This document shows positions 1 to 64,000 of a DNA stretch of 64,000 bases, in pieces. The stretch is taken from assembly GCA_002082585.1 (NCBI GenBank), contig CP020563.1, positions 3,590,001 to 3,654,000 of the forward strand, written 5' to 3'. The notes below the pieces were generated by a model. The model worked only from the letters and a program-made list of their open reading frames with translations, was not told the origin of the DNA and did not search any database. This stretch comes from Kitasatospora albolonga. Its GTDB lineage: Bacteria > Actinomycetota > Actinomycetes > Streptomycetales > Streptomycetaceae. Position 1 is the first letter of the stretch, and each line of letters opens with the position of its first letter. A program made the position numbers and the translations under genes.

Positions 1-519
1 CCAGCCGGGTCCGTCCACGAGCCACCCGCCCACGAACGGCCCCACGGCCGCCCCGACCCCGCCGAACCCGGACCAGAGCCCCACGGCCCGCGCCCGGTCG
101 TCCGGATGGAAGCTGGCCTGGATGAGCGCGAGGGACCCCGGCGTGAGCAGCGCCCCGCCGACCCCCTGAAGGGCGCGGGCGGCGATGAGCACCTCCGCGT
201 TCGGGGCGATCCCGCAGAGCAGCGAGGCGGCGGCGAACCACACCACCCCCACCACGAACACCCGCCGCCGCCCGTACCGGTCACCGAGCGCCCCGCCGAG
301 CAGGATCAGCCCGGCGAGGGTCAGCATGTACGCGTTGACGGTCCACTGGAGCGCGGCCAGATCGGTGTCGAGGTCGGCGCCGATGCGGGGCAGGGCGACG
401 TTGATGACGGTCGAGTCGAGCATCGCCATCCCGGACCCGAGCACGGTGGTGAGCACGACCCACCGCCCGACGGGCGAGGCGACCCGGATCTCCCCGGGCA
501 CGGAGGGGGCTGGAGCCAT
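1..519 (-). CDS. MFS transporter, DHA2 (EmrB/QacA-like) family, N-terminal part; continues beyond the window
   Basis: A major facilitator efflux protein of the cytoplasmic membrane; only the first 173 residues lie in the window. I read it from an ATG at 519 after translating the complementary strand. It starts with MAPAPSVPGE, then a first membrane segment ending in the DHA2-type motif MLDSTVINVALP (about residues 33-44). Next come QWTVNAYML and the MFS loop motif GGALGDRYGRRR (about 75-86), followed by the second and third helices. Family members export drugs or other hydrophobic compounds by proton antiport. The substrate cannot be told from this fragment. It is transcribed away from the aminotransferase gene's 3' end, with a roughly 200-bp gap carrying extragenic repeats. 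Confidence 0.85.
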   Translation of the reverse strand, partial: MAPAPSVPGEIRVASPVGRWVVLTTVLGSGMAMLDSTVINVALPRIGADLDTDLAALQWTVNAYMLTLAGLILLGGALGDRYGRRRVFVVGVVWFAAASLLCGIAPNAEVLIAARALQGVGGALLTPGSLALIQASFHPDDRARAVGLWSGFGGVGAAVGPFVGGWLVDGPGW

Positions 520-580
520 GGAGCCAGCCTGCCCCGGCAGGTCCGGCCCCGCACTCCCGTGGCCCCGTCATGGGGGCGGA

Positions 581-674
581 GCCCGCACAATCAAGCCCCT
601 CCGGCGATCGAGGAGAAGCGTGCCCAGGGGCTGGGCCCGCACAAATAAGCCCCTCCGGCGATTGAGGAGCGGGG
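581..674. repeat. Two copies of a Streptomyces extragenic repeat (AAGCCCCTCCGGCGAT-GAGGAG type)
   Basis: Two near-identical units, at 581-620 and 635-674, share GCCCGCACAA followed by AAGCCCCTCCGGCGAT and GAGGAG. They lie in the gap between the MFS and aminotransferase genes. From memory, very similar sequences with CCGGCGATTGAGGA are scattered through intergenic DNA of Streptomyces chromosomes; their role is unknown. Both copies have the same orientation, so this is a short direct repeat rather than a hairpin. Confidence 0.6.
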
Positions 675-717
675 GCCCGGGGGCAGCGCCCCCGAACACC
701 ACCGACCGCCGCACGGC

Positions 718-1893
718 TCACACGGTCCGCACCGCCCCCACCGCCCGGATCAGCGCCTCCACCCCCCGCTCCACCTTCCCCCGGGGGCACCCCACGTTCA
801 GCCGGACGAACCCCGGCGCCCCGTACACCGCACCGCCCATCACCGCCACCTTCTCCCGCTCCACCAGCACCCGCTGCAACGCCTCGTCGTCCACCACCCC
901 CGCCGCCCGCAGGTCGATCCAGGCCAGGTATCCGGCCTGCGGCGGCTCCCAGCCCAGCTCGGGCAGGTCGGCGGAGAGCCTCTCCGCCACGTACGCCAGG
1001 TTCCCCGCCACATACGCCCGCACCGCGTCCAGCCACGCCGCCCCCTCCCGGTACGCCGCGATGTGCGCGGTCAGCGACAGGACCGCCGGGGACGCGAGCC
1101 CCTCCGCGGTCTGCATCCGCCGCAGGTACTCCGCCCGGTCGGCGGGGTCGCCGATGATCCCGTACGAACCGGTCAGCGCGGGAAAGTTGAAGGACTTCGA
1201 CCCGGAGGAGACGACCGCCCAGCGCCCGGCGCCCGCCACCCGCGTCCACGGCACATGGACCTGCCCCTCGTGCACGAAGTCCGCGTGGATCTCGTCGCTG
1301 ACGACCGCCACCCCGTGCCGTTCCGCGCGTTCCGCCATCCGGGCCAGCTCGTCGGCCGTCCAGACCCGCCCGGTCGGGTTGTGCGGCGAGCAGACCACCA
1401 GCACCTTGGCGTCCGCCCGGGACAGCTCCCGCTCCAGCGCCTCCCCGTCCCCCACGGGGACCGCGCGCAGCTCCCGCCCGAGCCCGGTGATCGCCTTGCG
1501 GAAACCGTCGTACGTGGGGGTGTGGACCACGACCCCGTCCCCCGGCTCCGTCCACATCTGGAGGAGCTGGGAGAGCTGGCTGAGGACGGAGGGCCCGTAC
1601 ACGAGCTGCCTGGTGTCGATCCCGGTGCCGTACCGGGTGGCGTACCAGTGGGCGATCGCCGAGAGGAAGTCGTCCTGCTGCCAGGTGGTGTAGCCGAAGA
1701 CGCCGTGCTCCACCCGGGCCCGCAGCGCGGCGAGCACCTCGGGGGCGGTGGTGAAGTCCATGTCGGAGATGGTGAAGGGCAGCAGCCCGTCGACCCCGAA
1801 CCGGTCGGCGACCCCGTCCCACTGGACGCACCAGGTGCCCCGGCGGTCAACAGTGGTGTCGAAGTCGTACGGTCCGTGCTGCTGCTCGGCCAC
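718..1893 (-). CDS. MalY/PatB-type PLP-dependent aminotransferase / C-S lyase
   Basis: A fold-type I PLP enzyme of the aminotransferase class I/II superfamily, cytoplasmic, 391 aa. The N-terminus DFDTTVDRRGTWCVQWD and the segment ISDMDF are characteristic of the MalY/PatB branch, whose members are cystathionine beta-lyases that cleave C-S bonds. PLP contacts visible are SPHNPTGR (Asn about 172), VSDEIHAD (Asp about 200) and the Schiff-base lysine in SSGSKSFN (about Lys233). I chose GTG at 1893 over an upstream ATG at 1977. An AGGAGG ribosome site sits just before the GTG, and the extra N-terminal residues are low-complexity. It is probably transcribed alone. Substrate is inferred only from the branch; a true aminotransferase role is possible. 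Confidence 0.85.
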   Translation of the reverse strand: MAEQQHGPYDFDTTVDRRGTWCVQWDGVADRFGVDGLLPFTISDMDFTTAPEVLAALRARVEHGVFGYTTWQQDDFLSAIAHWYATRYGTGIDTRQLVYGPSVLSQLSQLLQMWTEPGDGVVVHTPTYDGFRKAITGLGRELRAVPVGDGEALERELSRADAKVLVVCSPHNPTGRVWTADELARMAERAERHGVAVVSDEIHADFVHEGQVHVPWTRVAGAGRWAVVSSGSKSFNFPALTGSYGIIGDPADRAEYLRRMQTAEGLASPAVLSLTAHIAAYREGAAWLDAVRAYVAGNLAYVAERLSADLPELGWEPPQAGYLAWIDLRAAGVVDDEALQRVLVEREKVAVMGGAVYGAPGFVRLNVGCPRGKVERGVEALIRAVGAVRTV

Positions 1894-1932
1894 GGGTGGC
1901 CCTCCTTGTTCTCGTTGCTCTCGGCACAGCAA

Positions 1933-1966
1933 CGGGCCCGGCCCCCTGGAGGGAGGACCGGGCCCG
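1933..1966 (-). terminator. Hairpin terminator downstream of the aldolase gene
   Basis: A perfect 9-bp GC stem (CGGGCCCGG at 1933-1941 with CCGGGCCCG at 1958-1966) closes a 16-nt loop, 40 bp after the aldolase stop codon and before the next gene. There is no T-tract, as is common for Streptomyces terminators. Confidence 0.6.
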
Positions 1967-2005
1967 AGGCCGTACATCCGTACTGACTGCTGACCGCCGG
2001 CGTGG

Positions 2006-3037
2006 CTACTTCAGCTTCGTACCCGTGGAGCGCAGGTTCGCGCACGCCTCGGTGACACGCACGGCCATGCCCGCCTCGGCGGCCTTGCCCCAGGTGCGCG
2101 GGTCGTACGTCTTCTTGTTGCCGACCTCGCCGTCGACCTTCAGGACACCGTCGTAGTTGCGGAACATGTGGTCCGCGACCGGGCGGGTGAAGGCGTACTG
2201 GGTGTCGGTGTCGAGGTTCATCTTCACGACGCCGTTGTCCAGCGCGGTGGCGATCTCCTCGGCGGTGGAGCCCGAGCCGCCGTGGAAGACGAAGTCGAAC
2301 GGCTGGCTGCCGGCCGGCTTGCCGTACTTCTCCGAGACGCCCGCCTGGAGGTCCTTCAGGAGCTCGGGGCGGAGCACGACGTTGCCCGGCTTGTAGACGC
2401 CGTGGACGTTGCCGAAGGAGGCGGCCAGCAGGTAGCGGCCCTTCTCGCCCAGGCCGAGCGCCTCGGCGGTACGCAGCGCGTCGTCGACGGTCGTGTACAG
2501 CTCGTCGTTGATCTCGTGCGTGACACCGTCCTCCTCGCCGCCGGTCGGGGTGATCTCGACCTCAAGGATGATCTTCGCGGCGGCGGCCTGCGCCAGCAGC
2601 TCCTGGCCGATGGCCAGGTTGTCGGCGAGGGTCTCGGCCGAGCCATCCCACATGTGGGACTGGAAGAGCGGGTTCAGACCCTTGGCGACGCGCTCGGCGG
2701 AGACGGCGAGCAGCGGACGTACGTAACCGTCCAGCTTGTCCTTGGGGCAGTGGTCCGTGTGCAGCGCGACCGTGACGTCGTACTTGGCGGCGACGATGTG
2801 CGCGAACTCGGCCAGGGCGACCGCGCCCGTCACCATGTCCTTGTTGTACTGGCCGCCCAGGAACTCCGCACCGCCCGTGGAGATCTGGACGATGCCGTCG
2901 CTCTCGGCCTCCGCGAAGCCGCGCAGGGCCGCGTGCAGGGTCTGCGTCGAGGTGACGTTGATGGCCGGGTAGGCGAACTTGCCCGCCTTTGCCCGGTCGA
3001 GCATCTCGGCGTAAGCCTCGGGGGTTGCGATGGGCAT
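2006..3037 (-). CDS. fba: Class II fructose-bisphosphate aldolase
   Basis: Zinc-dependent aldolase of glycolysis and gluconeogenesis that interconverts fructose-1,6-bisphosphate with glyceraldehyde-3-phosphate and dihydroxyacetone phosphate; cytoplasmic, 343 aa, the usual length of the actinobacterial class II-A type. The zinc and catalytic region HTDHCPKDKL is at residues 93-102. SFGNVHGVYKPGN supplies a further metal histidine and the phosphate loop, and FHGGSGS is the phosphate-binding glycine motif. The ATG at 3037 has an AAGGAG ribosome site about 8 nt upstream. It is followed by a hairpin and preceded by a gap containing a parS site, so it is probably monocistronic. This is a core gene, and fba beside pyrE is a conserved Streptomyces arrangement. 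Confidence 0.97.
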   Translation of the reverse strand: MPIATPEAYAEMLDRAKAGKFAYPAINVTSTQTLHAALRGFAEAESDGIVQISTGGAEFLGGQYNKDMVTGAVALAEFAHIVAAKYDVTVALHTDHCPKDKLDGYVRPLLAVSAERVAKGLNPLFQSHMWDGSAETLADNLAIGQELLAQAAAAKIILEVEITPTGGEEDGVTHEINDELYTTVDDALRTAEALGLGEKGRYLLAASFGNVHGVYKPGNVVLRPELLKDLQAGVSEKYGKPAGSQPFDFVFHGGSGSTAEEIATALDNGVVKMNLDTDTQYAFTRPVADHMFRNYDGVLKVDGEVGNKKTYDPRTWGKAAEAGMAVRVTEACANLRSTGTKLK

Positions 3038-3153
3038 CTGACCGCTCCTTGGAATGTGCGGATGTGCAGGCTGTGGAGTCCCTGACCTGGGGGCGACGTC
3101 ATCGTCGCCCCCATCTTCCCAGACTCTTCATCCGGCTCCACCCGGCGGACCCT

Positions 3154-3167
3154 GTTTCACGTGAAAC
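3154..3167. promoter_or_regulatory. parS centromere-like site for ParB
   Basis: The exact 14-bp palindrome GTTTCACGTGAAAC, flanked by T and A as in the bacterial parS consensus, lies between fba and pyrE. Streptomyces chromosomes carry a cluster of such sites around oriC, where ParB loads to form the segregation complex. The palindrome sits inside a larger imperfect dyad (GGCGGAC to the left, GTCCGCC to the right). That dyad could also act as a terminator for pyrE, which ends just beyond it. Confidence 0.9.
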
Positions 3168-3189
3168 AGTCCGCCCTGCCCGATATGGC

Positions 3190-3729
3190 TCAGGCGAGAC
3201 CGAGATCGGCCACGGAGTAGACCTGGATGTACGGCAGACCGGCCTCGGCGATGGCCGGGGCGGCACCCCGCTCCACGATCACGGCGACGGCGACGACCTC
3301 GCCGCCCGCCTCCCGTACGGCCTCGACGGCGGTCAGCGGCGAACCGCCCGTGGTGGAGGTGTCCTCGACCACCAGGCAGCGGCGGCCCTTCACATCGGTG
3401 CCCTCGATCCGGCGCTGCATCCCGTGCGCCTTCTGCGCCTTGCGGACGACGAACGCGTCCAGGCTCTCACCGCGCGCGGCGGAGGCGTGCAGCATCGAGG
3501 TGGCGACCGGGTCGGCGCCGAGCGTCAGCCCGCCGACGCAGTCGTACTCCAGCTCGGCGGTGGCGTCCAGCATGGCCTGGCCGACCAGCGGCGCGGCCTT
3601 GCCGTCCAGGGTGATCCGGCGCAGGTCGATGTACCAGTCGGCTTCCAGACCCGAGGAGAGGGTCACCTTGCCGTGCACCACGGCCTTGTCCTTGATCTGC
3701 TGGAGCAGGTCAGCGCGTACGTCAGTCAT
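3190..3729 (-). CDS. pyrE: Orotate phosphoribosyltransferase
   Basis: Transfers ribose-5-phosphate from PRPP to orotate to make OMP in de novo pyrimidine synthesis; cytoplasmic, 179 aa. The PRPP loop VVEDTSTTGG is at residues 120-129. DWYIDLRRITLDG near residue 33 and the catalytic-loop segment VVRKAQKAHG near 95-104 fit OPRTase. I chose the ATG at 3729 (MTDVRADLL), where the family's N-terminus begins, rather than 39 bp upstream. It is followed by the intergenic parS dyad and preceded by a 72-bp gap to the epimerase-like gene, so it may be cotranscribed with the upstream genes. Confidence 0.95.
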   Translation of the reverse strand: MTDVRADLLQQIKDKAVVHGKVTLSSGLEADWYIDLRRITLDGKAAPLVGQAMLDATAELEYDCVGGLTLGADPVATSMLHASAARGESLDAFVVRKAQKAHGMQRRIEGTDVKGRRCLVVEDTSTTGGSPLTAVEAVREAGGEVVAVAVIVERGAAPAIAEAGLPYIQVYSVADLGLA

Positions 3730-3801
3730 GTCCACGAGGGTAAGCGCAGGCCGGAACCCCCGGAGCACGCCCCGCCTCAGAGCCGCGTCGCATGCCCCGC
3801 C

Positions 3802-4599
3802 TCAGAGCCGCGTCCAGCTCCAGGTCGTGGTGATCTCCAGCGGGTCGATCGGGGTGACCAGCCGGGGCGCGGTGTTCAGCCCGTTCGGCGGCCCGGACTG
3901 CGGCTCGACGCAGATCGCCTCGTCCTGCTCGTCGTAGATCACGACCCACTCATCGCGGCTCCTGACCGTCAGCTCCAGCTGCTCCGGCCAGGTGAGCTTC
4001 ACGTCAACACCGTCGGGCATCCCGAAGCAGTCGTCCCACGGTCCGGGTACGGGGTCGATGCGCCGCCCGGTCGGCAGGTGGTCGTCCCCCCGCTCCTCCT
4101 GCCAGGCGGCGTCGAAGGAGAGCTCGGCGGGCCGACCGCCTTCGAGGCTGCGGTGGAACCAGGGGTGCCAGCCCGCCTGGGCCGGGAAGGAGTCGCCGTA
4201 CGTCTCCACGGCGAGGCCGAGCGTCAGCCCGTCCTCGGTCAGCTCGAAGGTCTGGGTCACCCGGCCCTCGTACGGCCAGGGCTCGGCGAGGTCGTAGTAG
4301 AAGGCCGCCTGCGCCTTGTCCACGTGGGCGGTCCGCCACGAGGTGTCCCGGCCGGTGCCGTGGATCGCGTGCGGCGGGGAGTTCAGGGGAAGTCGGTGGG
4401 AGGCGTCGCCGTTGCGGAACTCCCCGTACCCGGTCCGTCCGCACCAGGGCACCATCGGGAAGCAGCCGTACCGCTCACCCTGGCGCAGCAGCTCGGTGGA
4501 GCCGATCCGCAGACTGCCGATCCGGCAGCCGTGGGCGGGGTCGACGGTCAACTCGGCGTCTCCGGCACTCAGCCTGACGTTCTCTTCGCTACTGCTCAC
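3802..4599 (-). CDS. Aldose 1-epimerase (galactose mutarotase)-like protein
   Basis: A beta-sandwich sugar epimerase of the mutarotase superfamily, 265 aa, cytoplasmic. Supporting segments are FPMVPWCGR near residue 48, NSPPHAIHGTGRD near 75-87 with the conserved histidines, a central AGWHPWFHRSL (about 142-152), and a late ICVEPQSGPPNG with the usual catalytic glutamate. Start is a GTG at 4599. Family members catalyse anomer interconversion of aldoses or hexose-6-phosphates; the precise sugar is not evident. It lies 34 bp downstream of the SRPBCC gene on the same strand, consistent with a shared transcript. Confidence 0.85.
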   Translation of the reverse strand: MSSSEENVRLSAGDAELTVDPAHGCRIGSLRIGSTELLRQGERYGCFPMVPWCGRTGYGEFRNGDASHRLPLNSPPHAIHGTGRDTSWRTAHVDKAQAAFYYDLAEPWPYEGRVTQTFELTEDGLTLGLAVETYGDSFPAQAGWHPWFHRSLEGGRPAELSFDAAWQEERGDDHLPTGRRIDPVPGPWDDCFGMPDGVDVKLTWPEQLELTVRSRDEWVVIYDEQDEAICVEPQSGPPNGLNTAPRLVTPIDPLEITTTWSWTRL

Positions 4600-4633
4600 C
4601 CGACGACCCTACTGGCGGTCCTCTGGCTGTGCC

Positions 4634-5596
4634 TCACTTCCGGCGGCGCAGCGCCCGGCTGATCACCACGGCGGAGGCGAGCGCGAGGGCGGCGGCCGGG
4701 GCGACCCAGCGCAGGGTGCTGCCCGCACCGCCCGCGTCCGGCGAGGGCACGGGGGCGTACCGGCCGCGCGGGGGCGCGTGGTCGACCTCCTCCGCGCTGC
4801 GCCCGATCATGGTCCGGCGGGCGTGCGCGGCCTCGGCGGGCGGTTCGTCGGGGACGGTGAACTCCACTCCGGCGACGGGGTCGAGCGCGGGCGGGGGGAC
4901 GGGCGAGTCGAAGACGGACCCGGGGGCGGGGTCGGAGCCAGGATCGCCAGGGCCGGAATCGGAGCCGGGGCCGGATGCGTCGGCTGCCGCCTCCACGTCC
5001 CCTTCGAGCCCCTCGCCTTCGAGCCCCTCGTCTTCGAGCCCTTCGTCGGTGACGTCAGGGGCATCGGTCACATCAGCCGCGTCACCGGCGTGGGCATCGG
5101 TATCGGCACCGGCGGCACCGACAGCCTCCTCAGCCCTCTCAGCGCCCTCAGCCCCTTCGTGCGTCGCCAGCGTCTCCGTCACCAGCTGCTGGGTGAAGCG
5201 GTCCAGGAGCCGGTGGGCCGCCGCGAGCGCGGCGCCCTCCTCCAGCTCGACCAGCCGGCCGTCCCCGCTCGCCGTACCGCTGTACGTGAGGGTGGTCCCG
5301 CCGTCCGTCTCCGTGAGGGCGATGGTCAGGGCCAGCTTCACCGCACCGGTCCCCCGGGCCTCCACGCCCTCCCCCGTCACCGAGAAGCGCCCGTCCTCCG
5401 GGCCGGAGAGCTTCAGCTCGCCCCGGTACGTGATGGTGTGGCCGCCCGCCCGGAACTTCCACCGGCCCGCCAGGGGCGACGCCGACGCGTCGGCGTCCTG
5501 CTGGAGGCCCGGTACGCAGCGGGCGACACGGAGGGGGTCGCCCAGCGTGCTCCGCAGGGCCGGGACCGGGACCGGAACGAACACCTGATGCTCCAT
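4634..5596 (-). CDS. CoxG-like SRPBCC protein with acidic repeat linker and C-terminal membrane anchor
   Basis: 320 aa. Residues 1-150 look like a CoxG/SRPBCC lipid-binding fold: MEHQVFVPVP start, DPLRVARCVPGLQ, GRWKF, and a long beta-rich stretch ending in a helix LLDRFTQQLV. Then comes a disordered acidic linker (about 155-270) with short DEGLE/GEGLE repeats and many G, S, P, D. The protein ends in one membrane helix (about LRWVAPAAALALASAVVISR) followed by RALRRRK. I infer a tail-anchored protein with its ligand-binding domain in the cytoplasm. CoxG relatives are linked to carbon-monoxide dehydrogenase membrane attachment, but no cox genes are nearby, so the role here is unknown. The N-terminal ATG at 5596 fits the domain start. 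Confidence 0.8.
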   Translation of the reverse strand: MEHQVFVPVPVPALRSTLGDPLRVARCVPGLQQDADASASPLAGRWKFRAGGHTITYRGELKLSGPEDGRFSVTGEGVEARGTGAVKLALTIALTETDGGTTLTYSGTASGDGRLVELEEGAALAAAHRLLDRFTQQLVTETLATHEGAEGAERAEEAVGAAGADTDAHAGDAADVTDAPDVTDEGLEDEGLEGEGLEGDVEAAADASGPGSDSGPGDPGSDPAPGSVFDSPVPPPALDPVAGVEFTVPDEPPAEAAHARRTMIGRSAEEVDHAPPRGRYAPVPSPDAGGAGSTLRWVAPAAALALASAVVISRALRRRK

Positions 5597-5667
5597 GGCA
5601 ACCGAGCCTAATCGGCCACGGCCCGCACGTCAGCGCTTCCCCACGCCCATCCCACCCCCAGGGCCCC

Positions 5668-7269
5668 CTACGCCTCCTCCCAGTACCGGGGATGGATCAG
5701 CGTGGACGGCGCCTGCCCCGGGAGCCGCAGCCCGTCCGCCGCCCGGGCCCCCTCCCGTAGCTCCGACTCCCCCAGCGAGCGCAGTGCGGGCGCCCCGGCG
5801 CCGAGCCCCGGTTCCGCCACCTTCCGGGCCCCCGCCAGCAGGAAGCCCCACTCCTCCGGGGCCCGGCCCCCGGAGGAGCCGAGCCGGTCGGGGCTCGCGG
5901 TGAAGCCGGAGGGGTGGCCGGGGACGAGGTAGGGGCGGGTGCGCAGGCCCCCGGCCCGTACCGAGGCGTCCACCGTCCAGAAGGTGTGCGGGCGGACCAC
6001 CGGCGGGCCCGCGTGCACCACGAGGCGGCCGCCCGGCGCCAGGGCCTCGGCGATCAGCCCGTAGAACTCGGCGGAGTACAGCTTCGTGCTGGCCGTGATC
6101 CCCGGGGCGGGCAGGTCGGAGATGACCACGTCGTAGCGGTGGCGGTCGGTCCGCAGCCAGGTGAACGCGTCCGCGCCGACGGCCGTGAGGCGCGGATCGC
6201 GGTAGGCGTTGCCGTTGAGCTCGGAGAGCGCGGGGTCGGTACGGGCCAGCCGGGTGACGGCGGGGTCGATCTCGACGACGGTGACCGAGCGGACGTCCCG
6301 GTAGCGGAGGACCTCGCGGGCGGCGAGCCCGTCGCCGCCGCCCAGGACGAGGACCCGGGCGCGGGGGCCGTTCATCGCGGGGTGGACGAGCGCCTCGTGG
6401 TAGCGGTGCTCGTCGCGGGCGCTGACCCGCAGCCGGCCGTCCAGGTAGAGGCCGAGCGAATCGCGGTCGGTGCCGGTCACGACGACCTCCTGCACCCCGG
6501 TCTGCACGGCGACCCGCACATGGTCCCCGTAGACCGCCCGGCGCGCCGCCCGCTCGAAGTCGTCCACCAGGAACGTGGCGGTGGCCAGGACCGCGATCAC
6601 CGAGACGTTGACCAGCAGGAGGAGCCGCCGGGAACGGGGGGTGAGGTCGCGCCGGAACATCCACAGGACCAGCGCCCCGCCGGCGGCCGCGTTGACCGCT
6701 CCGGTGACGAGCGCGCCGGTCAGCTGCCCGAGCATCGGCAGCAGGAGGAAGGGAAAGGCCAGCCCGCCGACGAGCGCGCCCACGTAGTCGGCGGCGAAGA
6801 GGTCGGCGACCGCCTCGCCCGCGTCCTGCCGGTCGACGCTCTGGATCAGTGTCATCAGCAGCGGTATCTCCGCGCCGATGAGTACGCCGATGGCCAGCGA
6901 GAAGCCGACCAGGGCGTGCCGTGACTCGCCGAGCCAGGCGAACGACGCGTACAGCACGAGCGCCGAGGAGCCGCCGATCAGCGCGAGGGCCGCCTCGATC
7001 AGTCCGAAGCCGACGGCGGCGTGGCAGCGCAAACGTTTCGCGAGGAGGGAGCCGATGCCCATCGCGAAAACCATCACGGAGAGGACGACGGATGCCTGGG
7101 TGACCGAGTCGCCGATCAAGTAGGAGGCGAGCGCGACCAGTTCCAGCTCGTACACCAGACCGCAGGCCGCGCAGACGAAGACGGCGGCCAGCACGAGGAA
7201 CCGGCCGGTCCTCGGCCGTACGGGAAGCCGCGCCGCGCCCCCTCGCAGCGAGACCTGGTGGTCGATCAT
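5668..7269 (-). CDS. Membrane-bound spermidine-synthase-like (polyamine aminopropyltransferase) protein
   Basis: 533 aa in two parts. Residues about 20-235 form roughly seven hydrophobic helices, including [20 protein letters not shown] typical of membrane-associated spermidine synthases. Residues about 250-520 form a Rossmann methyltransferase-like domain with [10 protein letters not shown], the nucleotide-binding [26 protein letters not shown], and VISDLPAP. Family enzymes transfer an aminopropyl group from decarboxylated SAM to putrescine, but many such fusions in actinobacteria are uncharacterised and may use other acceptors. ATG start at 7269. It is separated from the upstream DUF2617 gene by a strong terminator hairpin, so it probably has its own promoter. 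Confidence 0.85.
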
Positions 7270-7326
7270 GCTGCGAACGCTACGTCACTGCCCGGTCGCT
7301 TCTTGTCACCCACAAGGGTGCAAGTG

Positions 7327-7361
7327 GAGCGGCCGGGAGGCGCCCGGCCTCCCGGCCGCTC
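7327..7361 (-). terminator. Strong hairpin terminator
   Basis: A perfect 15-bp stem (7327-7341 with 7347-7361, core GGCCGGGAGGC) with a 5-nt loop lies 22 bp after the DUF2617 stop and before the spermidine-synthase-like gene. Confidence 0.8.
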
Positions 7362-7383
7362 CCCACACGGCACAGACGCGGAA

Positions 7384-7905
7384 TCAGGCCGCGGGCGCCG
7401 GAATCCGCACCCCCACCCGGGTCCGGGTCACCACCAACTGCCCTTCCTGCGGGTACGCGTGCCAGGTGCGCCACCGCACCTGGCCCTCGATGCGCTGGGC
7501 GAGCATCGCGGTGAAGGCGTACGGGCTGCCGGGGAAGGTGCCCGCAAGTCCGTGCGGGTGATCGCTCACGAGTGCGAGCAACTCCTGCGCCCGTCCCGCG
7601 AACTGGCCCTGCGTCAGGGTCTCGACGCGGGCCGCGAATTCGTACTCCCAGTCCCCGAGACGCTTCGCGACGCCAAGGGGGAGCGGGGTGCTGCTGCCCG
7701 GCATACAGGCAACGGTCTCGGAGCAGACCCCGCGTTCCTCCTGGAGGAGGACCTGGTGGGAGGCGCCGAGCAGCCTCAACTGGAGTTCGGCGCCGCCGAG
7801 CTGGAGGTCGAGGACCGCGAGGGCGGGAAGCGGCTCCCGGCCCAGGGTCCAGGCCAGGTCGGCGGCGCGGGTATCGGAATAGGCCGTCTGGAGGGTGGTG
7901 AGCAT
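7384..7905 (-). CDS. DUF2617 family protein
   Basis: 173 aa, no signal peptide or membrane segment. It starts MLTTLQTAYSDTRAADLAW and contains LAVLDLQLGGAELQLRLLGASHQVLL and a C-terminal WRTWHAYPQEGQLVVTRTRV. The pattern matches the actinobacterial DUF2617 family, which often lies beside spermidine-synthase-like genes; biochemical function is unknown. I chose ATG 7905 over the ATG 21 bp upstream because the homology-like region begins there. A terminator follows it, so it is its own unit despite the same-strand neighbour. Confidence 0.75.
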   Translation of the reverse strand: MLTTLQTAYSDTRAADLAWTLGREPLPALAVLDLQLGGAELQLRLLGASHQVLLQEERGVCSETVACMPGSSTPLPLGVAKRLGDWEYEFAARVETLTQGQFAGRAQELLALVSDHPHGLAGTFPGSPYAFTAMLAQRIEGQVRWRTWHAYPQEGQLVVTRTRVGVRIPAPAA

Positions 7906-8150
7906 GGGTCGGCTCCGCAAACACACATGGACACATGGACAGCGGGCACCCCCGGAGCGTGCGCGTGGGAGGAGGGGAGCGCCCGATCTGGTCCAACTGG
8001 GGTCCGAGGGCTGAATGTTCTCTTCAACGAGGGAATCACGAAGTACGCCGCACTCGCAGCGTTTTTACCCAACTTGAAGGGGTTTCCATCCCCTGGGGGG
8101 CAGCCCAGTTCAACTGTTCAACCATCCTCGACTGGCGTGGCTCAACGACA

Positions 8151-8184
8151 GGGCACCCGGAGGGAGTTCACCCTCCGGGCGCCC
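8151..8184 (-). terminator. Hairpin terminator in the 7906-8207 gap
   Basis: A 14-bp stem with one mismatch (GGGCACCCGGAGGG paired with CCCTCCGGGCGCCC) lies 24 bp downstream of the small membrane protein gene's stop. The rest of the 302-bp gap shows no coding signal. It must hold the DUF2617 promoter, but I cannot pick it with confidence. Confidence 0.65.
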
Positions 8185-8207
8185 GGCGACCATGGAACGG
8201 CCCCCTC

Positions 8208-8426
8208 TCAGCTGCTCCCCCCACAGCCGCCACCGCCACCACCGCACGACGAGTCACCGGAGCTGCAGGACGCGCCGCCGCCCCCGTCGCCCGAGCCCCA
8301 CGCGGAGGACCGGCGCTTGGCGCCCGCCCTGGACGGACCGCTCTTGACGCTGCTCACCCGCGCCAGGAAGACCACCAGAGCCACCAGGACCCCCACAGAG
8401 AACAGCACCGTGATGAAGACGCCCAT
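8208..8426 (-). CDS. Small single-span membrane protein with Ser/Gly/Cys-rich tail
   Basis: 72 aa. One strong hydrophobic helix runs from about residue 3 to 22 (GVFITVLFSVGVLVALVVFL). It is followed by a basic stretch (ARVSSVKSG to AKRRSS) and a tail of Gly, Ser and three Cys ending in CGGGGGGCGGSS. The ATG at 8426 has a GGTGAGG-like ribosome site, and a terminator follows the gene. By the positive-inside rule the basic stretch, and hence the C-terminal tail, is predicted on the cytoplasmic side. No function is assignable. Similar short proteins with such tails occur in Streptomyces, but I cannot name a family. It is divergent from the adjacent aminotransferase gene. Confidence 0.7.
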   Translation of the reverse strand: MGVFITVLFSVGVLVALVVFLARVSSVKSGPSRAGAKRRSSAWGSGDGGGGASCSSGDSSCGGGGGGCGGSS

Positions 8427-8561
8427 GCCCCTCACCCACCTTTCTTCCCCCGAAGCGCGGTTCCCCCGCCGCTTCCCGTTCGGCTTCCTCCGTGTCAGGG
8501 AGATCCCCTCACGCCGCACGGGCCAAAGCAGACTTGAGCAACTCCAGAGCTTGGGCGCAGG

Positions 8562-9806
8562 ATGACGCGCATGACACAGGGACGCCAGGGACCGGCACAA
8601 GGACGACAGGAACACCACCAGGAACGACCGGAGCACCGGGAACACCAGGAACGGCCTCTGCTCAACCGCCGCCTGGCCGGATTCGGCACGACGATCTTCG
8701 CCGAGATGTCCGCCCTGGCCGCCCGGACCGGCTCGATCAACCTCGGCCAGGGCTTCCCCGACACCGACGGCCCCGAGGAGATCCGGGAGGCGGCGGTCCG
8801 GGCGCTGCGCGCCGGGCACGGCAACCAGTACCCACCGGGCCCCGGCATCCCGGAGCTGCGCACCGCCGTCGCCGCCCACCAGGAGCGCTTCTACGGCCTC
8901 ACCTGGTCCCCCGACACCGAGGTCCTGGTCACCACCGGGGCCACCGAGGCGATCGCCGCCGCCCTGCTGGCCCTGGTGGAGCCGGGCGACGAGGTCATCG
9001 CGTTCGAGCCGTACTACGACTCGTACGCCGCCTGCATCGCCATGGCGGGCGGCGTCCGCGTCCCCCTCACGCTCCGCGCCCCCGCCTTCCGCCCGGACCT
9101 GGACGAACTGCGCGCCCTGATCACCCCGCGCACCCGCCTCCTTCTCCTCAACTCCCCGCACAACCCGACCGGCACGGTCCTCACCCCCGAGGAGCTGAGC
9201 GGGATCGCGGCCCTGGCGGTGGAGCACGACCTGCTGGTGGTGACGGACGAGGTGTACGAGCACCTCGTGTTCGAGGGCTCCCACCACCCGATCGCCGCCC
9301 TGCCCGGGATGCGCGAGCGTACGGTCTCCATCTCGTCGGCCGGCAAGACGTACTCGTACACCGGCTGGAAGATCGGCTGGGTGACGGCCGCCGAGCCCCT
9401 GGTGACGGCGGTGCGCTCGGCGAAGCAGTACCTGACGTTCGTGAGCGGGGGCCCGTTCCAGTACGCGATCGCGGAGGCGCTCCAGCTCCCCGACACGTTC
9501 TTCACGGAGTTCCGCGAGGGGATGCGCCGCAAGCGCGACCTGCTCGCCGAGGGCCTGCGGAGCGCGGGGTTCCGGGTCTACGAGCCACAGGGGACGTACT
9601 TCATCACCACCGACATCTCCCCGTTCGGCAAGGAGGACGCGTACGCGTTCTGCCGGGCCCTCCCGGAGCGGTGCGGGGTGGCCGCCGTGCCGAACTCGGT
9701 CTTCTACGACGACCCGGAGGCGGGCCGCAGCCAGGTCCGGTTCACGTTCTGCAAGCGGGAGGGTGTGTTGGAGGAGGCGGTGGAGCGGCTGCGGCGGCTC
9801 GGCTGA
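8562..9806 (+). CDS. PLP-dependent class I/II aminotransferase (kynurenine/methionine aminotransferase-like)
   Basis: 414 aa, cytoplasmic fold-type I aminotransferase. Visible motifs are INLGQGFPD near residue 59, NQYPPGPGIPELR, LVTTGATEAIAAAL, LLNSPHNPTGTVL (Asn about 203), VVTDEVYEHL (Asp about 226) and SISSAGKTYSYTGWKIGW with the PLP lysine near 261. This motif set matches the KAT/YbdL-type enzymes acting on kynurenine, methionine or glutamine. Residues 1-32 are Gln/Arg/His-rich and probably disordered. ATG at 8571 is an equally possible start. It is monocistronic in appearance. Its C-terminus ends GVLEEAVERLRRLG, and a similar segment recurs about 1 kb downstream beyond an accessory insertion. 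Confidence 0.9.
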   Translation: MTRMTQGRQGPAQGRQEHHQERPEHREHQERPLLNRRLAGFGTTIFAEMSALAARTGSINLGQGFPDTDGPEEIREAAVRALRAGHGNQYPPGPGIPELRTAVAAHQERFYGLTWSPDTEVLVTTGATEAIAAALLALVEPGDEVIAFEPYYDSYAACIAMAGGVRVPLTLRAPAFRPDLDELRALITPRTRLLLLNSPHNPTGTVLTPEELSGIAALAVEHDLLVVTDEVYEHLVFEGSHHPIAALPGMRERTVSISSAGKTYSYTGWKIGWVTAAEPLVTAVRSAKQYLTFVSGGPFQYAIAEALQLPDTFFTEFREGMRRKRDLLAEGLRSAGFRVYEPQGTYFITTDISPFGKEDAYAFCRALPERCGVAAVPNSVFYDDPEAGRSQVRFTFCKREGVLEEAVERLRRLG

Positions 9807-9843
9807 CCGGGGGCAGGGTGCGCCCGGAGGCCCGCGCGGGAGC

Positions 9844-10194
9844 TTACTCGGTGTCCTTGGGGTGGCGTGTCGAGGCGTACACAAGGATCACGGTCGAGGT
9901 TTCCGGGCTGACCAGATACCGAACCCTGCCGCCACTGGTGACCTCGTACTCCCACTGCTCCAGCTCTGAACCCTTCCATTCCTTGGTCGCGTGCCTGCCC
10001 CGGAGCCGGTGCTGACGACTCCAGTGGGACCGGGACAGCGGATCAGTGCGGAGTGCGTCCAGACAGCGATGCACGTTCGGCAGCGCCAGCCGGCACAGCT
10101 CCTCCCATCCCGCCACCGCCTCCGTCGTCCCGAAAACGACGTTCCAGCCGCTGAGCGGAGGGACGCTGACCCGGTCCCCCTTCTTCGGGCTCAC
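9844..10194 (-). CDS. RelE-like toxin, second gene of a toxin-antitoxin pair
   Basis: 116 aa. VVFGTTEAVAGWEELCR, LRTDPLSRSHWSRQHRLRG and a beta-rich end with WEYEVTSGGRVRYLVSP and VILVYASTRHPKDTE follow the layout of RelE/ParE-fold mRNA interferases and gyrase inhibitors. Its start overlaps the stop of the upstream gene by 4 nt (ATGA), the usual coupling of antitoxin and toxin. A toxin of this type would cleave mRNA at the ribosome when the antitoxin is degraded. Catalytic residues cannot be fixed from sequence alone. Confidence 0.7.
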   Translation of the reverse strand: MSPKKGDRVSVPPLSGWNVVFGTTEAVAGWEELCRLALPNVHRCLDALRTDPLSRSHWSRQHRLRGRHATKEWKGSELEQWEYEVTSGGRVRYLVSPETSTVILVYASTRHPKDTE

Positions 10195-10676
10195 CCACGC
10201 ACCTCGACCGGGCCGAGGTCGTCGCCATCGAGCGGCCGCAGCGATTCCCTCAGCTGGTCGGGGTCGGCATTGATGCGAGCCGTCGCACGCCAGGAGACGA
10301 TCGCACGATGCACGGCTTCCCCCGCGCCCAACTCGGCTGCGTCCGAAAGTGCTTCGAGAAGTTCGACGGTGAAGGCGCGAACTTCCTCGGCATCCAGATG
10401 CCGCACCCAGGGAAACACGTCGGGCAGTGCGAGCAGGAGCGACTTGACCCCGTCGTCCTGCTTCATCAGCGCGAGGAAAAGCCGGGAGGCGGTGGTCAGG
10501 TTCTCCTCCGCGCCCTCAGCGCGCACAGCCGTGGTCAGGATCATGTCCGGCGCGTCCCGGTGTGTGACCCGAAGCCGCCCCAGGGCAGCGGCTCTGGCCG
10601 CGACAGCCTTGGGATTGCGGGAGAGGTCGGTGAAGGATACAGATTCCGTTTCTGCTTCCAGACGTGCGGTAGACAT
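10191..10676 (-). CDS. Phd/YefM-like antitoxin (extended)
   Basis: 161 aa, translated first in the pair. The N-terminus (SVSFTDLSRNPKAVAARAAALGRLRVTHRDAPDMILTT in two pieces, residues about 13-50) resembles the Phd/YefM DNA-binding fold, in which a SxTDLSRNxxxV helix precedes a beta-hairpin. The remaining hundred residues are helical and longer than a classical YefM tail. They contain acidic stretches such as DGDDLGPVEVRG that could bind the toxin. It is expected to neutralise the RelE-like partner and repress the promoter upstream of 10676. That region (AAACAGAGCTTACTCAGATCA) is notably AT-rich for this genome. Confidence 0.65.
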   Translation of the reverse strand: MSTARLEAETESVSFTDLSRNPKAVAARAAALGRLRVTHRDAPDMILTTAVRAEGAEENLTTASRLFLALMKQDDGVKSLLLALPDVFPWVRHLDAEEVRAFTVELLEALSDAAELGAGEAVHRAIVSWRATARINADPDQLRESLRPLDGDDLGPVEVRG

Positions 10677-10729
10677 AAACAGAGCTTACTCAGATCACGA
10701 TCTGATTTCAAGGGAACTGCCCGGCTTTG

Positions 10730-10800
10730 GATGCGCGCGCCTTGGCCTTCCGCAAGCCCGAGGACGTGCTGGAGGCAGCCATCGAGAGGCTGTCCGAGCT
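10730..10800 (+). pseudogene. Possible remnant of an aminotransferase C-terminus
   Basis: Plus-strand translation gives LAFRKPEDVLEAAIERLSEL. This resembles the last residues of the intact aminotransferase about 1 kb upstream (FTFCKREGVLEEAVERLRRL). No longer open frame extends it. It may mark the end of a second, mostly deleted aminotransferase copy, or a recombination scar at the far edge of the inserted toxin-antitoxin segment. Similarity is at protein level over about 20 residues only. Confidence 0.35.
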
Positions 10801-10859
10801 GCGGAAACGCTGGTCAGCGTCCGGAGCCGTTCCGGCTCCAGGCCCGTGGCCGCCCGTGC

Positions 10860-11122
10860 GATGCCGGGCGCTCGTCGCACGGCGGAGCCGCTGGAGTTCG
10901 TCGGTGCGGTCGTTGATCCTCGCGGCCATCCTCAACGCGTCGGCCGGGCGTACGGGCCAAGGTCGAGTACGTAGTCGAGCGGCGAGCACCGGCCGCACGG
11001 GGCGGAGGTCCCGACCCCTTCCAGGTCCACCCCCAACTTTCGCAGGGCGTTGATCAGTTCGGTACCGGCTTCGGCCGCGTAGTCACGGTCCTGATCGTCG
11101 AAGTGGTCGGGGCCGACCGGTC
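10860..11122 (-). pseudogene. Frameshifted paralogue of the downstream-strand neighbour (11147-11539)
   Basis: Complementary-strand translation from about 11120 gives PVGPDHFDDQDRDYAAEAGT, then ELINALRKLGVDLEGVGTSA, matching PEYFGDADRDDAVAAG and LVNGLRKFDIEFDGIGVS of the neighbouring intact gene. A stop occurs at 10932-10934. The similarity then continues in another frame as ADALRMAARINDRTDELQRLRR, matching PGEALAMASKLDEYAAAFQRLRE. It has no start region and at least one frameshift, so it is a decayed duplicate. Together with the aminotransferase-like remnant it fills the otherwise gene-free stretch 10677-11146. Confidence 0.7.
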
Positions 11123-11146
11123 AGAGCTGCTGTTGCTAGGGGAGGT

Positions 11147-11539
11147 CTAGTCGGCGGACGGGCTTCCCTCGCCCTCCTGCTCCCGCTTCTGCTTCTGCTT
11201 CTCCTCCGGGTCGGCCCGGGTGAGCGTTTTGATCTCCTCGCGCAGACGCTGGAAAGCGGCGGCGTACTCGTCGAGTTTCGACGCCATCGCCAAGGCTTCC
11301 CCCGGACGCAGGTGTCCCAGTTCGATCACGTAGGGGTCCCCGATGACGGTGCAGTCGTCGCAGACCGGGGAAACACCGATCCCATCGAATTCGATGTCGA
11401 ACTTCCGGAGCCCGTTGACCAGCCGGACCCCCGCCGCGACGGCGTCATCACGGTCCGCATCACCGAAATACTCCGGCCCGACCTCTTGGGCGACGGGAAG
11501 GGGCCTCATGAGCTTCCCCGCAAAGGTGTCGTTCTTCAT
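11147..11539 (-). CDS. Uncharacterised protein, Streptomyces accessory family
   Basis: 130 aa, cytoplasmic. The core reads VGPEYFGDADRDDAVAAGVR, VNGLRKFDIEFDGIGV, then a CDDC pair (VCDDCTVIGDPYVIELG), then a helix GEALAMASKLDEYAAAFQRLRE and a charged tail rich in K, Q and E. I do not recognise a named domain. The CxxC could bind a metal, but only one pair is present. A decayed copy lies directly downstream. Such genes are common next to XRE/DUF397 regulator pairs, as here, so a regulatory accessory role is possible but is inference only. Confidence 0.6.
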   Translation of the reverse strand: MKNDTFAGKLMRPLPVAQEVGPEYFGDADRDDAVAAGVRLVNGLRKFDIEFDGIGVSPVCDDCTVIGDPYVIELGHLRPGEALAMASKLDEYAAAFQRLREEIKTLTRADPEEKQKQKREQEGEGSPSAD

Positions 11540-11563
11540 GTGTGTCCTCTTCGGTGGATTCGA

Positions 11564-11788
11564 TCAGATGGAGTCGGCGGGAGGAGGGGACCAACGCCCC
11601 TCACGGGCGCGCCTGTTCTCGTCCGCGACCAGGGGCCGCAGCCGCCGCATGGTGTCGCTCTGCGACCGGTCGTCCGGACCGCGGTACTGCCCCGAGGCGT
11701 CCGGACGCTCGGAAGAGGTTCCGGAGCGGAGTTTCCCGAACGACGGGACCATCGCCCGAAGCGCCTTCAGGGAGAAGCGGTTCACCAT
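11564..11788 (-). CDS. Small uncharacterised basic protein
   Basis: 74 aa, MVNRFSLKALRAMVPSFGKL at the start and many Arg and Ser, no membrane segment. It ends 24 bp before the start of the next same-strand gene, suggesting one transcript, and has a weak AAGGG-like ribosome site. I recognise no family. The neighbouring gap up to 11915 shows only the divergent promoter space for the XRE regulator. Confidence 0.45.
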   Translation of the reverse strand: MVNRFSLKALRAMVPSFGKLRSGTSSERPDASGQYRGPDDRSQSDTMRRLRPLVADENRRAREGRWSPPPADSI

Positions 11789-11915
11789 CGCCCCGCCCTT
11801 TCACGTGGTTGCACAAGTACATGTACTGATGAACCCAGAGTGAGGGATGCAGGCGTACGCTCAACAGGTCTGTGGCCATTCCAACCGAGCTGGAATACCA
11901 GGGAGTTGAGAACAG

Positions 11916-12747
11916 ATGAGCGAAAGTGCCGATCAGGAGCGCGGGCCGAGCGACGGGGCCGCCTACTTCGGTCGGGAGGTGGAAGCTCTGCGCAAAGCCA
12001 TGGAGTTATCGCAACCGGCCTTTGCCGAGAAGCTGCGTTACAAGCAACCGCAGCTGAGCAAGGTGGAATCCGGTGCCGTTCTCGCGTCCGAGGGTTTCGC
12101 GGAAGCGCTGGACCGCGTAGCCGGTACGCCCGGGGTGTACGCGCGCCTGCGGGCCAAGCTGAGCAAGCAGGGCCATCCGGGAATGGTTCGTCCCGTACAT
12201 CACGCTGGAAGAGACCGCGAGCGGCATCACGGACTACTCCTGCACGTTCCTGATGGGGCTGTTGCAGACGCCGGAGTATGCGGCGGCGGTCATGCGGGCC
12301 AGTTTTCCGCGTGAGACCGACGACCAGATCAAGGAACGCGTCGAACTCCGGATGCGCCGCCAGGAAGTCCTGGAGCGCGCGGACCCTCCGCTTCTGTGGG
12401 TGGTGGTGCACGAGGCCGTGCTCCGTACGGTCGTCGGATGCAAAGCCGTGATGGTCGGCCAGCTGAAGCACTTGGCCGCCGCCATACAGTCCCCGCACAT
12501 CACGGTTCAGGTGCTGCCCTGCACAGCAGGAGCAGCGCCGAGCCACCTGCCGTTCACCCTGCTCTCGACGAACGGCCTGCCGCACGCCGTCTACACCGAA
12601 ACTCCCACGCACGGTGGACAGATGGACGATACGGCTACCGTGGTGGCCAGGACGGTCACGATGACCGACCGGCTACGCATGGCAGCAGTGTCCGAGGACG
12701 ATTCACTGTCACTGATCGGCAAGATCATGGAGGATCACGCGAGATGA
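11916..12747 (+). pseudogene. XRE-family regulator with DUF5753 domain, interrupted by a +1 frameshift
   Basis: The first part (from ATG 11916) has the helix-turn-helix: FGREVEALRKAMELSQPAFA, then LRYKQPQLSKVESGAVLAS. The second part in another frame (to 12747) has the DUF5753 ligand-like domain: FLMGLLQTPEYAAAVMRASF, ITVQVLPCTAGAAPS, HAVYTETP. The frame changes at CATCCGGGAATGG (12179-12181). Removing one G restores ...KQGHPEWFVPYITLEETASG, the expected linker of the family. So the gene is either inactivated or carries a base-calling error in a GGG run. Intact members pair with DUF397 proteins, and that partner follows with a 4-nt overlap, supporting a once-functional pair. Confidence 0.85.
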
Positions 12748-12947
12748 GCAGCGCACCCGGCCCCGTCGAGTGGGTCAAGAGCACGTACAGCGCGGGCGAG
12801 GGACAGTGCGTCGAGTGGGCCCCGGCGTACGCCGCCGCTACCGGCAAGGTCCTGGTCCGGGACTCCAAGAACCCGGTCGGCCCCCACCTGGCCCTCTCCC
12901 CCGAAAGCTTCACCGGACTGGTCACCCTGGCCAAGGCGCACGGCTGA
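12744..12947 (+). CDS. DUF397 family protein, partner of the XRE regulator
   Basis: 67 aa with the family signature WVKSTYSAGEGQCVEWAPAY, VLVRDSKNPVGPHLALSPES and W-less tail FTGLVTLAKAHG. DUF397 proteins are small Streptomyces partners of XRE/DUF5753 regulators and are often described as developmental or antibiotic regulators; some pairs behave like toxin-antitoxin systems. The ATG overlaps the upstream stop (ATGA), which shows translational coupling. If the upstream gene is truly frameshifted, this gene would be poorly translated. Confidence 0.85.
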   Translation: MSSAPGPVEWVKSTYSAGEGQCVEWAPAYAAATGKVLVRDSKNPVGPHLALSPESFTGLVTLAKAHG

Positions 12948-12984
12948 CCGGCTGACCGGAGAAGGCCCCGGAACGGAAAAGGAA

Positions 12985-13035
12985 AAGGCCCGGTGCGGGT
13001 GGCGGTCGACGTGACCACCGCCCGCACCGGGCCTT
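12985..13035. terminator. Bidirectional hairpin terminator between convergent genes
   Basis: AAGGCCCGGTGCGGG (12985-12999) pairs with CCCGCACCGGGCCTT (13021-13035), with further pairing inside (GGTC/GACC). It lies between the DUF397 gene and the convergent YbjN gene and can serve both. Confidence 0.8.
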
Positions 13036-13055
13036 CAGGCGCGTACGGACATGGG

Positions 13056-13607
13056 CTAGGCGCCCGCGGACTCCGTGCCCTCGCCGTCCGTCTTCTCCTC
13101 GGCCGGGGCGAGGCCCAGGCGCTCCAGGAGCCACTTGTCGAACTCGATCGAGGCGCGCACCCAGCTCACCGTCGAGGAGACGAAGTGCTCCAGGCTGACG
13201 CCGGTGCCGATGAGCATCTGCGCCTCACCGATCAGCCGGACGGAACCCGCCTCGCCCTCCTCGCCCTCGTGGGAGTGGGTGTAGACCTTGGGCCACAGGG
13301 TGCGGCGGTTCCAGTCGTCGATGGCGTCCAGGAGGACGGGGCGCTGGTCGAGCGCGTGGGGGCGGTCGTAGAACGTGCGGACCGAGAAGACCTGCTGCTC
13401 GTCCTCGCCCCGGAACATGAAGTACGTCCGGAACTCTTCCCACGGCGCCGCGAGGTCGCCCTCGTCGTCGACGACGTACTTCAGCTCCATCTGGTCGAGG
13501 AGCTGCTTGACGAGGTCCTGGTCAGGGACGACGGGGCCCTCCGGTCCTGCCGCCTGCGGTTCGGGCTGGCCCCCGAAATTAGGAATCGAGGACGGATCGA
13601 TGCTCAC
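13056..13607 (-). CDS. YbjN domain-containing protein
   Basis: 183 aa, cytoplasmic. The N-terminal 30 residues are Gly/Pro-rich; then come VKQLLDQMELKYVVDDEGDL, FRTYFMFRGEDEQQVFSV, LLDAIDDWNRRTLWPKVYTH and LEHFVSSTVSWVRASIEFDK, the alpha/beta order of YbjN (type III secretion chaperone-like) proteins. In Streptomyces one such gene sits next to clpB, as here. The fold suggests binding to other proteins, but the function is unknown. I chose the GTG at 13607, with an AAGGGA ribosome site, rather than a start 84 bp upstream whose product begins with non-conserved Arg/Pro-rich sequence. Confidence 0.8.
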   Translation of the reverse strand: MSIDPSSIPNFGGQPEPQAAGPEGPVVPDQDLVKQLLDQMELKYVVDDEGDLAAPWEEFRTYFMFRGEDEQQVFSVRTFYDRPHALDQRPVLLDAIDDWNRRTLWPKVYTHSHEGEEGEAGSVRLIGEAQMLIGTGVSLEHFVSSTVSWVRASIEFDKWLLERLGLAPAEEKTDGEGTESAGA

Positions 13608-13756
13608 CGTTATTTCCCTTCGTGCGGTTGTCGGCCATCCTCCCCCATGGCGGGCGGGGCATGGCAAGCCCGCACGGCTCCTATCCGCCACAAGCTGACA
13701 GAGAAGGGGCCGTGCGGGCGGAAGCGCACGCAGGGTGACGGGTGCGGAGCCGGGGG

Positions 13757-16360
<2,604 letters not shown>

Positions 16361-16416
16361 GTGTCCTTGCTCCTCCTCGCAGCTGGGGGTTCCTTGATGA
16401 TTCCAACCTGCACAAA

Positions 16417-16437
16417 GTTGAGTCTATTCCACTCAAG
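16417..16437. promoter_or_regulatory. HAIR operator (HspR binding site) of clpB
   Basis: TTGAGT-N7-ACTCAA, here GTTGAGT (16417-16423), CTATTCC, ACTCAAG (16431-16437), matches the HspR-associated inverted repeat CTTGAGT-N7-ACTCAAG with one mismatch. It lies upstream of the clpB start. The hspR gene is present at 22972-23424. Confidence 0.9.
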
Positions 16438-16508
16438 GCAGTTCCCGCACCCTTTTCGGGGCCGACCGGCCGGACCGCGCCCGCCGCCCCGCCGCCTACG
16501 CTTCACCC

Positions 16509-16910
16509 ATGGCAGACGTACGCAACCCCAGCCCCGAGTACCTCGCGTTCTGGCGCGAGTACCATCTGTGCACCCTGACGACGCTCCGCCCGGACGGCAC
16601 GCCCCACGTGGTGCCGGTGGGGGTGACGTACGACCCGGAGGCCGGGGTGGCGCGCGTGATCACCAACAAGGGCAGCCGCAAGGTCGCCAACATCCTGGCC
16701 GCCGGTCCGGAGGGGGCACGGGTCGCCGTCTGCCAGATGCACCGGGCCCGCTGGGCGACGCTGGAGGGCCGCGCGGTGATCCGTACGGAGCCGGAGGTCG
16801 TCGCGGACGCGGTGAGCCGCTACGCGGAGCGCTACGAGCGCACGCCTGCGCCGAACCCGGACCGGGTCGTCATCGAGATCGCCCTCGACCGGGCACTCGG
16901 CAGGGCCTGA
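16509..16910 (+). CDS. F420/FMN-dependent PPOX-class (pyridoxamine oxidase fold) protein
   Basis: 133 aa split-barrel flavin/deazaflavin-binding protein. LAFWREYHLCTLTTLRPDGT, PHVVPVGVTYD, VITNKGSRKVANILAAG and VAVCQMHRARWATLEGRAVI are the typical order of the actinobacterial TIGR03618-like F420-dependent family. Members reduce or oxidise small substrates using F420 or FMN; the substrate here is unknown. ATG start at 16509. It is divergent from clpB across 148 bp that contain the HAIR site, so its promoter may also feel HspR. Confidence 0.8.
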   Translation: MADVRNPSPEYLAFWREYHLCTLTTLRPDGTPHVVPVGVTYDPEAGVARVITNKGSRKVANILAAGPEGARVAVCQMHRARWATLEGRAVIRTEPEVVADAVSRYAERYERTPAPNPDRVVIEIALDRALGRA

Positions 16911-16995
16911 CCCGGGGGACCCCCGGGCGAGGGTGTCCCTCCGCCGCCCCGCCCCTCGTCGTACGGGAGCGAGCGCGGCTCCCCCGGGCGGGGGC

Positions 16996-17150
16996 AGCCA
17001 GCCTCTCCGTGCCCGTACGGAGGCGGCCTCTCCGTGCCCGTACGGGGACAGCTCTCCGCTCCGTACGGAGGCAGCCTCTTCGCCCCCGTACGGAGCCAGC
17101 CTCTCCGTGCCCGTACGGAGGCAGCCCCTCCGCCCCCCGTACGGGGACAG
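16996..17150. repeat. About six tandem copies of a 23-26 bp GTACGG-containing repeat
   Basis: CCGTACGG units recur with GTACGG starting at 17015, 17040, 17063, 17088, 17113 and 17139. Between them lies a variable GGCAGCCTCTCCGTGCC-like segment. The repeat fills much of the 325-bp gene-free gap 16911-17235. Reading frames through it give only low-complexity Arg/Pro/Ser protein, so I consider it non-coding. The role is unknown; it looks like a minisatellite able to vary in copy number. Confidence 0.75.
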
Positions 17151-17155
17151 CACAA

Positions 17156-17188
17156 CGGCGCCACCGTGTTCAGGTCACGGTGGCGCCG
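17156..17188 (-). terminator. Hairpin terminator
   Basis: A perfect 13-bp stem, CGGCGCCACCGTG (17156-17168) with CACGGTGGCGCCG (17176-17188), and a 7-nt loop lie 48 bp after the stop of the Rieske-like gene. It can also stop transcription coming from the other side through the repeat tract. Confidence 0.75.
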
Positions 17189-17235
17189 CTGTGTGGGGGA
17201 AGCGCCGGAGCGATAGGTGACGACGGGGGAATCGC

Positions 17236-17556
17236 TCAGGCACTGCGGGGGGTGGCGGAATGGGGTTCCGAAGCGACCAGCTCGTGGTCCCGCTGGTCGA
17301 GGTTCACAAAGATCATCCCGTATCTGACGGCGCAGCGGACCGGCTGCGGCGCGCCACGGGGGCGTCGGAGACAGCGATAGGCGCGGACATCTTCGTCCTC
17401 TTCCAGCACCACGACGATCGGCTCCCCGAACAGGGTGACCATCAACGAGTCGCCACGGCGGGGGAGGGCCGTGAGCAGATCGATGAAATGCCACCCTGAG
17501 CGATAGGCGGTTGCCATCTCGCGCCGGAAGGTGCGGTCGTCCGGCGGCGTGGTCAT
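17236..17556 (-). CDS. Small Rieske-fold-like protein lacking the Fe-S ligands
   Basis: 106 aa, no signal peptide. GDSLMVTLFGEPIVVVLEED followed by VRAYRCLRRPRGAPQPVRCAVRYGMIFVNLD looks like the N-terminal Rieske part of ring-hydroxylating oxygenases (GxPIVLVRD, then CxHRG, CPYHGW, then IFVNLD). The two Cys-X-His ligand pairs are replaced (CLRRPRGA and CAVRYG), so it should not hold a 2Fe-2S cluster in the usual way. The assignment is by pattern memory and is tentative. Its ATG overlaps the stop of the DIGW-repeat peptide gene by 4 nt, so the two are translationally coupled. A terminator follows. A binding or accessory role for the peptide is an inference. Confidence 0.55.
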   Translation of the reverse strand: MTTPPDDRTFRREMATAYRSGWHFIDLLTALPRRGDSLMVTLFGEPIVVVLEEDEDVRAYRCLRRPRGAPQPVRCAVRYGMIFVNLDQRDHELVASEPHSATPRSA

Positions 17557-17855
17557 GCGACCGAGTCGGCCGGCGCGGACCAGCCGAGGTCCCCGGGAAC
17601 TCCGGCCTGGGCGGACCAGCCGATGTCGCCGGGAACTCGGGTCTGGCCGAACCAGCCGATGTCGCCGGAGGCGACCGTGGAAGTCACGCCCCCCTGCTTG
17701 CCCGGGGCCTTCCAGCCGATGTCAGCCGTCCACCCGATGTCGCTCTTGGCAACCGCTCCGCCGCTCCCGCCGATGCCGTCAGCAGCCTGCAGCCCAAGGC
17801 CGAGGGCCACAACGAACGCGGCGGCAAGCGCCGAGCGAAGCATTCGCTTGTACAT
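17553..17855 (-). CDS. Secreted peptide with five Asp-(Ile/Leu)-Gly-Trp repeats
   Basis: 100 aa. The N-terminus MYKRMLRSALAAAFVVALGL is a clear signal peptide, with basic residues then a hydrophobic core, probably cut near GLQAADG. The mature part is Gly/Ala/Ser-rich and has DIGW at 39-42, 45-48, 65-68 and 77-80 and DLGW at 89-92. The last three lie in similar contexts: ASGDIGWFGQ, VPGDIGWSAQ and VPGDLGWSAP. There are no Cys residues. The ATG at 17855 has a GAGGA ribosome site. It is the first gene of a two-gene operon with the Rieske-like protein and is divergent from the first TrmB/LuxR-type regulator. It could be a multi-copy peptide precursor, like pheromone precursors that release several copies, or a repeat-containing cell-surface protein. 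No family name is known to me. Confidence 0.75.
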   Translation of the reverse strand: MYKRMLRSALAAAFVVALGLGLQAADGIGGSGGAVAKSDIGWTADIGWKAPGKQGGVTSTVASGDIGWFGQTRVPGDIGWSAQAGVPGDLGWSAPADSVA

Positions 17856-17983
17856 AGTCGGCTTCGTCCTCACTTGTGGATTCCTCTCCCCCGCACCTAA
17901 GACGATGTCCCACCTGGGCACACGAACACCACCGAGTCGATGCATCATGTTCTTGCAAGTTCAGGAACCTGGGGGGTGGAGAT

Positions 17984-18967
17984 ATGACCAAAAACCACAT
18001 AAAGCCGACACATCCTCACGGGATCACCGAACTCTGCGACGAGGGCGGGCGCCTTTACGCCAGTGCGCTGCGCTCCGGCCGCATCGCGCGCTCCGAAGTG
18101 GAGTCCGCCCCCTGCCTGATGGACTTCGCCCTGCTGCACCCGGACCCCGACGCTCCGGACTGGCTCCGGCCCGTACCGCCGTCAGCGGCGCTGGCACAGC
18201 GCCTGCACCCCCTGGAACGCGAGATCCAGGAGCGGCGGCGGCATTCGGTCGAACTGACCGAGTGCTTCAAGCCTTTTATGGACATCAGCGCGCAGGGCCC
18301 GCCGACCACCCACGCCATCACGGTGCTGGAGGGCGTCCCGCGGATCAACGCCGCCCTCGACCTCGCCACCGCAGAGTGCCGCACCGAAGTCCTGACCGTC
18401 CAGCCCGGCGGCGGCAGGGACGAGGACAGCCTCAGCAGATCGCTGGAGCGCGGACTGTCCGTCGTACACCGGGGGGTCAGGATTCGCACCCTCTACCAGC
18501 ACACCGCACGCCACAGTCAGAGCACGCTGGCCTACGCGGAGCGCATCGCGGACGACAACGTCGAGATACGCACGCTGGAAGAGCTCATCGAACGCCTGAT
18601 CGTCTTCGACCGGAAGGTCGCCTTCATCCCCGCCCAGGACGACCGCCAGGTCGCCCTGGAGCTGCGCCACCCCGGACTGGTCGAGTACCTCGCCAAGGTC
18701 TTCGAACAGCTCTGGACGCGGGCGGCCCCGCTACTGGAAGAAGTCAAGTACGAGCCGACGCCCGAGGGAATCAGCGGCGTCCAGCGGTCGATCGCCCAGC
18801 TCCTCGTCGAAGGCCATGTGGACGACTCCATAGCCCGCCGCCTCGGCATGAACGTCCGTACCTGCCGGGCTCATGTGGCCAAGCTCTCCGCGGCCCTCGG
18901 CAGCAGCAGCCGGGCGCAACTCGGCTATCTGATCGCGCGGTCAGGAATTCTGGAATCGGATTCCTGA
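17984..18967 (+). CDS. TrmB/LuxR-type transcriptional regulator, copy 1 of 3
   Basis: 327 aa, soluble. Residues about 12-90 form a degenerate helix-turn-helix-like region (GITELCDEGGRLYASALRSG). About 105-235 resemble the phospholipase-D-like sensing domain of actinobacterial TrmB regulators (ITVLEGVPRINAALDLATAE, EVLTVQPGGGRDE, IRTLYQHTARHSQ, RLIVFDRKVAFIPA). The end holds a LuxR/GerE helix-turn-helix (IAQLLVEGHVDDSIARRLGM, VRTCRAHVAKLSAALGSSSR). The ATG at 17984 follows a GGTGGAG ribosome site. It is divergent from the DIGW-peptide operon across 128 bp, so it may control that operon. Two paralogues follow on the same strand. Confidence 0.85.
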   Translation: MTKNHIKPTHPHGITELCDEGGRLYASALRSGRIARSEVESAPCLMDFALLHPDPDAPDWLRPVPPSAALAQRLHPLEREIQERRRHSVELTECFKPFMDISAQGPPTTHAITVLEGVPRINAALDLATAECRTEVLTVQPGGGRDEDSLSRSLERGLSVVHRGVRIRTLYQHTARHSQSTLAYAERIADDNVEIRTLEELIERLIVFDRKVAFIPAQDDRQVALELRHPGLVEYLAKVFEQLWTRAAPLLEEVKYEPTPEGISGVQRSIAQLLVEGHVDDSIARRLGMNVRTCRAHVAKLSAALGSSSRAQLGYLIARSGILESDS

Positions 18968-19146
18968 CCACGCGACAGATTCCCCCGCAGGTAACCCGGA
19001 CGTGACTGCACAATGGGGGAGAGTACAGCCAACGCCCGGGTTGTGCCGGGAGAGTTCCCGGCTCCCCCGACACGTCAATACTCCCCCCACAACTAGGCTT
19101 GTGCCACCGTCCACTTGTTGCACTGCATAAAGCAGGGGGATCCCAA

Positions 19147-20160
19147 ATGGGCATCGACGAAGACAGAACAGGACATCGTCCGCACGGGAATACCGAGCTG
19201 TGCGATACCGCGCTCCGGCTGTACGAAGTCGCCCTGCGCGCCGGTCGGGTGGCGCGAGCGGAAATCGCCGCCGCCCCCTGTCTCATCGAGCTGTCCCTGC
19301 TCCACCCCGACCCGTGGGACGACCTGTGGATGCGCCCCGTACCGCCGTCCGCGGCCCTGGCCGATCTGCTGCAGCCGGTATCCCGGGAAATACACGAACG
19401 GCTGAGCCTGGCGGCCTCTCTGAGCCAAGCGCTCATTCCTTTGACCGCCGTGGCCAACGACAACCCCAACCTCGCAATCAGCGTGCTTGAGGGAATTCCG
19501 GCCATCCAGTCGGCTATCGACGAAGCCACCACCACCGCCACCGACGAGGTCCTGACGGCCCAGCCCGGCAGCGATCGTCCTTCGAGCAGCCTGCAAGCGG
19601 CTCTGAGCAATGCCCAAACCGCACTCCGGCGCGGGGCCCGAATCCGGCACATCTACCAGCATCCGGCCCGCTACAGCAGCGCCATCAGGGACTATCTTGC
19701 CCAGGTACCGGCCCAGCATCTCCAGGTGCGCACCACCGAACTCACCGTCGAGCGGCTGATCATCATCGACCGCGCGGTGGCCTTCATCCCCGCTTCCGCC
19801 GACCGCCACACCGCCCTGCGCATCCGCCACCCGGCCCTGGTCTCGTACCTCATCCAGGTCTACGAAGTCCTGTGGGCCCAGGCCGTCCCCCTGGCCGAAA
19901 ACCATCAGGCGGCCGCACCGGACACCCCGGTCACCGCCGTCCAGCACAGCATCGCCCGGCTGCTCACGGAAGGCCATGTGGACGACGTGGTCGCCCGCAA
20001 GCTGGGTATCAGCGTCCGTACCTGCCGCTCCCACATCGCCAAGCTCATGCAGACCCTCGGCGCCACCAGCCGCACCCACCTCGGGGCGCTCCTGGTCGAA
20101 TCGGGCATCGTGGATGCGGCGTCGGCCGACGACCCACCCTCCTCCGATGCCGGGCAGTAG
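19147..20160 (+). CDS. TrmB/LuxR-type transcriptional regulator, copy 2 of 3
   Basis: 337 aa with the same three-part layout as its neighbours. N-terminal NTELCDTALRLYEVALRAGR, a sensing-domain segment EVLTAQPGSDRPSSSLQAAL and RHIYQHPARYSSAIRDYLAQ, and a C-terminal LuxR helix-turn-helix with VRTCRSHIAKLMQTLGATSR. The ATG at 19147 has an AGGGGGA ribosome site. Its 3' end is nearly identical in DNA to that of copy 3 (for example 20011-20086 versus 21112-21187), while the rest has diverged, which suggests local gene conversion. The 179-bp upstream gap gives it room for its own promoter. Confidence 0.85.
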   Translation: MGIDEDRTGHRPHGNTELCDTALRLYEVALRAGRVARAEIAAAPCLIELSLLHPDPWDDLWMRPVPPSAALADLLQPVSREIHERLSLAASLSQALIPLTAVANDNPNLAISVLEGIPAIQSAIDEATTTATDEVLTAQPGSDRPSSSLQAALSNAQTALRRGARIRHIYQHPARYSSAIRDYLAQVPAQHLQVRTTELTVERLIIIDRAVAFIPASADRHTALRIRHPALVSYLIQVYEVLWAQAVPLAENHQAAAPDTPVTAVQHSIARLLTEGHVDDVVARKLGISVRTCRSHIAKLMQTLGATSRTHLGALLVESGIVDAASADDPPSSDAGQ

Positions 20161-20252
20161 CCGGCCGTGAACGGCTTCGGCGCACCCGGGCGCCGAACGC
20201 CGACGACGGCCTCGGCCGGGGGATGCCGCCAGCGCCAAAGAGAGAACACCAG

Positions 20253-21242
20253 ATGTGCACGACACCGGACACGGACCGCATCGGTACGGCCGACGGACTC
20301 TGCGAACCTGCCATGGAGCTGTACGCGACGGCTCTGCGCGAAGGCCATATCGAGCAGACGGCTATCGCCCGGACGCCGTGCCTCGCCCGGCGGGGCCTCG
20401 TCCACCCCGACCCGGACAGCGAGGGCCGGTGGCGGCCCGTCCCGGCGTCGGCCGCGCTCACCCGCCTGCTCAAGCCGTTGGCCCGGGACGTCTTCGAACG
20501 CCTCGACGCCACCACCGCGCTCGTCGACGCCCTGATGCCGCTCACCGCCATCGCCGACCGCGCGCCGAACCCCGCGATCACGGTCATCGAAGGGCGCGAG
20601 CGGGTCATGGCGGCGCTCGGGGAGGCATCCCGTACCGCCCGGGACGAAGTGCTCACCGCACAGCCCGGCGGCAACCGCCTGGTCGACAACATGCGGCAGG
20701 GGCTGGACAACGCCCAGGCCGTCATCGCGGCCGGCGGCCGTATGCGCCACCTCTACCAGCACCCCGTGCGCTACAGCACGCGCTTCACGCAGTACCTGGA
20801 CCAACTGCCCCAGGGCCACCTGGAAGTGCGCACGATGGAGCAGGCCATCGACCGCCTGATCGTCTTCGACCGGAAGGTGGCCTACGTCCCCGCCGCCCCC
20901 GGCAACAACACCGCCCTGCAGATCCGCCACCCGGCCCTGGTCCGCTATCTGGTCCACGTCTACGAGGTCCTCTGGGCCCAGGCGACGCCGTACGACCAGC
21001 CGCTCCCGACCGCGACCCCCGGGGCTCCGGTCACCACCGTCCAGCACAGCATCGCCCGCCTCCTCACCGAAGGGCACGCCGACGAGGCCATCGCCCGGAA
21101 GATGGGCATCAGCGTCCGTACCTGCCGCTCCCACATCGCCAAACTCATGCAGACCCTCGGCGCCACCAGCCGCACCCACCTCGGCGCCCTCCTCGTCCGC
21201 TCCGGCATCGCCCGGGCGAACCCAAGCAAATCACTGACATAA
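20253..21242 (+). CDS. TrmB/LuxR-type transcriptional regulator, copy 3 of 3
   Basis: 329 aa, closest to copy 2: DGLCEPAMELYATALREGHI, ITVIEGRERVMAALGEASRT, EVLTAQPGGNRLVDNMRQGL, RHLYQHPVRYSTRFTQYL, RLIVFDRKVAYVPA, then the LuxR helix-turn-helix VRTCRSHIAKLMQTLGATSR. I chose ATG 20253 because the product then aligns with the N-termini of its paralogues; an in-frame ATG at 20223 is possible. It lies just upstream of the candidate peptide/oxygenase pair on the same strand and is the best candidate regulator of that pair. Confidence 0.82.
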   Translation: MCTTPDTDRIGTADGLCEPAMELYATALREGHIEQTAIARTPCLARRGLVHPDPDSEGRWRPVPASAALTRLLKPLARDVFERLDATTALVDALMPLTAIADRAPNPAITVIEGRERVMAALGEASRTARDEVLTAQPGGNRLVDNMRQGLDNAQAVIAAGGRMRHLYQHPVRYSTRFTQYLDQLPQGHLEVRTMEQAIDRLIVFDRKVAYVPAAPGNNTALQIRHPALVRYLVHVYEVLWAQATPYDQPLPTATPGAPVTTVQHSIARLLTEGHADEAIARKMGISVRTCRSHIAKLMQTLGATSRTHLGALLVRSGIARANPSKSLT

Positions 21243-21378
21243 AGTCAGCGTCCGCTCCAGCGCCTTCAGTCGCTCTCGGCAAAGAAGCTCTGCGGTAGTT
21301 CGAAAACCCTTTTGGGCTTCGCAGTAGCGATGTCATGATGCCCTCGTATCGAGTAGCCGATCAAACGGAGTGAGACCC

Positions 21379-21549
21379 TTGAACGACACCCAGGGCACCC
21401 GGAACACCGATGACCTCCTCGTGTCGGTGGAGGTGATGGGCTATGTGCAGGACCGGGCCGGAGCCACCGACCCGGTCGCCACCGCGGCGGCCGACATCGC
21501 GTGGGACTCTTGGCCGAGCGCCGGGTCCGAGCTCCTTCCCGGCGTCTGA
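21379..21549 (+). CDS. Candidate RiPP-type precursor peptide with DIAWDSW-containing tail
   Basis: 56 aa, start TTG at 21379 with a CGGAG ribosome site 8 nt upstream (a GTG at 21370 is the alternative). The first 37 residues look like a leader: acidic and hydrophilic MNDTQGTRNTDDLL, then VSVEVMGYVQDRAGATDPVA. The C-terminus ATAAADIAWDSWPSAGSELL plus PGV carries two Trp and three acidic residues. DIAW recalls the DIGW repeats of the secreted peptide at 17553-17855. No signal peptide, no Cys. It is followed by a strong hairpin and then the JmjC/cupin oxygenase gene, the order expected when a precursor must be made in excess over its modifying enzyme. RiPP assignment is inference. Confidence 0.55.
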   Translation: MNDTQGTRNTDDLLVSVEVMGYVQDRAGATDPVATAAADIAWDSWPSAGSELLPGV

Positions 21550-21575
21550 AAGTTCCGTCTCCACAAGCAAAGAGC

Positions 21576-21602
21576 GGGGCTGCGTCCGAGCGACGCAGCC
21601 CC
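21576..21602 (+). terminator. Hairpin (partial terminator/attenuator) between peptide and oxygenase genes
   Basis: A perfect 11-bp stem, GGGGCTGCGTC (21576-21586) with GACGCAGCCCC (21592-21602), and a 5-nt loop lie between the 56-aa peptide gene and the oxygenase gene 45 bp further on. Similar read-through hairpins are common after RiPP precursor genes. Confidence 0.7.
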
Positions 21603-21646
21603 CATGCAGGCCGTGTCATACAGCCGTTCACACAGCGGGAGGCGCA

Positions 21647-22834
21647 GTGGACCACAGACTGGTCGTCGGTATCGCAGAGGCACTGGGCTGGAACGGGCCG
21701 GAGCGGCTCGGCACCGGTTTCGCCCGGGGCAGCCTCAGCGAACGGGATCTGCCCACACGCATGCTGACTCCCGACCGGCTGCTGGATCTGGCTATGCGCA
21801 GAAACCTGGGCAACCCGCAGATCCGCTGTTTCCGTGACGGCCAGGAGCTGCATCCCGGCGCGTATCTGAACCAGGGCATGGGTGGGGCGGGCCTGGTGAA
21901 CATGCGCCATCTGGGCAAGTTGCTGGATGAGGGGGTGACGATGGTGCTGGACCGCGCCAACGTCTTCGACCCCACACTCGAGGCGGTCTGCCGGGCCCTG
22001 CAGTGGTGGTCGGGAGAACGCGTCAACGTCAACATCTACCTCACCACCAACGCCGCGGGCGGCTTCGGTCTGCATTGGGACGATCATGACGTCCTCGTCG
22101 TTCAGCTCTCGGGAGAGAAGGACTGGGAGGTCCGAGGCCCGTCGCGTTCCGTGCCGCTGCACCGCGACGCCGTCCGCAACGACATACCCGGCGAAGAGAC
22201 CCTCTGGACCGGGACCGTGCGCCCCGGCGACATCCTGCACATACCGCGCGGCTACTGGCACATGGCAGGCCGGGACGACCGCGGGTCGGGGCACAGCCTG
22301 CACATGACGTTCGGGTTCTCCACGAGGACCGGCACATCCTGGCTGTCCTGGCTCGTCGACCGGTCCCGCGAGAACGAGCTGTTCCGCCGCGATCTGGAAA
22401 CCCCGGCCGCATCGGAGCAACACCAGCAGCTCACCGAAGCGGCCCTGGAACTCGTCGGGTCCCGCACCCCCGCGGACTTCCTGGCAGCACGCGAGCATGA
22501 TGTCGCCCCGTCCCGGCATGTCCCCTTCCTGGAGACGTTCGGGCATCCGGACTCCGTCGTCTGCGTCTGCGAGTTCCGTCCCCGGGTCCTCGATCTGGGA
22601 GAGACGGTCGAGGTGCTCTCTTCGGGTAAGAAACTCACCTTCAGGTCCAAGGCACTACCCGCCCTCCGTCTCTTGCTGAGCGGAAGACCGGTGCATGTGA
22701 ACCGGGCGGCCGACTCGGTGGGAGACGAGGTACACGCACTTGCTGAACTCTTGATGCGCCACGAGTGGTGTGCGCCCCTGACACCCGAGCTGGCCTCCGG
22801 CTACTCCGGCCTCGTGGCCGATGCGGCCCCATGA
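21647..22834 (+). CDS. JmjC/cupin-like Fe(II)/2-oxoglutarate-type oxygenase
   Basis: 395 aa, cytoplasmic. The JmjC core shows GGFGLHWDDHDVLVVQLSGE with the iron-binding H-x-D pair, KDWEVRG, then WTGTVRPGDILHIPRGYWH with the distal histidine in HIPRGYWHMAG. This is the arrangement of ROXA/MINA-type ribosomal oxygenases and of peptide hydroxylases. The C-terminal part (about 270-395) is helical with a possible winged helix (FRSKALPALRLLLSGR, DEVHALAELLMRHEW), also as in that group. The GTG at 21647 has a GGGAGG ribosome site; the open frame extends further upstream but overlaps the hairpin. It likely hydroxylates a protein or peptide side chain. The adjacent 56-aa peptide is the obvious candidate substrate, but a ribosomal protein is an alternative. 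Confidence 0.8.
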   Translation: MDHRLVVGIAEALGWNGPERLGTGFARGSLSERDLPTRMLTPDRLLDLAMRRNLGNPQIRCFRDGQELHPGAYLNQGMGGAGLVNMRHLGKLLDEGVTMVLDRANVFDPTLEAVCRALQWWSGERVNVNIYLTTNAAGGFGLHWDDHDVLVVQLSGEKDWEVRGPSRSVPLHRDAVRNDIPGEETLWTGTVRPGDILHIPRGYWHMAGRDDRGSGHSLHMTFGFSTRTGTSWLSWLVDRSRENELFRRDLETPAASEQHQQLTEAALELVGSRTPADFLAAREHDVAPSRHVPFLETFGHPDSVVCVCEFRPRVLDLGETVEVLSSGKKLTFRSKALPALRLLLSGRPVHVNRAADSVGDEVHALAELLMRHEWCAPLTPELASGYSGLVADAAP

Positions 22835-22884
22835 GAACCCATCGCCGCTGACGGCGGCCGACGCGCACCGGACGTAACGCGCAA

Positions 22885-22916
22885 GAAGGCAGGATCATCT
22901 CGATGATCCTGCCTTC
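22885..22916. terminator. Bidirectional terminator between the oxygenase gene and hspR
   Basis: A perfect 15-bp stem, GAAGGCAGGATCATC with GATGATCCTGCCTTC, around a 2-nt TC loop (effectively a larger loop) lies between convergent genes. It marks the end of the dnaK operon. Confidence 0.85.
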
Positions 22917-22971
22917 CGCACAGGCTTGGAACGCTGCTCAGCCCTTCGGCCGCTTCACTCCACGGCTCACG

Positions 22972-23424
22972 TCACTCCGTGGGGCGCTTCGGCTTCGGGC
23001 GCCAGACCACCAGCGCGCCGGTCTGCTGCACGTCCTGGTACGGGACCAGATCGCGGCGGTACGAGGCGTGCACCTGGGCCTCGCGCTGCTGCATGGCGAC
23101 CGCCGCGCCGTCCACCGCCGCCGACAGCTCGGCGACGCGCTGCTGGAGCGCGGCGACCTGGTTCTCCAGCTCGATGATGCGCTTGATGCCCGCCAGGTTG
23201 ATGCCCTCGTCCTGCGACAGCTGCTGCACAGTGCGCAGCAGCTCGATGTCGCGGGCCGAGTAGCGCCGGCCGCGTCCGGCCGTACGGTCCGGGGAGACCA
23301 GGCCGAGGCGGTCGTACTGGCGCAGCGTCTGCGGGTGCAGGCCCGAGAGCTGGGCCGCGATCGAGATCACGTACACCGGTGAGTCATCGGTCAGCTGGTA
23401 CGGATTGCGTCGACGGCCGTCCAT
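22972..23424 (-). CDS. hspR: Heat-shock repressor HspR (MerR family)
   Basis: 150 aa. MerR-type winged helix at about 15-80: PVYVISIAAQLSGLHPQTLR, QYDRLGLVSPDRTAGRGRRY, SARDIELLRTVQQLSQDEGI. A coiled coil follows (about 85-115, IIELENQVAALQQRVAELSA), then a tail with VVWRPK. HspR binds HAIR sequences, with DnaK as co-repressor, to shut off dnaK and clpB. It is the last gene of the dnaK-grpE-dnaJ-hspR operon, 1 bp after the dnaJ stop, giving direct autoregulation. HAIR sites are found upstream of dnaK and clpB in this window. Confidence 0.97.
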   Translation of the reverse strand: MDGRRRNPYQLTDDSPVYVISIAAQLSGLHPQTLRQYDRLGLVSPDRTAGRGRRYSARDIELLRTVQQLSQDEGINLAGIKRIIELENQVAALQQRVAELSAAVDGAAVAMQQREAQVHASYRRDLVPYQDVQQTGALVVWRPKPKRPTE

Positions 23425-23425
23425 C

Positions 23426-24610
23426 TCAAGCTCCCTTCGCGGCCTGGAACAGTTCCGCCCGCGGGTCCACGTCCGCGGTCGCCTTGCGGTAGGACTCCAG
23501 CGCGTCCCGGGCCTCCTGGCCGAGGTCCTTGGGGACCGCCACCTCCACGGTGACCAGGAGGTCGCCGCGGGTGCCGTCCTTGCGGACCGCGCCCTTGCCC
23601 CGGGCGCGCATCGTACGCCCGTTGGGGGTGCCTGCGGGCAGTTTCAGGGTGACCGGCGGACCGCCGAGGGTGGGCACCTTCACCTCACCGCCGAGCGTCG
23701 CCTCCGGGAAGGTGACGGGCACGGTGACCGTGAGGTTGTCGCCCTTGCGGCCGAAGACCGGGTGGGCGCCGACGTGGACGACGACGTACAGGTCGCCGGC
23801 CGGTCCGCCGCGCTCGCCCGGGCCGCCCTTGCCGCGCAGCCTGATCCGCTGGCCGTCCGAGACACCCGCCGGAATCCTGACCTGCATGGTCCGGGCCGAC
23901 TTGGCCCGGCCGCTGCCGTGGCAGACGTCGCAGGGGTCCTGGGCGATGAGGCCCCGGCCCTTGCAGTCCACGCAGGGGTCGGTGAGCGAGAAGCCGCCGC
24001 CGGTGCCGCGCGAGACCTGGCCGGTGCCGACGCAGGTCGGGCAGACCCTGGGGGTGCCGTTCTTGTCGCCGGTGCCCGAACACGCCTTGCAGGGCGCCTG
24101 GCTGGACATCCGCAGCGGGACCGTGGCCCCGTCGACCGCCTCGGTGAAGCTGAGCGTCACCTCGGACTCGATGTCCTGGCCGCGCCGGGGCTGGACGCGG
24201 GTGCCCGTGCCGCCCCGGTTGAACAGCCCGCCGAAGACGTCGCCGAGACCGCCCCCGCCGCCGCCGAAGCCGCCGCCCTGCGCGCCGCCCTGGGCACCTC
24301 CGCCGAAGAGGTCGCCCAGGTCGAAGTTGAAGTTGCCGCCCGCACCACCGGGGCCGGCGCGGAAGCCACCGTTGCCGAAGAGGGCGCGCGCCTCGTCGTA
24401 CTCCTTGCGCCGCTTGGTGTCGCCGAGGACGTCGTTCGCCTCGGAGATCTCCTTGAAGCGCTCCTCCGCCTTGGCGTCACCCTTGTTGGCGTCGGGGTGG
24501 AACTCGCGGGCGAGCTTGCGGTACGCCTTCTTGATCTCGGCGTCGGTGGCGTCCTTGGGGACGCCGAGGACCTTGTAGTAGTCCTTCTCGACGAAGTCCT
24601 TCGTGCTCAT
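23426..24610 (-). CDS. dnaJ: Co-chaperone DnaJ
   Basis: 394 aa Hsp40. The J-domain (about 9-75) has DYYKVLGVPKDATDAEIKKA with an HPDAN motif in place of the usual HPD-K region. A G/F-rich region is at about 80-140. The zinc domain has four CxxCxGxG-type repeats (CKACSGTGDK, CPTCVGTGQV, CVDCKGRGLI, CDVCHGSGRA), and a C-terminal substrate-binding domain follows. It stimulates DnaK ATPase and delivers unfolded clients. ATG at 24610. It is cotranscribed between grpE and hspR, with a 96-bp gap to grpE that may hold a weak internal signal. Confidence 0.97.
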   Translation of the reverse strand: MSTKDFVEKDYYKVLGVPKDATDAEIKKAYRKLAREFHPDANKGDAKAEERFKEISEANDVLGDTKRRKEYDEARALFGNGGFRAGPGGAGGNFNFDLGDLFGGGAQGGAQGGGFGGGGGGLGDVFGGLFNRGGTGTRVQPRRGQDIESEVTLSFTEAVDGATVPLRMSSQAPCKACSGTGDKNGTPRVCPTCVGTGQVSRGTGGGFSLTDPCVDCKGRGLIAQDPCDVCHGSGRAKSARTMQVRIPAGVSDGQRIRLRGKGGPGERGGPAGDLYVVVHVGAHPVFGRKGDNLTVTVPVTFPEATLGGEVKVPTLGGPPVTLKLPAGTPNGRTMRARGKGAVRKDGTRGDLLVTVEVAVPKDLGQEARDALESYRKATADVDPRAELFQAAKGA

Positions 24611-24706
24611 CGACGTCCCTCCTTCCGGACGATCGGCGCGGCGGCCGGCCCATGGGCCGGCCGCCGGACCGGTCGGTGTGCACCCTGGTGGTCAGACGGT
24701 TCGCCG

Positions 24707-27225
<2,519 letters not shown>

Positions 27226-27228
27226 CTA

Positions 27229-27249
27229 CTTGAGTGGATCTGACTCAAG
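27229..27249. promoter_or_regulatory. HAIR operator 1 of the dnaK operon
   Basis: CTTGAGT (27229-27235), GGATCTG, ACTCAAG (27243-27249): an exact match to the HspR-associated inverted repeat, 22 bp upstream of the dnaK start codon. Confidence 0.95.
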
Positions 27250-27280
27250 AATGCACGACACCCGTCCCGGAGTCAACAGA

Positions 27281-27301
27281 CCTGAGTCGAGTGGACTCAA
27301 C
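27281..27301. promoter_or_regulatory. HAIR operator 2 of the dnaK operon (imperfect)
   Basis: CCTGAGT (27281-27287), CGAGTGG, ACTCAAC (27295-27301): the same half-sites and 7-bp spacing with two end mismatches, 52 bp centre-to-centre from the perfect HAIR. The remainder of the 312-bp gap to the sugar transferase gene shows no other clear element. Confidence 0.8.
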
Positions 27302-27519
27302 TTAAGTGCACGGGCGCCTCACCATCGCGCGGCCGCCGCACCCTTCCGGCGCCCCATGGGCACATCCGCACCGCGCCACACCCCTCGCGCACCACCCGGC
27401 CCACCATCGCACCGTGGGATCGTTCTGTCACAAATTGCCGCGAGACGGTCGCAAAGTCGCAAACGTCATCGATCGGCAGACCATCGGACTCCGAATCCTC
27501 CGAATCCCGGGCGGGCACG

Positions 27520-28362
27520 ATGCGGAACGCGAGACAGCGGCGCGTGCGACAGAAGGACCAGCAGAACCGACAGAGCCAACAGAGCCAAAGGAAGAAGCCG
27601 CAGAGGCAGCAGAGACATAAGAAGAAGCAGTCGATTCCCCAGCCCCCACCGCAGCCCCGGCACGAGGCACAGCCGCCCCAGCCACCCCCGCAGACCCCAC
27701 ACGCCTCACACGCCTCACAGCCGACCGGCACAGCCAGGGGCCACTTCCCCTCCCGCCCCGCCGCACGCCTGGCCGGCTTCACGGACCGCGCGGATGCCCT
27801 GGCGGACCGCTGCACCCCGCGCGGTTCGGCCGAACGGGTACTGGACCTCACCCTCGGCACCGCCCTGCTGATCCTCACCGCCCCCGTCGTCGCGGCGGGC
27901 GCCCTGGCGCTGGCGGTCCGGCGGGGCCCCGGCAACGTATGGGAGCGCAGCCCCCGTACGGGCCTGGGGGGCCGGGTCTTCACACTGCGCTCGCTGCGCA
28001 CCCGCAGGCTCCGGCTCGACCTGCTCTCCCGGCTCCCCCAGGTCGTCCAGGGCGACCTCTCCCTCGTAGGACCGGCCCCACTGGCCCCGGGCGACCCGCG
28101 CGCCGCGTGGCCGGGGGCCCGGCAGTGGCGGCAGGAGGTACGGCCGGGACTGACCGGCCTGGCCCAGGTGCGCGCCCGCTCCGGGATGCCGTGGGACGAC
28201 CCCGCCCTGCTGGACCAGCACTACGCAGAGCACCATGGAGTCGTGCTCGACCTGACGATCCTCGCGGAAGCCGTACGCGCCCCCCTGCGCACGGCCCTCC
28301 GGAAGGCGCGCCCGGAGCACGGCACAACCGAGGCACACCCCGCTCAACCAAGGCACACCTGA
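27520..28362 (+). CDS. Bacterial sugar transferase domain protein (short, without membrane helix bundle)
   Basis: 280 aa. Residues about 105-270 match the polyprenyl-phosphate glycosyl-1-phosphate transferase catalytic domain: RVLDLTLGTALLILTAPVVA as the membrane re-entrant helix, VFTLRSLR, GDLSLVGPAP, WRQEVRPGLTGLAQV, and a C-terminal LDLTILAEAVRAPLR. Such enzymes load the first sugar phosphate on a lipid carrier for polysaccharide or glycoprotein synthesis. Residues 1-75 are an odd basic Gln/Pro/His-rich stretch (RQKDQQNRQSQQSQRKKPQR), low in GC for this genome and probably disordered. The true start may be later, for example near residue 65. The usual KxMR region is altered (FTLRSLRTRRL), so activity is uncertain. 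Confidence 0.75.
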   Translation: MRNARQRRVRQKDQQNRQSQQSQRKKPQRQQRHKKKQSIPQPPPQPRHEAQPPQPPPQTPHASHASQPTGTARGHFPSRPAARLAGFTDRADALADRCTPRGSAERVLDLTLGTALLILTAPVVAAGALALAVRRGPGNVWERSPRTGLGGRVFTLRSLRTRRLRLDLLSRLPQVVQGDLSLVGPAPLAPGDPRAAWPGARQWRQEVRPGLTGLAQVRARSGMPWDDPALLDQHYAEHHGVVLDLTILAEAVRAPLRTALRKARPEHGTTEAHPAQPRHT

Positions 28363-28505
28363 GCGACACAGATCACCGCCCGCCCGGCTACAGCGGGGTG
28401 GAATAAGTGGATAGTGTCAGCACAGACCAATTAAGTTACTGCTTAGTAGTAGTGGGCAGTAGTCAACTGGAGATCCCGCTCTCGCAGGCCCGAGGAGCCC
28501 TACTC

Positions 28506-30773
28506 ATGCAACTCGCCGCGATCATCGTGTCGCTGGTGCTGACAGTCGTCGGCGTTGCGCTCATCTGCCGAGCAGTCGCGCAGATCTACCGCTTCGTCCG
28601 TCTCGGACAGCCGGTACCAGCAGGCAGCCGCACCGACGACCCCAAGGCCCGCACGATCACGCTGGTCAAGGAGTTCCTGGGCCACACCCGGATGAACCGG
28701 TGGGGCATCGTCGGCTTCGCCCACTGGTTCGTCGCCGTCGGCTTCCTGACGCTGCCGCCCACGCTGCTCCAGGCGTACGGCCAGCTGTTCAAGGCCGACT
28801 GGGTGCTGCCGGTCATCGGCACGTTCCTGCCGTTCGAGATGTACATCGAGTTCATCGGCCTGATGACGGTCGTGGGCATCCTGGCGCTGATCGTGATCCG
28901 GCTGCTGAACCTGCCCTCCCGGGCCGGGCGCAAGTCGCGGTTCGCGGGCTCGAAGGCGTGGCAGGCGTACTTCGTCGAGTACATCATCCTGACCATCGGC
29001 ATCGCGATCCTGGTGCTGCGCGGTCTCGAGGGCGCGATCCACCACGTCGAGAGCTACGACGCCGCGTACTTCGTGTCGTACCCGCTGGTCCTGGCGTTCA
29101 AGGGCCTGTCGCTGTCCACGCTCCAGACGCTCATCTACTTCACCGCGATGATCAAGATCGGCACCTCGCTGATCTGGATGATCACGGTCTCGCTGAACAC
29201 CAACATGGGTGTCGCCTGGCACCGCTTCCTCGGCTTCCCGAACATCTGGTTCAAGCGGAACGCCGACGGCGAGGTCGCGCTCGGCGCGCTCCAGCCGATG
29301 ACGACGGCCGGCAAGGAGATCGACTGGGACGACCCGGCCGACGACGCGGTCTTCGGTGTCTCCCAGGTCGAGCAGTTCTCCTGGAAGGGCATCCTCGACT
29401 TCTCCACCTGCACCGAGTGCGGCCGCTGCCAGTCGCAGTGCCCCGCCTGGAACACCGGCAAGCCCCTCTCCCCCAAGCTCCTGATCATGTCGCTGCGCGA
29501 CCACGCGCACGCCAAGGCGCCGTACCTGCTCGCGGGCGGCGGCAAGACCATGGAGGGCGAGGAGAAGGCCACCGAGGAGCAGCTCAAGGACGTCCCCGCG
29601 GCCGCCCTGGCCGAGGCCGAGCGCCCGCTGATCGGCACCGCCGAGGAGAACGGCGTCATCGACCCGGACGTCCTGTGGTCCTGCACCACCTGCGGCGCCT
29701 GCGTGGAGCAGTGCCCGGTGGACATCGAGCACATCGACCACATCGTCGACATGCGCCGCTACCAGGTGATGATCGAGTCCGCGTTCCCGTCCGAGGCGGG
29801 CACGATGCTCAAGAACCTGGAGAAGAAGGGCAACCCCTGGGGCCTCGCCAAGAAGGCCCGCGTGGAGTGGACCAAGGAGGTCGACTTCGAGGTCCCGATC
29901 GTCGGCAAGGACGTCGAGGACCTCACCGAGGTCGACTACCTGTACTGGGTCGGCTGCGCGGGCGCCCTGGAGGACCGGGCCAAGAAGACCACGAAGGCAT
30001 TCGCGGAGCTGCTGCACATCGCGGGCGTCAAGTTCGCGATCATGGGCGGCGACGAGAAGTGCACGGGTGACTCCGCCCGCCGCCTGGGCAACGAGCCGCT
30101 GTTCCAGCAGCTCGGCCAGGAGAACGTCGCGATGCTCAACATGGCGTACGGCGAGGACGACGAAGACAAGACGACGAAGAAGCCCAAGTCGTCGAAGAAG
30201 ATCGTCGCGACCTGCCCGCACTGCTTCAACACGATCGCCAACGAGTACCCGCAGCTCGGCGGCGAGTACGAGGTCATCCACCACACGCAGCTGCTCCAGC
30301 ACCTCATCGACGAGGGCAAGCTGATCCCGGTGACCCCGGTCGAGGGCCTGATCACGTACCACGACCCGTGCTACCTGGGCCGTCACAACAAGATCTACAC
30401 CCCGCCGCGCGAGATCATCGCGAAGGTCCCGGGCCTGCGGAACGAGGAGATGCACCGCCACAAGGAGCGCGGCTTCTGCTGCGGCGCCGGTGGCGCCCGG
30501 ATGTGGATGGAGGAGCGGATCGGCAAGCGCATCAACACCGAGCGCGTCGACGAGGCCCTCGCCCTCAACCCGGACATCGTCTCGACCGCCTGCCCGTTCT
30601 GCCTCGTCATGCTGACCGACTCGGTCAACGGCAAGAAGAACGACGGCCAGGCCAAGGAGTCCATCCAGGTCGTGGACGTCTCGCAGCTCCTCCTGGAGTC
30701 CGTGAAGACGCCCGTCGACCCGACCGGCGACCCGGCGCAGGTGGACGCACCGGAGCCGGAACCGGCAAAGTAG
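28506..30773 (+). CDS. Membrane Fe-S oxidoreductase, EtfD/heterodisulfide-reductase-like
   Basis: 755 aa. An N-terminal membrane part (about 1-250, at least five helices; starts MQLAAIIVSLVLTVVGVALI) resembles a NarI/HdrE-type cytochrome or quinone module. Two 4Fe-4S motifs follow: CTECGRCQSQCPAW from Cys302 and CTTCGACVEQCPVD from Cys393. Then come two cysteine-rich CCG domains (YWVGCAGALEDR with ATCPHCFNT, and TYHDPCYLGRHN with GFCCGAGGARMW). This matches mycobacterial EtfD, which passes electrons from EtfAB, and so from fatty-acid beta-oxidation, to menaquinone. I chose ATG 28506 with a GAGGAG ribosome site over an upstream start 99 bp earlier whose sequence is atypical. It is a core gene near dnaK in actinobacteria. 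Confidence 0.88.
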   Translation: MQLAAIIVSLVLTVVGVALICRAVAQIYRFVRLGQPVPAGSRTDDPKARTITLVKEFLGHTRMNRWGIVGFAHWFVAVGFLTLPPTLLQAYGQLFKADWVLPVIGTFLPFEMYIEFIGLMTVVGILALIVIRLLNLPSRAGRKSRFAGSKAWQAYFVEYIILTIGIAILVLRGLEGAIHHVESYDAAYFVSYPLVLAFKGLSLSTLQTLIYFTAMIKIGTSLIWMITVSLNTNMGVAWHRFLGFPNIWFKRNADGEVALGALQPMTTAGKEIDWDDPADDAVFGVSQVEQFSWKGILDFSTCTECGRCQSQCPAWNTGKPLSPKLLIMSLRDHAHAKAPYLLAGGGKTMEGEEKATEEQLKDVPAAALAEAERPLIGTAEENGVIDPDVLWSCTTCGACVEQCPVDIEHIDHIVDMRRYQVMIESAFPSEAGTMLKNLEKKGNPWGLAKKARVEWTKEVDFEVPIVGKDVEDLTEVDYLYWVGCAGALEDRAKKTTKAFAELLHIAGVKFAIMGGDEKCTGDSARRLGNEPLFQQLGQENVAMLNMAYGEDDEDKTTKKPKSSKKIVATCPHCFNTIANEYPQLGGEYEVIHHTQLLQHLIDEGKLIPVTPVEGLITYHDPCYLGRHNKIYTPPREIIAKVPGLRNEEMHRHKERGFCCGAGGARMWMEERIGKRINTERVDEALALNPDIVSTACPFCLVMLTDSVNGKKNDGQAKESIQVVDVSQLLLESVKTPVDPTGDPAQVDAPEPEPAK

Positions 30774-30793
30774 CGGAACGCAGCACCATCAGG

Positions 30794-30830
30794 AGCGGCC
30801 GGACCTGCCTCGGGGGCAGGACCGGCCGCT
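30794..30830 (+). terminator. Hairpin terminator after the EtfD-like gene
   Basis: AGCGGCCGG-A-CCTGCC pairs with GGCAGG-A-CCGGCCGCT around a TCGGG loop, 20 bp after the stop codon, followed by TTCT. Confidence 0.85.
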
Positions 30831-31024
30831 TCTACGTGAACGGCGCCCCCGGCACCGTACGCACCGAGGCACCTCACCAGAACCTGCCCACCCCCGAACT
30901 CCCCCTGAATTCCCCCTCAACTCCCCTCCCCGCCGCCCCTAGGGGATGTCACAGCTCGGCCGCAATGGCGGTCGGGTTCCCCCGCCCCCGCCCCGCGCAT
31001 CCGGGGACCAGGTACGTTCGATGG

Positions 31025-32005
31025 GTGGCTGGATTCAGGATCGGACGCGGCCGGGACAACCGCACCCCGCAACAACCGCAGCAGCAGCGGCAGCAGCCGT
31101 ACGGAGGGCAGGCACCACAGCCGCCGTACGGTGCTCAGCCGTGGCCGCCCGCAGGAGGCGGCGGTTCGGCGCCACCGCCGTACGGAGCCCCCCAGGGCAC
31201 CCCGTACACGGGTGGCGGCTACGCCGGACAGGGACACGGGCACGGAAACGGCGGGTACGGCGGACAACGCGGACACGGCGGACACGGACAGGGCCCCCAG
31301 GGCCACGGGGAGCCGGAGTACTTCGGCGACCCCTACGCCGCCCCCGCACCCCATGACCCGTACGCCAACAACCCGGGCCACACGCAGGCGTTCAGCATCA
31401 ACGACGACCCGTACGGCGACGGCAGCACGTACCACGCCGGTGGCGCCCCCGCCCAGCCCGCGGGCCCGCGCCTGCGCTGGAAGGAGCTGCTGACCGGCAT
31501 CGTGACGCGCCCCGGTCCGACGTTCTGGCAGATGCGGGACTACCCGGTGTGGGGCCCGGCGCTGGTCGTCACGTTCCTGTACGGCCTGCTCGCGCTGTTC
31601 GGCTTCGACCAGGCGCGCGAGGACGCGATCAACGCGACGATCTCGACGGCGATCCCGTACGTCCTCTTCACCGGCGTCGGCTTCGTCATCGGCGGTCTGG
31701 TCCTCGGCGCGGTGACCCACACCCTGGCCCGCCAGCTCGGCGGCACGGGCTCGTGGCAGCCGACGGTGGGCCTGTCGATGCTGATCATGTCGATCACCGA
31801 CGCCCCGCGCCTGATCTTCGCCGTCTTCCTCGGCGGCGAGAACTCCCTGGTCCAGATCGTGGGCTGGCTGACCTGGCTGGCTGCGGGCGCGCTGTTCACG
31901 TCGATGGTGAGCAAGTCGCACGACCTGCCGTGGCCGAAGGCGCTGGGCGCGTCGGCGATCCAGCTGATCGCGCTGCTGTCGATCATCAAGCTGGGCACGA
32001 TCTGA
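31025..32005 (+). CDS. Yip1-domain integral membrane protein with long Gly/Pro/Gln-rich N-terminus
   Basis: 326 aa. Residues 1-150 are low-complexity, with PYGGQ/PPYGA-like repeats, many His, Gly and Tyr, and no secondary structure expected. From about 155 (RLRWKELLTGIVTRPGPTFW) a Yip1-type membrane domain has five helices, including ALVVTFLYGLLALFGFDQAR, VLFTGVGFVIGGLVLGAVTH, LSMLIMSITDAPRLIFAVFL and LGASAIQLIALLSIIKLGTI. The function is unknown. I chose the GTG at 31025 (VAGFRIGRGRDNRT), where the plausible protein begins, because no good ribosome site supports upstream starts. A long shared hairpin separates it from the convergent phosphoribosyltransferase gene. Confidence 0.75.
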   Translation: MAGFRIGRGRDNRTPQQPQQQRQQPYGGQAPQPPYGAQPWPPAGGGGSAPPPYGAPQGTPYTGGGYAGQGHGHGNGGYGGQRGHGGHGQGPQGHGEPEYFGDPYAAPAPHDPYANNPGHTQAFSINDDPYGDGSTYHAGGAPAQPAGPRLRWKELLTGIVTRPGPTFWQMRDYPVWGPALVVTFLYGLLALFGFDQAREDAINATISTAIPYVLFTGVGFVIGGLVLGAVTHTLARQLGGTGSWQPTVGLSMLIMSITDAPRLIFAVFLGGENSLVQIVGWLTWLAAGALFTSMVSKSHDLPWPKALGASAIQLIALLSIIKLGTI

Positions 32006-32020
32006 CATCTGACAGATGCG

Positions 32021-32058
32021 GAAGGCCCCCGGAACGCGGAAGCGTTCCGGGGGCCTTC
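32021..32058. terminator. Perfect 17-bp bidirectional terminator
   Basis: GAAGGCCCCCGGAACGC (32021-32037), loop GGAA, GCGTTCCGGGGGCCTTC (32042-32058), located between convergent genes. Confidence 0.9.
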
Positions 32059-32074
32059 GCACAAGTCCTACGGG

Positions 32075-32575
32075 TTACGCGTCGAGAACCTGCCCGTCCC
32101 GCCGGACGACGGGCTTCTCCACGCTCCAGGGGAAGTTGATCCATTGATCGGTCTTCTTCCACACGTACTCGCACTTCACGAGGGAGTGGGACTTCTCGTA
32201 GATGACGGCGCTGCGGACCTCGGCGACATGGTCGACGCAGAAGTCATGGACGAGCTTGAGCGTCTTGCCGGTGTCAGCGACATCATCGGCGATCAGGACC
32301 TTCTTGTCGGAGAAGTCGATCGCGTTGGGGACGGGCGCCAGCATGACGGGCATCTCCAGGGTCGTCCCGACCCCGGTGTAGAACTCCACGTTCACCAGGT
32401 GGATGTTCTTGCAGTCGAGGGCGTAGGCGAGCCCACCCGCAACGAAGACGCCACCCCGGGCAATGCTGAGAACGACATCGGGCTCGTACCCGTCATCGGC
32501 GACGGCCTGCGCGAGCTCGCGCACGGCCCGCCCGAAGCCTTCGTAGGTGAGGTTTTCCCGGAGGTCAGTAGCCAT
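32075..32575 (-). CDS. Purine-type phosphoribosyltransferase
   Basis: 166 aa, cytoplasmic. The PRPP-binding motif VLIADDVADTGKTL is at about residues 93-106, the pyrophosphate loop SIARGG is near 37-42, and a C-terminal segment TDQWINFPWSVEKP resembles xanthine/hypoxanthine-guanine phosphoribosyltransferases. It would salvage a purine base to its nucleotide; the base is not certain. ATG at 32575. The gene lies 6 bp downstream of dcd on the same strand, so the two nucleotide-metabolism genes form an operon. Confidence 0.85.
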   Translation of the reverse strand: MATDLRENLTYEGFGRAVRELAQAVADDGYEPDVVLSIARGGVFVAGGLAYALDCKNIHLVNVEFYTGVGTTLEMPVMLAPVPNAIDFSDKKVLIADDVADTGKTLKLVHDFCVDHVAEVRSAVIYEKSHSLVKCEYVWKKTDQWINFPWSVEKPVVRRDGQVLDA

Positions 32576-32581
32576 GGTCGA

Positions 32582-33157
32582 TCACACCTGGGTCCGATGG
32601 AAGTTCTGGAACGACCGCGAGGCCGTCGGCCCCCGCTGCCCCTGGTACCGCGACTCGTACCGCTCGGAGCCGTAGGGGAACTCGGCGGACGAGGACAGCT
32701 TGAACAGACACAGCTGCCCGATCTTCATCCCCGGCCAGAGCTTTATCGGCAGGGTCGCGAGGTTCGACAGCTCCAGGGTCACGTGCCCGGAGAACCCGGG
32801 GTCGATGAACCCGGCCGTCGAGTGCGTCACCAGCCCGAGCCGCCCGAGCGAACTCTTCCCCTCCAGCCGCGAGGCCAGGTCGTCGGGGAGCGAGATCACC
32901 TCGTACGTGGACGCCAGCACGAACTCGCCGGGGTGCAGGATGAACGCCTCGTCGCCCTCGGGCTCGACGGTCCGCGTCAGGTCGGGCTGTTCGACGGCCG
33001 GGTCGATGTGCGGGTACCGGTGGTTCTCGAACACCCGGAAGTAGCGGTCCAGCCGCACGTCGATGCTCGACGGCTGCACCATCGAAGGGTCGTACGGATC
33101 AATGCGGACGCGGCCGGCGTCGATCTCGGCCCGGATGTCCTTGTCAGAGAGAAGCAC
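32582..33157 (-). CDS. dcd: dCTP deaminase
   Basis: 191 aa, the normal length. It converts dCTP to dUTP for dTMP synthesis. Motifs: [20 protein letters not shown] (about 27-46), [20 protein letters not shown], the active-site [20 protein letters not shown], and [18 protein letters not shown] chose the GTG at 33157 because the family begins MLLSDKDI at this point; a GTG 24 bp upstream is possible. It forms an operon with the phosphoribosyltransferase gene and sits just upstream of the tRNA-Gly island site, marking the left end of core sequence. Confidence 0.95.
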
Positions 33158-33274
33158 CCGTCGAGGATACGCAGAAGCCACGACCCCACCCCAACCGGAC
33201 CGCCCACAACCCCGCCGGAAGACAGGACCACAGGACCAGGGGCGGGGCCCGCCTTCTGCCTCCCCTGCTGCCCG

Positions 33275-33448
33275 CTACCGCTTCTCGAGCCCCACCGGAA
33301 CGGCCTGCCGCAACCGGGCACACCGGGGACACCGGATCAACCGCCCCGGCCCGATCCGGTCGGCCCCGAGCTGCTGCATCGGGAACGACGAGGTAGCGAA
33401 AACGTGCCCTGCGGCACAGCGGACGACGGTGCGCTCCATCGACTCCAT
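33275..33448 (-). CDS. Small zinc-ribbon-like protein
   Basis: 57 aa: MESMERTVVRCAAGHVFATS, then PMQQLGADRIGPGRLIRCPR and CARLRQAV. Cys11-X3-His15 with Cys40-X2-Cys43 makes a plausible zinc ribbon. The ATG at 33448 has an AAGGGA ribosome site. The open frame can be extended upstream across the tRNA gene, but that extension is antisense tRNA sequence and not real. Small proteins of this kind are common in Streptomyces with unknown role. The rest of the gap to the tRNA gene is non-coding. Confidence 0.65.
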   Translation of the reverse strand: MESMERTVVRCAAGHVFATSSFPMQQLGADRIGPGRLIRCPRCARLRQAVPVGLEKR

Positions 33449-33684
33449 CAAGTCCCTTCCCCAACCACATATGGACGAGAAAGCCACATTAGGGGATGAA
33501 CAGGACGCCACTCCACACGGCACTCCGACCCCCCACGCTACGCCCCCAACTCCCGCCCACCACACCAGCGTCCACCCCGCCCGCCCCGGCGGGCACACAC
33601 GGAAGAGGCCCCACGGCTCATCCACCGGGGGCCTGACATGGGGTACAGTGTGTGACGATGCAGCGCCGATCATCGGTGCGCTTC

Positions 33685-33758
33685 GCGGGTGTAGTTTAAT
33701 GGTAGAACATGAGCTTCCCAAGCTCAGAGCGCGAGTTCGATTCTCGTCACCCGCTCCA
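33685..33758 (+). tRNA. tRNA-Gly (anticodon CCC), with encoded CCA
   Basis: Acceptor GCGGGTG pairs with CACCCGC before discriminator T and CCA. The D-arm is GTTTAATGGTAGAAC. The anticodon stem TGAGC/GCTCA holds the loop TTCCCAA, giving anticodon CCC. The T-arm is CGAGT-TCGATTC-TCG. Its 3' 44 bp (from the anticodon loop to CCA) is repeated three more times downstream, so the gene is an integration site. The intact gene lies at the left end of the island stack. Confidence 0.95.
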
Positions 33759-34233
33759 CGACTGAGGCCCAGGTCATCGACCCGGGCCTTGTTTGTTGTC
33801 CGGACCTGTCTACGTACTCCTCCCTGACCGCAACCGGGAGAGAGCATGCCCAACCGGCAGGTCGTACCGGTCCTTGTCCTGCTCCCAGTAGGCGAGCACC
33901 CGAGCCGTGGCTTCGGCCATGTCCGTGGGCAGGTCAGCCGCGCGGAGCGTATCGGCGACCTCTTCCATCTCGGGCGCCCAGCGCCAGGCTCGGGCTGCCA
34001 CTCTCGGTAGATACTCCGGGTCGGAGAGGATCGCGGAGATCATGATCTCGGCTTCGGCTGTGAGCTGATCACCGACTCCGTGGGCGTCGGCGAGCGCGTG
34101 AGCGACGCCGGCGAGGGTGCGGGCGGCCTTCTGGTAGCTGGCGAAGGCCATCTTCAGAGCGGAAGCGGAACCGGGTGTGTCCCCGGCCCGGCATACGTGC
34201 AGCGCAGAGCCCGTGAAGAGCGAAGCCACCAGC
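33715..34233. repeat. 519-bp long direct repeat, copy 1 (tRNA 3' end plus dehydrogenase 3' part)
   Basis: This stretch, from the tRNA-Gly anticodon loop through the tRNA terminator and into the last two-fifths of the dehydrogenase gene, recurs at 43967-44485 with a constant offset of 10252 bp and only about a dozen and a half substitutions by eye. It indicates that two related elements entered the same tRNA gene, or that one element end was duplicated. Confidence 0.92.
33765..33789 (+). terminator. Terminator of the tRNA-Gly gene
   Basis: AGGCCC (33765-33770) pairs with GGGCCT (33784-33789), followed by a T-rich TGTTTGTTGT tract, a classical intrinsic terminator. It is duplicated with the attachment repeats. 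Confidence 0.75.
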
Positions 34234-34652
34234 TCGACGGCAGAGTCGGCCCCTGCGAGATAGAGCCGTGTGGCACGCCCCTTGCCCGGCGGCTGACCGA
34301 AAACGGCACCGTCGACGACTGCGGAGCCGGGGCGGGTCTCGTCAGCGATGCGCCGTACGCGTTGAGGGCTGATGGCGTTGACATCGACGTACACCCCCGC
34401 GAAGCCGTGCGCGGCCACCGCCGCCGCGACGCCCTCCGCCGCCTGTGGTGGGCAGACCGAGAGAACGACCGCGCTTCGGGACAGCGCTTCCGCGAGCGAG
34501 TCGTACGCCGTGGCACCGGCTTCCCTCCCGCGGAGCCAGGTGTTCTCACTGCGTCCCTTGGTCACCGACAGCGCCTCATGGCCGCCGGCCACGAGCTCGG
34601 CGGTGATCGCCGCGCCCATGGTTCCAGGGTGGAGGACGGTCACGGTGATCAC
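33810..34652 (-). CDS. NAD(P)-binding dehydrogenase of the 6-phosphogluconate/3-hydroxyisobutyrate family
   Basis: 280 aa. A Rossmann start, VTVLHPGTMGAAITAELVAG, is followed by VLSVCPPQAAEGVAAAVA, VYVDVNAISPQ, VVDGAVFGQPP and a helical C-terminal domain with ASALKMAFASYQKAARTLAG, the position of the usual catalytic lysine (ALKMAFASYQK). The C-terminal half resembles the DUF1932-type variants. The substrate is unknown. It is the first gene of island 1, oriented toward the tRNA gene. Its 3' part is duplicated at 44062-44485. The start shown fits the Rossmann motif. Confidence 0.8.
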   Translation of the reverse strand: MITVTVLHPGTMGAAITAELVAGGHEALSVTKGRSENTWLRGREAGATAYDSLAEALSRSAVVLSVCPPQAAEGVAAAVAAHGFAGVYVDVNAISPQRVRRIADETRPGSAVVDGAVFGQPPGKGRATRLYLAGADSAVELVASLFTGSALHVCRAGDTPGSASALKMAFASYQKAARTLAGVAHALADAHGVGDQLTAEAEIMISAILSDPEYLPRVAARAWRWAPEMEEVADTLRAADLPTDMAEATARVLAYWEQDKDRYDLPVGHALSRLRSGRST

Positions 34653-34943
34653 TGGCTGCCTCCGGCGGTGCGCGACGGGGAAAGTTCCTCACCCCCATGA
34701 TCCGCTGTCGTTCGGCACCGGCGGCTTCGGAATCAATGCCTGACGGCCGTCTGGGCACTGATGGCGGACAGAGGTGCCTCCGGTCTCGGACTCGCCGTTC
34801 AGGGCGGTACACGGGCCGCGGCCCCGACGGTCCTTGCAGCTCGTCTCACGCTGAAGCCGCGTCATGGGTACCGTGCAGGGACGAACTCTGTGCGGACAGA
34901 CCGGCGGCCGCGCCGGATCGTCCGGCGGCCGGGAGGTGTCCTG

Positions 34944-36173
34944 ATGCTGGAGGAAGCCGAGGAGATCGGCAAGCGCGCTCGCAGGGCGAGGCTTCGGCTG
35001 GGCATGCCGCAGGCCGACCTGGCGACGGCCCTCGGGAAGTCGCAGGGCTGGGTGTCGAAGATGGAGCGTGGACTGATCGAGCTGGACCGGGTCGGGCTGC
35101 TCAACCAGGTGGCCGCGGAGCTGCACGTCCATCCGAACGACCTGATCGGACGCCCGTACAGCAGCTCCCCCGACGGCAGCCAGTGGCAGATCGCCGCTTC
35201 GTCGATCCTGCGCGAGCTACGTCGCTACGACCTCGTTCCCGTCTTCGACGGGGTTCCCCGACCGGCCTCACAGCTATGGCGTGAGGTGACCCGGCTGCAC
35301 CGCCTGCGGGACACCGCCTCCAACGTCGCGATCCTCCGAGTTCTCCCGGACCTGTTCCGGGAAGCGCGCGCTCTGGCGGAGGACTCGGACGGGCACGAGC
35401 GGGAGGAGGCGTACGCCGTCTACGCCGTGTGCTGCAAGTTCGCGCACACCGCCGCGCACGCCCTCGGACACCCGGAGCTGGTGGCCATGGCGTGCGAACG
35501 GGCCGCGTGGTCAGCCAGGTTGTCGGGAGACCCGGTGCTGCCTGCCGTCGCCGACTGGATGCGCGTCTGGGACATGTGGGCGACGGCTGACTGGGCCGAC
35601 GCTCTGACCCTCTCGGACAAGGCGATCGCCTCGGTGCAACAGCCGTACGAGCACGGTGATCCGCTGGCCGTACGGGCTTGGGGCACGCTGCAGCTTCGAG
35701 CGGCCATCTCCGCCGCTCGGGCCAACCGTCCAGCGGAAGCGGAGGACCGGATCGGACACGCGAAGGACGCGGCGGAACGCATGGACGCGTACGTCGGCGC
35801 ACCGGTGTACGACCGGCATTCGCTGACATTCTCCGCCGGGAACGTGCAGATCCACGCGATCAGCGTGGCTCTGGAAATGGGCAAGCAGGGCAAAGCTCTG
35901 GAGATAAACCGCCGCACCAGCCCGAGCCTGGTCGGGGCACTGCCCAACTCACGTCAGGGCCACCACCACATGGACGTGGCGCGGGCCTGGCTGTGGGACG
36001 GAAACCGGGCAAAGGCCCTCACCGAGCTGGAGACGGCTGAGCGGATCGCGCCGCAGCTTGTACGGAACCATCCCATCGCCCGTTCAACGCTTCGCAGCAT
36101 CGTCTACGCGGAACGAGCAGCCACGAGGGAGAAGCTGCGGTACATGTCCGACCGCTTTCACCTGGACGGATAG
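34944..36173 (+). CDS. XRE-family regulator with helical repeat (TPR-like) C-terminus
   Basis: 409 aa. The helix-turn-helix is at about 5-60: IGKRARRARLRLGMPQADLA, ALGKSQGWVSKMERGLIELD. A long alpha-helical region follows (about 75-400) with repeated A/L/E/R patterns such as LAEDSDGHEREEAYAVYAVC, ALTLSDKAIASVQQPYEHGD and RAWLWDGNRAKALTELETAE, suggesting TPR-like repeats that bind a peptide or other ligand. The ATG at 34944 has a GGGAGG ribosome site. This protein type is widespread in Streptomyces accessory DNA. It is followed by two small genes likely in the same transcript and may regulate the island's SIR2-like module. Confidence 0.85.
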   Translation: MLEEAEEIGKRARRARLRLGMPQADLATALGKSQGWVSKMERGLIELDRVGLLNQVAAELHVHPNDLIGRPYSSSPDGSQWQIAASSILRELRRYDLVPVFDGVPRPASQLWREVTRLHRLRDTASNVAILRVLPDLFREARALAEDSDGHEREEAYAVYAVCCKFAHTAAHALGHPELVAMACERAAWSARLSGDPVLPAVADWMRVWDMWATADWADALTLSDKAIASVQQPYEHGDPLAVRAWGTLQLRAAISAARANRPAEAEDRIGHAKDAAERMDAYVGAPVYDRHSLTFSAGNVQIHAISVALEMGKQGKALEINRRTSPSLVGALPNSRQGHHHMDVARAWLWDGNRAKALTELETAERIAPQLVRNHPIARSTLRSIVYAERAATREKLRYMSDRFHLDG

Positions 36174-36228
36174 GGGTCGTATTCCTCCGGCTCATATTCG
36201 AGACTCGTCCTGTCCCTGACTTCGGGGC

Positions 36229-36675
36229 ATGACGCGACGACGTTCTTCTCATCTTCCTTCGCAGGGGACCGAGTTAGGTACGGCGGCACCTTTCCGCCCA
36301 CTGCTCGGCGACCTCGCCACGGACAGCGCTCGCGATGGCCGTGTGGGTGTCGTAGTCGCTCTCCCTGGTGAGGGCTCTGCGACGACGTACCACCTGCGTC
36401 CGCCTGGGGGCGGGGCCCCCTGGTCCGCGCCCGCCGACGGAACGACGCTCCGTCCCGTGCCGGTGAGGGCCACCCACGCCACGCTCTCGGCCGGACGGGA
36501 CGCGGTCTACGACGCGCGGGCCAGGCAGGGATCGGTTCCCATCGAGTTCCACTTGGATGACGGCTCGACCCTCGATGGCGCGCTCATCCTCACCTCTGTC
36601 GAGGTGGAGTGGCTGCACCAGCAGACCAGCCGCCTCGTCGACGCACACGGACGGGCCCTCGGCGGCACCCCGTGA
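36229..36675 (+). CDS. Uncharacterised small protein
   Basis: 148 aa, cytoplasmic. The central sequence RVGVVVALPGEGSATTYHLR, PPGGGAPWSAP and PIEFHLDDGSTLDGALILTS suggests a compact beta-rich fold; it ends VEVEWLHQQTSRLVDAHGRA. I know no named domain. It lies between the XRE regulator and a small membrane protein whose GTG overlaps its stop by 4 nt, so the two are coupled. Confidence 0.65.
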   Translation: MTRRRSSHLPSQGTELGTAAPFRPLLGDLATDSARDGRVGVVVALPGEGSATTYHLRPPGGGAPWSAPADGTTLRPVPVRATHATLSAGRDAVYDARARQGSVPIEFHLDDGSTLDGALILTSVEVEWLHQQTSRLVDAHGRALGGTP

Positions 36676-36881
36676 CCGGGCCTCGGCGACGCCACGCCCG
36701 AAAAGCCGCGCCGCGCTCTGTACGCCCCGAAGGCGGAGGCATCGCGCTCACGCTTCTGGCGGTCGCCGGCCTGGTGGGCCCGGCCTGGGCACTGCGTGAG
36801 CAGGCCGGGCCGCTCCTCAACGGCCTCGGTCACCAGCCCGCCGCCGTCTCAACGGACGCGAGCCCGCCCTCCGACCGCTGA
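36672..36881 (+). CDS. Small single-span membrane protein
   Basis: 69 aa, GTG start overlapping the previous stop (GTGA). It has a basic N-terminus (TGPRRRHARKAAPRSVRPEG), one hydrophobic helix GGIALTLLAVAGLVGPAWAL, then a short polar tail ending ASPPSDR. By the positive-inside rule the tail is outside. It probably functions with the coupled upstream protein; the role is unknown. Confidence 0.6.
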   Translation: MTGPRRRHARKAAPRSVRPEGGGIALTLLAVAGLVGPAWALREQAGPLLNGLGHQPAAVSTDASPPSDR

Positions 36882-36978
36882 CTCCGCTCCGCTGTCCGGG
36901 TCGTTCACGCCACCTTCCCGGCCAACGGAGCCTGCCATGCACCCGGAACATCCAGGCGTGATTCTCCAGGGAGAGATC

Positions 36979-38211
36979 ATGGACATCCCGTACATCGTCA
37001 TCGACCAGCTCACCCCCGACCAACAGCAGGTCTGGAAGACCTACTTCGGCGACGCCGACCGACCCCGCTACATCGAGGAAGGCATCTGGCGCCGTACGCA
37101 GGAGAAGGCCACGGCCGAACAGAGCGGCTGGACGGCCGCCGACGACGCCCGGCGGCGGATCATCCACTACCGCTACCGGTACGGCCTGGTCCCCACCACC
37201 GCCGCGCCGGCCATCGGCCTGACCGACCTGTACCTCTACCACTCCGCTACCGCTCCAGCGGATGAGATCGACGCGCACCACGACGCCCTGTGGGACTCGC
37301 TCGCCACCGGCGGCTGGAAGGAGGCTCCTGGCGGATTCTTATGGACACGCCGGGATCTGAAGTGCCGGATCACCGAGCACGACGCCCACCCCCAGGACGC
37401 GGCGGCGGGCCGTACCCTCCCCGTCGGCTACCGGAGCCTGGACGTGCAGATCGCCTCGGTGTCCTACGCACCGCCGCCCGCTGTCCGACAGCTGCCGTGG
37501 AACGTCCTCTCCACCGGGATCAGATGCAAGGACCGCCCCGGTACGCCGACCCGCGTCCCGGACCTGTCCGTCCTCGCGGACCTCCTGCCCTTCCAGGTGG
37601 AGATCGGCTGCGGTACGTCGGTAGAGGCAGGTATTCCGCCCCTGCACCGGCTCCACGAGATCTACCGGGTCACCGACCGCCAGGGTCACGAGCCGCGAGA
37701 GCACCGCTTCACCCTCTCCCCGACCGTGGACACGCTCCTCCACGAGGTGCTGACAGAGCCGGAGGAGAAGACGGCGGAGTTCGTGGAGATGTTCCGCGCC
37801 TGCTTCCTGGCCGAACCGACTCCGGCGATGTGGGCGCTGAAGGAACTGAAGGACGCCGGTCACCTCGTCGGCCCGGTCATCACCAACAACTTCGACGTGC
37901 TCGCGGCGCGCGCCGGGCTCGACGAGTGCTTCATGCGCCGCTACGACCAGGCCGTACCCGACGTCGAGTGGGTGGACGGCGCCAAGGCCCTCCTCGTCGT
38001 CGGCCTGCACGCCGACCGACGCAAGGTCCAGGCACGCGCCCGCGCTCGCGGCATGCAGGTCGTCTACCTGGACCCGGAGGGCTTCTGGCGCGACGGCCAG
38101 TTCATGCCCTACCCGCTGGAAGGGCCCCAGGATGGCGACCTGGTGTGCCGGGCGACCGCCGCCGAGGCACTGCCAACCCTCGTCAACCTGCTCAAGCAGC
38201 ACGCTGGTTGA
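36979..38211 (+). CDS. SIR2-like NAD-binding domain protein
   Basis: 410 aa, cytoplasmic. The N-terminal half (1-200) is unfamiliar, with DIPYIVIDQLTPDQQQVWKT and LTDLYLYHSATAPADEIDAH. From residue 210 it has GCGTSVEAGIPPL, like the GAGxSxxSGIPxFR motif of sirtuins. It then has LVGPVITNNFDVLAARAGLD (TxNxD motif) and a late ALLVVGLHADRRKVQARARA with VVYLDPEG, as in the SIR2 fold. The catalytic His of deacetylases is not obvious. SIR2-like domains in bacterial defence systems often degrade NAD+, but no recognised partner is adjacent. ATG at 36979 with GGGAGA upstream. Two nucleotide-related genes, both broken, follow. Confidence 0.65.
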   Translation: MDIPYIVIDQLTPDQQQVWKTYFGDADRPRYIEEGIWRRTQEKATAEQSGWTAADDARRRIIHYRYRYGLVPTTAAPAIGLTDLYLYHSATAPADEIDAHHDALWDSLATGGWKEAPGGFLWTRRDLKCRITEHDAHPQDAAAGRTLPVGYRSLDVQIASVSYAPPPAVRQLPWNVLSTGIRCKDRPGTPTRVPDLSVLADLLPFQVEIGCGTSVEAGIPPLHRLHEIYRVTDRQGHEPREHRFTLSPTVDTLLHEVLTEPEEKTAEFVEMFRACFLAEPTPAMWALKELKDAGHLVGPVITNNFDVLAARAGLDECFMRRYDQAVPDVEWVDGAKALLVVGLHADRRKVQARARARGMQVVYLDPEGFWRDGQFMPYPLEGPQDGDLVCRATAAEALPTLVNLLKQHAG

Positions 38212-38319
38212 GCCACCTGCACGAAGAGGGCCGCGCCGGGTGTTGGCGCTAGCGTGACGCACCCGGCCGACCCGGACTCCCCTGGGCGGGCGAGAGGCAA
38301 GGAAAGGAGCGTCGACCCC

Positions 38320-39626
38320 ATGCGCGTATCCGTCATCGGCTGTGGTCACCTGGGCATCCCCCACGCCGCTGCCATGGCCGAGATCGGCCACGAGGTCATC
38401 GGCGTGGACCTGGACCAGGCGAAGATCGACCGCCTCAACATGGGCGAGTGCCCCATCTACGAGGACGGCCTGCCCGAACTCCTCAGCACCCACACCGCCA
38501 CTGGACGGCTGCGGTTCACCACCAGCCTCGTAGAGGCGGCCGAGTTCGCCGACATCCACTTCCTCGCCGTGGGCACGCCGATCGACGCGGACGGGCGGAG
38601 CTATGACACCGGACAGGTCTTCGGCGCAGCCCGCGCCCTGGCCCCGCACCTGACCCGCCCCACGGTCGTCGTCGGCAAGTCCACGGTCACCGTCGGGACC
38701 TCCCGCGACCTGGGCGCTCTTCTCGCCCGGCTCTCCCCGGCCGGTGAGGACGTGGAGGTCGTCTGGAACCCCGAGTTCCTGCGCGAGGGCCACGCCATCG
38801 ACGACACCCTGCGCCCCGACCGCATCGTTGTCGGCGTCCCCTCGGCCCGCGCCGAGGACGCGGTACGCGAGGTCTACGCACCCCTCCTGGCGAACGGCAT
38901 CCCGCTGTTCGTGACCGACCCCGCCACCGCCGAACTCATCAAGGGCGCCGCCAACGCCTACCTCGGCATGAAGATCTCCTTCATTAACGGCGTCGCCGAC
39001 ATGTGCACCGCCGCCGGAGCCGACGTCCAGCAGCTCACCGAGGCCATCGGCCTGGCGGCGGCCTGAACGCCGGCCCCGGCTACGGCGGCGGCTGCCTCCC
39101 GAAGGACGTCCGCGCCTTCACCGCCTCCGCCCGCACCCTGGGCGCCACCGAGGCAGCAACCATGCTGCGCGCGGCTGAGGAGGTCAACGAGTCCCGACCC
39201 GCCGCCGCGCTGAGGCTCATCGAACAGGCGCTCGGCCGACCCGTCGACGGCGTACGCATCACCGTCTGGGGCGCTTCCTTCAAGGCCGGTACCGACGACG
39301 TCCGCGAATCCCCGGCCCTGGCGATCGCCGCGCTCATGCACCAGCGCGGCGCGACCGTCACCGTCCACGACCCGCACGCCGTCCCCACAGCACTGCGCCG
39401 CCACCCCGAACTCGACTACTGCGAAACCCCCGAAGACTCCGTCGAGGCGGCGGAGCTGATCGTCCTGGCCACCGAATGGCCCCACTTCCGCGAGGCCGAC
39501 CCCAAGGCCCTCGCCCCACTGGTCGCGGACCAAGTCCTCGTCGACCTCCGCAACCTCATCGACGCCGACGCCTGGCGCATGGCCGGATGGACCGTACGCC
39601 AGCTCGGACGACCCGCACAGGAATAG
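38320..39626 (+). pseudogene. UDP-glucose/GDP-mannose dehydrogenase-family gene, broken by a deletion/frameshift
   Basis: The first piece (38320-39066) has the Rossmann start RVSVIGCGHLGIPHAAAMAE, EDGLPELL, FLAVGTPIDADGRSYDTGQV and VWNPEFLREGHAIDDT, and ends TEAIGLAAA. The second piece, in another frame to 39626, begins GGLNAGPGYGGGCLPKDVRA with the catalytic Cys, and continues WGASFKAGTDDVRESPALAI and LATEWPHFREADP. At 39050-39066 a few codons normally joining the parts (AIGL-D-x-R-I-G-x-G) are missing and the frame is lost. Intact enzymes oxidise UDP-sugars or GDP-mannose to uronic acids. As assembled it should be non-functional. Confidence 0.85.
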
Positions 39627-39652
39627 CCGAACCCATCGATCGGAGGTCCGAC

Positions 39653-39984
39653 GTGGACACCCTGTGGGACAACATCGAGAAGCTCTCCGCCATCTGCCGA
39701 GCAGCCGGCGCCCACCTCCCCGACGAGGAACTCAAAGCCCTCCAGGTCGGCAAGGTCGCCGAGGAAGCCGGCGAGGCCATGCACGCCCTCCACGGCCTGA
39801 AGGGCCTCACCACCTGCGGCGACGACCACGACTGGTCCGAGGGGTCCAGAACGACCTGGTCGGCGCCGTCATCGCCGCCCTCCTGGCAATGCACTACATC
39901 GACCCCACAGGCGCCCGCGCCACCTTCGACGAGATCATCCACCGCCGGACGCGAAGGGGCCGCGAGGCCGCTGCGGCGGCCTGA
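39653..39984 (+). pseudogene. MazG-like nucleotide pyrophosphohydrolase gene, frameshifted
   Basis: Starts GTG 39653 with a GGAGG ribosome site: VDTLWDNIEKLSAICRAAGA, then KVAEEAGEAMHALHGLKGLT with the E-E-x-x-E metal motif of MazG-like all-alpha NTP pyrophosphatases, then DDHDWSE. At about 39840 (CCGAGGGGTCCAG) the frame shifts. The other frame continues VQNDLVGAVIAALLAMHYID and DEIIHRRT, restoring the typical second helix with its N-D-x-x-x motif. The break is in a run of four G. It is directly behind the broken dehydrogenase gene, so this pair is degraded together, or is mis-sequenced. Confidence 0.75.
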
Positions 39985-40172
39985 CAACCTCCGGACCCAC
40001 CGTCGACCGCGCCCGTGGGCGCGGTCGACCACCATGTCGGCACGAGCCCATGGCATCACTTCGTCCTGGCGCGGAAGAATCTGGTGGTGGATTGGTCAGG
40101 TCACAGGGCGGCTGGTCGTCCCTGGAACGGTTGTAACCGTACGGAGCCATTCCCTTACGCCCTACCTGCTCC

Positions 40173-40178
40173 TATGAT
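40173..40178 (+). promoter_or_regulatory. Candidate -10 box giving a leaderless transcript
   Basis: TATGAT lies so that a start point 7 bp downstream would be the A of the ATG at 40185, and no ribosome site precedes that ATG. This suggests a leaderless mRNA, a frequent arrangement in actinobacteria. No good -35 box is visible, so this is tentative. Confidence 0.4.
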
Positions 40179-40184
40179 CGCAAC

Positions 40185-40742
40185 ATGTTGGGGGCAGGCG
40201 ATTGCACAGACGAAGTCGCAGAGAAGATCTTGAGTGCGGCCGTAAACGCGCAGCTCAATGCCTCCATCCAGTGGAAGTCAAAGGGCGTGCGTAAGGACGG
40301 CAGGCCAGCACAGCTCGAAGGTAATGCGCCCGTGCGAAGCGATCTGGCTGACCGATTTGATCTCATCTTTCGCATCAAAGTCGACTTGGCATGGGAATAC
40401 ACCCTGATCTTGCGGCACCTTCCCAGCGGTGTGAACATTCGGCGGCTGGATGTGAGAGGTACGCACAGGGACCGGGCTGGTGAGGACTATATTTGCCGCA
40501 CCCACAAACATCGTTGGAGCGAAGCTCGAGATAACAAGGATGTCTATGAGCCGACGGACATCCGCCACGATCCAGCAGTACCGTCACCCGCATCGCTCGA
40601 GGTCCTCGATGAGGAGTACCGTCGAGTTCTGACCGATTTTATGGGTGAGTGCAACATCTCCCTTGGGGCCGGGTACAACTGGACCAGCCCCCCAGCGCCA
40701 CCCCAGACGCTCCCGCTAGAGGGATTGGAGGAGTACCCGTGA
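40185..40742 (+). CDS. DUF6978-like protein, first gene of a coupled pair
   Basis: 185 aa, cytoplasmic, from AT-richer DNA than the core. AEKILSAAVNAQLNASIQWK, RFDLIFRIKVDLAWEYTLIL, VNIRRLDVRGTHRD and ICRTHKHRW resemble the proteins placed in DUF6978, which often precede DUF1828 proteins; this is from memory and tentative. The stop overlaps the GTG of the next gene (GTGA). Such pairs occur in mobile DNA and may act as a toxin-antitoxin or phage-defence module, but no activity is known to me. Confidence 0.55.
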   Translation: MLGAGDCTDEVAEKILSAAVNAQLNASIQWKSKGVRKDGRPAQLEGNAPVRSDLADRFDLIFRIKVDLAWEYTLILRHLPSGVNIRRLDVRGTHRDRAGEDYICRTHKHRWSEARDNKDVYEPTDIRHDPAVPSPASLEVLDEEYRRVLTDFMGECNISLGAGYNWTSPPAPPQTLPLEGLEEYP

Positions 40743-41527
40743 TCCGGGACCACCTACTACCCTCCGACGTTCGCGACCAGCTTCCGGGGTGGTCAATAGC
40801 TCCTGGTGGACGGCCAGGAACTGTCGCGATCACTGGTGGACTGTTCCTCAGCGACGGCGACGGTGTCACTGTGCTGCTCAGGGTGGTCGGTCAAGAAGTC
40901 CTGGCTAGCGACGCCGGCGTAGCTGCTATGCGGTTGTCGGACGCCGGGGTCGATCTAGGAGCCGGCCGCGCCAGCAAAGCGTGGGCTGAGATCCTGGATG
41001 GTTACCATCTCAAAGAGATCCATGGGCGCATCACAGGTCGGCGCTCCATCCAGTGTGCGGGGGCCCTAGTAGCCGACATCGCAGGCGCTGTCCTATCAGT
41101 GGACAGCCTGAAGTGGCTAGCCCAAGGTGGACGGGAGAGCCCTCTGGAGAGGTCCCTGTACGCCTTCCTCAGCTCGGCACACCTTGAGTTCCAGAAACGC
41201 CCCTCGGTACGGCTCCCTCGAGGTGGGCAGGTACGTCCTACCGCGAGAGTAAGCGCGCCGAAGCGCGAAGTCCTCGTGCAGGCGGCTAGCAGCAAGCAAG
41301 CAGCGGAGCATGCACTCGTTCTGGTCCAACAGCTCGCTCGCGCCAGCTACTCAACGAAACAGAGGTTCGTCCTGCTCAGCGGCCGTGCCGATGAGTGGAG
41401 TCCAGACCAGTTGGATCTTCTGGCCGACAACGCCCCAGTAGGATTCGCAACCGACATGCGAATGGTCGATCGCTTCCTTAAGGAGTCGAAGGCACCACCG
41501 CGTCTTTGGGCTCCGGCCAACGACTGA
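40739..41527 (+). CDS. DUF1828-like protein, second gene of the pair
   Basis: 262 aa. The N-terminal half (AITGGLFLSDGDGVTVLLRV, EVLASDAGVAAMRLSDAGVD, ILDGYHLKEIHGRITGR) fits the DUF1828 pattern of a two-layer alpha/beta domain. The C-terminal half is helical with KREVLVQAASSKQAAEHALV and ends with QRFVLLSGRADEWSPDQLDL. The function is unknown; related genes occur in phage and island DNA. GTG start coupled to the upstream stop. Island location and pairing suggest a selfish or defence module. Confidence 0.6.
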   Translation: MIRDHLLPSDVRDQLPGWSIAPGGRPGTVAITGGLFLSDGDGVTVLLRVVGQEVLASDAGVAAMRLSDAGVDLGAGRASKAWAEILDGYHLKEIHGRITGRRSIQCAGALVADIAGAVLSVDSLKWLAQGGRESPLERSLYAFLSSAHLEFQKRPSVRLPRGGQVRPTARVSAPKREVLVQAASSKQAAEHALVLVQQLARASYSTKQRFVLLSGRADEWSPDQLDLLADNAPVGFATDMRMVDRFLKESKAPPRLWAPAND

Positions 41528-42008
41528 CCGACCGATGCACCCGTCGCAGTGCCCCTGGCGGGTAGGGCGTGGCGCTGCGGTCAGTCACGGCTGCTGCAGT
41601 GAGCCCTAGATTCTCTTTGGCACCCATCTCCGCAGGCCAGTCCCCCTGTGAAGGCGCAAGGTTGCGTTGGTTCCTCGGCTCCAGAGGCGAGTTCAATTCT
41701 CGCCGCCAGCTCGTCGAGAGGCGCGGCTCTCTGCGGCGGAGACCGGCTCCTGCGAAGGGAGCGGTGCAGACGAAAACCCGAAGCCTTGACTTAGCTGAGC
41801 GCAGTCCATCCGGGCCCTCCTCCCCGTACCAGGCAAAGTAACGTCGAAGGTCGGTGCGCAGAAGGCCGACAGGACCACGACCCGCTCGACCGGTGGTCAG
41901 CTCCGGCGCCGCAATGCGGACCCGGATGGTCACCCCGTCCGGGTCTACGTCCTCACGCCAAAGCGCCTCTTGTTCCTCCGGTCGCATCGGCTCGTACACA
42001 GCGAGGGC
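41528..42008. other. Gene-poor stretch with a possible tRNA 3'-end-like remnant
   Basis: No convincing gene. A minus-strand frame (41999 down to about 41800, MRPEEQEALWREDVDPDGVT) could be a gene fragment, but it has no family match and runs into non-coding sequence. At about 41690-41710 GGCGAGTTCAATTCTCGCC has the form of a tRNA or tmRNA T-arm. No acceptor-CCA partner or full cloverleaf is present, so at most it is a relic of another integration event. Confidence 0.3.
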
Positions 42009-43415
42009 TCAGGCAAGCCAGCCCCGCAAGGCGAGCTCATCACCATTTTCGAGGGGGGCGATATCCGCAACACGCTTGATGATCAACGAGGAGTAAATTT
42101 CCTTGATTTTGGAGGCGACCAAGGGGCCGCGAAGATTCCTGGAGTGGAGTAGAGCTTTAGAGATATAATCCAAATTTGGGCGCGAAACAATAACGTCGAC
42201 AGTTTGAACTTGGCGCGCCCGTCGAGTCATATCATTGATACGAGAAAAATCCGACATCGGATCCGCCCAGTTCATTTCCTGAGAGGCAAGAGACAGCCTC
42301 TCATAAGCAGCGATCAATTGATCCCGCCCGATAAGGGGAAAGCTCTTATCGTTTTCCTTGAGAGCGAGTGCAACATCCGGGATACCCAAGGAAGATGCCG
42401 CTAGCCCCACTGCGGAAGATGCAACAAAATCTGCCGGGATAACGTAAGCGGGTGGCCGATCCGAAATAGTTACATCGGCCGATGATGCTCGCACGAGAGC
42501 TTTGAAAGACTCGAATCCAAACCACCCCTGACTCACTTCTTGGCCAAATTCCCGTTGGACCTCCCACGCCAGACTCGCTAGGTCCACAGGATGGTTCAGA
42601 CCGTCGAGGCGCTCACGCAGATAACGCATGGCTGCCTCTTTAGAACCGGCCTCATCACCAGCTCCTGACTCGACATCAAGCTGGCCTTCATCGACAATTT
42701 CGAAGTCAACTTTCTCCGACAGTTCCCCAACAGCCACACTTGACAACCTGTCGAGCTCCTCGCGTAGATCCTGTGCAATATCATCAACAGCGGCAAGCAG
42801 GTCAGCCATTCTTCTGCTGAGGGTCCTAACTAGAGCAGGCGGCTCACTTCCCGGCTTATAGGTATCTTCATGCGTAAGCTCTCCCCAACCGTCTTGAAGG
42901 AGAGTCCTGACTTGCAATTCACACGTCACGAGGTGCCATTCGACGCCCAACGAGACGGCCGTTTGCAAATTCACGTGCACGGCACGATAACCGGTCGCTT
43001 TAGGGGCGTTAGCGTAATCCTTCCACGACCCTTCCTCTTGAGCCAAAACAGATCCGACGACTCCGTCAGAAACGGGCAATGCTTTGATCAGGTCTCGCAC
43101 CCTGACAACATCCGATTGATTATTGCAGGTGATCCGAATGCCGACGAGATCATCGATGATCTCTGGAACTTCATCAAGCTGGTGAATCACATCTCGATAT
43201 TTCGGCAGATTAAGCTTCCGCCAAGTTCGCGCCTTACTTTTGACGCGCCCTCCCGTAATCCTGACGCGAGCCCCCTCCATTTCGCTCAACTTATCCTCAA
43301 AGTACTCAGACAGGACGCGCGTCGCAGCATCACGCGCAGTATCCAGATACTTCCTCTTGTGCGAGTCGTACCAGTCACTAAAAGCCTGGTAGGAAAATGG
43401 CAACTCATTCGACAT
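42009..43415 (-). CDS. RelA/SpoT-domain (p)ppGpp-synthetase-like protein fused to a LOTUS/OST-HTH-like domain
   Basis: 468 aa, start ATG 43415 with an AGGGGGG ribosome site. Residues about 45-190 form a RelA/SpoT nucleotidyltransferase domain: RVRITGGRVKSKARTWRKL, IIDDLVGIRITCNNQSDV (Asp89), APKATGYRAVHVNLQ (142-151), and CELQVRTLLQDGWGELTHED (Glu167). There is no HD hydrolase domain. About 262-330 resembles an OST-HTH/LOTUS winged helix (MRYLRERLDGLNHPVDLASL, GWFGFESFKALVRASSADVT). The C-terminus is unassigned. The gene is markedly AT-richer than its surroundings, a sign of recent transfer. Small alarmone synthetases fused to extra domains act as toxins or phage sensors (toxSAS, CapRel). That role is inferred from architecture and location. 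Confidence 0.75.
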   Translation of the reverse strand: MSNELPFSYQAFSDWYDSHKRKYLDTARDAATRVLSEYFEDKLSEMEGARVRITGGRVKSKARTWRKLNLPKYRDVIHQLDEVPEIIDDLVGIRITCNNQSDVVRVRDLIKALPVSDGVVGSVLAQEEGSWKDYANAPKATGYRAVHVNLQTAVSLGVEWHLVTCELQVRTLLQDGWGELTHEDTYKPGSEPPALVRTLSRRMADLLAAVDDIAQDLREELDRLSSVAVGELSEKVDFEIVDEGQLDVESGAGDEAGSKEAAMRYLRERLDGLNHPVDLASLAWEVQREFGQEVSQGWFGFESFKALVRASSADVTISDRPPAYVIPADFVASSAVGLAASSLGIPDVALALKENDKSFPLIGRDQLIAAYERLSLASQEMNWADPMSDFSRINDMTRRARQVQTVDVIVSRPNLDYISKALLHSRNLRGPLVASKIKEIYSSLIIKRVADIAPLENGDELALRGWLA

Positions 43416-43966
43416 CAGGACCCCCCTGGTTAATATTGGATCGAGCGCCTGCCAAAAGGATGCAGGATTGAATGAAAGCAATCCGAGATGGACGTAGATT
43501 ACACGAGGGCCGCCCCAGGTGTAGGCAGATTGACTCAATAAGTCGGCGGCACTTGACGGGTCACCCACCACCGCATGCACCGCAAGCGATACCCAAGATC
43601 CGATCGCGTCGCGACAGCCCTGTATGCGGTCAGCCAGTAAGCCAAGGGACACCGGATGTGCAGACTGGCACGAGGTTGCAAGGGCCGAGCACAGGCGAGG
43701 CCCCCCACCGCATGACGGCTCGCCCCGGAGCTCTTCGCGGAAGACCGCTACCGCTGGTCGTGCGGGTGAGCCTGCACTGACATCCACCGAAGTGCCCATG
43801 GGTGCGCACCGCGGCGGACATCCGAAGCGACAGCCCGTCGTGCCCCATCCATGCCCAGCCGAGCGGACACCAGCGGTCATGTACGGCGCCGGGCGGCCAT
43901 GCCAACCTCGCGCCTCTCAACCAAAATTGCAGGTCAGAGCGGACGAGACCGTTGATGAGCCGCTGA
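43416..43966. other. Non-coding right arm of island 1, carrying an element-end repeat
   Basis: No gene is supported; the open frame continuing from the RelA/SpoT gene has no ribosome site or family features. At 43840-43884 lies a segment (CCCCATCCATGCCCAG, then GAGCGGACACCAGCGGTC) that recurs before the third attachment copy at 46762-46806 and, shortened, at 45801-45830. In the first two cases it sits about 100 bp before the 44-bp tRNA repeat. This is probably the conserved end of the integrating elements, next to a lost integrase gene. Confidence 0.55.
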
Positions 43967-44485
43967 TTCCCAAGCTCAGAGCGCGAGTTCGATTCTCGTC
44001 ACCCGCTCCACGACTGAGGCCCAGGTCATCGACCCGGGCCTTGTTTGTTGTCCGGACCTGTCTACGTACTCCTCCCTGACCGCAACCGGGAGAGGGCATG
44101 CCCAACCGGCAGGTCGTACCGGTCCTTGTCCTGCTCCCAGTAGGCGAGCACCCGAGCCGTGGCTTCGGCCATGTCCGTGGGCAGGTCAGCCGCGCGGAGC
44201 GTATCGGCGACCTCTTCCATCTCGGGCGCCCAGCGCCAGGCCCTGGCTGCCACTCTCGGTAGACACTCCGGGTCGGAGAGGATCGCGGAGACCATGACCT
44301 CGGCTTCGGCCGTGAGCTGATCACCGACTCCATGGGCGTCGGCGAGCGCATGAGCGACGCCGGCGAGGGTGCGGGCGGCCTTCTGGTAGCTGGCAAAGGC
44401 CATCTTCAGAGCGGAAGCGGAACCGGGTGTGTCCCCGACCCGGCACACATGCAGCGCAGAGTCCGTGAACAGCGACGCCACCAGC
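43967..44485. repeat. 519-bp long direct repeat, copy 2 (island 1 right attachment site and start of island 2)
   Basis: It begins with the 44-bp tRNA-Gly 3' end (43967-44010, identical to 33715-33758), continues through the tRNA terminator and into the dehydrogenase 3' part, and stops abruptly at 44485 where Rhs-coding sequence begins. It differs from copy 1 by scattered substitutions, so it is not a recent exact duplication or an assembly artefact. Confidence 0.92.
44062..44485 (-). pseudogene. Truncated copy of the dehydrogenase gene (C-terminal part only)
   Basis: The frame is intact for about 140 residues (SLFTDSALHVCRVGDTPGSA, SALKMAFASYQKAARTLAGV and onward), nearly identical to the C-terminus of the dehydrogenase at 33810-34652. 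The Rossmann half is missing. It is replaced at 44486 by unrelated Rhs sequence on the other strand. It cannot bind NAD(P) and is a relic. Confidence 0.88.
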
Positions 44486-45071
44486 CCCACACTGTCACCC
44501 TGACCTGGGAGACCATCGGGGCATCCGCCCCGTGGCCCAGACGGAACGTCTCCTGGACGCGAAAGCCTCCCGGGAGGCGATCGACGAACGTTTCTTCGCC
44601 ATCGCCACCGACCTTGTGGGCTGCCCCACCGAACTCGTCGACGAGGCGGGTGCCCTTGCCTGGCACAGTCGGGCGGACTTGTGGGGTAAGACAGCCTGGG
44701 CGATGGGCAACACCGCCTACACGCCGCTACGGTTCCCGGGGCAGTACTTCGATCCCGAAACCGGCCTCCATGACAACCACCACCGTCACTATGATCCCGA
44801 GACCGCCCGCTATCTCACCCTGGCCCCTCTGGGTCTGACCCCCGCCCCCAATCCGTCCGCCTATGTCCGCAACCCTCATACCTGGGCGGACCCACTCGGA
44901 CTCGCTCCCGAATATCACGAGTTCCACTCCGTCCAGGATGCTGCCAACGCGACCCGCCTGCGAGGAGACGGAAAGCCTCACGACTTCGATTACATCCGAG
45001 ACCACACAGGGGTGGGTGACGAGCACTACTTCCACAGGCGAATATTCGGTCTTCTCAATTTCGGCGACTGA
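44486..45071 (+). pseudogene. Orphan Rhs C-terminal tip (core end plus putative toxin domain), 5'-truncated
   Basis: The frame opens inside Rhs repeat sequence: GDHRGIRPVAQTERL, CPTELVDEAGALAWHSRADL. It then has the Rhs-associated core FPGQYFDPETGLHDNHHRHY, DPETARYLTLAPLGL and NPHTWADPLGLAP, after which polymorphic toxins begin. The variable tip is about 55 residues (EYHEFHSVQDAANATRLRGD, GKPHDFDYIRDHTGVGDEHY, FHRRIFGLLNFGD). A GTG at 44532 could still start a 179-aa product, but the secretion/shell part is gone. Such displaced tips can re-attach to a full Rhs gene elsewhere by recombination. The tip's activity is unknown. Confidence 0.82.
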
Positions 45072-45079
45072 AGGAAATC

Positions 45080-45511
45080 ATGACCGGGGTATTCAAGTTC
45101 CGCTTCCGGGGTCCAGCGGGCGGAATCGCGGTTGACCTGCGAGCAGAAGCAACTGTGCTTGAGGGCGGGATTCCGCCGCACAGTATGCAGGTCTACAAAA
45201 ATATTTGGCTCGGCCTACCCGCATCCGGGATTCACTGGAAAGACGCCACCTGGCTGGCGCTCGGAGTTTCCATAAATGCTCACGCTCTGAGCGAACTCCT
45301 GCCCGACGGGATTTTCATTCACGCATCTTCACTCGACTACCCCCTGAGTGACTATCAGTCCGAGGCGGCGGCGTTGGCCATGGACGGGTGGCTTCATGAG
45401 CGATTTGATATCGAGAGTTCAGGCGCTACCGCCAGGTATGAGGTTTCGGAAGGCCAGTTCACATTTGCTTGGGGAGGAACTACCCACCCCTTCTCCGATG
45501 CGCCGAGCTGA
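45080..45511 (+). CDS. Putative immunity protein for the Rhs tip
   Basis: 143 aa starting 9 bp after the Rhs stop, the normal place of the cognate immunity gene. MTGVFKFRFRGPAGGIAVDL, GLPASGIHWKDATWLALGVS, INAHALSELLPDGIFIHASS and EGQFTFAWGGTTHPFSDAPS suggest a compact beta-rich cytosolic protein. A decayed relative of its C-terminal part is found at 54946-55069 in the bacteriocin region. Function is inferred from position only. Confidence 0.7.
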   Translation: MTGVFKFRFRGPAGGIAVDLRAEATVLEGGIPPHSMQVYKNIWLGLPASGIHWKDATWLALGVSINAHALSELLPDGIFIHASSLDYPLSDYQSEAAALAMDGWLHERFDIESSGATARYEVSEGQFTFAWGGTTHPFSDAPS

Positions 45512-45530
45512 AATCCTCTGACCGGCATCC

Positions 45531-45662
45531 TCAACGATCCGCATCACCGTCACACTTCCCAGTGATCAGGCCGCGAAGGCGCGCGAGCTCACAGACAACG
45601 TCTCCGGCTATATGGCGAAAGCCATAGCCCGGCCAGATGCGGCATCAGCATCTGGGCTACGA
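45531..45662 (+). pseudogene. Decayed copy of the island-3 antitoxin gene
   Basis: Translation from 45531 gives STIRITVTLPSDQAAKAREL, TDNVSGYMAKAIAR, matching TTRITVTLPSDQVAELRKLT, DNVSGYVAEAVAR of the antitoxin at 46073-46321. The start codon is lost (CATCCTCAACG), the sequence diverges after AIARP, and no toxin gene follows. It is a relic of the same module in island 2. Confidence 0.82.
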
Positions 45663-45843
45663 CACAGAACTGCGCCAATGCGCGGCATCCCACCACTCCG
45701 AGGACCAGCCGTCGTGATGCCGTGAAGGCCGGCGGCGGATTCGACTCCCGGCGGCCGAGAACCGGGCGCCTCCGGTGCTGGCGCCCGCTCTTCCCGCTCA
45801 TGGCCCATCCGTGCCCAGCGGAGCGGACAGCAAAAGCCGCTGA

Positions 45844-45887
45844 TTCCCAAGCTCAGAGAGCCAGTTCGATTCTCGGCACCCGCTCCT
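45844..45887. repeat. Degenerate third copy of the tRNA-Gly attachment repeat (island 2/3 boundary)
   Basis: TTCCCAAGCTCAGAGAGCCAG then TTCGATTCTCGGCACCCGCTCC matches the 44-bp tRNA end with a few substitutions, including the loss of the final A of CCA. It is preceded, after an internal deletion, by the element-end segment at 45801-45830. Confidence 0.85.
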
Positions 45888-46048
45888 TGATGAATACCTC
45901 GGTCAACGACCGGGGCCCTTCACTTGCCCTCCAGTGGCTCCGGCCCTCACTCCGCTGTGGACAACCGGAAGCGACCGCACCCATGCCTCCACCCAGAGCA
46001 TGCGGTCGCGGTCGCCAAGGCTAGGACTACTGACCCGGGCCACTGGAT

Positions 46049-46064
46049 GCATACTCCAGTATGC
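46049..46064. promoter_or_regulatory. Palindromic operator of the island-3 toxin-antitoxin module
   Basis: GCATACT-CC-AGTATGC is a perfect dyad ending 9 bp before the antitoxin start. It contains TATGCT, usable as a -10 box. Its position fits autorepression by the ribbon-helix-helix antitoxin. Confidence 0.7.
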
Positions 46065-46072
46065 TTGGTTAC

Positions 46073-46321
46073 ATGTCTTCAACGACTCGCATCACCGTCA
46101 CGCTCCCTAGCGACCAGGTGGCGGAGCTCCGCAAGCTCACGGACAACGTCTCCGGCTACGTGGCGGAAGCCGTAGCCCGCCAGATCCGGCACCAGCTCCT
46201 GGGCGACGACCTCCGCCGTCACGAGGAAGAGCACGGAGCCTTCAGCGACGAGGAGCTCGCCGAGGCCCGCGCTAAGATCTTCGGCTCCGCCGACACCTCC
46301 AAAGGCGCGGACGCCGCGTGA
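46073..46321 (+). CDS. Ribbon-helix-helix-type antitoxin
   Basis: 82 aa from ATG 46073 (an in-frame ATG at 46061 overlaps the operator and is less likely). The start SSTTRITVTLPSDQVAELRK fits a DNA-binding beta-strand plus helix of CopG/RHH antitoxins. A second helix, LTDNVSGYVAEAVARQIRHQ, and an acidic tail (RRHEEEHGAFSDEELAEARA) that would occupy the toxin follow. Its stop overlaps the toxin GTG by 4 nt. It should repress via the dyad just upstream and neutralise the PIN-domain partner. Confidence 0.85.
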   Translation: MSSTTRITVTLPSDQVAELRKLTDNVSGYVAEAVARQIRHQLLGDDLRRHEEEHGAFSDEELAEARAKIFGSADTSKGADAA

Positions 46322-46719
46322 GCGAGCGTGTCGAGACCGTCGTCCTGGATTCGGAAGGGCTCTCCGCCTGGATCGCGCAGGACCGCAAAATGCTCGCGAT
46401 GCTTCAGGTCTTCCACGACATGGGAGCCGACCTGGTCATCGGGGCCAACACCATCGTGGAAGTCAGCCACTCCCGCGCCAACATGCCCCGCCTGAACTGG
46501 GCCCTGTCCCGCGTCAAGGTGGAGCCCGTCACCGGACAAGCGGCAAAAGCAGCAGCGGAACTCCTCAAAGGTGCCGGACTGCACGGACACAAGTACGCCA
46601 TCGACGCCACAGTCGCCGAGGTCGCCCTCCGCCAGCCGAAACCCGTCGCCCTCCTCACCTCCGACAGCGACGACATGACCAAACTCTGCGGAAACCAAGT
46701 CCGCATCATCCCTCTCTGA
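46318..46719 (+). CDS. PIN-domain toxin (VapC-like ribonuclease)
   Basis: 133 aa. ETVVLDSEGLSAWIAQDRKM has the first acidic residue of the PIN active site, NTIVEVSHSRANMPRLNWAL the second, and YAIDATVAEVALRQPKPVAL with LLTSDSDDMTKLCGNQVRII the later ones (D-x-x-V and the SDxxD motif). PIN toxins cleave tRNA or rRNA. GTG start coupled to the antitoxin (GTGA). With the antitoxin it makes up nearly all of island 3, which suggests this TA unit is itself what is being inserted or is holding the remnant in place. Confidence 0.88.
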   Translation: MSERVETVVLDSEGLSAWIAQDRKMLAMLQVFHDMGADLVIGANTIVEVSHSRANMPRLNWALSRVKVEPVTGQAAKAAAELLKGAGLHGHKYAIDATVAEVALRQPKPVALLTSDSDDMTKLCGNQVRIIPL

Positions 46720-46887
46720 CCAGCCGGTGCGCCCGGAGCAGGCGTCGCACCGCCAGCTCTCGTGCCCCATCCGTGCCCAGCAGAGCGGACAACAGCGGTC
46801 AGGTACAGCCTCCAGAGACCATGGCGACCCCAGCTTCCCCGCAGGAAAGCACAGGTCAGAGCCCTCCGGAAGCTCAAGCACCGCTGA

Positions 46888-46931
46888 TTCCCAAGCTCAG
46901 AGCGCGAGTTCGGTTCTCGTCACCCGCTCCA
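46888..46931. repeat. Fourth copy of the tRNA-Gly 3' end: right end of the island stack
   Basis: TTCCCAAGCTCAGAGCGCGAG, TTCGGTTCTCGTCACCCGCTCCA matches the tRNA 3' end with one substitution in the T-loop. It is followed by CGGCTGAGGCC-CCGGTCATCGACCCGGGCCTT, a version of the tRNA terminator. Core-like DNA presumably resumes to the right. Confidence 0.9.
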
Positions 46932-47243
46932 CGGCTGAGGCCCCGGTCATCGACCCGGGCCTTGTTTGTTGGCGGGACCCGTCCAAGGCGCCGGGGGCTC
47001 GGCCGTGTACAGGAGCTCAGGTGCTTCTGGATGGTGAGATGTCCCTCACGCACAGCGCCCTCCAGTGCCGGGTCCTTCCGCGTCCGGCGAAGGGCACTCG
47101 CCCAGTACGGGGCCGTCAGTCGTTTCCGTCCACGTGATCTGTGTCGTGTGGCGCACTCGCTACTCGTGATGACGAACGGGCCTACGTCGTCCACGGCACC
47201 ATCACCGCAGCAGCAATCCGCTCAAGGCTTCGGCCATGATCCG
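46932..47243. other. Gene-free stretch right of the island stack
   Basis: Apart from the duplicated tRNA terminator (about 46936-46965) I see no gene. A minus-strand frame includes PYWASALRRTRKDPALEGAV, REGHLTIQKHL, which could be an eroded coding remnant, but its upstream part is antisense to the tRNA repeat. No integrase remnant is recognisable. Confidence 0.35.
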
Positions 47244-47906
47244 TCAGACACCCCTGATCGCAGGCCAATGCGGGTTCGGTTTTCCCTCGTCGCTCATGTG
47301 TGCCCGCCGCCAGATCCCGTTCCAGTTGAACGGGGTCTCCGGAACGACCGGGTGCCGCTGCCCGCACGGGCATGGCGCCAGCACCCACGCGCACCCGCGG
47401 CACAGCTCCGCCCAGCCGTGCCCGGTCGAGTTCAGCACCGGCGGCCTCTCGTCCCCGCAGGCGGGGCAGCCGGGGAGATCGGTGCCGTCCAGAATCGCGT
47501 TCTGCCGCCAGACGTACTCGGGCAGCCGCAGCGACGGATGGCGGGACGGGTCCTCGTACCAGGCGCGGTTCGGGCCCTCCCACCAGTTCCGCAGCCACCA
47601 CGGTCGCGGGTCTGCCACAGCTCGTCGGCCGGCTCGCTTCTCCGCCCGGCGTCGGGCGGCGTACTCCTCCGCCCGGGCGAGCCACAGCCCCCGTGCTTCG
47701 TGCAGTTCCTCCACCGCCCGTACCAGCGCGTCCGGGTCCGCCTCCAGCCGCCGGGGGATCGCGGCGCTGAGCGTGAGGTGGTGGTACGTCGCCCGCAAGC
47801 CGTACGGAGCAAAGCAGGTGAGGCAGGTCCGCAGCGCGCTGTGCCGACGATGAAGGGGGAGGCGGACATCGTGCACGTGCGCTCTGTGGGTCAGGAAACT
47901 GGTCAT
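47244..47906 (-). CDS. Uncharacterised protein with C-terminal cysteine-rich zinc-ribbon-like region
   Basis: 220 aa. The N-terminus has CLTCFAPYGL near residue 28. A basic helix (ALVRAVEELHEARGLWLARA, EEYAARRRAEKRAGRR) follows, then a Trp-rich WWLRNWWEGPNRAWYEDPSR. The C-terminal part has CPACGDERPPVLNSTGHGWA, LCRGCAWVLAPCPCGQRHPV, i.e. several CxxC pairs that could bind zinc. The order resembles helper proteins of Streptomyces accessory loci, but I know no family name. Its ATG overlaps the stop of the upstream gene by 4 nt, so the two form a coupled unit. Confidence 0.65.
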   Translation of the reverse strand: MTSFLTHRAHVHDVRLPLHRRHSALRTCLTCFAPYGLRATYHHLTLSAAIPRRLEADPDALVRAVEELHEARGLWLARAEEYAARRRAEKRAGRRAVADPRPWWLRNWWEGPNRAWYEDPSRHPSLRLPEYVWRQNAILDGTDLPGCPACGDERPPVLNSTGHGWAELCRGCAWVLAPCPCGQRHPVVPETPFNWNGIWRRAHMSDEGKPNPHWPAIRGV

Positions 47907-48568
47907 GGTGAGGGCGCCAGGTCCAGGGCCCGTGCCAGGGCGGCGGTGACGGGGGCGGCGTGTGCGGGCAGGTGCTGTTCGGCCCAGGCTCCGGCACGGC
48001 CGAGAAAGTCCTGCAAGTCCTGCTGGGCGGTGGCGACGAGCCTGCGTACCTCGTCGGCCGGCAGCTCGGCCACCGGGCTGCCGTCCGCCCCGTGGGCGTC
48101 GCGCGTCAGCCGGACGGTGTCGCCGACGCGTTCGGCCGTCGAGAAGGGATCGTGGCCGAAGCGGGCGTAGCCGGTGCCGTCGAGCACGTCCAGCCAGTCC
48201 CGCCAGGTCTCGAGGCCGTTGCAGCAGCCCGGCTCGACGAAGACGGTGCCGGTGGTGGTGTCCGTCAACCTGAACCCGCCGGCGGCGAACAGGTCAGGCA
48301 TGGTGAGCAGCCCGTGAAGGAAGGTGCCGAGTGGGTCGGCCGGGCACGGGCCGTGCTCCTCCCCCGGCTCGAAGTCGTTGCAGTCGGCGATCCGCATGAC
48401 CGCTGTGCCGACCTCCGCCGGAGTCAGCTTCCCGTTCAGCACGAGATAGCCGAATGAGTCGTGCCCACCGACCGGCCAGAGCGCGAAGTCGTCGGCGGCG
48501 AGAATCTCCAGAACGGGTTGCATCACCATCACGTGGGGATGATGCCGGACCCGCTGCTCCATCACCAC
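47903..48568 (-). CDS. Uncharacterised protein coupled to the zinc-ribbon-like gene
   Basis: 221 aa, soluble. FALWPVGGHDSFGYLVLNGK, PCPADPLGTFLHGLLTMPDL, TGTVFVEPGCCNGLETWRDW and LDVLDGTGYARFGHDPFSTA suggest a beta-rich N-terminal part and a helical tail (VRRLVATAQQDLQDFLGRAG). I recognise no domain; CCNGLETW recalls small immunity-type proteins. The start may be a later in-frame ATG such as the one giving MVMQPVLEIL. It is transcribed before the zinc-ribbon-like gene. Confidence 0.6.
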   Translation of the reverse strand: MVMEQRVRHHPHVMVMQPVLEILAADDFALWPVGGHDSFGYLVLNGKLTPAEVGTAVMRIADCNDFEPGEEHGPCPADPLGTFLHGLLTMPDLFAAGGFRLTDTTTGTVFVEPGCCNGLETWRDWLDVLDGTGYARFGHDPFSTAERVGDTVRLTRDAHGADGSPVAELPADEVRRLVATAQQDLQDFLGRAGAWAEQHLPAHAAPVTAALARALDLAPSP

Positions 48569-48640
48569 GGGCTTTCAGCTGCTGTCCAGCACGCGGAGCA
48601 GGCCCGCTGCCTGCGCGGTTTCGCGGTGTGGACCCAGCCT

Positions 48641-48705
48641 GCGGACCCGGTCGGCGGACCCGGTCAGCGGACCCGGTCAGCGGACCCAGCCTGCGGACGC
48701 GGCCG
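48641..48705. repeat. Five tandem copies of a 13-bp repeat (GCGGACCCGGTCA)
   Basis: Units start at 48641, 48654, 48667, 48680 and 48693, exactly 13 bp apart; the middle ones are identical and the last two diverge. The repeat lies in the 271-bp gap between divergent genes and is non-coding by my reading. Repeats of this length can vary in copy number and alter promoter spacing. Confidence 0.85.
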
Positions 48706-48830
48706 GCTGGGCCGGCGCCCGAACGGGGCTGTCCGCCCGGGCATCCCGTGGCCACGGCAGAGGACAGCGTGCGCCGGGTATTCGTGCTCCGGAGATAAAC
48801 CCCGTGTCGGTGCGGTGCGTGTCTTACTAG

Positions 48831-48854
48831 CGTGTGCTCATGCATGAGCACACG
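48831..48854. promoter_or_regulatory. Perfect 24-bp palindrome overlapping the SMI1/KNR4 gene start
   Basis: CGTGTGCTCATG and its reverse complement CATGAGCACACG abut with no spacer. The ATG of the gene at 48840 lies inside. A perfect 24-bp dyad at a start codon looks like a repressor operator; an mRNA hairpin hiding the start is the alternative. Confidence 0.75.
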
Positions 48855-49499
48855 TGGGTGGGGGTGCGGGAGCGGGTTCTCCGGCTCGCCGAACACCCGG
48901 AATCGGACCAGGTCTTCGGCGCGCGGGGGCACGGCTTTCGGCTTGGGCCGGTCATGAGCGAAGAGCAGCTCCGGGCGGTGGAGGCTGACCTGGGTGTCGG
49001 GCTGCCCGCGGAGTATCGGGGTTTTCTGCTCCAGGTCGGAGCAGGTGGGGCCGGTCCCCACTACGGTCTGATGACGCCTTCCTTGGGCGATGGTGGATGG
49101 CAGTGGCGCGGTGTCGGGCTCGCGTTTCCCGCCCAGCCGACCACCGCCGAGTTCGCCGGGCGGCCTTTCGTGGCCGAGGCGCTGCAGGGAGAGCTCGACG
49201 CGCTCGACGACCAGGAGCCCGTGCAGGACGCCTTCACGACCGACGAGGAGTTCCGTCAGGCTCACGCGGCCTGGGAATCGCGGTACGAGGAGCTGTACGA
49301 CGCGCAGGAAGCGGGCGCGGTGTTCCTCAGCGAGCAGGGATGCGGCTATACGTCACTGCTGGTCATGACAGGGCCGCACCGGGGTGCCGTCTGGGAGGAT
49401 CTGAGGCCGATGGATCGGGGGATCGAGCCGACCGGGCAGGACTTCGCGCGCTGGTACCGAAGTTGGCTCGAACGCGCCGAGCAGCAGCTCGCCACCTGA
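48840..49499 (+). CDS. SMI1/KNR4 family protein
   Basis: 219 aa from ATG 48840, cytoplasmic. MSEEQLRAVEADLGVGLPAE, YRGFLLQVGAGGAGPHYGLM and ELYDAQEAGAVFLSEQGCGY, TSLLVMTGPHRGAVWEDLRP match SMI1/KNR4 (SUKH) proteins. The tail is RWYRSWLERAEQQL. SUKH proteins are commonly immunity proteins against contact-delivered or secreted toxins. No toxin gene is adjacent, so this is either an orphan immunity gene or a housekeeping relative. The palindrome across its start suggests regulation. Confidence 0.82.
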   Translation: MHEHTWVGVRERVLRLAEHPESDQVFGARGHGFRLGPVMSEEQLRAVEADLGVGLPAEYRGFLLQVGAGGAGPHYGLMTPSLGDGGWQWRGVGLAFPAQPTTAEFAGRPFVAEALQGELDALDDQEPVQDAFTTDEEFRQAHAAWESRYEELYDAQEAGAVFLSEQGCGYTSLLVMTGPHRGAVWEDLRPMDRGIEPTGQDFARWYRSWLERAEQQLAT

Positions 49500-49861
49500 C
49501 AGGGTGACGACGATGCGGTACGCGGGTGGCCGTGAGCCGCTGCGAGAGCTGCGACGCGACGCAGTAGGGGCACGGCTCGATGCCTGGGGGAGAGAAATTG
49601 TCCCTTCAGGCTCGGTCGGTCGTGCGCCGTCCGTGGGTGGCTTTATGTGGACGGCTTTATGAAGGGCCGGGGCCACCGGACACAGGCGACGTTCGTTCGA
49701 TCGGCGTACGGTCTGCAGGGGGCCCACCAGCACGTCTACGTGGTCACTGACGCCTCGGGCCGACCACGTGAGTACACGCAAGCGGGCGAGCGGCGGACCC
49801 CGTACCCTTCCGGGCTGTCTGGTATCTGCCGGGTGGGGATGGGGATGGGAAAGGCAGGGCG

Positions 49862-49987
49862 TTGAGCCTGTGGTCGCCCGTCTGGCTACCTCTCCGTCTT
49901 CTCGTCGGTCTGCCGGTCCTTCTCGGTAGCGCGGCTGTCACCCCGTACCTGATCCCGGGGCGGCTGGTCATGCTCCTCCTCCCCTGA
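49862..49987 (+). CDS. Possible 41-aa hydrophobic peptide
   Basis: TTG start with a weak AAAGG ribosome site. LSLWSPVWLPLRLLVGLPVL, LGSAAVTPYLIPGRLVMLLL is almost entirely membrane-like. The gene-free gap 49500-50032 (533 bp) otherwise shows nothing; another open frame in it (49647-49865) has no family features. It lies on the edge of the bacteriocin locus and might be a small immunity or helper peptide, but chance is possible. Confidence 0.25.
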   Translation: MSLWSPVWLPLRLLVGLPVLLGSAAVTPYLIPGRLVMLLLP

Positions 49988-50032
49988 TTTCCTGATCGCT
50001 GCGACCGGCCCGCAGGGTCGCGCAGGAGGCGG

Positions 50033-51049
50033 TTACGTGGTCGGCGGCTGCGGTTCCGCCGGGCCGGTGGCGGGGGTCTTCGCGCTCCGCGGTTCGGGCA
50101 GCGTGACGCGGACGTGGAAGCCGCCGTCCTTCTGCGGCGCCGCCTCCAGTCGGCCTCCGAGGAGTTCGGCGCGTTCGCGCAGGCCGGACAGGCCGTGGCC
50201 GCCGCCGGGAATGCGTACGGCGGTGGCGGTGGCAGCAGCCGTCGGGCGGGTGCTGTGGATGTCGACGACCAGAACGGGGCCGTCCGGTGTCTCCCGGCTG
50301 AGGGAGACGGTCGCTTCGGCGCCCGGCGCGTGTTTGCGGATGTTGGTGAGCGCCTCCTGCACGCTTCTGTACGCGGTGTGTTCCACCGCTTCGGTCCACG
50401 GCAGGGCCGCCACCGGCTCGCCCAGGCAGCGGACCGGAAGCCCGCTCGACCGGATCAGGGACGGCAGGTCGCCGAGGCCGGGAGGGCGCTGGGCGAACCG
50501 CAGGGCGCCGAGCAGTTGCCGCAGTTCCCTGAGCGTGGCTGCGCCGAGGCCGCGTATCACCGCGGCGGCCGCCCGGCTCTCCGGGTCCTCGGTGGTCGCT
50601 TCGCAGGCTCCGGCCTGTACGGAGATCAGGCTGATCCGGTGGGAGACGACATCGTGCATCTCCCTGGCGAGCCGCGCCCGTTCCTCGGCGGCGGCCATCT
50701 CCGTGAGCAGCGCCCGTTCCCTGTCCCGGGCCCGTGCGAGTTCCTCGATCCGCCGGTAGAGCTGCGCGCGGGCCTGGACGAGCCGGCCGACCGCTGTCGG
50801 ACCCGCGCTCATCATCGCCGCGGAGAGCACCCCGAACAGGGCTTCCTCGTACGACGACCGGCCGTCCTCACCCGGCCACCACGGGACCAGGAGCACCGCC
50901 ACCGGCCACCTGCGGCGCAGGAGCAGAGCACCGACGGATGCCGTGTGCCAGGCGAGTTCGAGAGGGGAGGCGACACTGAGGATGGTGAGCAGCTCCGCCG
51001 CCGAGGGGACCAGCACCAGGGCACCTTCGACGCGGGGTGAGACCCTCAC
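50033..51049 (-). CDS. Sensor histidine kinase (NarL-type, HisKA_3)
   Basis: 338 aa. A short hydrophobic N-terminal region (about 15-75, ELLTILSVASPLELAWHTAS, LLLRRRWPVAVLLVPWW) probably gives two or more membrane spans. A coiled linker (LYRRIEELARARDRERALLT) leads to the HisKA_3 phosphoacceptor AEERARLAREMHDVVSHRIS with His about 134, then the ATPase with VQEALTNIRKHAPGAEATVS (N-box) and GGGHGLSGLRERAELLGGRL (G-box). It should sense an envelope signal and phosphorylate the coupled response regulator (4-nt overlap). It is divergent from the bacteriocin gene, so it probably controls that gene. Confidence 0.9.
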   Translation of the reverse strand: MRVSPRVEGALVLVPSAAELLTILSVASPLELAWHTASVGALLLRRRWPVAVLLVPWWPGEDGRSSYEEALFGVLSAAMMSAGPTAVGRLVQARAQLYRRIEELARARDRERALLTEMAAAEERARLAREMHDVVSHRISLISVQAGACEATTEDPESRAAAAVIRGLGAATLRELRQLLGALRFAQRPPGLGDLPSLIRSSGLPVRCLGEPVAALPWTEAVEHTAYRSVQEALTNIRKHAPGAEATVSLSRETPDGPVLVVDIHSTRPTAAATATAVRIPGGGHGLSGLRERAELLGGRLEAAPQKDGGFHVRVTLPEPRSAKTPATGPAEPQPPTT

Positions 51050-51696
51050 TGTCCGATGGTGTCGAGTGAGCTGAGCGAGCTCTGGTGGGCCACCACGGCC
51101 GCCTGCACGCGGTTGGTCAGGCCGAGTTTGGTGTAGATGGAGCTGACGTGGTCCTTCGCCGTCGCCGCGCTCATGGTGAGGCGTCGGCCGATCGTGGCGT
51201 TGGACAGACCCTCACCGAGGAGCGAGAGCACCTCCCGCTCGCGGTCGGTGAGCCGGTCGAGCCGGGGGTGGGGCTTCCGGCTGTTCAGATAGCCGTCGAC
51301 CACGTTCGTGGCCACCGTGGGAGACAGCACGGTTCCCCCGGAGGCGAGGACGCGAACCGCGTTCGCCAGCTGCTGGGGTGCGGTGTCCTTGAGCAGAAAG
51401 CCCGCTGCTCCCGCCCGCAGCGCGGCCGCGATGTCCTGGTCGGCGGAGAACGTCGTCAGCATGGCCACCACCGGCGGCTGCGGGCGGGCCCGCAGCAGGC
51501 CGAGCACGCCCAGACCGTCGAGGCCCGGCATCCGGAGATCGAGCAGCACCACGTCCGGGCGGTGCCGCAGCACCATCCCGACCGCTTCCCGGGCGTCACA
51601 GGTCGCGGGTACGTCGATGTCCTGCTCGGCGTCGAGAATCCTTTGCAGCCCGGAACGCATCAGTATTTCGTCGTCGACGATCAGCACCCTGATCAC
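51046..51696 (-). CDS. NarL/FixJ-type response regulator
   Basis: 216 aa. Receiver domain: IRVLIVDDEILMRSGLQRIL with the acidic pocket, HRPDVVLLDLRMPGLDGLGV with phospho-Asp about 54, LKDTAPQQLANAVRVLASGG with the conserved Lys. A LuxR-type helix-turn-helix follows at about 150-212 (LTDREREVLSLLGEGLSNAT, AKDHVSSIYTKLGLTNRVQA). GTG start at 51696. It is the first gene of a two-component operon and is separated by about 245 bp from the divergent bacteriocin gene. Confidence 0.95.
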   Translation of the reverse strand: MIRVLIVDDEILMRSGLQRILDAEQDIDVPATCDAREAVGMVLRHRPDVVLLDLRMPGLDGLGVLGLLRARPQPPVVAMLTTFSADQDIAAALRAGAAGFLLKDTAPQQLANAVRVLASGGTVLSPTVATNVVDGYLNSRKPHPRLDRLTDREREVLSLLGEGLSNATIGRRLTMSAATAKDHVSSIYTKLGLTNRVQAAVVAHQSSLSSLDTIGQ

Positions 51697-51745
51697 GTGA
51701 GTCCTGCCCCCCTGTGGTGTGCGGTCACCTCAGCTCAACATAACA

Positions 51746-51780
51746 AGGCGTATAAACGTATTTCTCATATCGAGGCGTAT
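51746..51780. promoter_or_regulatory. Direct repeat AGGCGTAT in the bacteriocin/regulator divergent promoter region
   Basis: AGGCGTAT occurs at 51746-51753 and 51773-51780, 27 bp apart, in the most AT-rich part of the gap (TATAAACGTATTTCTCATAT). LuxR-type response regulators often bind such direct repeats. Tentative. Confidence 0.35.
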
Positions 51781-51942
51781 GGCCGTACTTCTCCCTCCCG
51801 TCCTGCCCACCCCCCGCCGATCGGCGGGGGCGGAGTCCTCGGGCGGGGGATGCCGTGCGTGCGACGGCATACCTACCCTGCGGGTTGATCGGGCCGATGG
51901 CCGTTCGTCGACCCGGCCGACCATGTCGAAGAGGGGAAACGC

Positions 51943-52281
51943 ATGTCTCACATCCGTGCGCTGCCGCGTTCACTCACGGCGTTCGCGATCGCCGCGCTGC
52001 CGGCCGTCGCTTCCGTGGCGCTGCTGACCGTCGGCGGCGCTTCCACGTCCTCGGTGCTGCCGGAGGCGTTCCCGGCCGGTCTGACCACGACGTCCGGCGT
52101 CAGCGCGTACGCCGCGAAGAAGATCGTCGACGCGGTCAGCAGCCCCTGGGCCATGGCGCTCAGCGTCGCCCTGCCGCCGCTCGGTCTCGGTGGTGCCGCC
52201 CTGACCATCCGCGCCACCCGGGCCACGTTCGTGGCCACCATCGGGAAGAAGGCCGCCACCGGCGCCATGGTCGGCTGGTAG
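51943..52281 (+). CDS. Circular bacteriocin precursor (uberolysin/carnocyclin-like)
   Basis: 112 aa. A long leader (1-46) includes a hydrophobic segment LTAFAIAALPAVASVALLTV. The mature part is predicted from Leu47: LTTTSGVSAYAAKKIVDAVS (47-66), SPWAMALSVALPPLGLGGAA, TIRATRATFVATIGKKAATG, ending AMVGW. The core aligns by eye with uberolysin (TGIASGTAKKVVDAID and a C-terminal Trp), where Leu1 is joined to the C-terminal Trp. That gives a 66-residue head-to-tail cyclic peptide, helical and cationic, which would permeabilise membranes of related bacteria. ATG at 51943 with GAGGGG upstream. It is followed by a membrane protein and an ABC ATPase, the usual gene set. Confidence 0.85.
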   Translation: MSHIRALPRSLTAFAIAALPAVASVALLTVGGASTSSVLPEAFPAGLTTTSGVSAYAAKKIVDAVSSPWAMALSVALPPLGLGGAALTIRATRATFVATIGKKAATGAMVGW

Positions 52282-52356
52282 TCGAAAGCCGGTAGTCAGT
52301 AAGGGCTGTCCGAGCGGGTGGGATCGGCGAAGGACAAGACAAGGGGCATGACCTTC

Positions 52357-53987
52357 ATGACCACAGGAAATCTGTGGCGGCTCGACCGCAGGCGGCGCGT
52401 CCGTGTGTGGTGCGCGCGCCACCCCTGGCTGCCGTACGATCCCGCCCGGATACGGGCGGCGGTGGCCGCGGCGGCGGTCGCCGCGTTTCTTCTGACCGGT
52501 GTGGCCGCCGCCGGGGCGGGACAGCTCGCCGGAGCGGACCGTTCCCGCGCCGGGCTCGAAGCCGCCTGGAGTGGGCTGGTCCTGTTGTCCGCGCTGGCCG
52601 GGTTCTCGGTCACCGCGGTGCGCGACGCCCTGATGGTGCCCGACGCCGTGCTGCTGCGGGGCTGCCGGTGTCGGGCCTGCACATCGCCGCCGTACGGCTG
52701 CTCGCACCGGCTGGGGTCTTCGCCCTGGGCAGTGCCCTGATCGTCGGGGGCGGGGTCACCGCGGGGGCCGTCGTCGCCGGGGCGGTTCCGGCCACCACCG
52801 CGGCCGGTGTGCTCGTCCTGGGCACGGCGTGCGCGCTCGGAGCCGGGCTGCTGACCCGCGCCTGCGCCGTACTGCTGTTCCGGCTCGCGTTGTCGGCGCC
52901 TCCCGCCTGGACCGCTCCCCTGCTCACCCTCCTCGGCGGGCTGCGCCATCTGCTGCTCGCCCTGGCGGGCCTCGCGCTCGTCGGGGACGTACGGGAGGAG
53001 CGGGAACCGGTACGCGCGCTGCTGGCGCAGCTGTCGCGCGGAGCCGAACTCCCCGGTGGCACAACGGCCCTGGCCCTGCTGGCCGCTGGCGGTGCCGCCG
53101 TACTGCCCGCGCTGCTCTGCATGCGCCGGACCGATCCGTACGCCGTCCAGCAGGCCATGACCACGCCCGGCACCTGGCGCGTCACCGAACCCCTGCCGAG
53201 GAGACCGGACGCGGCGCTGCGGGCGAAGGACCTGCGCATGCTGGTGCGGCGCGGGCCTCAGGTGTGGGAGCTGCTCGCGGGGGTCACGGTCTTCGTCCCG
53301 GCGCTCGCCGCCTGTGTCGGGTCGCTGGCCGTTCTGGGGCCGTCGGCCCGCTCCGGGCCGCTCGCCCAGGCCCTCGTCACCATGCTGGTCGCCTCGGTGA
53401 TCGCCACGGTTCTCGGGCTGCTGGGCGAGGTCTTCGCGCCCGTGATCAGCATGGACACCGAGGGCCCCGCCGGACAGCTGCTGCGGACCGTTCCCGGTGC
53501 ACTCGACCGGCTCCGTTCAGTCCGTGCGGGGATGTTCACGCTGGCCGGTACGGCCGTCGGCATCGCCGTACTCCTGGCGGCGCAGTACACCCTCGACCTG
53601 CCGCCGTCGGCGGTCCTCGCGCTCGCGCCCGTCGCCCTCGGCAGTGCCGCGATCGACGTCACCGTCCTGGTGGTCGTCTCCGGGAACCACCCGGCGCCCC
53701 TGCGTCCGGAGGTCCTGCTGCCCCATCCGGAACCCCAGGTACGCGCCGCCTCCATGACCGCCACCGCGCTGTGGGTGAGCCTCGCGGGCCCCCTGGCGGC
53801 GGGCCTCGGGTACATCGCGCCGGACGTTCCCGCACTCTCCGTGGCCGCCTGTCTGCTGGTTCTGGCGCTCGCTCACCGGACCGGCGCGGCCCTGCCGCGC
53901 CGGTGGTCCGGCCGGGCGGCTTCCGACACCCCCGTCACCGCCGCGCAGGCGGCCGAACTCCCCGAGGATGCCCGTGCTCAGCTTTGA
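52357..53987 (+). pseudogene. Large membrane protein of the bacteriocin locus, interrupted by a one-base deletion in a G run
   Basis: The first piece, from ATG 52357 (MTTGNLWRLDRRRR), has two hydrophobic helices (AAVAAAAVAAFLLTGVAAAG and a second) and ends MVPDAVLLRG. At 52657-52661 (CTGCGGGGCTG) one missing G shifts the frame. Adding one G gives LLRGLPVSGLHIAAVRLLAP and a continuous product of about 543 aa with about ten more helices (FALGSALIVGGGVTAGAVVA, VLVLGTACALGAGLLTRACA and others). It would be the permease or maturation component acting with the ATPase. Whether it is truly broken depends on that base. Its end overlaps the ATPase gene by 20 bp. Confidence 0.75.
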
Positions 53988-54678
53988 ATCGGTCGGTGTG
54001 CGTTACCCGCAGGCGCCGACCACGGCCCTCGACGGTGTCTCCTTCACCCTGTCCGCGGGGGAATGCGTGGTGCTCGGCGGCGGCAACGGCGCCGGGAAGT
54101 CGACCGTCCTGCGGGCGGCTGCCGGACTCGTCCAACTCACCGAGGGCCGGGTGCTGATCGGCGGGTCGCCCGCCGGATCGAGGCACGCCCGCTCGTCGGT
54201 CGGCTTCGTCGCCGACAAGCCCCCGCTGTACGACGTGCTCAGCCCGGTGGAGCACATCGAACTCCTCTCCGCGCTCTGGCAGTTGCCACCGTCCGGTGAG
54301 AACACGCTGCGGACGTACGGTCTGGAAGGCGTCGCCCGCCGCCCCGTCCGCACGCTGTCGCTCGGGCAGCGGCAGCGCCTCGCCCTGGCCGTCGCCACGC
54401 TCCACCGCCCTGAACTCCTGCTGCTCGACGAGCCGTTCAACGGGCTCGACGCCGCCACGACCGGGCTGGTCCGCGCGATACTGCGCAGCCATCTGGCCGC
54501 CGGGGGCGCGGTCCTGGTGGCCACGCACACCTTCGAGCCCATGGACGGCACAGCCACCGGGGCCCTGCGGGTGGACGCGGGGCGGCTGGTCGACGCGTAC
54601 GCGGGGCCGGACCCGCTGGGGGAGCTTCGGCGGGGCCTGGCAGCGCAGTCGGCGGCCGACGAGGCGGAGCAGCGGTGA
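53968..54678 (+). CDS. ABC transporter ATP-binding protein of the bacteriocin locus
   Basis: 236 aa. Walker A GGGNGAGKST is at about 37-46, the signature LSLGQRQRLALAVATLH near 131, and Walker B ELLLLDEPFNGLD near 151. The H-loop is VLVATHTFEP. It likely energises export of, or self-protection against, the cyclic peptide together with the upstream membrane protein. Translation is coupled by overlap at both ends (start inside the upstream gene, stop at 54678 overlapping the next GTG at 54675). Confidence 0.92.
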   Translation: MPVLSFESVGVRYPQAPTTALDGVSFTLSAGECVVLGGGNGAGKSTVLRAAAGLVQLTEGRVLIGGSPAGSRHARSSVGFVADKPPLYDVLSPVEHIELLSALWQLPPSGENTLRTYGLEGVARRPVRTLSLGQRQRLALAVATLHRPELLLLDEPFNGLDAATTGLVRAILRSHLAAGGAVLVATHTFEPMDGTATGALRVDAGRLVDAYAGPDPLGELRRGLAAQSAADEAEQR

Positions 54679-54945
54679 GGGCTCGTACGACACCGACGGC
54701 GGGCGCACAGCTCCCGGCGCTCCCGGCGCTCCCTGCGGTCCGTACGGAACTGGTGGCGGGCGCGAAGGCCGTCCTGCTCCCCTGCTCGCGGGCGCCCTCG
54801 CCGGACAACTGCTCGGCACCGCACGGCATGTGGGGGTGCGGGGGCGCGGAGCGGCCGGCACTGGACGCACAACGCCGGGCTCGCCGTGGCCACCGCCGCC
54901 CTGGGGCTGCTTTCCCTCGGACTGCCCAGCCGTGCTGATGGCCGG
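54675..54945 (+). pseudogene. Decayed small membrane protein (probable immunity/accessory gene) after the ABC ATPase
   Basis: GTG 54675 is coupled to the ATPase stop. The product starts VRARTTPTAGAQLPALPALP, AVRTELVAGAKAVLLP, then the frame changes at CTCCCCTGCTC. Supplying one C gives LLAGALAGQLLGTARHVG. A second shift leads to HNAGLAVATAALGLLSLGLP. The result would be a small two-helix membrane protein, the size of immunity/DUF95-type partners of circular bacteriocins, but at least two frame changes and fusion to unrelated sequence at about 54945 mean it is broken. Confidence 0.55.
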
Positions 54946-55069
54946 TGTCGGCCGGTTGGCGTTCGGGGTCCCCAGCAACGCATGTGCCCTGAGCGAGCTC
55001 CTTCCCGAGGGCAGTTCGCCTTCACTTGGGGGGAGACTGCCCACCCCTTCTCCGACACCCCGCGCTGAA
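54946..55069 (+). pseudogene. Internally deleted remnant of a relative of the Rhs immunity gene
   Basis: LAFGVPSNACALSELLPEG followed, in a shifted frame, by GQFAFTWGETAHPFSDTPR and a stop matches LALGVSINAHALSELLPDG and EGQFTFAWGGTTHPFSDAPS of the protein at 45080-45511. About 55 intervening residues are missing. It shows that this immunity family moved or was duplicated across 10 kb. No Rhs tip accompanies it. Confidence 0.75.
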
Positions 55070-55254
55070 GCCCTCCGCGCGGCGAGAACCCTTCACCACC
55101 GCCCGGTCCGGTGCGGTGCCGGGCAGGTCGCGGGCGGCAGGTCCGGGCTGCATGAGCTGGATGCGCGAGCCCCGTGACGTGGGCTGCGGGCGGTGGCTGT
55201 TGCCGTGTGTCTTCGCTGTACCGTCTCCGAAACAGCCGTGGGGGGAGAGAGAAA

Positions 55255-55761
55255 GTGACCGGTGATTTCCAGTTCAGTTGGGAACTGAGCGGCTCCGGGT
55301 GGGCAACGTGCCGTATTGCCGACCGTTCCTCGGAGCACAAGAGCATCGTCAGCTACTGCACCGACGCTCTTGCCGATCTGGTCGACGGCGTGACCGGTCT
55401 CTATGGGCCCACCAGCACCCAACGGTTCTCCTTCGACCTCGAACCGGCCGAAGACAGGTGGGTGCTTCGCGGGCGTGGTTCGGACGTCGACATCGCGATC
55501 CGTCGCTTCCCTGACATGTCGACGTGTTTCGACGCGCCGGACGAAGAAGGCGCGCTCTCCTGGAGTTCGACGCAGCCCCGCGGTGCTCTTGGGCACGCGG
55601 TCGTGGAGGCCGCGCAGGGGGTGCTGCGGCAGCACGGTGAGGAGGGGTACCTGGCGAAGTGGGTGCGGTATCCGTTTCCCGTCGCTGCTCTGCAGGAGCT
55701 TCGGCGTCTCCACCTGCGAGATGACGATTGCCCGCTTGAGCACGATCTGTCTCTCCCCTGA
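55255..55761 (+). CDS. Uncharacterised immunity-like protein
   Basis: 168 aa from GTG 55255 with a GGGGGGAGAG ribosome site. VTGDFQFSWELSGSGWATCR, IADRSSEHKSIVSYCTDALA, DLVDGVTGLYGPTSTQRFSF and VLRGRGSDVDIAIRRFPDMS suggest a beta-rich cytosolic domain. The C-terminus is helical (AVVEAAQGVLRQHGEEGYLA). Similar small proteins are annotated near Rhs or polymorphic toxins in Streptomyces, and it lies right after an immunity-gene remnant, so an orphan immunity role is inferred. Confidence 0.6.
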   Translation: MTGDFQFSWELSGSGWATCRIADRSSEHKSIVSYCTDALADLVDGVTGLYGPTSTQRFSFDLEPAEDRWVLRGRGSDVDIAIRRFPDMSTCFDAPDEEGALSWSSTQPRGALGHAVVEAAQGVLRQHGEEGYLAKWVRYPFPVAALQELRRLHLRDDDCPLEHDLSLP

Positions 55762-55806
55762 GTGCCGGGGCGTCACGAGGGCCCGGCCCGGGGCGGGTCC
55801 GGTGTG

Positions 55807-56457
55807 TCAGGTGGTGAGGCCCGTGCGCCAGGACCAGGCGGCGATCTCCACGCGGTTTCTTGCTCCGAGCTTGGACTGCACGTTGGTGAGGTGGGTCTTG
55901 ACCGTGCCGACGGTGATGGAGAGGGCCGTGGCGATCTCGGCGTTGGTCAGACCCTCGGCCAGCAGCACGACGACCTCCCGCTCGCGCGGGGAGAGCCGCT
56001 GGGTGGCGGGCTGCGGAGCGGCGGCGGAGGCAGAGGTACGGAAACGTCTCAGCAGCCGTACCGTGATCGACGGGCTGACCAGGGAGTCGCCCGCCGCGGC
56101 TGCGCGGACCGCCTCGGCCAGCAGGCGGGGGCCGGAGTCCTTGAGGATGAATCCGACGGCGCCCGCCTCCACCGCGCGGGCCAGGTACTCCTCGTCGTCG
56201 AAGGTGGTCACCATCACCACCTGGGGGCGGTACGGGGCCTGGGGGCGGGTGAGGTGGCGGAGGGCGTCCAGGCCGTCCAGGCGCGGCATGCGGATGTCCA
56301 TGAGGACGACGTCCGGGCGGTGCAGGGTGACCATCTCCAGTGCCTGGAGGCCGTCCTGGGCATGGGCGACCACGTCGATGTCGTCCTCGGCGGAGAGGAT
56401 CATGGCCATGCCCGTACGGACGATCTCCTGGTCGTCGGCGAGCAGCACCCGGATCAC
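55807..56457 (-). CDS. NarL/FixJ-type response regulator
   Basis: 216 aa. Receiver: IRVLLADDQEIVRTGMAMIL, HRPDVVLMDIRMPRLDGLDA with phospho-Asp about 54, TTFDDEEYLARAVEAGAVGF, ILKDSGPRLLAEAVRAAAAG. LuxR helix-turn-helix at about 150-210 (LSPREREVVVLLAEGLTNAE, VGTVKTHLTNVQSKLGARNR). I chose GTG 56457, which overlaps the kinase stop by 4 nt, over an ATG 15 bp upstream. Much longer frames through here are antisense or shadow continuations. It pairs with the kinase that precedes it. Confidence 0.93.
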   Translation of the reverse strand: MIRVLLADDQEIVRTGMAMILSAEDDIDVVAHAQDGLQALEMVTLHRPDVVLMDIRMPRLDGLDALRHLTRPQAPYRPQVVMVTTFDDEEYLARAVEAGAVGFILKDSGPRLLAEAVRAAAAGDSLVSPSITVRLLRRFRTSASAAAPQPATQRLSPREREVVVLLAEGLTNAEIATALSITVGTVKTHLTNVQSKLGARNRVEIAAWSWRTGLTT

Positions 56458-57890
56458 GGGCCGTCCCTCCATGTGCTCTCCAAGGGGATCTCGGCGTTCA
56501 CCCGCCAGCGTCCGCCGCCGTCGGGGCCCGCCCGGAAGGTGCCTCCTTCGGCGGTGACGCGTTCCTCCAGGCCGAGGAGACCGTACCCCGGCGGCGCCGG
56601 TGTGCCGGCCGGGTCCGAGCCGTCGTTGACGATCTCGAGTTCGGCGGAGCGGGGCAGGGCCCGGAGCGTGACGGTCACCTGCCGGGAGTGCGGGGCGTGC
56701 TTGCGTACGTTCGTCAGCGCCTCCATGGCGACCCGGTGCAGGGCCGCCACGGCCGCGGCCGGAAGGCGGTCGACGGGCCCCTCCTCCGTGAGGCGGACCG
56801 GGCGGCCCCCGCCGGGCGGTGTGAAGGCCGTTACCAGCGTACGGAGTTGATCCACCCCGCCCGCCGGTACGGGCGCGTCCTCCGTGCGGAGCCCGCTCAC
56901 CATGTGCCGCAGGGCCCGGAGCGCCTCGGCGGCCGCCCGCTCGATCTGGCCCAGCGCCGACACGGCCAGCTCCGGCCTGGCCCCCGCGACCACCTGGGCG
57001 CCCTGGGCCTGCACCACGATGCCCGTCACATGGTGGGCCACGAAGTCGTGCAGGTCCCGGGCGAAGGTGAGCCGTTGTTCCAGGCGTACCTGCTCCGCGT
57101 GGCGCCTGCGGTCGAGGGCCGCCAGCCGGGCCACCAGCGCGCCGATCAGCCCGGCGCAGACGGCCACCGTGCAGAACAGGGACAGGATCAGACCGTTCTC
57201 CGTCACCCGCACGGCCACCGGCCGCAGGACCACGGCCAGGCAGAGCAGCACGGCCGCCCCGGCGGCGGGCCGGGCGGCCCCGTACCGGACCGTGAGGACC
57301 AGCACCACGATGAGCGCGGCGATCTCGAACAGGGTGTACGCGTCGGAGTGCGCCACCCAGTTCCCCGGCCGCCCCGCCGCGACCCGCATCCATCCGCTGC
57401 ACCCGAGGGACACCGCCCCCGCCAGCGCCCCGGCCGCCGCCAGGAGCCGGGGGTCGCTGCGCCACCGTCGTACGGCCCACACCGGCACCACCAGGAAGGG
57501 GGCGACGGCCGAGAGGAGAACCTGAGGCGCGAGAGCGGACCGGTGGACACCGGTCCGGTAGTCGGCGGCCAGCGCCAGCACCAGGGCGGAGCCGACGAGG
57601 GCGACACCGAGGCGGAACAGGACGCGGCGCGTCCGGGAGGAGCCCCGGCCGAAATGCGGGGGGTGGGGGGGAGCGTGGGGGGTGGGGGGGAGCGTGGGGA
57701 GTGCTGGGAGTACGGGGAGTACATAGCCGCAGCGTACGTATCCGCCTCCGGGGCCCCCTCTGCCGAAAGTCGTAGCGCCCCGGGGCAGGCTCCGTCCTTC
57801 GGCAGATCCCCGGCGGCGCCCGCGCGGGCAGCATCGCTCGAAACGATCGGTCGGCAAGCAGACGACCGGTCGGCGAACCGCAGGGGCACC
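56454..57890 (-). CDS. Sensor histidine kinase (HisKA_3), start uncertain
   Basis: From about residue 95 onward it has four to six membrane helices (VLFRLGVALVGSALVLALAA, VLLSAVAPFLVVPVWAV, ALIVVLVLTVRYGAARPAAG and others). Then comes the phosphoacceptor RLTFARDLHDFVAHHVTGIV, an N-box EALTNVRKHAPHSRQVTVTL, and G-box GYGLLGLEERVTAEGG. The first 90 residues are non-conserved and include a G/C-run-coded PTLPPTPHAPPHPPHF. The only in-frame upstream ATG is 57890. An ATG at 57724 in another frame would become the start if a base were missing in the 17-bp G-rich tandem repeat (57655-57715). The start is therefore uncertain. Confidence 0.82.
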   Translation of the reverse strand, partial: GAPAVRRPVVCLPTDRFERCCPRGRRRGSAEGRSLPRGATTFGRGGPGGGYVRCGYVLPVLPALPTLPPTPHAPPHPPHFGRGSSRTRRVLFRLGVALVGSALVLALAADYRTGVHRSALAPQVLLSAVAPFLVVPVWAVRRWRSDPRLLAAAGALAGAVSLGCSGWMRVAAGRPGNWVAHSDAYTLFEIAALIVVLVLTVRYGAARPAAGAAVLLCLAVVLRPVAVRVTENGLILSLFCTVAVCAGLIGALVARLAALDRRRHAEQVRLEQRLTFARDLHDFVAHHVTGIVVQAQGAQVVAGARPELAVSALGQIERAAAEALRALRHMVSGLRTEDAPVPAGGVDQLRTLVTAFTPPGGGRPVRLTEEGPVDRLPAAAVAALHRVAMEALTNVRKHAPHSRQVTVTLRALPRSAELEIVNDGSDPAGTPAPPGYGLLGLEERVTAEGGTFRAGPDGGGRWRVNAEIPLESTWRDGP

Positions 57891-57891
57891 C

Positions 57892-58440
57892 ATGGACTTC
57901 CAGACCCAGATTCCCACCGTCGCCGTACTCGGACCGGCGCTCGCCGTCTTCGCTCTCGTGGCCCTGATACGCCACCGGCGTGACGTCCCCGGCTGGCGGG
58001 GCGGCCCGCTGGTGCTGCGGATCGCCGCCGCGCTCTACGCGGCGGCGGTCGCCTCGCTCACCTTCTTCCCCCTGTGGATCTACGGCGGGAGCTACCGGAA
58101 CCAGGCGGAGTGGATCGGGCAGATTCAGCCGGTCCCGTTGCTCATGGCCGACATCACCATGATCCCCAACGTCATCATGTTCATGCCGCTCGGCTTTCTG
58201 CTGCCGCTGTTCCTCCCCCGCCTCGGCCGTGGCCGCACCGTCCTGGTCTGCGCTCTCGTCAGCCTGGGCATCGAGCTCCTCCAGCTGGTGCAGTACATCG
58301 TTCTCGCCAACGGCCGCGCCGTCGACGTCAACGACCTGATCGCCAACACCCTCGGCGGCCTCCTCGGGTACGCGGTCCTGCGCGCCGTACAGCGCGCGGC
58401 CGCCACGCGCACCGTGCTGGAGAGGGTCACCTCGGGCTGA
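57892..58440 (+). CDS. VanZ family membrane protein
   Basis: 182 aa with about five helices (PTVAVLGPALAVFALVALIR, LRIAAALYAAAVASLTFFPL, NVIMFMPLGFLLPLFLPRLG, TVLVCALVSLGIELLQLVQY, NTLGGLLGYAVLRAV). The VanZ motif NVIMFMPLGF ... GIELLQ ... R-x-x-D-x-x-D-x-x-x-N-T is visible (GRAVDVNDLIANTLGG). VanZ in enterococci gives low-level teicoplanin resistance, but Streptomyces homologues are numerous and mostly uncharacterised. It is divergent from the two-component system and may be one of its targets. Confidence 0.92.
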   Translation: MDFQTQIPTVAVLGPALAVFALVALIRHRRDVPGWRGGPLVLRIAAALYAAAVASLTFFPLWIYGGSYRNQAEWIGQIQPVPLLMADITMIPNVIMFMPLGFLLPLFLPRLGRGRTVLVCALVSLGIELLQLVQYIVLANGRAVDVNDLIANTLGGLLGYAVLRAVQRAAATRTVLERVTSG

Positions 58441-58656
58441 TCACTTGCCGCTGTCCTCGGCGAGGGTGTGGGCGACCAGAGCGTTGGCGTGGCCGTGGCC
58501 GAGTCCGTGCTCGGACTTCAGCCAGCCCACCAGCTCCATGTGTTTGGTGAGCGGGGAGGAACGGATGAGCTCCTTCCACTCGGCGATCGGCCGCCCGTAC
58601 TTCTTCTCGATGGACGGGAAGTAGCTGGCAGGGCCCTTCACGGCGTTGTCGCTCAT
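58441..58656 (-). CDS. DUF4287 family protein
   Basis: 71 aa: GPASYFPSIEKKYGRPIAEW, KELIRSSPLTKHMELVGWLK, SEHGLGHGHANALVAHTL. This is the complete DUF4287 signature (SIEKKTGKPLxxW, LKxEHGLGHGHANALV). A small helical cytosolic protein of unknown role, widespread in actinobacteria and other bacteria. It is convergent with the VanZ gene, their stops abutting, so transcription of one may affect the other. Confidence 0.93.
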   Translation of the reverse strand: MSDNAVKGPASYFPSIEKKYGRPIAEWKELIRSSPLTKHMELVGWLKSEHGLGHGHANALVAHTLAEDSGK

Positions 58657-58868
58657 GGGTGTCCTCGTTCCGTATGCGTTGCTGTCGGTCCTTCTTTATG
58701 ACCGGCGGTCGGGGGCGGGGTCATCGGTCGTCGCCATGTGTGCTGGGTCACATCCTGCCCCGGGGCTTCCGGGGCCGCGCTGCGGAAGGGACACGGAGAG
58801 GGATAAGGACGGCTTAAGAGGGGCGTGGCGTCATCGGTTCGGTAGAACCGTCGACGAGGAGACGCCCT

Positions 58869-60581
58869 GTGACGACGCCCCGCGCCGAGACCCCGCCCGA
58901 CGACGGGCCGGTGGACCACCGAACGCCGGGGGCCGGGCCCGGGCCCTCGGTTCCGGACACGGGGCGGCAGCGGTGGCTGGTGCTGCTGCTGATGGGCTTC
59001 GCCCTCTGCGTCGTCGTCCTCAACAACTCCTCCCTCAACGTGGCGATCCCCGAACTGATGCGGGATCTGCGCGTGGATCTGCCGACCGTCCAGTGGATCG
59101 TCGACAGCTACTCGATCGTCTTCGCCGGGCTGCTGATCGTCGCCGGAGCCTGGTCCGACCGCTGGGGCCGCAAGCGGATGACGCTGGGCGGGCTGGCGGT
59201 CTTCGCCGTGGCGTCGGCGCTGGCGGTGCTGGCCACCGAGGCGTGGCACGTGGTGCTGGTGCGCGCGGTGCTGGGCGCGGCGGCGGCGTTCGTCATGCCG
59301 GGGACGCTGGCGATCCTGCTGCACGCCTTCCCCCGCCGGGAACGGGCCCGGGCGATCGCCCTGTGGACGGGCATCGCGGTGCTCGGCGTGGCGCTGGGCC
59401 CGGTGCTGGGCGGGCTGGTGGTGACGGCGTCGGGCTGGTCCGGCGTCTTCTGGCTCAACGTGCCACCGGCCGTGGCGGTGGTCCTCGCCGGAGTCCTCGT
59501 CGTACGGGAATCCGCCGATCCGCAGCGGCGGCCGACGGACACGCTGGGGGCGATGCTCTCGGTGGTGGCGGTCGGTGCCCTGGTCTTCACGGTCATCGAG
59601 GCCGGTCAGCACGGTGTGCTGCACGTCCGTACGGGGCTGGGGGCGGCGGTGGCGCTGACGGCGGGCGTGGCGTTCGTACGCCGACTGAGCCGGACGCCCT
59701 TTCCGCTGCTGGAGCTGGCACTGCTGCGGCAGAAGCGGTTCAGGGGTGCGGCGCTCGGCAACATGCTGCTGTTCTTCGGTCTGGCGGGCACGCTGTTCGT
59801 CCTCACCCAGCGCCTCCAGGTGCAGTTGGGCATGAGCCCGCTGAAGGCCGGGCTCGCGGTCGGGCCGATCGCGCTCACGGCGTTCGCCGCGTCGGCGTGT
59901 TCGCCGCTGGTGGCGCGGCGGCTGGGGCCCCGGTGGACGGTGACGGGCGGGCTGCTGCTCGTCGCGGCGGGGATCTCGGTGGTCGGCTGGTGGGGCGGGA
60001 GTTACGAGGTCATCGCACCGGCGCTGGTCGCGGTGGGGGTGGGCTTCGGGGTGGCCACCCCGGTCGCCACGGATCTGCTGGTCTCCACGCTCAGCGAGGA
60101 CCGGGCGAGCTCCGGTTCGGCGCTGAACGACACGATGCAGGAGACCGGGTTCGCGCTGGGCGTCGCGGCCGTCGGCGCGGTCCTCAACCGGGTGTTCGTG
60201 TCGGCGCTCGACGGGCCCGGAACGCTCCAGCAGGCGCGGGCGGTGGCGGAGGAGCTGCCGGTACGGGCGGGCGCGGCGCTGCTCGATCGCGCGGACACGG
60301 CCTTCGACGACGCGGCCCGGGCCGCGTTGACGGTCGCGGCGCTGGTGACGGTGGCGGGCGCGCTGGTCGCCTTCCGGCTGCTGGCACGCGGCGGGGAAGG
60401 CGCGTTGCCGCGGGGCGCTCGCCACGAGGCTGGGGGCGGCTCCGGTGCTCCGGAGGATGGCCGTACCTCGTACGAAGGGGGCTCCGGTGCGCCGGACGTG
60501 GCGGGCGCTCCGGCACCCGGCCCGGGAGCCGGTCCAGCGGGCCCCCGGGCCTCGCTGACCGCCGACGAGCACCGGCCGTAG
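58869..60581 (+). CDS. MFS drug-efflux transporter, DHA2 (14-helix) family
   Basis: 570 aa. The family motifs CVVVLNNSSLNVAIPELMRD (about 44-63), TVQWIVDSYSIVFAGLLIVA, GAWSDRWGRKRMTLGG (loop motif A) and VLGVALGPVLGGLVVTASGW (motif C) mark DHA2 exporters. The long C-terminal tail (about 500-570) is disordered, Gly/Pro/Ala-rich. Start GTG at 58869 with upstream GGAGACGCCC. The substrate is unknown. It lies directly before a small biosynthetic cluster and could export its product, but a 328-bp gap separates them, so this link is weak. Confidence 0.9.
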   Translation: MTTPRAETPPDDGPVDHRTPGAGPGPSVPDTGRQRWLVLLLMGFALCVVVLNNSSLNVAIPELMRDLRVDLPTVQWIVDSYSIVFAGLLIVAGAWSDRWGRKRMTLGGLAVFAVASALAVLATEAWHVVLVRAVLGAAAAFVMPGTLAILLHAFPRRERARAIALWTGIAVLGVALGPVLGGLVVTASGWSGVFWLNVPPAVAVVLAGVLVVRESADPQRRPTDTLGAMLSVVAVGALVFTVIEAGQHGVLHVRTGLGAAVALTAGVAFVRRLSRTPFPLLELALLRQKRFRGAALGNMLLFFGLAGTLFVLTQRLQVQLGMSPLKAGLAVGPIALTAFAASACSPLVARRLGPRWTVTGGLLLVAAGISVVGWWGGSYEVIAPALVAVGVGFGVATPVATDLLVSTLSEDRASSGSALNDTMQETGFALGVAAVGAVLNRVFVSALDGPGTLQQARAVAEELPVRAGAALLDRADTAFDDAARAALTVAALVTVAGALVAFRLLARGGEGALPRGARHEAGGGSGAPEDGRTSYEGGSGAPDVAGAPAPGPGAGPAGPRASLTADEHRP

Positions 60582-60591
60582 AAGCCTCGCT

Positions 60592-60630
60592 GGAGCCGGG
60601 GCGCGCCGTCACGGGCGGTCGCCCGGCTCC
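60592..60630 (+). terminator. Candidate terminator after the MFS gene, in the 60582-60909 gap
   Basis: GGAGCCGGG (60592-60600) pairs with CCCGGCTCC (60622-60630) around a 21-nt loop, 11 bp after the stop. The rest of the 328-bp gap shows no gene and must contain the promoter of the KAS III-like gene. Confidence 0.4.
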
Positions 60631-60909
60631 ACGGCGGACGCCGACCGCCGACCGCCGTCAACACGCTGGTCAACCCGCCTCACCCCCACCCGCTACGCGC
60701 GTCGCACCAGAAGCCCGCGGGCCCGGGCGCCGACAGCCGACAGGCCGTAACACCAAGGCCCGCAGAGCCGGGCCGCGAGACCGGGCCGTACCGCCCGCCG
60801 AACGGAAGGAGCCGCAAAGGACGGCCTAAGCCCGGCCTCAGCCGACTCACCCAACCTGATGGCGCGGACGAACACTTCGGCGCCGTGCGTACACGCGAAG
60901 GAGCACGAC

Positions 60910-61950
60910 ATGCAGTGGGACGACATCTACATCGCCGGTCTCGGTGTCTATCTGCCACCGCCGGTCGCCGCCGCTGACGCGGTCGCGGCGGGGGAGTACG
61001 ACGCCGAGGAGTGCGAGGCGAACGGCATCACGTCGGTTCTGGTCGAGCCGGAGAAGGCCGGGCCCGAGATGGCGGTGCTGGCCGCCCGGGACGCGATCAC
61101 GCACTCCTCCGTCAACACCGCCGACATCCGGATGGTGTTCCACTCCAGCCTCTGGTACCAGGGCGTGGACATGTGGCCCGCGGCCTCCTATGTGGCGCGC
61201 TTCTCGGTGGGCGAGAGCGTTATGGCCTTCGACCTCCAGCAGCAGTGCAACGCGGCCGTGGGCGGTATGGACCTGGCGGCCTCGCGGCTGGTGTTCGAGA
61301 AGGGCGGTGCGGCGCTGCTGACCACGGGCGACCGCTTCTGCCTGCCGGGCGTGGACCGCTGGCGCACCGAGAAGGGCCTGCCGTACGGCGACGGCGGCAC
61401 GGCGATGGTGCTGTCGACCGAGGGCGGCTTCGCCCGGCTGCTGTCGACCGCGACCGTCTCGGACAACGGGCTGGAGCAGGTGCTGCGCGGTGAGCGCTTC
61501 CACGACAGCTACCAGCCGGGGCCGCTGGACATCAGCAGCCGTATCGAGCACCACTTCGCCCACCACGGCGGGATGCGCGCCTCGACGGTGCGGCTCGCGG
61601 AGGCCGTGCGCACCTCGGTGATGAGCGCCCTGGCGGAGGCCAAGACGGAGCTGGCCGACCTGGGCGGTGTGGTCATCCCGGCCGCCGGCCGCGCCAAGCT
61701 GGACTGGCAGCTCAGCCAGCTGGTCGGTGTGGAGGAGGAGCAGACGACCTGGCCGTTCGCCAGGACGCACGGGCACCTGGGCGCCGGGGACCAGTTCGCC
61801 GGGCTGCGGCACCTGATCGCGCAGAAGGTCGTCGGCGCCGGTGACCGGGTGCTGATCGTCGGCGGCGGCGCGGGGCTGACCTGCACCAGCGCCGTCGTGG
61901 AGGTGCTGGGCCCGCTGCCCGAGCCGACCGAGCGGACGTGGCCGCAGTGA
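60910..61950 (+). CDS. Ketoacyl-ACP synthase III (FabH)-like enzyme of a biosynthetic cluster
   Basis: 346 aa, thiolase fold. IYIAGLGVYLPPPVAAADAV at the N-terminus, DIRMVFHSSLWYQGVDMWPA, and the nucleophile in FDLQQQCNAAVGGMDLAASR (Cys113). LTTGDRFCLPG, PYGDGGTAMVLSTEGGFARL, and a C-terminal RTHGHLGAGDQFAGLRHLIA with the catalytic His region and VLIVGGGAGLTCTSAVVE follow. It resembles the divergent KAS III branch of natural-product clusters that acylates or ligates rather than FabH of fatty-acid synthesis. ATG at 60910 with AAGGAG upstream. The next two genes overlap by 4 nt each, forming an operon. Confidence 0.85.
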   Translation: MQWDDIYIAGLGVYLPPPVAAADAVAAGEYDAEECEANGITSVLVEPEKAGPEMAVLAARDAITHSSVNTADIRMVFHSSLWYQGVDMWPAASYVARFSVGESVMAFDLQQQCNAAVGGMDLAASRLVFEKGGAALLTTGDRFCLPGVDRWRTEKGLPYGDGGTAMVLSTEGGFARLLSTATVSDNGLEQVLRGERFHDSYQPGPLDISSRIEHHFAHHGGMRASTVRLAEAVRTSVMSALAEAKTELADLGGVVIPAAGRAKLDWQLSQLVGVEEEQTTWPFARTHGHLGAGDQFAGLRHLIAQKVVGAGDRVLIVGGGAGLTCTSAVVEVLGPLPEPTERTWPQ

Positions 61951-63557
61951 CGCGGGAGCCGGACGGGCAGGCCGGGGCGGACAGGCAGGCCGCGCCGGAC
62001 CAGCACGACGGGCCGAACGAGCACGCCAGGCCGCCCGTGCCGTCCGTGCCGTCCAGCCCTGGTCAGGTGTCCGCGATGCTGGCCGACGCAGTCCTCCGTA
62101 CGCCCTCGGCGCCCGCCGTCCGGGACGCCGAACGCGCCTGGACCTACCGCGAGTTGGACGTCGCCGCCAACGCCGTACGGGACACGCTGACGCGGTCCGG
62201 GGTGCGGCCGGGTGACCGGGTCGCGCTGCGGTCGCGGAACCGCTGTGAGGTGGCGGCCGCGTTGTTCGGCACCTTGCGGGCGGGCGCCGCGCTGGTGCCG
62301 CTGAGCCCGCAGCTGCCGCCGTCCGGGCTGGCCCAGGTGCTGGCGGACGCCGAACCGGCCGCGCTGCTCGCCCCGGCCAAGGAGCTGCCGGAGCTGCCCG
62401 GGGTGCCGTGCCCGGTGCTGACCCTGGAGGACGCGGTGGTGCCCGAGGCGTCGTCCACGCCCGGTCAGGACGCGCCCGGCCAGGACGCACCCGCCGATCC
62501 GTCGGCCACCGCGCTGCTCGTCTACACCTCCGGCTCCACCTCCGCGCCGAAGGGCGTCATCTGCCCGCACTCCGCAGTCGACTTCGCCGCCCGGGCCATC
62601 AACCAGCGCCTGAGATACCGCAGTTCGGACGTCGTCCTGGTCGGTTCACCGTTCTCCTTCGACTACGGGCTCTACCAGCTGCTGCTGTCGGTGCTGGCGG
62701 GCGCCGAACTGGTCCTGGCGGACGCGGAGGACCCGGTCGGCATGGTGAAGCTGGTACGGCGCACCCGGGCCACCGTCCTGCCGATCGTGCCGTCCACCGC
62801 GCGCATGCTGTCCCGGCTCGCACGGCGCGGCGAACGCATCGACCACGTACGGATGTTCACCAACACCGGGGCCGCGCTGACGGCCTCGGACATCCAGGGG
62901 CTGCGGGACGCCTTCCCGGGGTGCTCGGTGGTGCTGATGTACGGGATCACCGAGTGCAAGCGGGTGACGATCGCCGGGCCGGACGTGGACCTCACCCGGC
63001 CCGGCTCGTCCGGCACCGCGCTGGACGGCACGGTCGTACGGATCATCGACGAGGCGGGCGAGGAGGCCGCGCCGGGGGTCATCGGCGAGATCACCGTGAC
63101 CGGCCCGCACGTCATGGCGGGCTACCGGGGCGCGCCGGAGCTGACCGCCCAGCGCTACGACACCGACCCCTTCGGCGGCGGGCGGCGGCTGCGTACCGGC
63201 GACTACGGCAGTCTCGACGCGGACGGGCACCTCTACTTCCACGGCAGGCGGGACGACCAGTTCAAACGGCGCGGTGTGCGGGCGTCGTTGATCGAGGTCG
63301 AGGCGGCGGCGGCCCGGGTGCCGGGCGTCGGCACGGTCGCGGTGCTGCCGCCGGAGGGCGCCAGCGACCTGACGCTGTTCGTCACCGGCGACCGCGAGCC
63401 GCAGGAGGTGCTGGACGAGCTGGCCGGGCTGCTGGAACCGGCGAAGGTGCCGGCCGACTGCCACCGCCTGCCCGAGCTGCCGCTGACCGGCAACGGCAAG
63501 ACCGACAAGAAGCGGCTGCGGGAGATGCTGCGGCCGACGACCGGGAGTACGACGTGA
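61947..63557 (+). CDS. AMP-binding (acyl/amino acid adenylate-forming) ligase
   Basis: 536 aa. Motifs in order: LLVYTSGSTSAPKGVICPHS (A3, about residues 190-209), MLSRLARRGER ... NTGAALTASDIQGLRDAFPG, VLMYGITECKRV (A5), GEITVTGPHVMAGYRG, LRTGDYGSLDADGHLYFHGR (A7/A8) and PLTGNGKTDKKRL with the catalytic Lys near the end. It activates a carboxylic acid as acyl-AMP, probably for transfer to CoA, a carrier or an amine. The first 25 residues are low-complexity. I chose GTG 61947 (4-nt overlap with the KAS gene stop); GTG 61938 is possible. Confidence 0.9.
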   Translation: MTREPDGQAGADRQAAPDQHDGPNEHARPPVPSVPSSPGQVSAMLADAVLRTPSAPAVRDAERAWTYRELDVAANAVRDTLTRSGVRPGDRVALRSRNRCEVAAALFGTLRAGAALVPLSPQLPPSGLAQVLADAEPAALLAPAKELPELPGVPCPVLTLEDAVVPEASSTPGQDAPGQDAPADPSATALLVYTSGSTSAPKGVICPHSAVDFAARAINQRLRYRSSDVVLVGSPFSFDYGLYQLLLSVLAGAELVLADAEDPVGMVKLVRRTRATVLPIVPSTARMLSRLARRGERIDHVRMFTNTGAALTASDIQGLRDAFPGCSVVLMYGITECKRVTIAGPDVDLTRPGSSGTALDGTVVRIIDEAGEEAAPGVIGEITVTGPHVMAGYRGAPELTAQRYDTDPFGGGRRLRTGDYGSLDADGHLYFHGRRDDQFKRRGVRASLIEVEAAAARVPGVGTVAVLPPEGASDLTLFVTGDREPQEVLDELAGLLEPAKVPADCHRLPELPLTGNGKTDKKRLREMLRPTTGSTT

Positions 63558-64000
63558 CCATCCCAGAACCGACGCGCGCGGCACGGCTGTTGGCCACCTA
63601 CGGCAGCCCGCTGTACGTCTACGACCTCGACCGGGTGCGGGCGGCGCTGGCCGACCTGCGCGCCGCACTGCCGCAGGGCGCCCACGTCCTGTACTCGCTC
63701 AAGGCCAACCCCCACATCGACCTCGTACGGGAGCTGCTGGCAGGCGGCTGCCGCGCCGAGCTCTCCTCCACCGGCGAGCTGAACACCGCGCTCGCGGCCG
63801 GTGCCGACCCGGCCACCTGCTTCTACACCGGCCCCGGCAAGACCGCCGAGGAGCTCCGCACCGCGATCACCGCCGGGGTGCGCACCTTCTCCACCGAATC
63901 GCTGGTGGATCTGCGCCGGGTGGCGCGGGTCGCCCGGGAGAGCGGGCGGGAGGTGGACTGCGTCCTGCGGGTCAACGGCGCCGAGGCGCCCGGCAGCGCG
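63554..64000 (+). CDS. Diaminopimelate-decarboxylase-like (fold-type III) PLP enzyme, 3' end outside the window
   Basis: GTG 63554 overlaps the ligase stop by 4 nt. Visible 149 residues: VTIPEPTRAARLLATYGSPL, YVYDLDRVRAALADLRAALP, then the PLP-lysine motif VLYSLKANPHIDLVRELLAG, then AELSSTGELNTALAAGADPA and FYTGPGKTAEELRTAITAGV. These are typical of the alanine-racemase-fold decarboxylases (DAP, ornithine/arginine) and their natural-product relatives. With the adenylating ligase and KAS III-like enzyme it suggests a pathway that joins an amine or decarboxylated amino acid with an acyl unit. The gene and the cluster continue beyond the window. Confidence 0.88.
   Translation, partial: MTIPEPTRAARLLATYGSPLYVYDLDRVRAALADLRAALPQGAHVLYSLKANPHIDLVRELLAGGCRAELSSTGELNTALAAGADPATCFYTGPGKTAEELRTAITAGVRTFSTESLVDLRRVARVARESGREVDCVLRVNGAEAPGSA

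Follow-up and report, generated by a model that had tools for sequence, protein, structure and literature searches.

AICE accretion at tRNA-Gly(CCC) as the probable origin of a layered array of integrase-poor units and minimal TA-type cassettes

Results

We analysed an array that starts at a tRNA-Gly(CCC) gene in the window, that is, the whole 64,000-nt stretch of DNA under study. A core search placed four same-strand copies of the last 44 bp of this tRNA at 33715 (0 mismatches), 43967 (0), 45844 (4) and 46888 (1), which confirmed the positions given in an earlier note on this DNA, including the degenerate state of the third copy. The next closest core-like stretch in the window, at 41671, has 14 mismatches; six resampled windows (first-order Markov) yielded no match at ≤14 mismatches, and elsewhere in the whole genome there was one weak match to the tRNA region (73%, E 6e-5). 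Right ends were located using a profile trained on 82 sites from other genomes, the window genome being excluded. The tRNA and the attachment copies are:

33685-33758, + strand: intact tRNA-Gly(CCC) (ARAGORN; the single intact copy found)
33715-33758, + strand: attachment core, the last 44 bp of the tRNA (core search)
33715-34233, + strand: core and terminator with the DUF1932 gene's 3′ half; second copy at 43967-44485 (97%, self-BLAST)
41574-41712, + strand: fifth, decayed right end and core (nhmmer, E 8.7e-9; core-like stretch 41671-41714)
43836-44010, + strand: attachment copy 2, right arm and core (nhmmer, 4e-41; core with 0 mismatches)
45797-45887, + strand: attachment copy 3, shortened right arm and degenerate core (nhmmer, 7.8e-4 and 3.1e-14; 4 mismatches)
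46755-46931, + strand: attachment copy 4, right arm and core (nhmmer, 2.3e-44; core with 1 mismatch)

Self-BLAST revealed similarity beyond the 44 bp: the repeat shared by the first two cores is 519 bp long, 33715-33810 matches 46888-46983 at 94%, and the similarity also extends 5′ of the copies (43801-44062 versus 46726-46983, 79%). The array had been described as three units of 10.3, 1.9 and 1.0 kb. The last two stand, whereas the first is split by the decayed copy at 41671; with this fifth attachment copy there are therefore four units in the window, of ∼7.96, 2.30, 1.88 and 1.04 kb. Their genes and gene remnants are:

33810-34652, − strand: DUF1932/NAD-binding oxidoreductase gene, cargo at the left end of unit 1 (Pfam PF09130, 4.1e-17)
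34761-36173, + strand: helix-turn-helix protein (PF13560, 1.1e-6)
36796-38211, + strand: protein with a weak SIR2-like domain (PF02146, 0.0046, below cut-off)
40185-41527, + strand: two overlapping ORFs, candidate phage-defence pair PDC-M24A/PDC-M24B (PADLOC, 1e-8 and 1.6e-6)
41802-42005, − strand: integrase relic (tblastn with the tRNA-Gly(CCC) integrase: 40% identity, residues 195-274)
42009-43880, − strand: RelA/SpoT-domain gene (PF04607, 4e-15; PADLOC PDC-S33, 1.8e-12)
44062-44490, − strand: truncated second copy of the DUF1932 gene (self-BLAST, Pfam scan)
44532-45071, + strand: orphan RHS C-terminal tail (PF03527, 1.4e-7)
45080-45511, + strand: small gene 3′ of the RHS tail (no Pfam family); its position makes it a putative immunity gene
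45528-45663, + strand: degraded repeat of the 5′ end of the CcdA-like antitoxin gene (81% to 46076-46210)
46061-46321, + strand: CcdA-like antitoxin of cassette A (PF07362, 1.3e-5, above cut-off)
46318-46719, + strand: predicted PIN-domain toxin of cassette A (PF01850, 7.3e-4, below curated cut-off)

The gene content that had been claimed for the last two units was confirmed: one holds the RHS tail and the small gene, the other the CcdA-like/PIN pair, whose genes overlap by 4 bp and whose PIN match is below the cut-off. The ORF of the RelA/SpoT gene runs into the right arm at its upstream end, so the true start probably lies at a lower coordinate than the ORF start. The RHS unit measures 6.9 kb in the relatives G005 and G139 versus 1.9 kb in the window; the matching unit of G005 holds a 1588-aa ORF (unit comparison, ORF list), and the product of 45080-45511 has 88% protein identity to a gene in unit 1 of that genome. 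In G139, the DUF1932 and helix-turn-helix genes form a separate 2.8-kb core-bounded unit, which matches the window at 91.6% over 2.7 kb and ceases to do so at 36377, where the right arm of the G139 unit starts. Judged from this alignment, unit 1 of the window appears to be a fusion of units. The fusion and the 519-bp duplication show other recombination shaping the array, an observation that goes against the explanation that we favour below.

Searches of the window array with Pfam, PF00589 and the cognate integrase (tblastn) revealed no intact integrase, and none of the four PF00589 matches in the whole genome falls within it. The statement in the earlier note that no unit has an integrase holds for intact genes but not for the relic at 41802-42005, which in a whole-genome search matched integrase residues 183-283 at 42%, with one stop. 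A search elsewhere in the genome for an integrase that uses the same core, which had also been suggested, returned a best near-full-length match of only 23% identity; an integrase elsewhere in the window's genome that serves the array was set aside, there being no close relative.

Integrase genes were present at this tRNA in relatives. In G036 and G002, an ICE-like element adjoins the tRNA, with an integrase gene that ends ∼50 bp past it and with RepSA-, SpdB- and FtsK/Tra-like ORFs identified by eye. Among the best 80 of the 101 integrase loci found, a core lay ≤5 kb from the integrase relative in 76 and ≤600 bp in 64. Scoring the arrays by tblastn with the cognate integrase, we detected a full gene in 13 of 39 first (tRNA-adjacent) units but in 1 of the 86 that lie further out (p 6e-7); 16 of the 125 units examined held integrase fragments only, and 111 were without a full cognate integrase. 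Of the 44 arrays that include a tRNA, five contain a single core and hence no bounded first unit; G002 and G006 among them have a full integrase, and G015, G031 and G379 none. A PF00589 survey of 25 relatives had suggested that the arrays are almost integrase-free, an idea that was dropped, as AICE integrases were found at the left ends of first units. On sequence grounds, this integrase family is tied to the tRNA-Gly(CCC) site, with actinomycete ICEs in relatives as the apparent source elements.

An integrase, replication genes and TraB/FtsK in one element, the combination that marks an AICE, were not found in the window array. Like a cis-mobilisable element (CIME; defined in the accessible part of PMC5704250), it appears to lack intact integration genes and transfer genes: a Pfam scan of 20 window proteins returned no transfer-gene family. 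Derivation from an ICE by deletion, another mark of a CIME, is seen in the relic, the fragment-only units and the reduction of the RHS unit.

A right-arm motif was detected at 108 of the 126 non-tRNA cores, compared to 1% in shuffles. In the cassette families described below, motif versus spacer conservation was 0.94 versus 0.67, 0.88 versus 0.54 and 0.82 versus 0.60, the score for cassette C being that of four of its five members. The GTGCC pair and the CAGGTCAG box of the right arm are candidate integrase-contact sequences. The left-arm pair was present at 17 of 126 internal cores versus 26 of 44 tRNA cores. A CIME would retain both attL and attR; cores and right arms are present in the window, but no AICE-type left arm was read in the left ends of its units, and none was seen in the minimal cassettes that were read. 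By eye, right ends seem to have been exchanged between cassette families. The idea that the repeats are selected tRNA fragments or chance matches rather than attachment sites has nothing in its favour but the tRNA-like sequence itself; their location mostly on one strand, the fixed arms, the integrase linkage and the unit-level presence or absence make this highly improbable.

Across the genus Streptomyces, at least two same-strand core copies were found in 277 of 392 genomes, at least three in 151 and at least four in 80, with a maximum of 13; 103 genomes had a single copy. The comparison of the site across strains proposed in the earlier note thus revealed widely varying occupancy and, because of this and of the 103 single-core genomes, the arrangement is not fixed, and empty or differently occupied sites do occur. 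Close relatives differ by whole units (D-B-R-A in G139, B-R-A in G005, D..B-A in G202 and D-R-A in the window). In these genomes, the tRNA-Gly(CCC) site is a genus-wide accretion hot spot. We found no conserved right-hand chromosomal boundary when comparing the window's 37 kb past the last core with the 26 kb that follow the last core of G005 (HSPs >300 bp summing to >1.5 kb).

Three families of recurrent TA-type cassettes of 1.0–1.35 kb carry a core and the conserved right arm, without an integrase. In 45 arrays, a non-random sample of 26 from chosen near relatives (window included) and 19 more chosen for carrying cassette A, several of them truncated by a contig end or by the limits of the fetched stretch, A occurred in 7 genomes, B in 6 and C in 5, at near-constant size. 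The last unit of the window is cassette A (CcdA-like/PIN). They are found in several species, and their order changes: B-C in G077, C then B in G203 and G081, B-A in G202 and B-R-A in G005. Cassette B directly adjoins the tRNA in G005 and G077, and C does so in G269. Size, position and permuted order would all be expected if the integrase brought in by passing AICEs acted in trans on minimal cassettes, each made of a core, a TA or defence operon and one right arm, so that these were captured, excised, lost and reordered much as in an integron but with no resident integrase. The right arm, which seems conserved in the manner of a binding site, also favours this, as do the B homologues at L274-L282, all nine of which lack a core within 1.5 kb; but the B loci L262 and L270 (88% and 76% identity) have no core nearby either. 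Furthermore, neither a circle nor an insertion was observed, the minimal cassettes have no visible left arm, the window genome has no close integrase relative, and a tRNA-adjacent cassette could be exposed when newer units are lost. We consider such movement in trans rather doubtful. The earlier note had proposed it, and while the three integrase-less cassettes in varying order speak for the proposal, cis-mobilisation within a composite element or recombination between repeats may also account for them.

Alternatively, the cassettes may move only in cis, within composite elements excised together with an adjacent AICE, and units would later be lost by core-core recombination. A full-integrase unit directly precedes a 1.4–3.4 kb unit in G143, G413, G228 and G019; in their accessible parts, PMC3218068 shows composite excision of tandem AICEs in Frankia and PMC9513070 puts forward cis-mobilisation for AICE-DAICE tandems of Streptomyces. 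Yet permuted cassette orders would require extra rearrangement, and the neighbours of one cassette differ among species, so that we regard this as a serious possibility, tentatively held. Plasmid matches to the cassette came from 16 records, two of which were examined: the best is a linear plasmid with the TA pair among other plasmid genes, and the second, with matches near the two query ends only, has no tRNA-Gly.

Cassette identity was compared to that of the chromosomal flank, for which we took one BLAST segment per pair, the best (about 1.05–1.62 kb). It was the higher of the two in 30 of 41 genome pairs (for example 93.5 versus 83.3 and 96.7 versus 86.2), and the cassette was less similar than the flank in the other 11; a further 11 of the 52 cassette pairs had no flank value (the G227 contig is without a tRNA) and were excluded. 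Some pairs in families B, C, E and G were 6–10 points closer than their flanks. For cassette A the excess was seen in 16 of 21 pairs and reached at most 5.5 points, and in 6 of 7 genomes no unit was detected beyond its minimal form; the small excess and last position fit old vertical inheritance. Could all units be immobile relics, with vertical inheritance and homologous recombination between att repeats alone accounting for their order and copy number? The near-flank divergence of cassette A points this way, as do the fusion and duplication in the window, the fragment-only units and the seemingly swapped right ends. Homologous loss, however, cannot insert a unit, and neither the closer pairs in B, C, E and G nor the retention of the right-arm motif at most internal cores sits well with dead remnants, which we judge unlikely.

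Discussion

Very probably, the array arose through the accretion of AICEs (actinomycete integrative and conjugative elements) at tRNA-Gly(CCC), followed by decay to CIME-like units and minimal TA-type cassettes. The tRNA gene would be the attachment site for a family of AICEs, and an incoming element would recombine with the 44-bp tRNA 3′ end, restore the tRNA and displace older elements outward; the array would therefore be layered, with the newest element adjoining the tRNA. Older units would shed their integrase, left arm and transfer genes and retain the core and a ∼130-bp right arm, leaving units of the cis-mobilisable type and minimal TA-type cassettes. In the window, this would have given a unit 1 fused from units with DUF1932, helix-turn-helix, SIR2-like and M24-type genes, followed by the integrase relic with RelA/SpoT, the orphan RHS toxin tail and the minimal CcdA-like/PIN cassette. 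The basis for this explanation is the shared cores and arms, the integrase linkage, the relics, the presence or absence of whole units and the recurrence of integrase-less cassettes; from it we infer that the integrase carries out the recombination, that transfer genes were lost, that array order reflects relative age and that cassettes are mobilised by the integrase of another element.

Serial integration with loss of mobility genes, as put forward in the earlier note, is well supported by the ICE-like elements at the tRNA in relatives, the truncated integrases, the window relic and the varying occupancy. That a borrowed integrase moves the cassettes, in cis or in trans, is likely; however, since the minimal cassettes are without an AICE-like left arm and few internal cores have the left-arm pair, the integrase may not move them. 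Going by known TA biology, the TA genes probably keep their own unit from being lost.

CIMEs and tandem accretion are reportedly described, in the work cited as Pavlovic 2004, for ICESt1-related islands. The array is a variation on this known theme, with units without integration genes that lie between attachment repeats and are in tandem with, or derived from, ICEs. Unlike in CIME accretion, arrays in this genus have as many as 13 cores, units shrink to a single TA pair, and the same minimal cassettes recur in several species. Sedentary chromosomal integrons consist of small units in rows; every unit ends in a recombination site, some carry TA pairs, and the order varies. The array is alike to these in outline. 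Integrons, however, have an IntI-type integrase beside the array and attC sites that recombine as folded single strands, whereas the site here consists of a tRNA 3′ end and arm motifs, and its integrase is that of the AICEs found at this tRNA.

Two published cases, as presented in the accessible parts of the papers, are similar in that AICEs, defective AICEs and remnants are stacked at one tRNA: accretion at tRNA-Arg within a Streptomyces population (PMC9513070) and the tandem AICEs of Streptomyces avermitilis and Frankia (PMC3218068). They involve a different tRNA, units without a full cognate integrase predominate in the arrays studied here, and recurrent integrase-less TA cassettes do not feature in those parts of the two accounts. 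A search of titles and abstracts, which left subscription literature largely uncovered and which some spellings of tRNA-Gly may escape, found no description of the tRNA-Gly(CCC) array.

If the cassettes do move, a tRNA 3′ end and one ∼130-bp arm would be enough to mobilise a TA or defence operon. This would explain how TA and defence genes gather at tRNA loci without a visible mobility gene, and searches based on integrases would miss such units. Layered arrays of this kind, present in most of the sampled genomes of the genus, also provide a readable and testable record of successive invasions.

Cores and units in the window

The window contains a single intact tRNA-Gly(CCC) gene. Further same-strand copies of its last 44 bp (the core, a putative attachment site) are located at 43967 (0 mismatches), 45844 (4) and 46888 (1); in the 8.03-Mb genome, the tRNA region has one further match, which is weak (73%). 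The repeats continue beyond the tRNA into the terminator, and for the first two core copies they extend to 519 bp (97%), taking in half of the DUF1932 gene. A right-end profile trained on 82 sites, all from other genomes, recovered the known core copies and additionally revealed a decayed one, which an integrase fragment adjoins. No stretch in six resampled windows came as near to the core.

Features of the array
33685–33758, intact tRNA-Gly(CCC), the sole one in the window
41574–41712, fifth, decayed right end/core (right-end profile, E 8.7e-9)
41802–42005, minus strand, integrase fragment (40% identity to residues 195–274 of a tRNA-Gly(CCC)-linked integrase)

The core positions reported in the earlier note were correct, whereas its count of four was too low: because the decayed copy was recovered, the array comprises five cores and four units (stretches between two cores) instead of three. 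Given the fragment, its statement that there is no integrase holds only for an intact one.

Minus-strand ORFs called mechanically through the tRNA core (33275–33853 and 43917–44396), with peptides containing GAGDENRTRALSLG, are likely spurious. Elsewhere in the window, there are matches to PDC-M24A/B, a candidate pair for phage defence, in two overlapping ORFs (40185–41527), and to PDC-S33 at 42009–43880. A UDP-glucose/GDP-mannose dehydrogenase gene (38254–39626) is broken across two overlapping frames, one covering the N-terminal domain plus some of the central one, the other the remainder. Repeats of 65–75% clustered over ∼3 kb at 18013–21210 bear no relation to the array. No match above threshold (HSPs >300 bp summing to >1.5 kb) was found between the 37 kb past the window's last core and the 26 kb past that of the relative G005 (locus L101), so the variable region may extend beyond the last core (46983–64000).

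Integrases at tRNA-Gly(CCC) and probable layering of the arrays

In relatives, the unit adjoining the tRNA can be an integrative and conjugative element (ICE; AICE in actinomycetes). In the genomes G036 and G002, for example, the integrase gene points toward the tRNA and stops ∼50 bp past it, and behind it lie genes that we named, from reading the ORFs, replication-type, SpdB-like and FtsK/Tra-like, with a GntR-type regulator also present in G036. We examined the best 80 of 101 loci encoding a relative of this integrase, all from named genomes. A core was located ≤5 kb from the integrase relative in 76 of the 80 and ≤600 bp from it in 64, 57 of which carried an intact tRNA. Two of the four loci lacking a core within 5 kb stop at a contig edge; at L195 and L199, the 5 kb beside the integrase relative contained no core. 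The family is thus tied to tRNA-Gly(CCC). By title, 78 of these 80 loci are from Streptomyces and two from Saccharothrix, and the nearest match to the G019 integrase query among them was from Streptomyces microflavus (98%). As G019 is assigned to the window's genus, we take the window to be Streptomyces.

We delimited 125 core-bounded units in 45 arrays. Of the 39 that adjoin the tRNA, 13 had a full cognate integrase, compared with 1 of the 86 more distant ones (p = 6e-7), and 16 further units held integrase fragments alone. Units with an integrase had a median size of 17.2 kb, those with a fragment 5.2 kb and those with neither 3.2 kb. The window's RHS unit (R) is a direct case of shrinkage by deletion: it measures 6.9 kb in G005 and G139, with a 1588-aa ORF in G005, whereas all that remains in the window is a tail of 179 aa plus the gene after it. 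Likewise, the first unit is a direct case of fused units, as its part up to 36377 is a stand-alone core-bounded unit in G139 (91.6% identical), the match stopping at the start of G139's right arm (the ∼130 bp before a core).

Minimal cassettes and their probable spread

The CcdA-like/PIN pair that makes up the window's last unit (cassette A) forms a 0.98–1.07-kb core-to-core unit in seven genomes, and also terminates larger units, one of them (G173) with a full integrase. Of the 30 loci closest to this pair, 18 have a core 148–190 bp behind it. Families B and C are built in the same way, as core-bounded minimal units. Cassette B (∼1.35 kb, six genomes) encodes an AbiEii-type toxin (PF08843) and an upstream partner without a Pfam match, and cassette C (∼1.34 kb, five genomes; 1.57 kb in one) a Phd/YefM antitoxin (PF02604). 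Among the loci fetched, 11 of 30 for B and 5 of 21 for C had a core ≤200 bp away on each side. There was no core within 1.5 kb of any of nine weaker or partial B homologues (L274–L282), nor of the stronger B loci L262 and L270 and the strong C locus L287. Two further small units, G195 unit 0 (L160) and G227 unit 0 (L138), encode a Shedu SduA protein and an Ntox27 toxin with a DUF6193 gene behind it, respectively.

The cassettes occur in permuted order: G077 has tRNA-B-C, whereas C precedes B in G203 and G081; G202 has B-A, G005 B-R-A, G139 D-B-R-A and the window D-R-A, D being the DUF1932 unit. The window, G005, G139 and G202 differ from one another in which entire units (D, B, R) they carry, with additional units in between in G202; flank identity of these three relatives to the window is 89.5–91.4%.

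Genus-wide, a degenerate core pattern was present in 391 of 392 genomes, and its reversed control had no match. Counted irrespective of nearness to the tRNA, two or more same-strand copies were present in 277 genomes, three or more in 151 and four or more in 80; the highest number was 13. The 103 genomes with a single copy do not necessarily have an empty site, since G006 combines one copy with an AICE integrase. An arrangement fixed in distant species, or a lack of empty or differently occupied sites, would have spoken against the island reading of the earlier note; neither was observed, and copy numbers vary across the 392 genomes.

For 41 genome pairs, we set cassette identity against that of the conserved upstream flank of the tRNA (11 further pairs lacked this flank). 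The cassette was more similar in 30 pairs and less similar in 11. Cassette B exceeded the flank in G005/G019 (93.5 versus 83.3%) and G019/G202 (94.8 versus 86.1%), as did cassette C in G203/G269 (94.1 versus 87.6%) and a 3.2-kb unit in G190/G269 (96.7 versus 86.2%). For cassette A, the excess was small, occurring in 16 of 21 pairs and reaching no more than 5.5 points, and the cassette was the last detected unit in six of seven genomes; old inheritance is therefore a possible origin of the window's own copy.

Putative integrase arm sites

The 130 bp before non-tRNA cores contain two GTGCC boxes, a GCGG..CGGTCA box and CAGGTCAG ∼40 bp from the core. The score for the first right-arm boxes was reached at 108 of 126 cores (1% in shuffles). 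In 37 whole genomes, an exact form of the right-arm motif occurred 18 times, in 10 genomes, and a control pattern not at all. Comparison by hand placed 15 occurrences 125–129 bp before a core copy; the others were in G037, G001 and G005 (at 3889288), the last preceding just a strongly degenerate core-like stretch. Off-site single copies of the right arm lie at L304 (G005), where what follows is a core-like stretch that is strongly degenerate, and at L306 (G007), where a core copy ∼146 kb from the tRNA follows. On the left side, a similar GTGCC pair was found at 26 of 44 tRNA copies versus 17 of 126 internal copies (2.7% in shuffles). Within the cassette families, conservation of the right-arm motif versus the spacer behind it was 0.94 versus 0.67, 0.88 versus 0.54 and 0.82 versus 0.60. 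Judged from sequence, both motifs are putative arm sites of the integrase. By eye, right arms seem swapped among cassette families: the B-unit right ends of G005 and G202 resemble the G029 C unit, and that of G019 resembles cassette A.

A model for the array

The best-supported explanation is accretion followed by loss. AICE integrases would drive accretion at the tRNA core, newer elements lying closer to the tRNA; accreted elements would afterwards lose integrase, left arm and transfer genes, and the residual units would retain core and right arm. Cassettes were likely also exchanged by a borrowed integrase, either together with an adjacent AICE (in cis) or alone (in trans); movement in trans is favoured by the recurrence and permuted order of the cassettes, but their missing left arm argues against it. 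Besides accretion, other recombination shapes the window array, as indicated by the 519-bp duplication and the fusion.

Tandem accretion and cis-mobilisable elements (CIMEs) are already known (PMC5704250), as are tandem AICEs (PMC3218068); at tRNA-Arg in Streptomyces, both AICEs and defective AICEs are known to accrete (PMC9513070). The window array shares two features with CIMEs: it has no intact integrase and, among the 20 window proteins scanned with Pfam, no transfer-gene family, and it derives from an ICE by deletion. As to attachment ends, cores and right arms are present in the window, and no left arm of AICE type was read at the left ends of its units. We found no comparable tRNA-Gly(CCC) system in the literature searched or in the consulted portions of these three papers. 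While accretion itself is not new, what we add is a genus-wide tRNA-Gly(CCC) array in which minimal, integrase-less cassettes of toxin–antitoxin type recur in permuted order.
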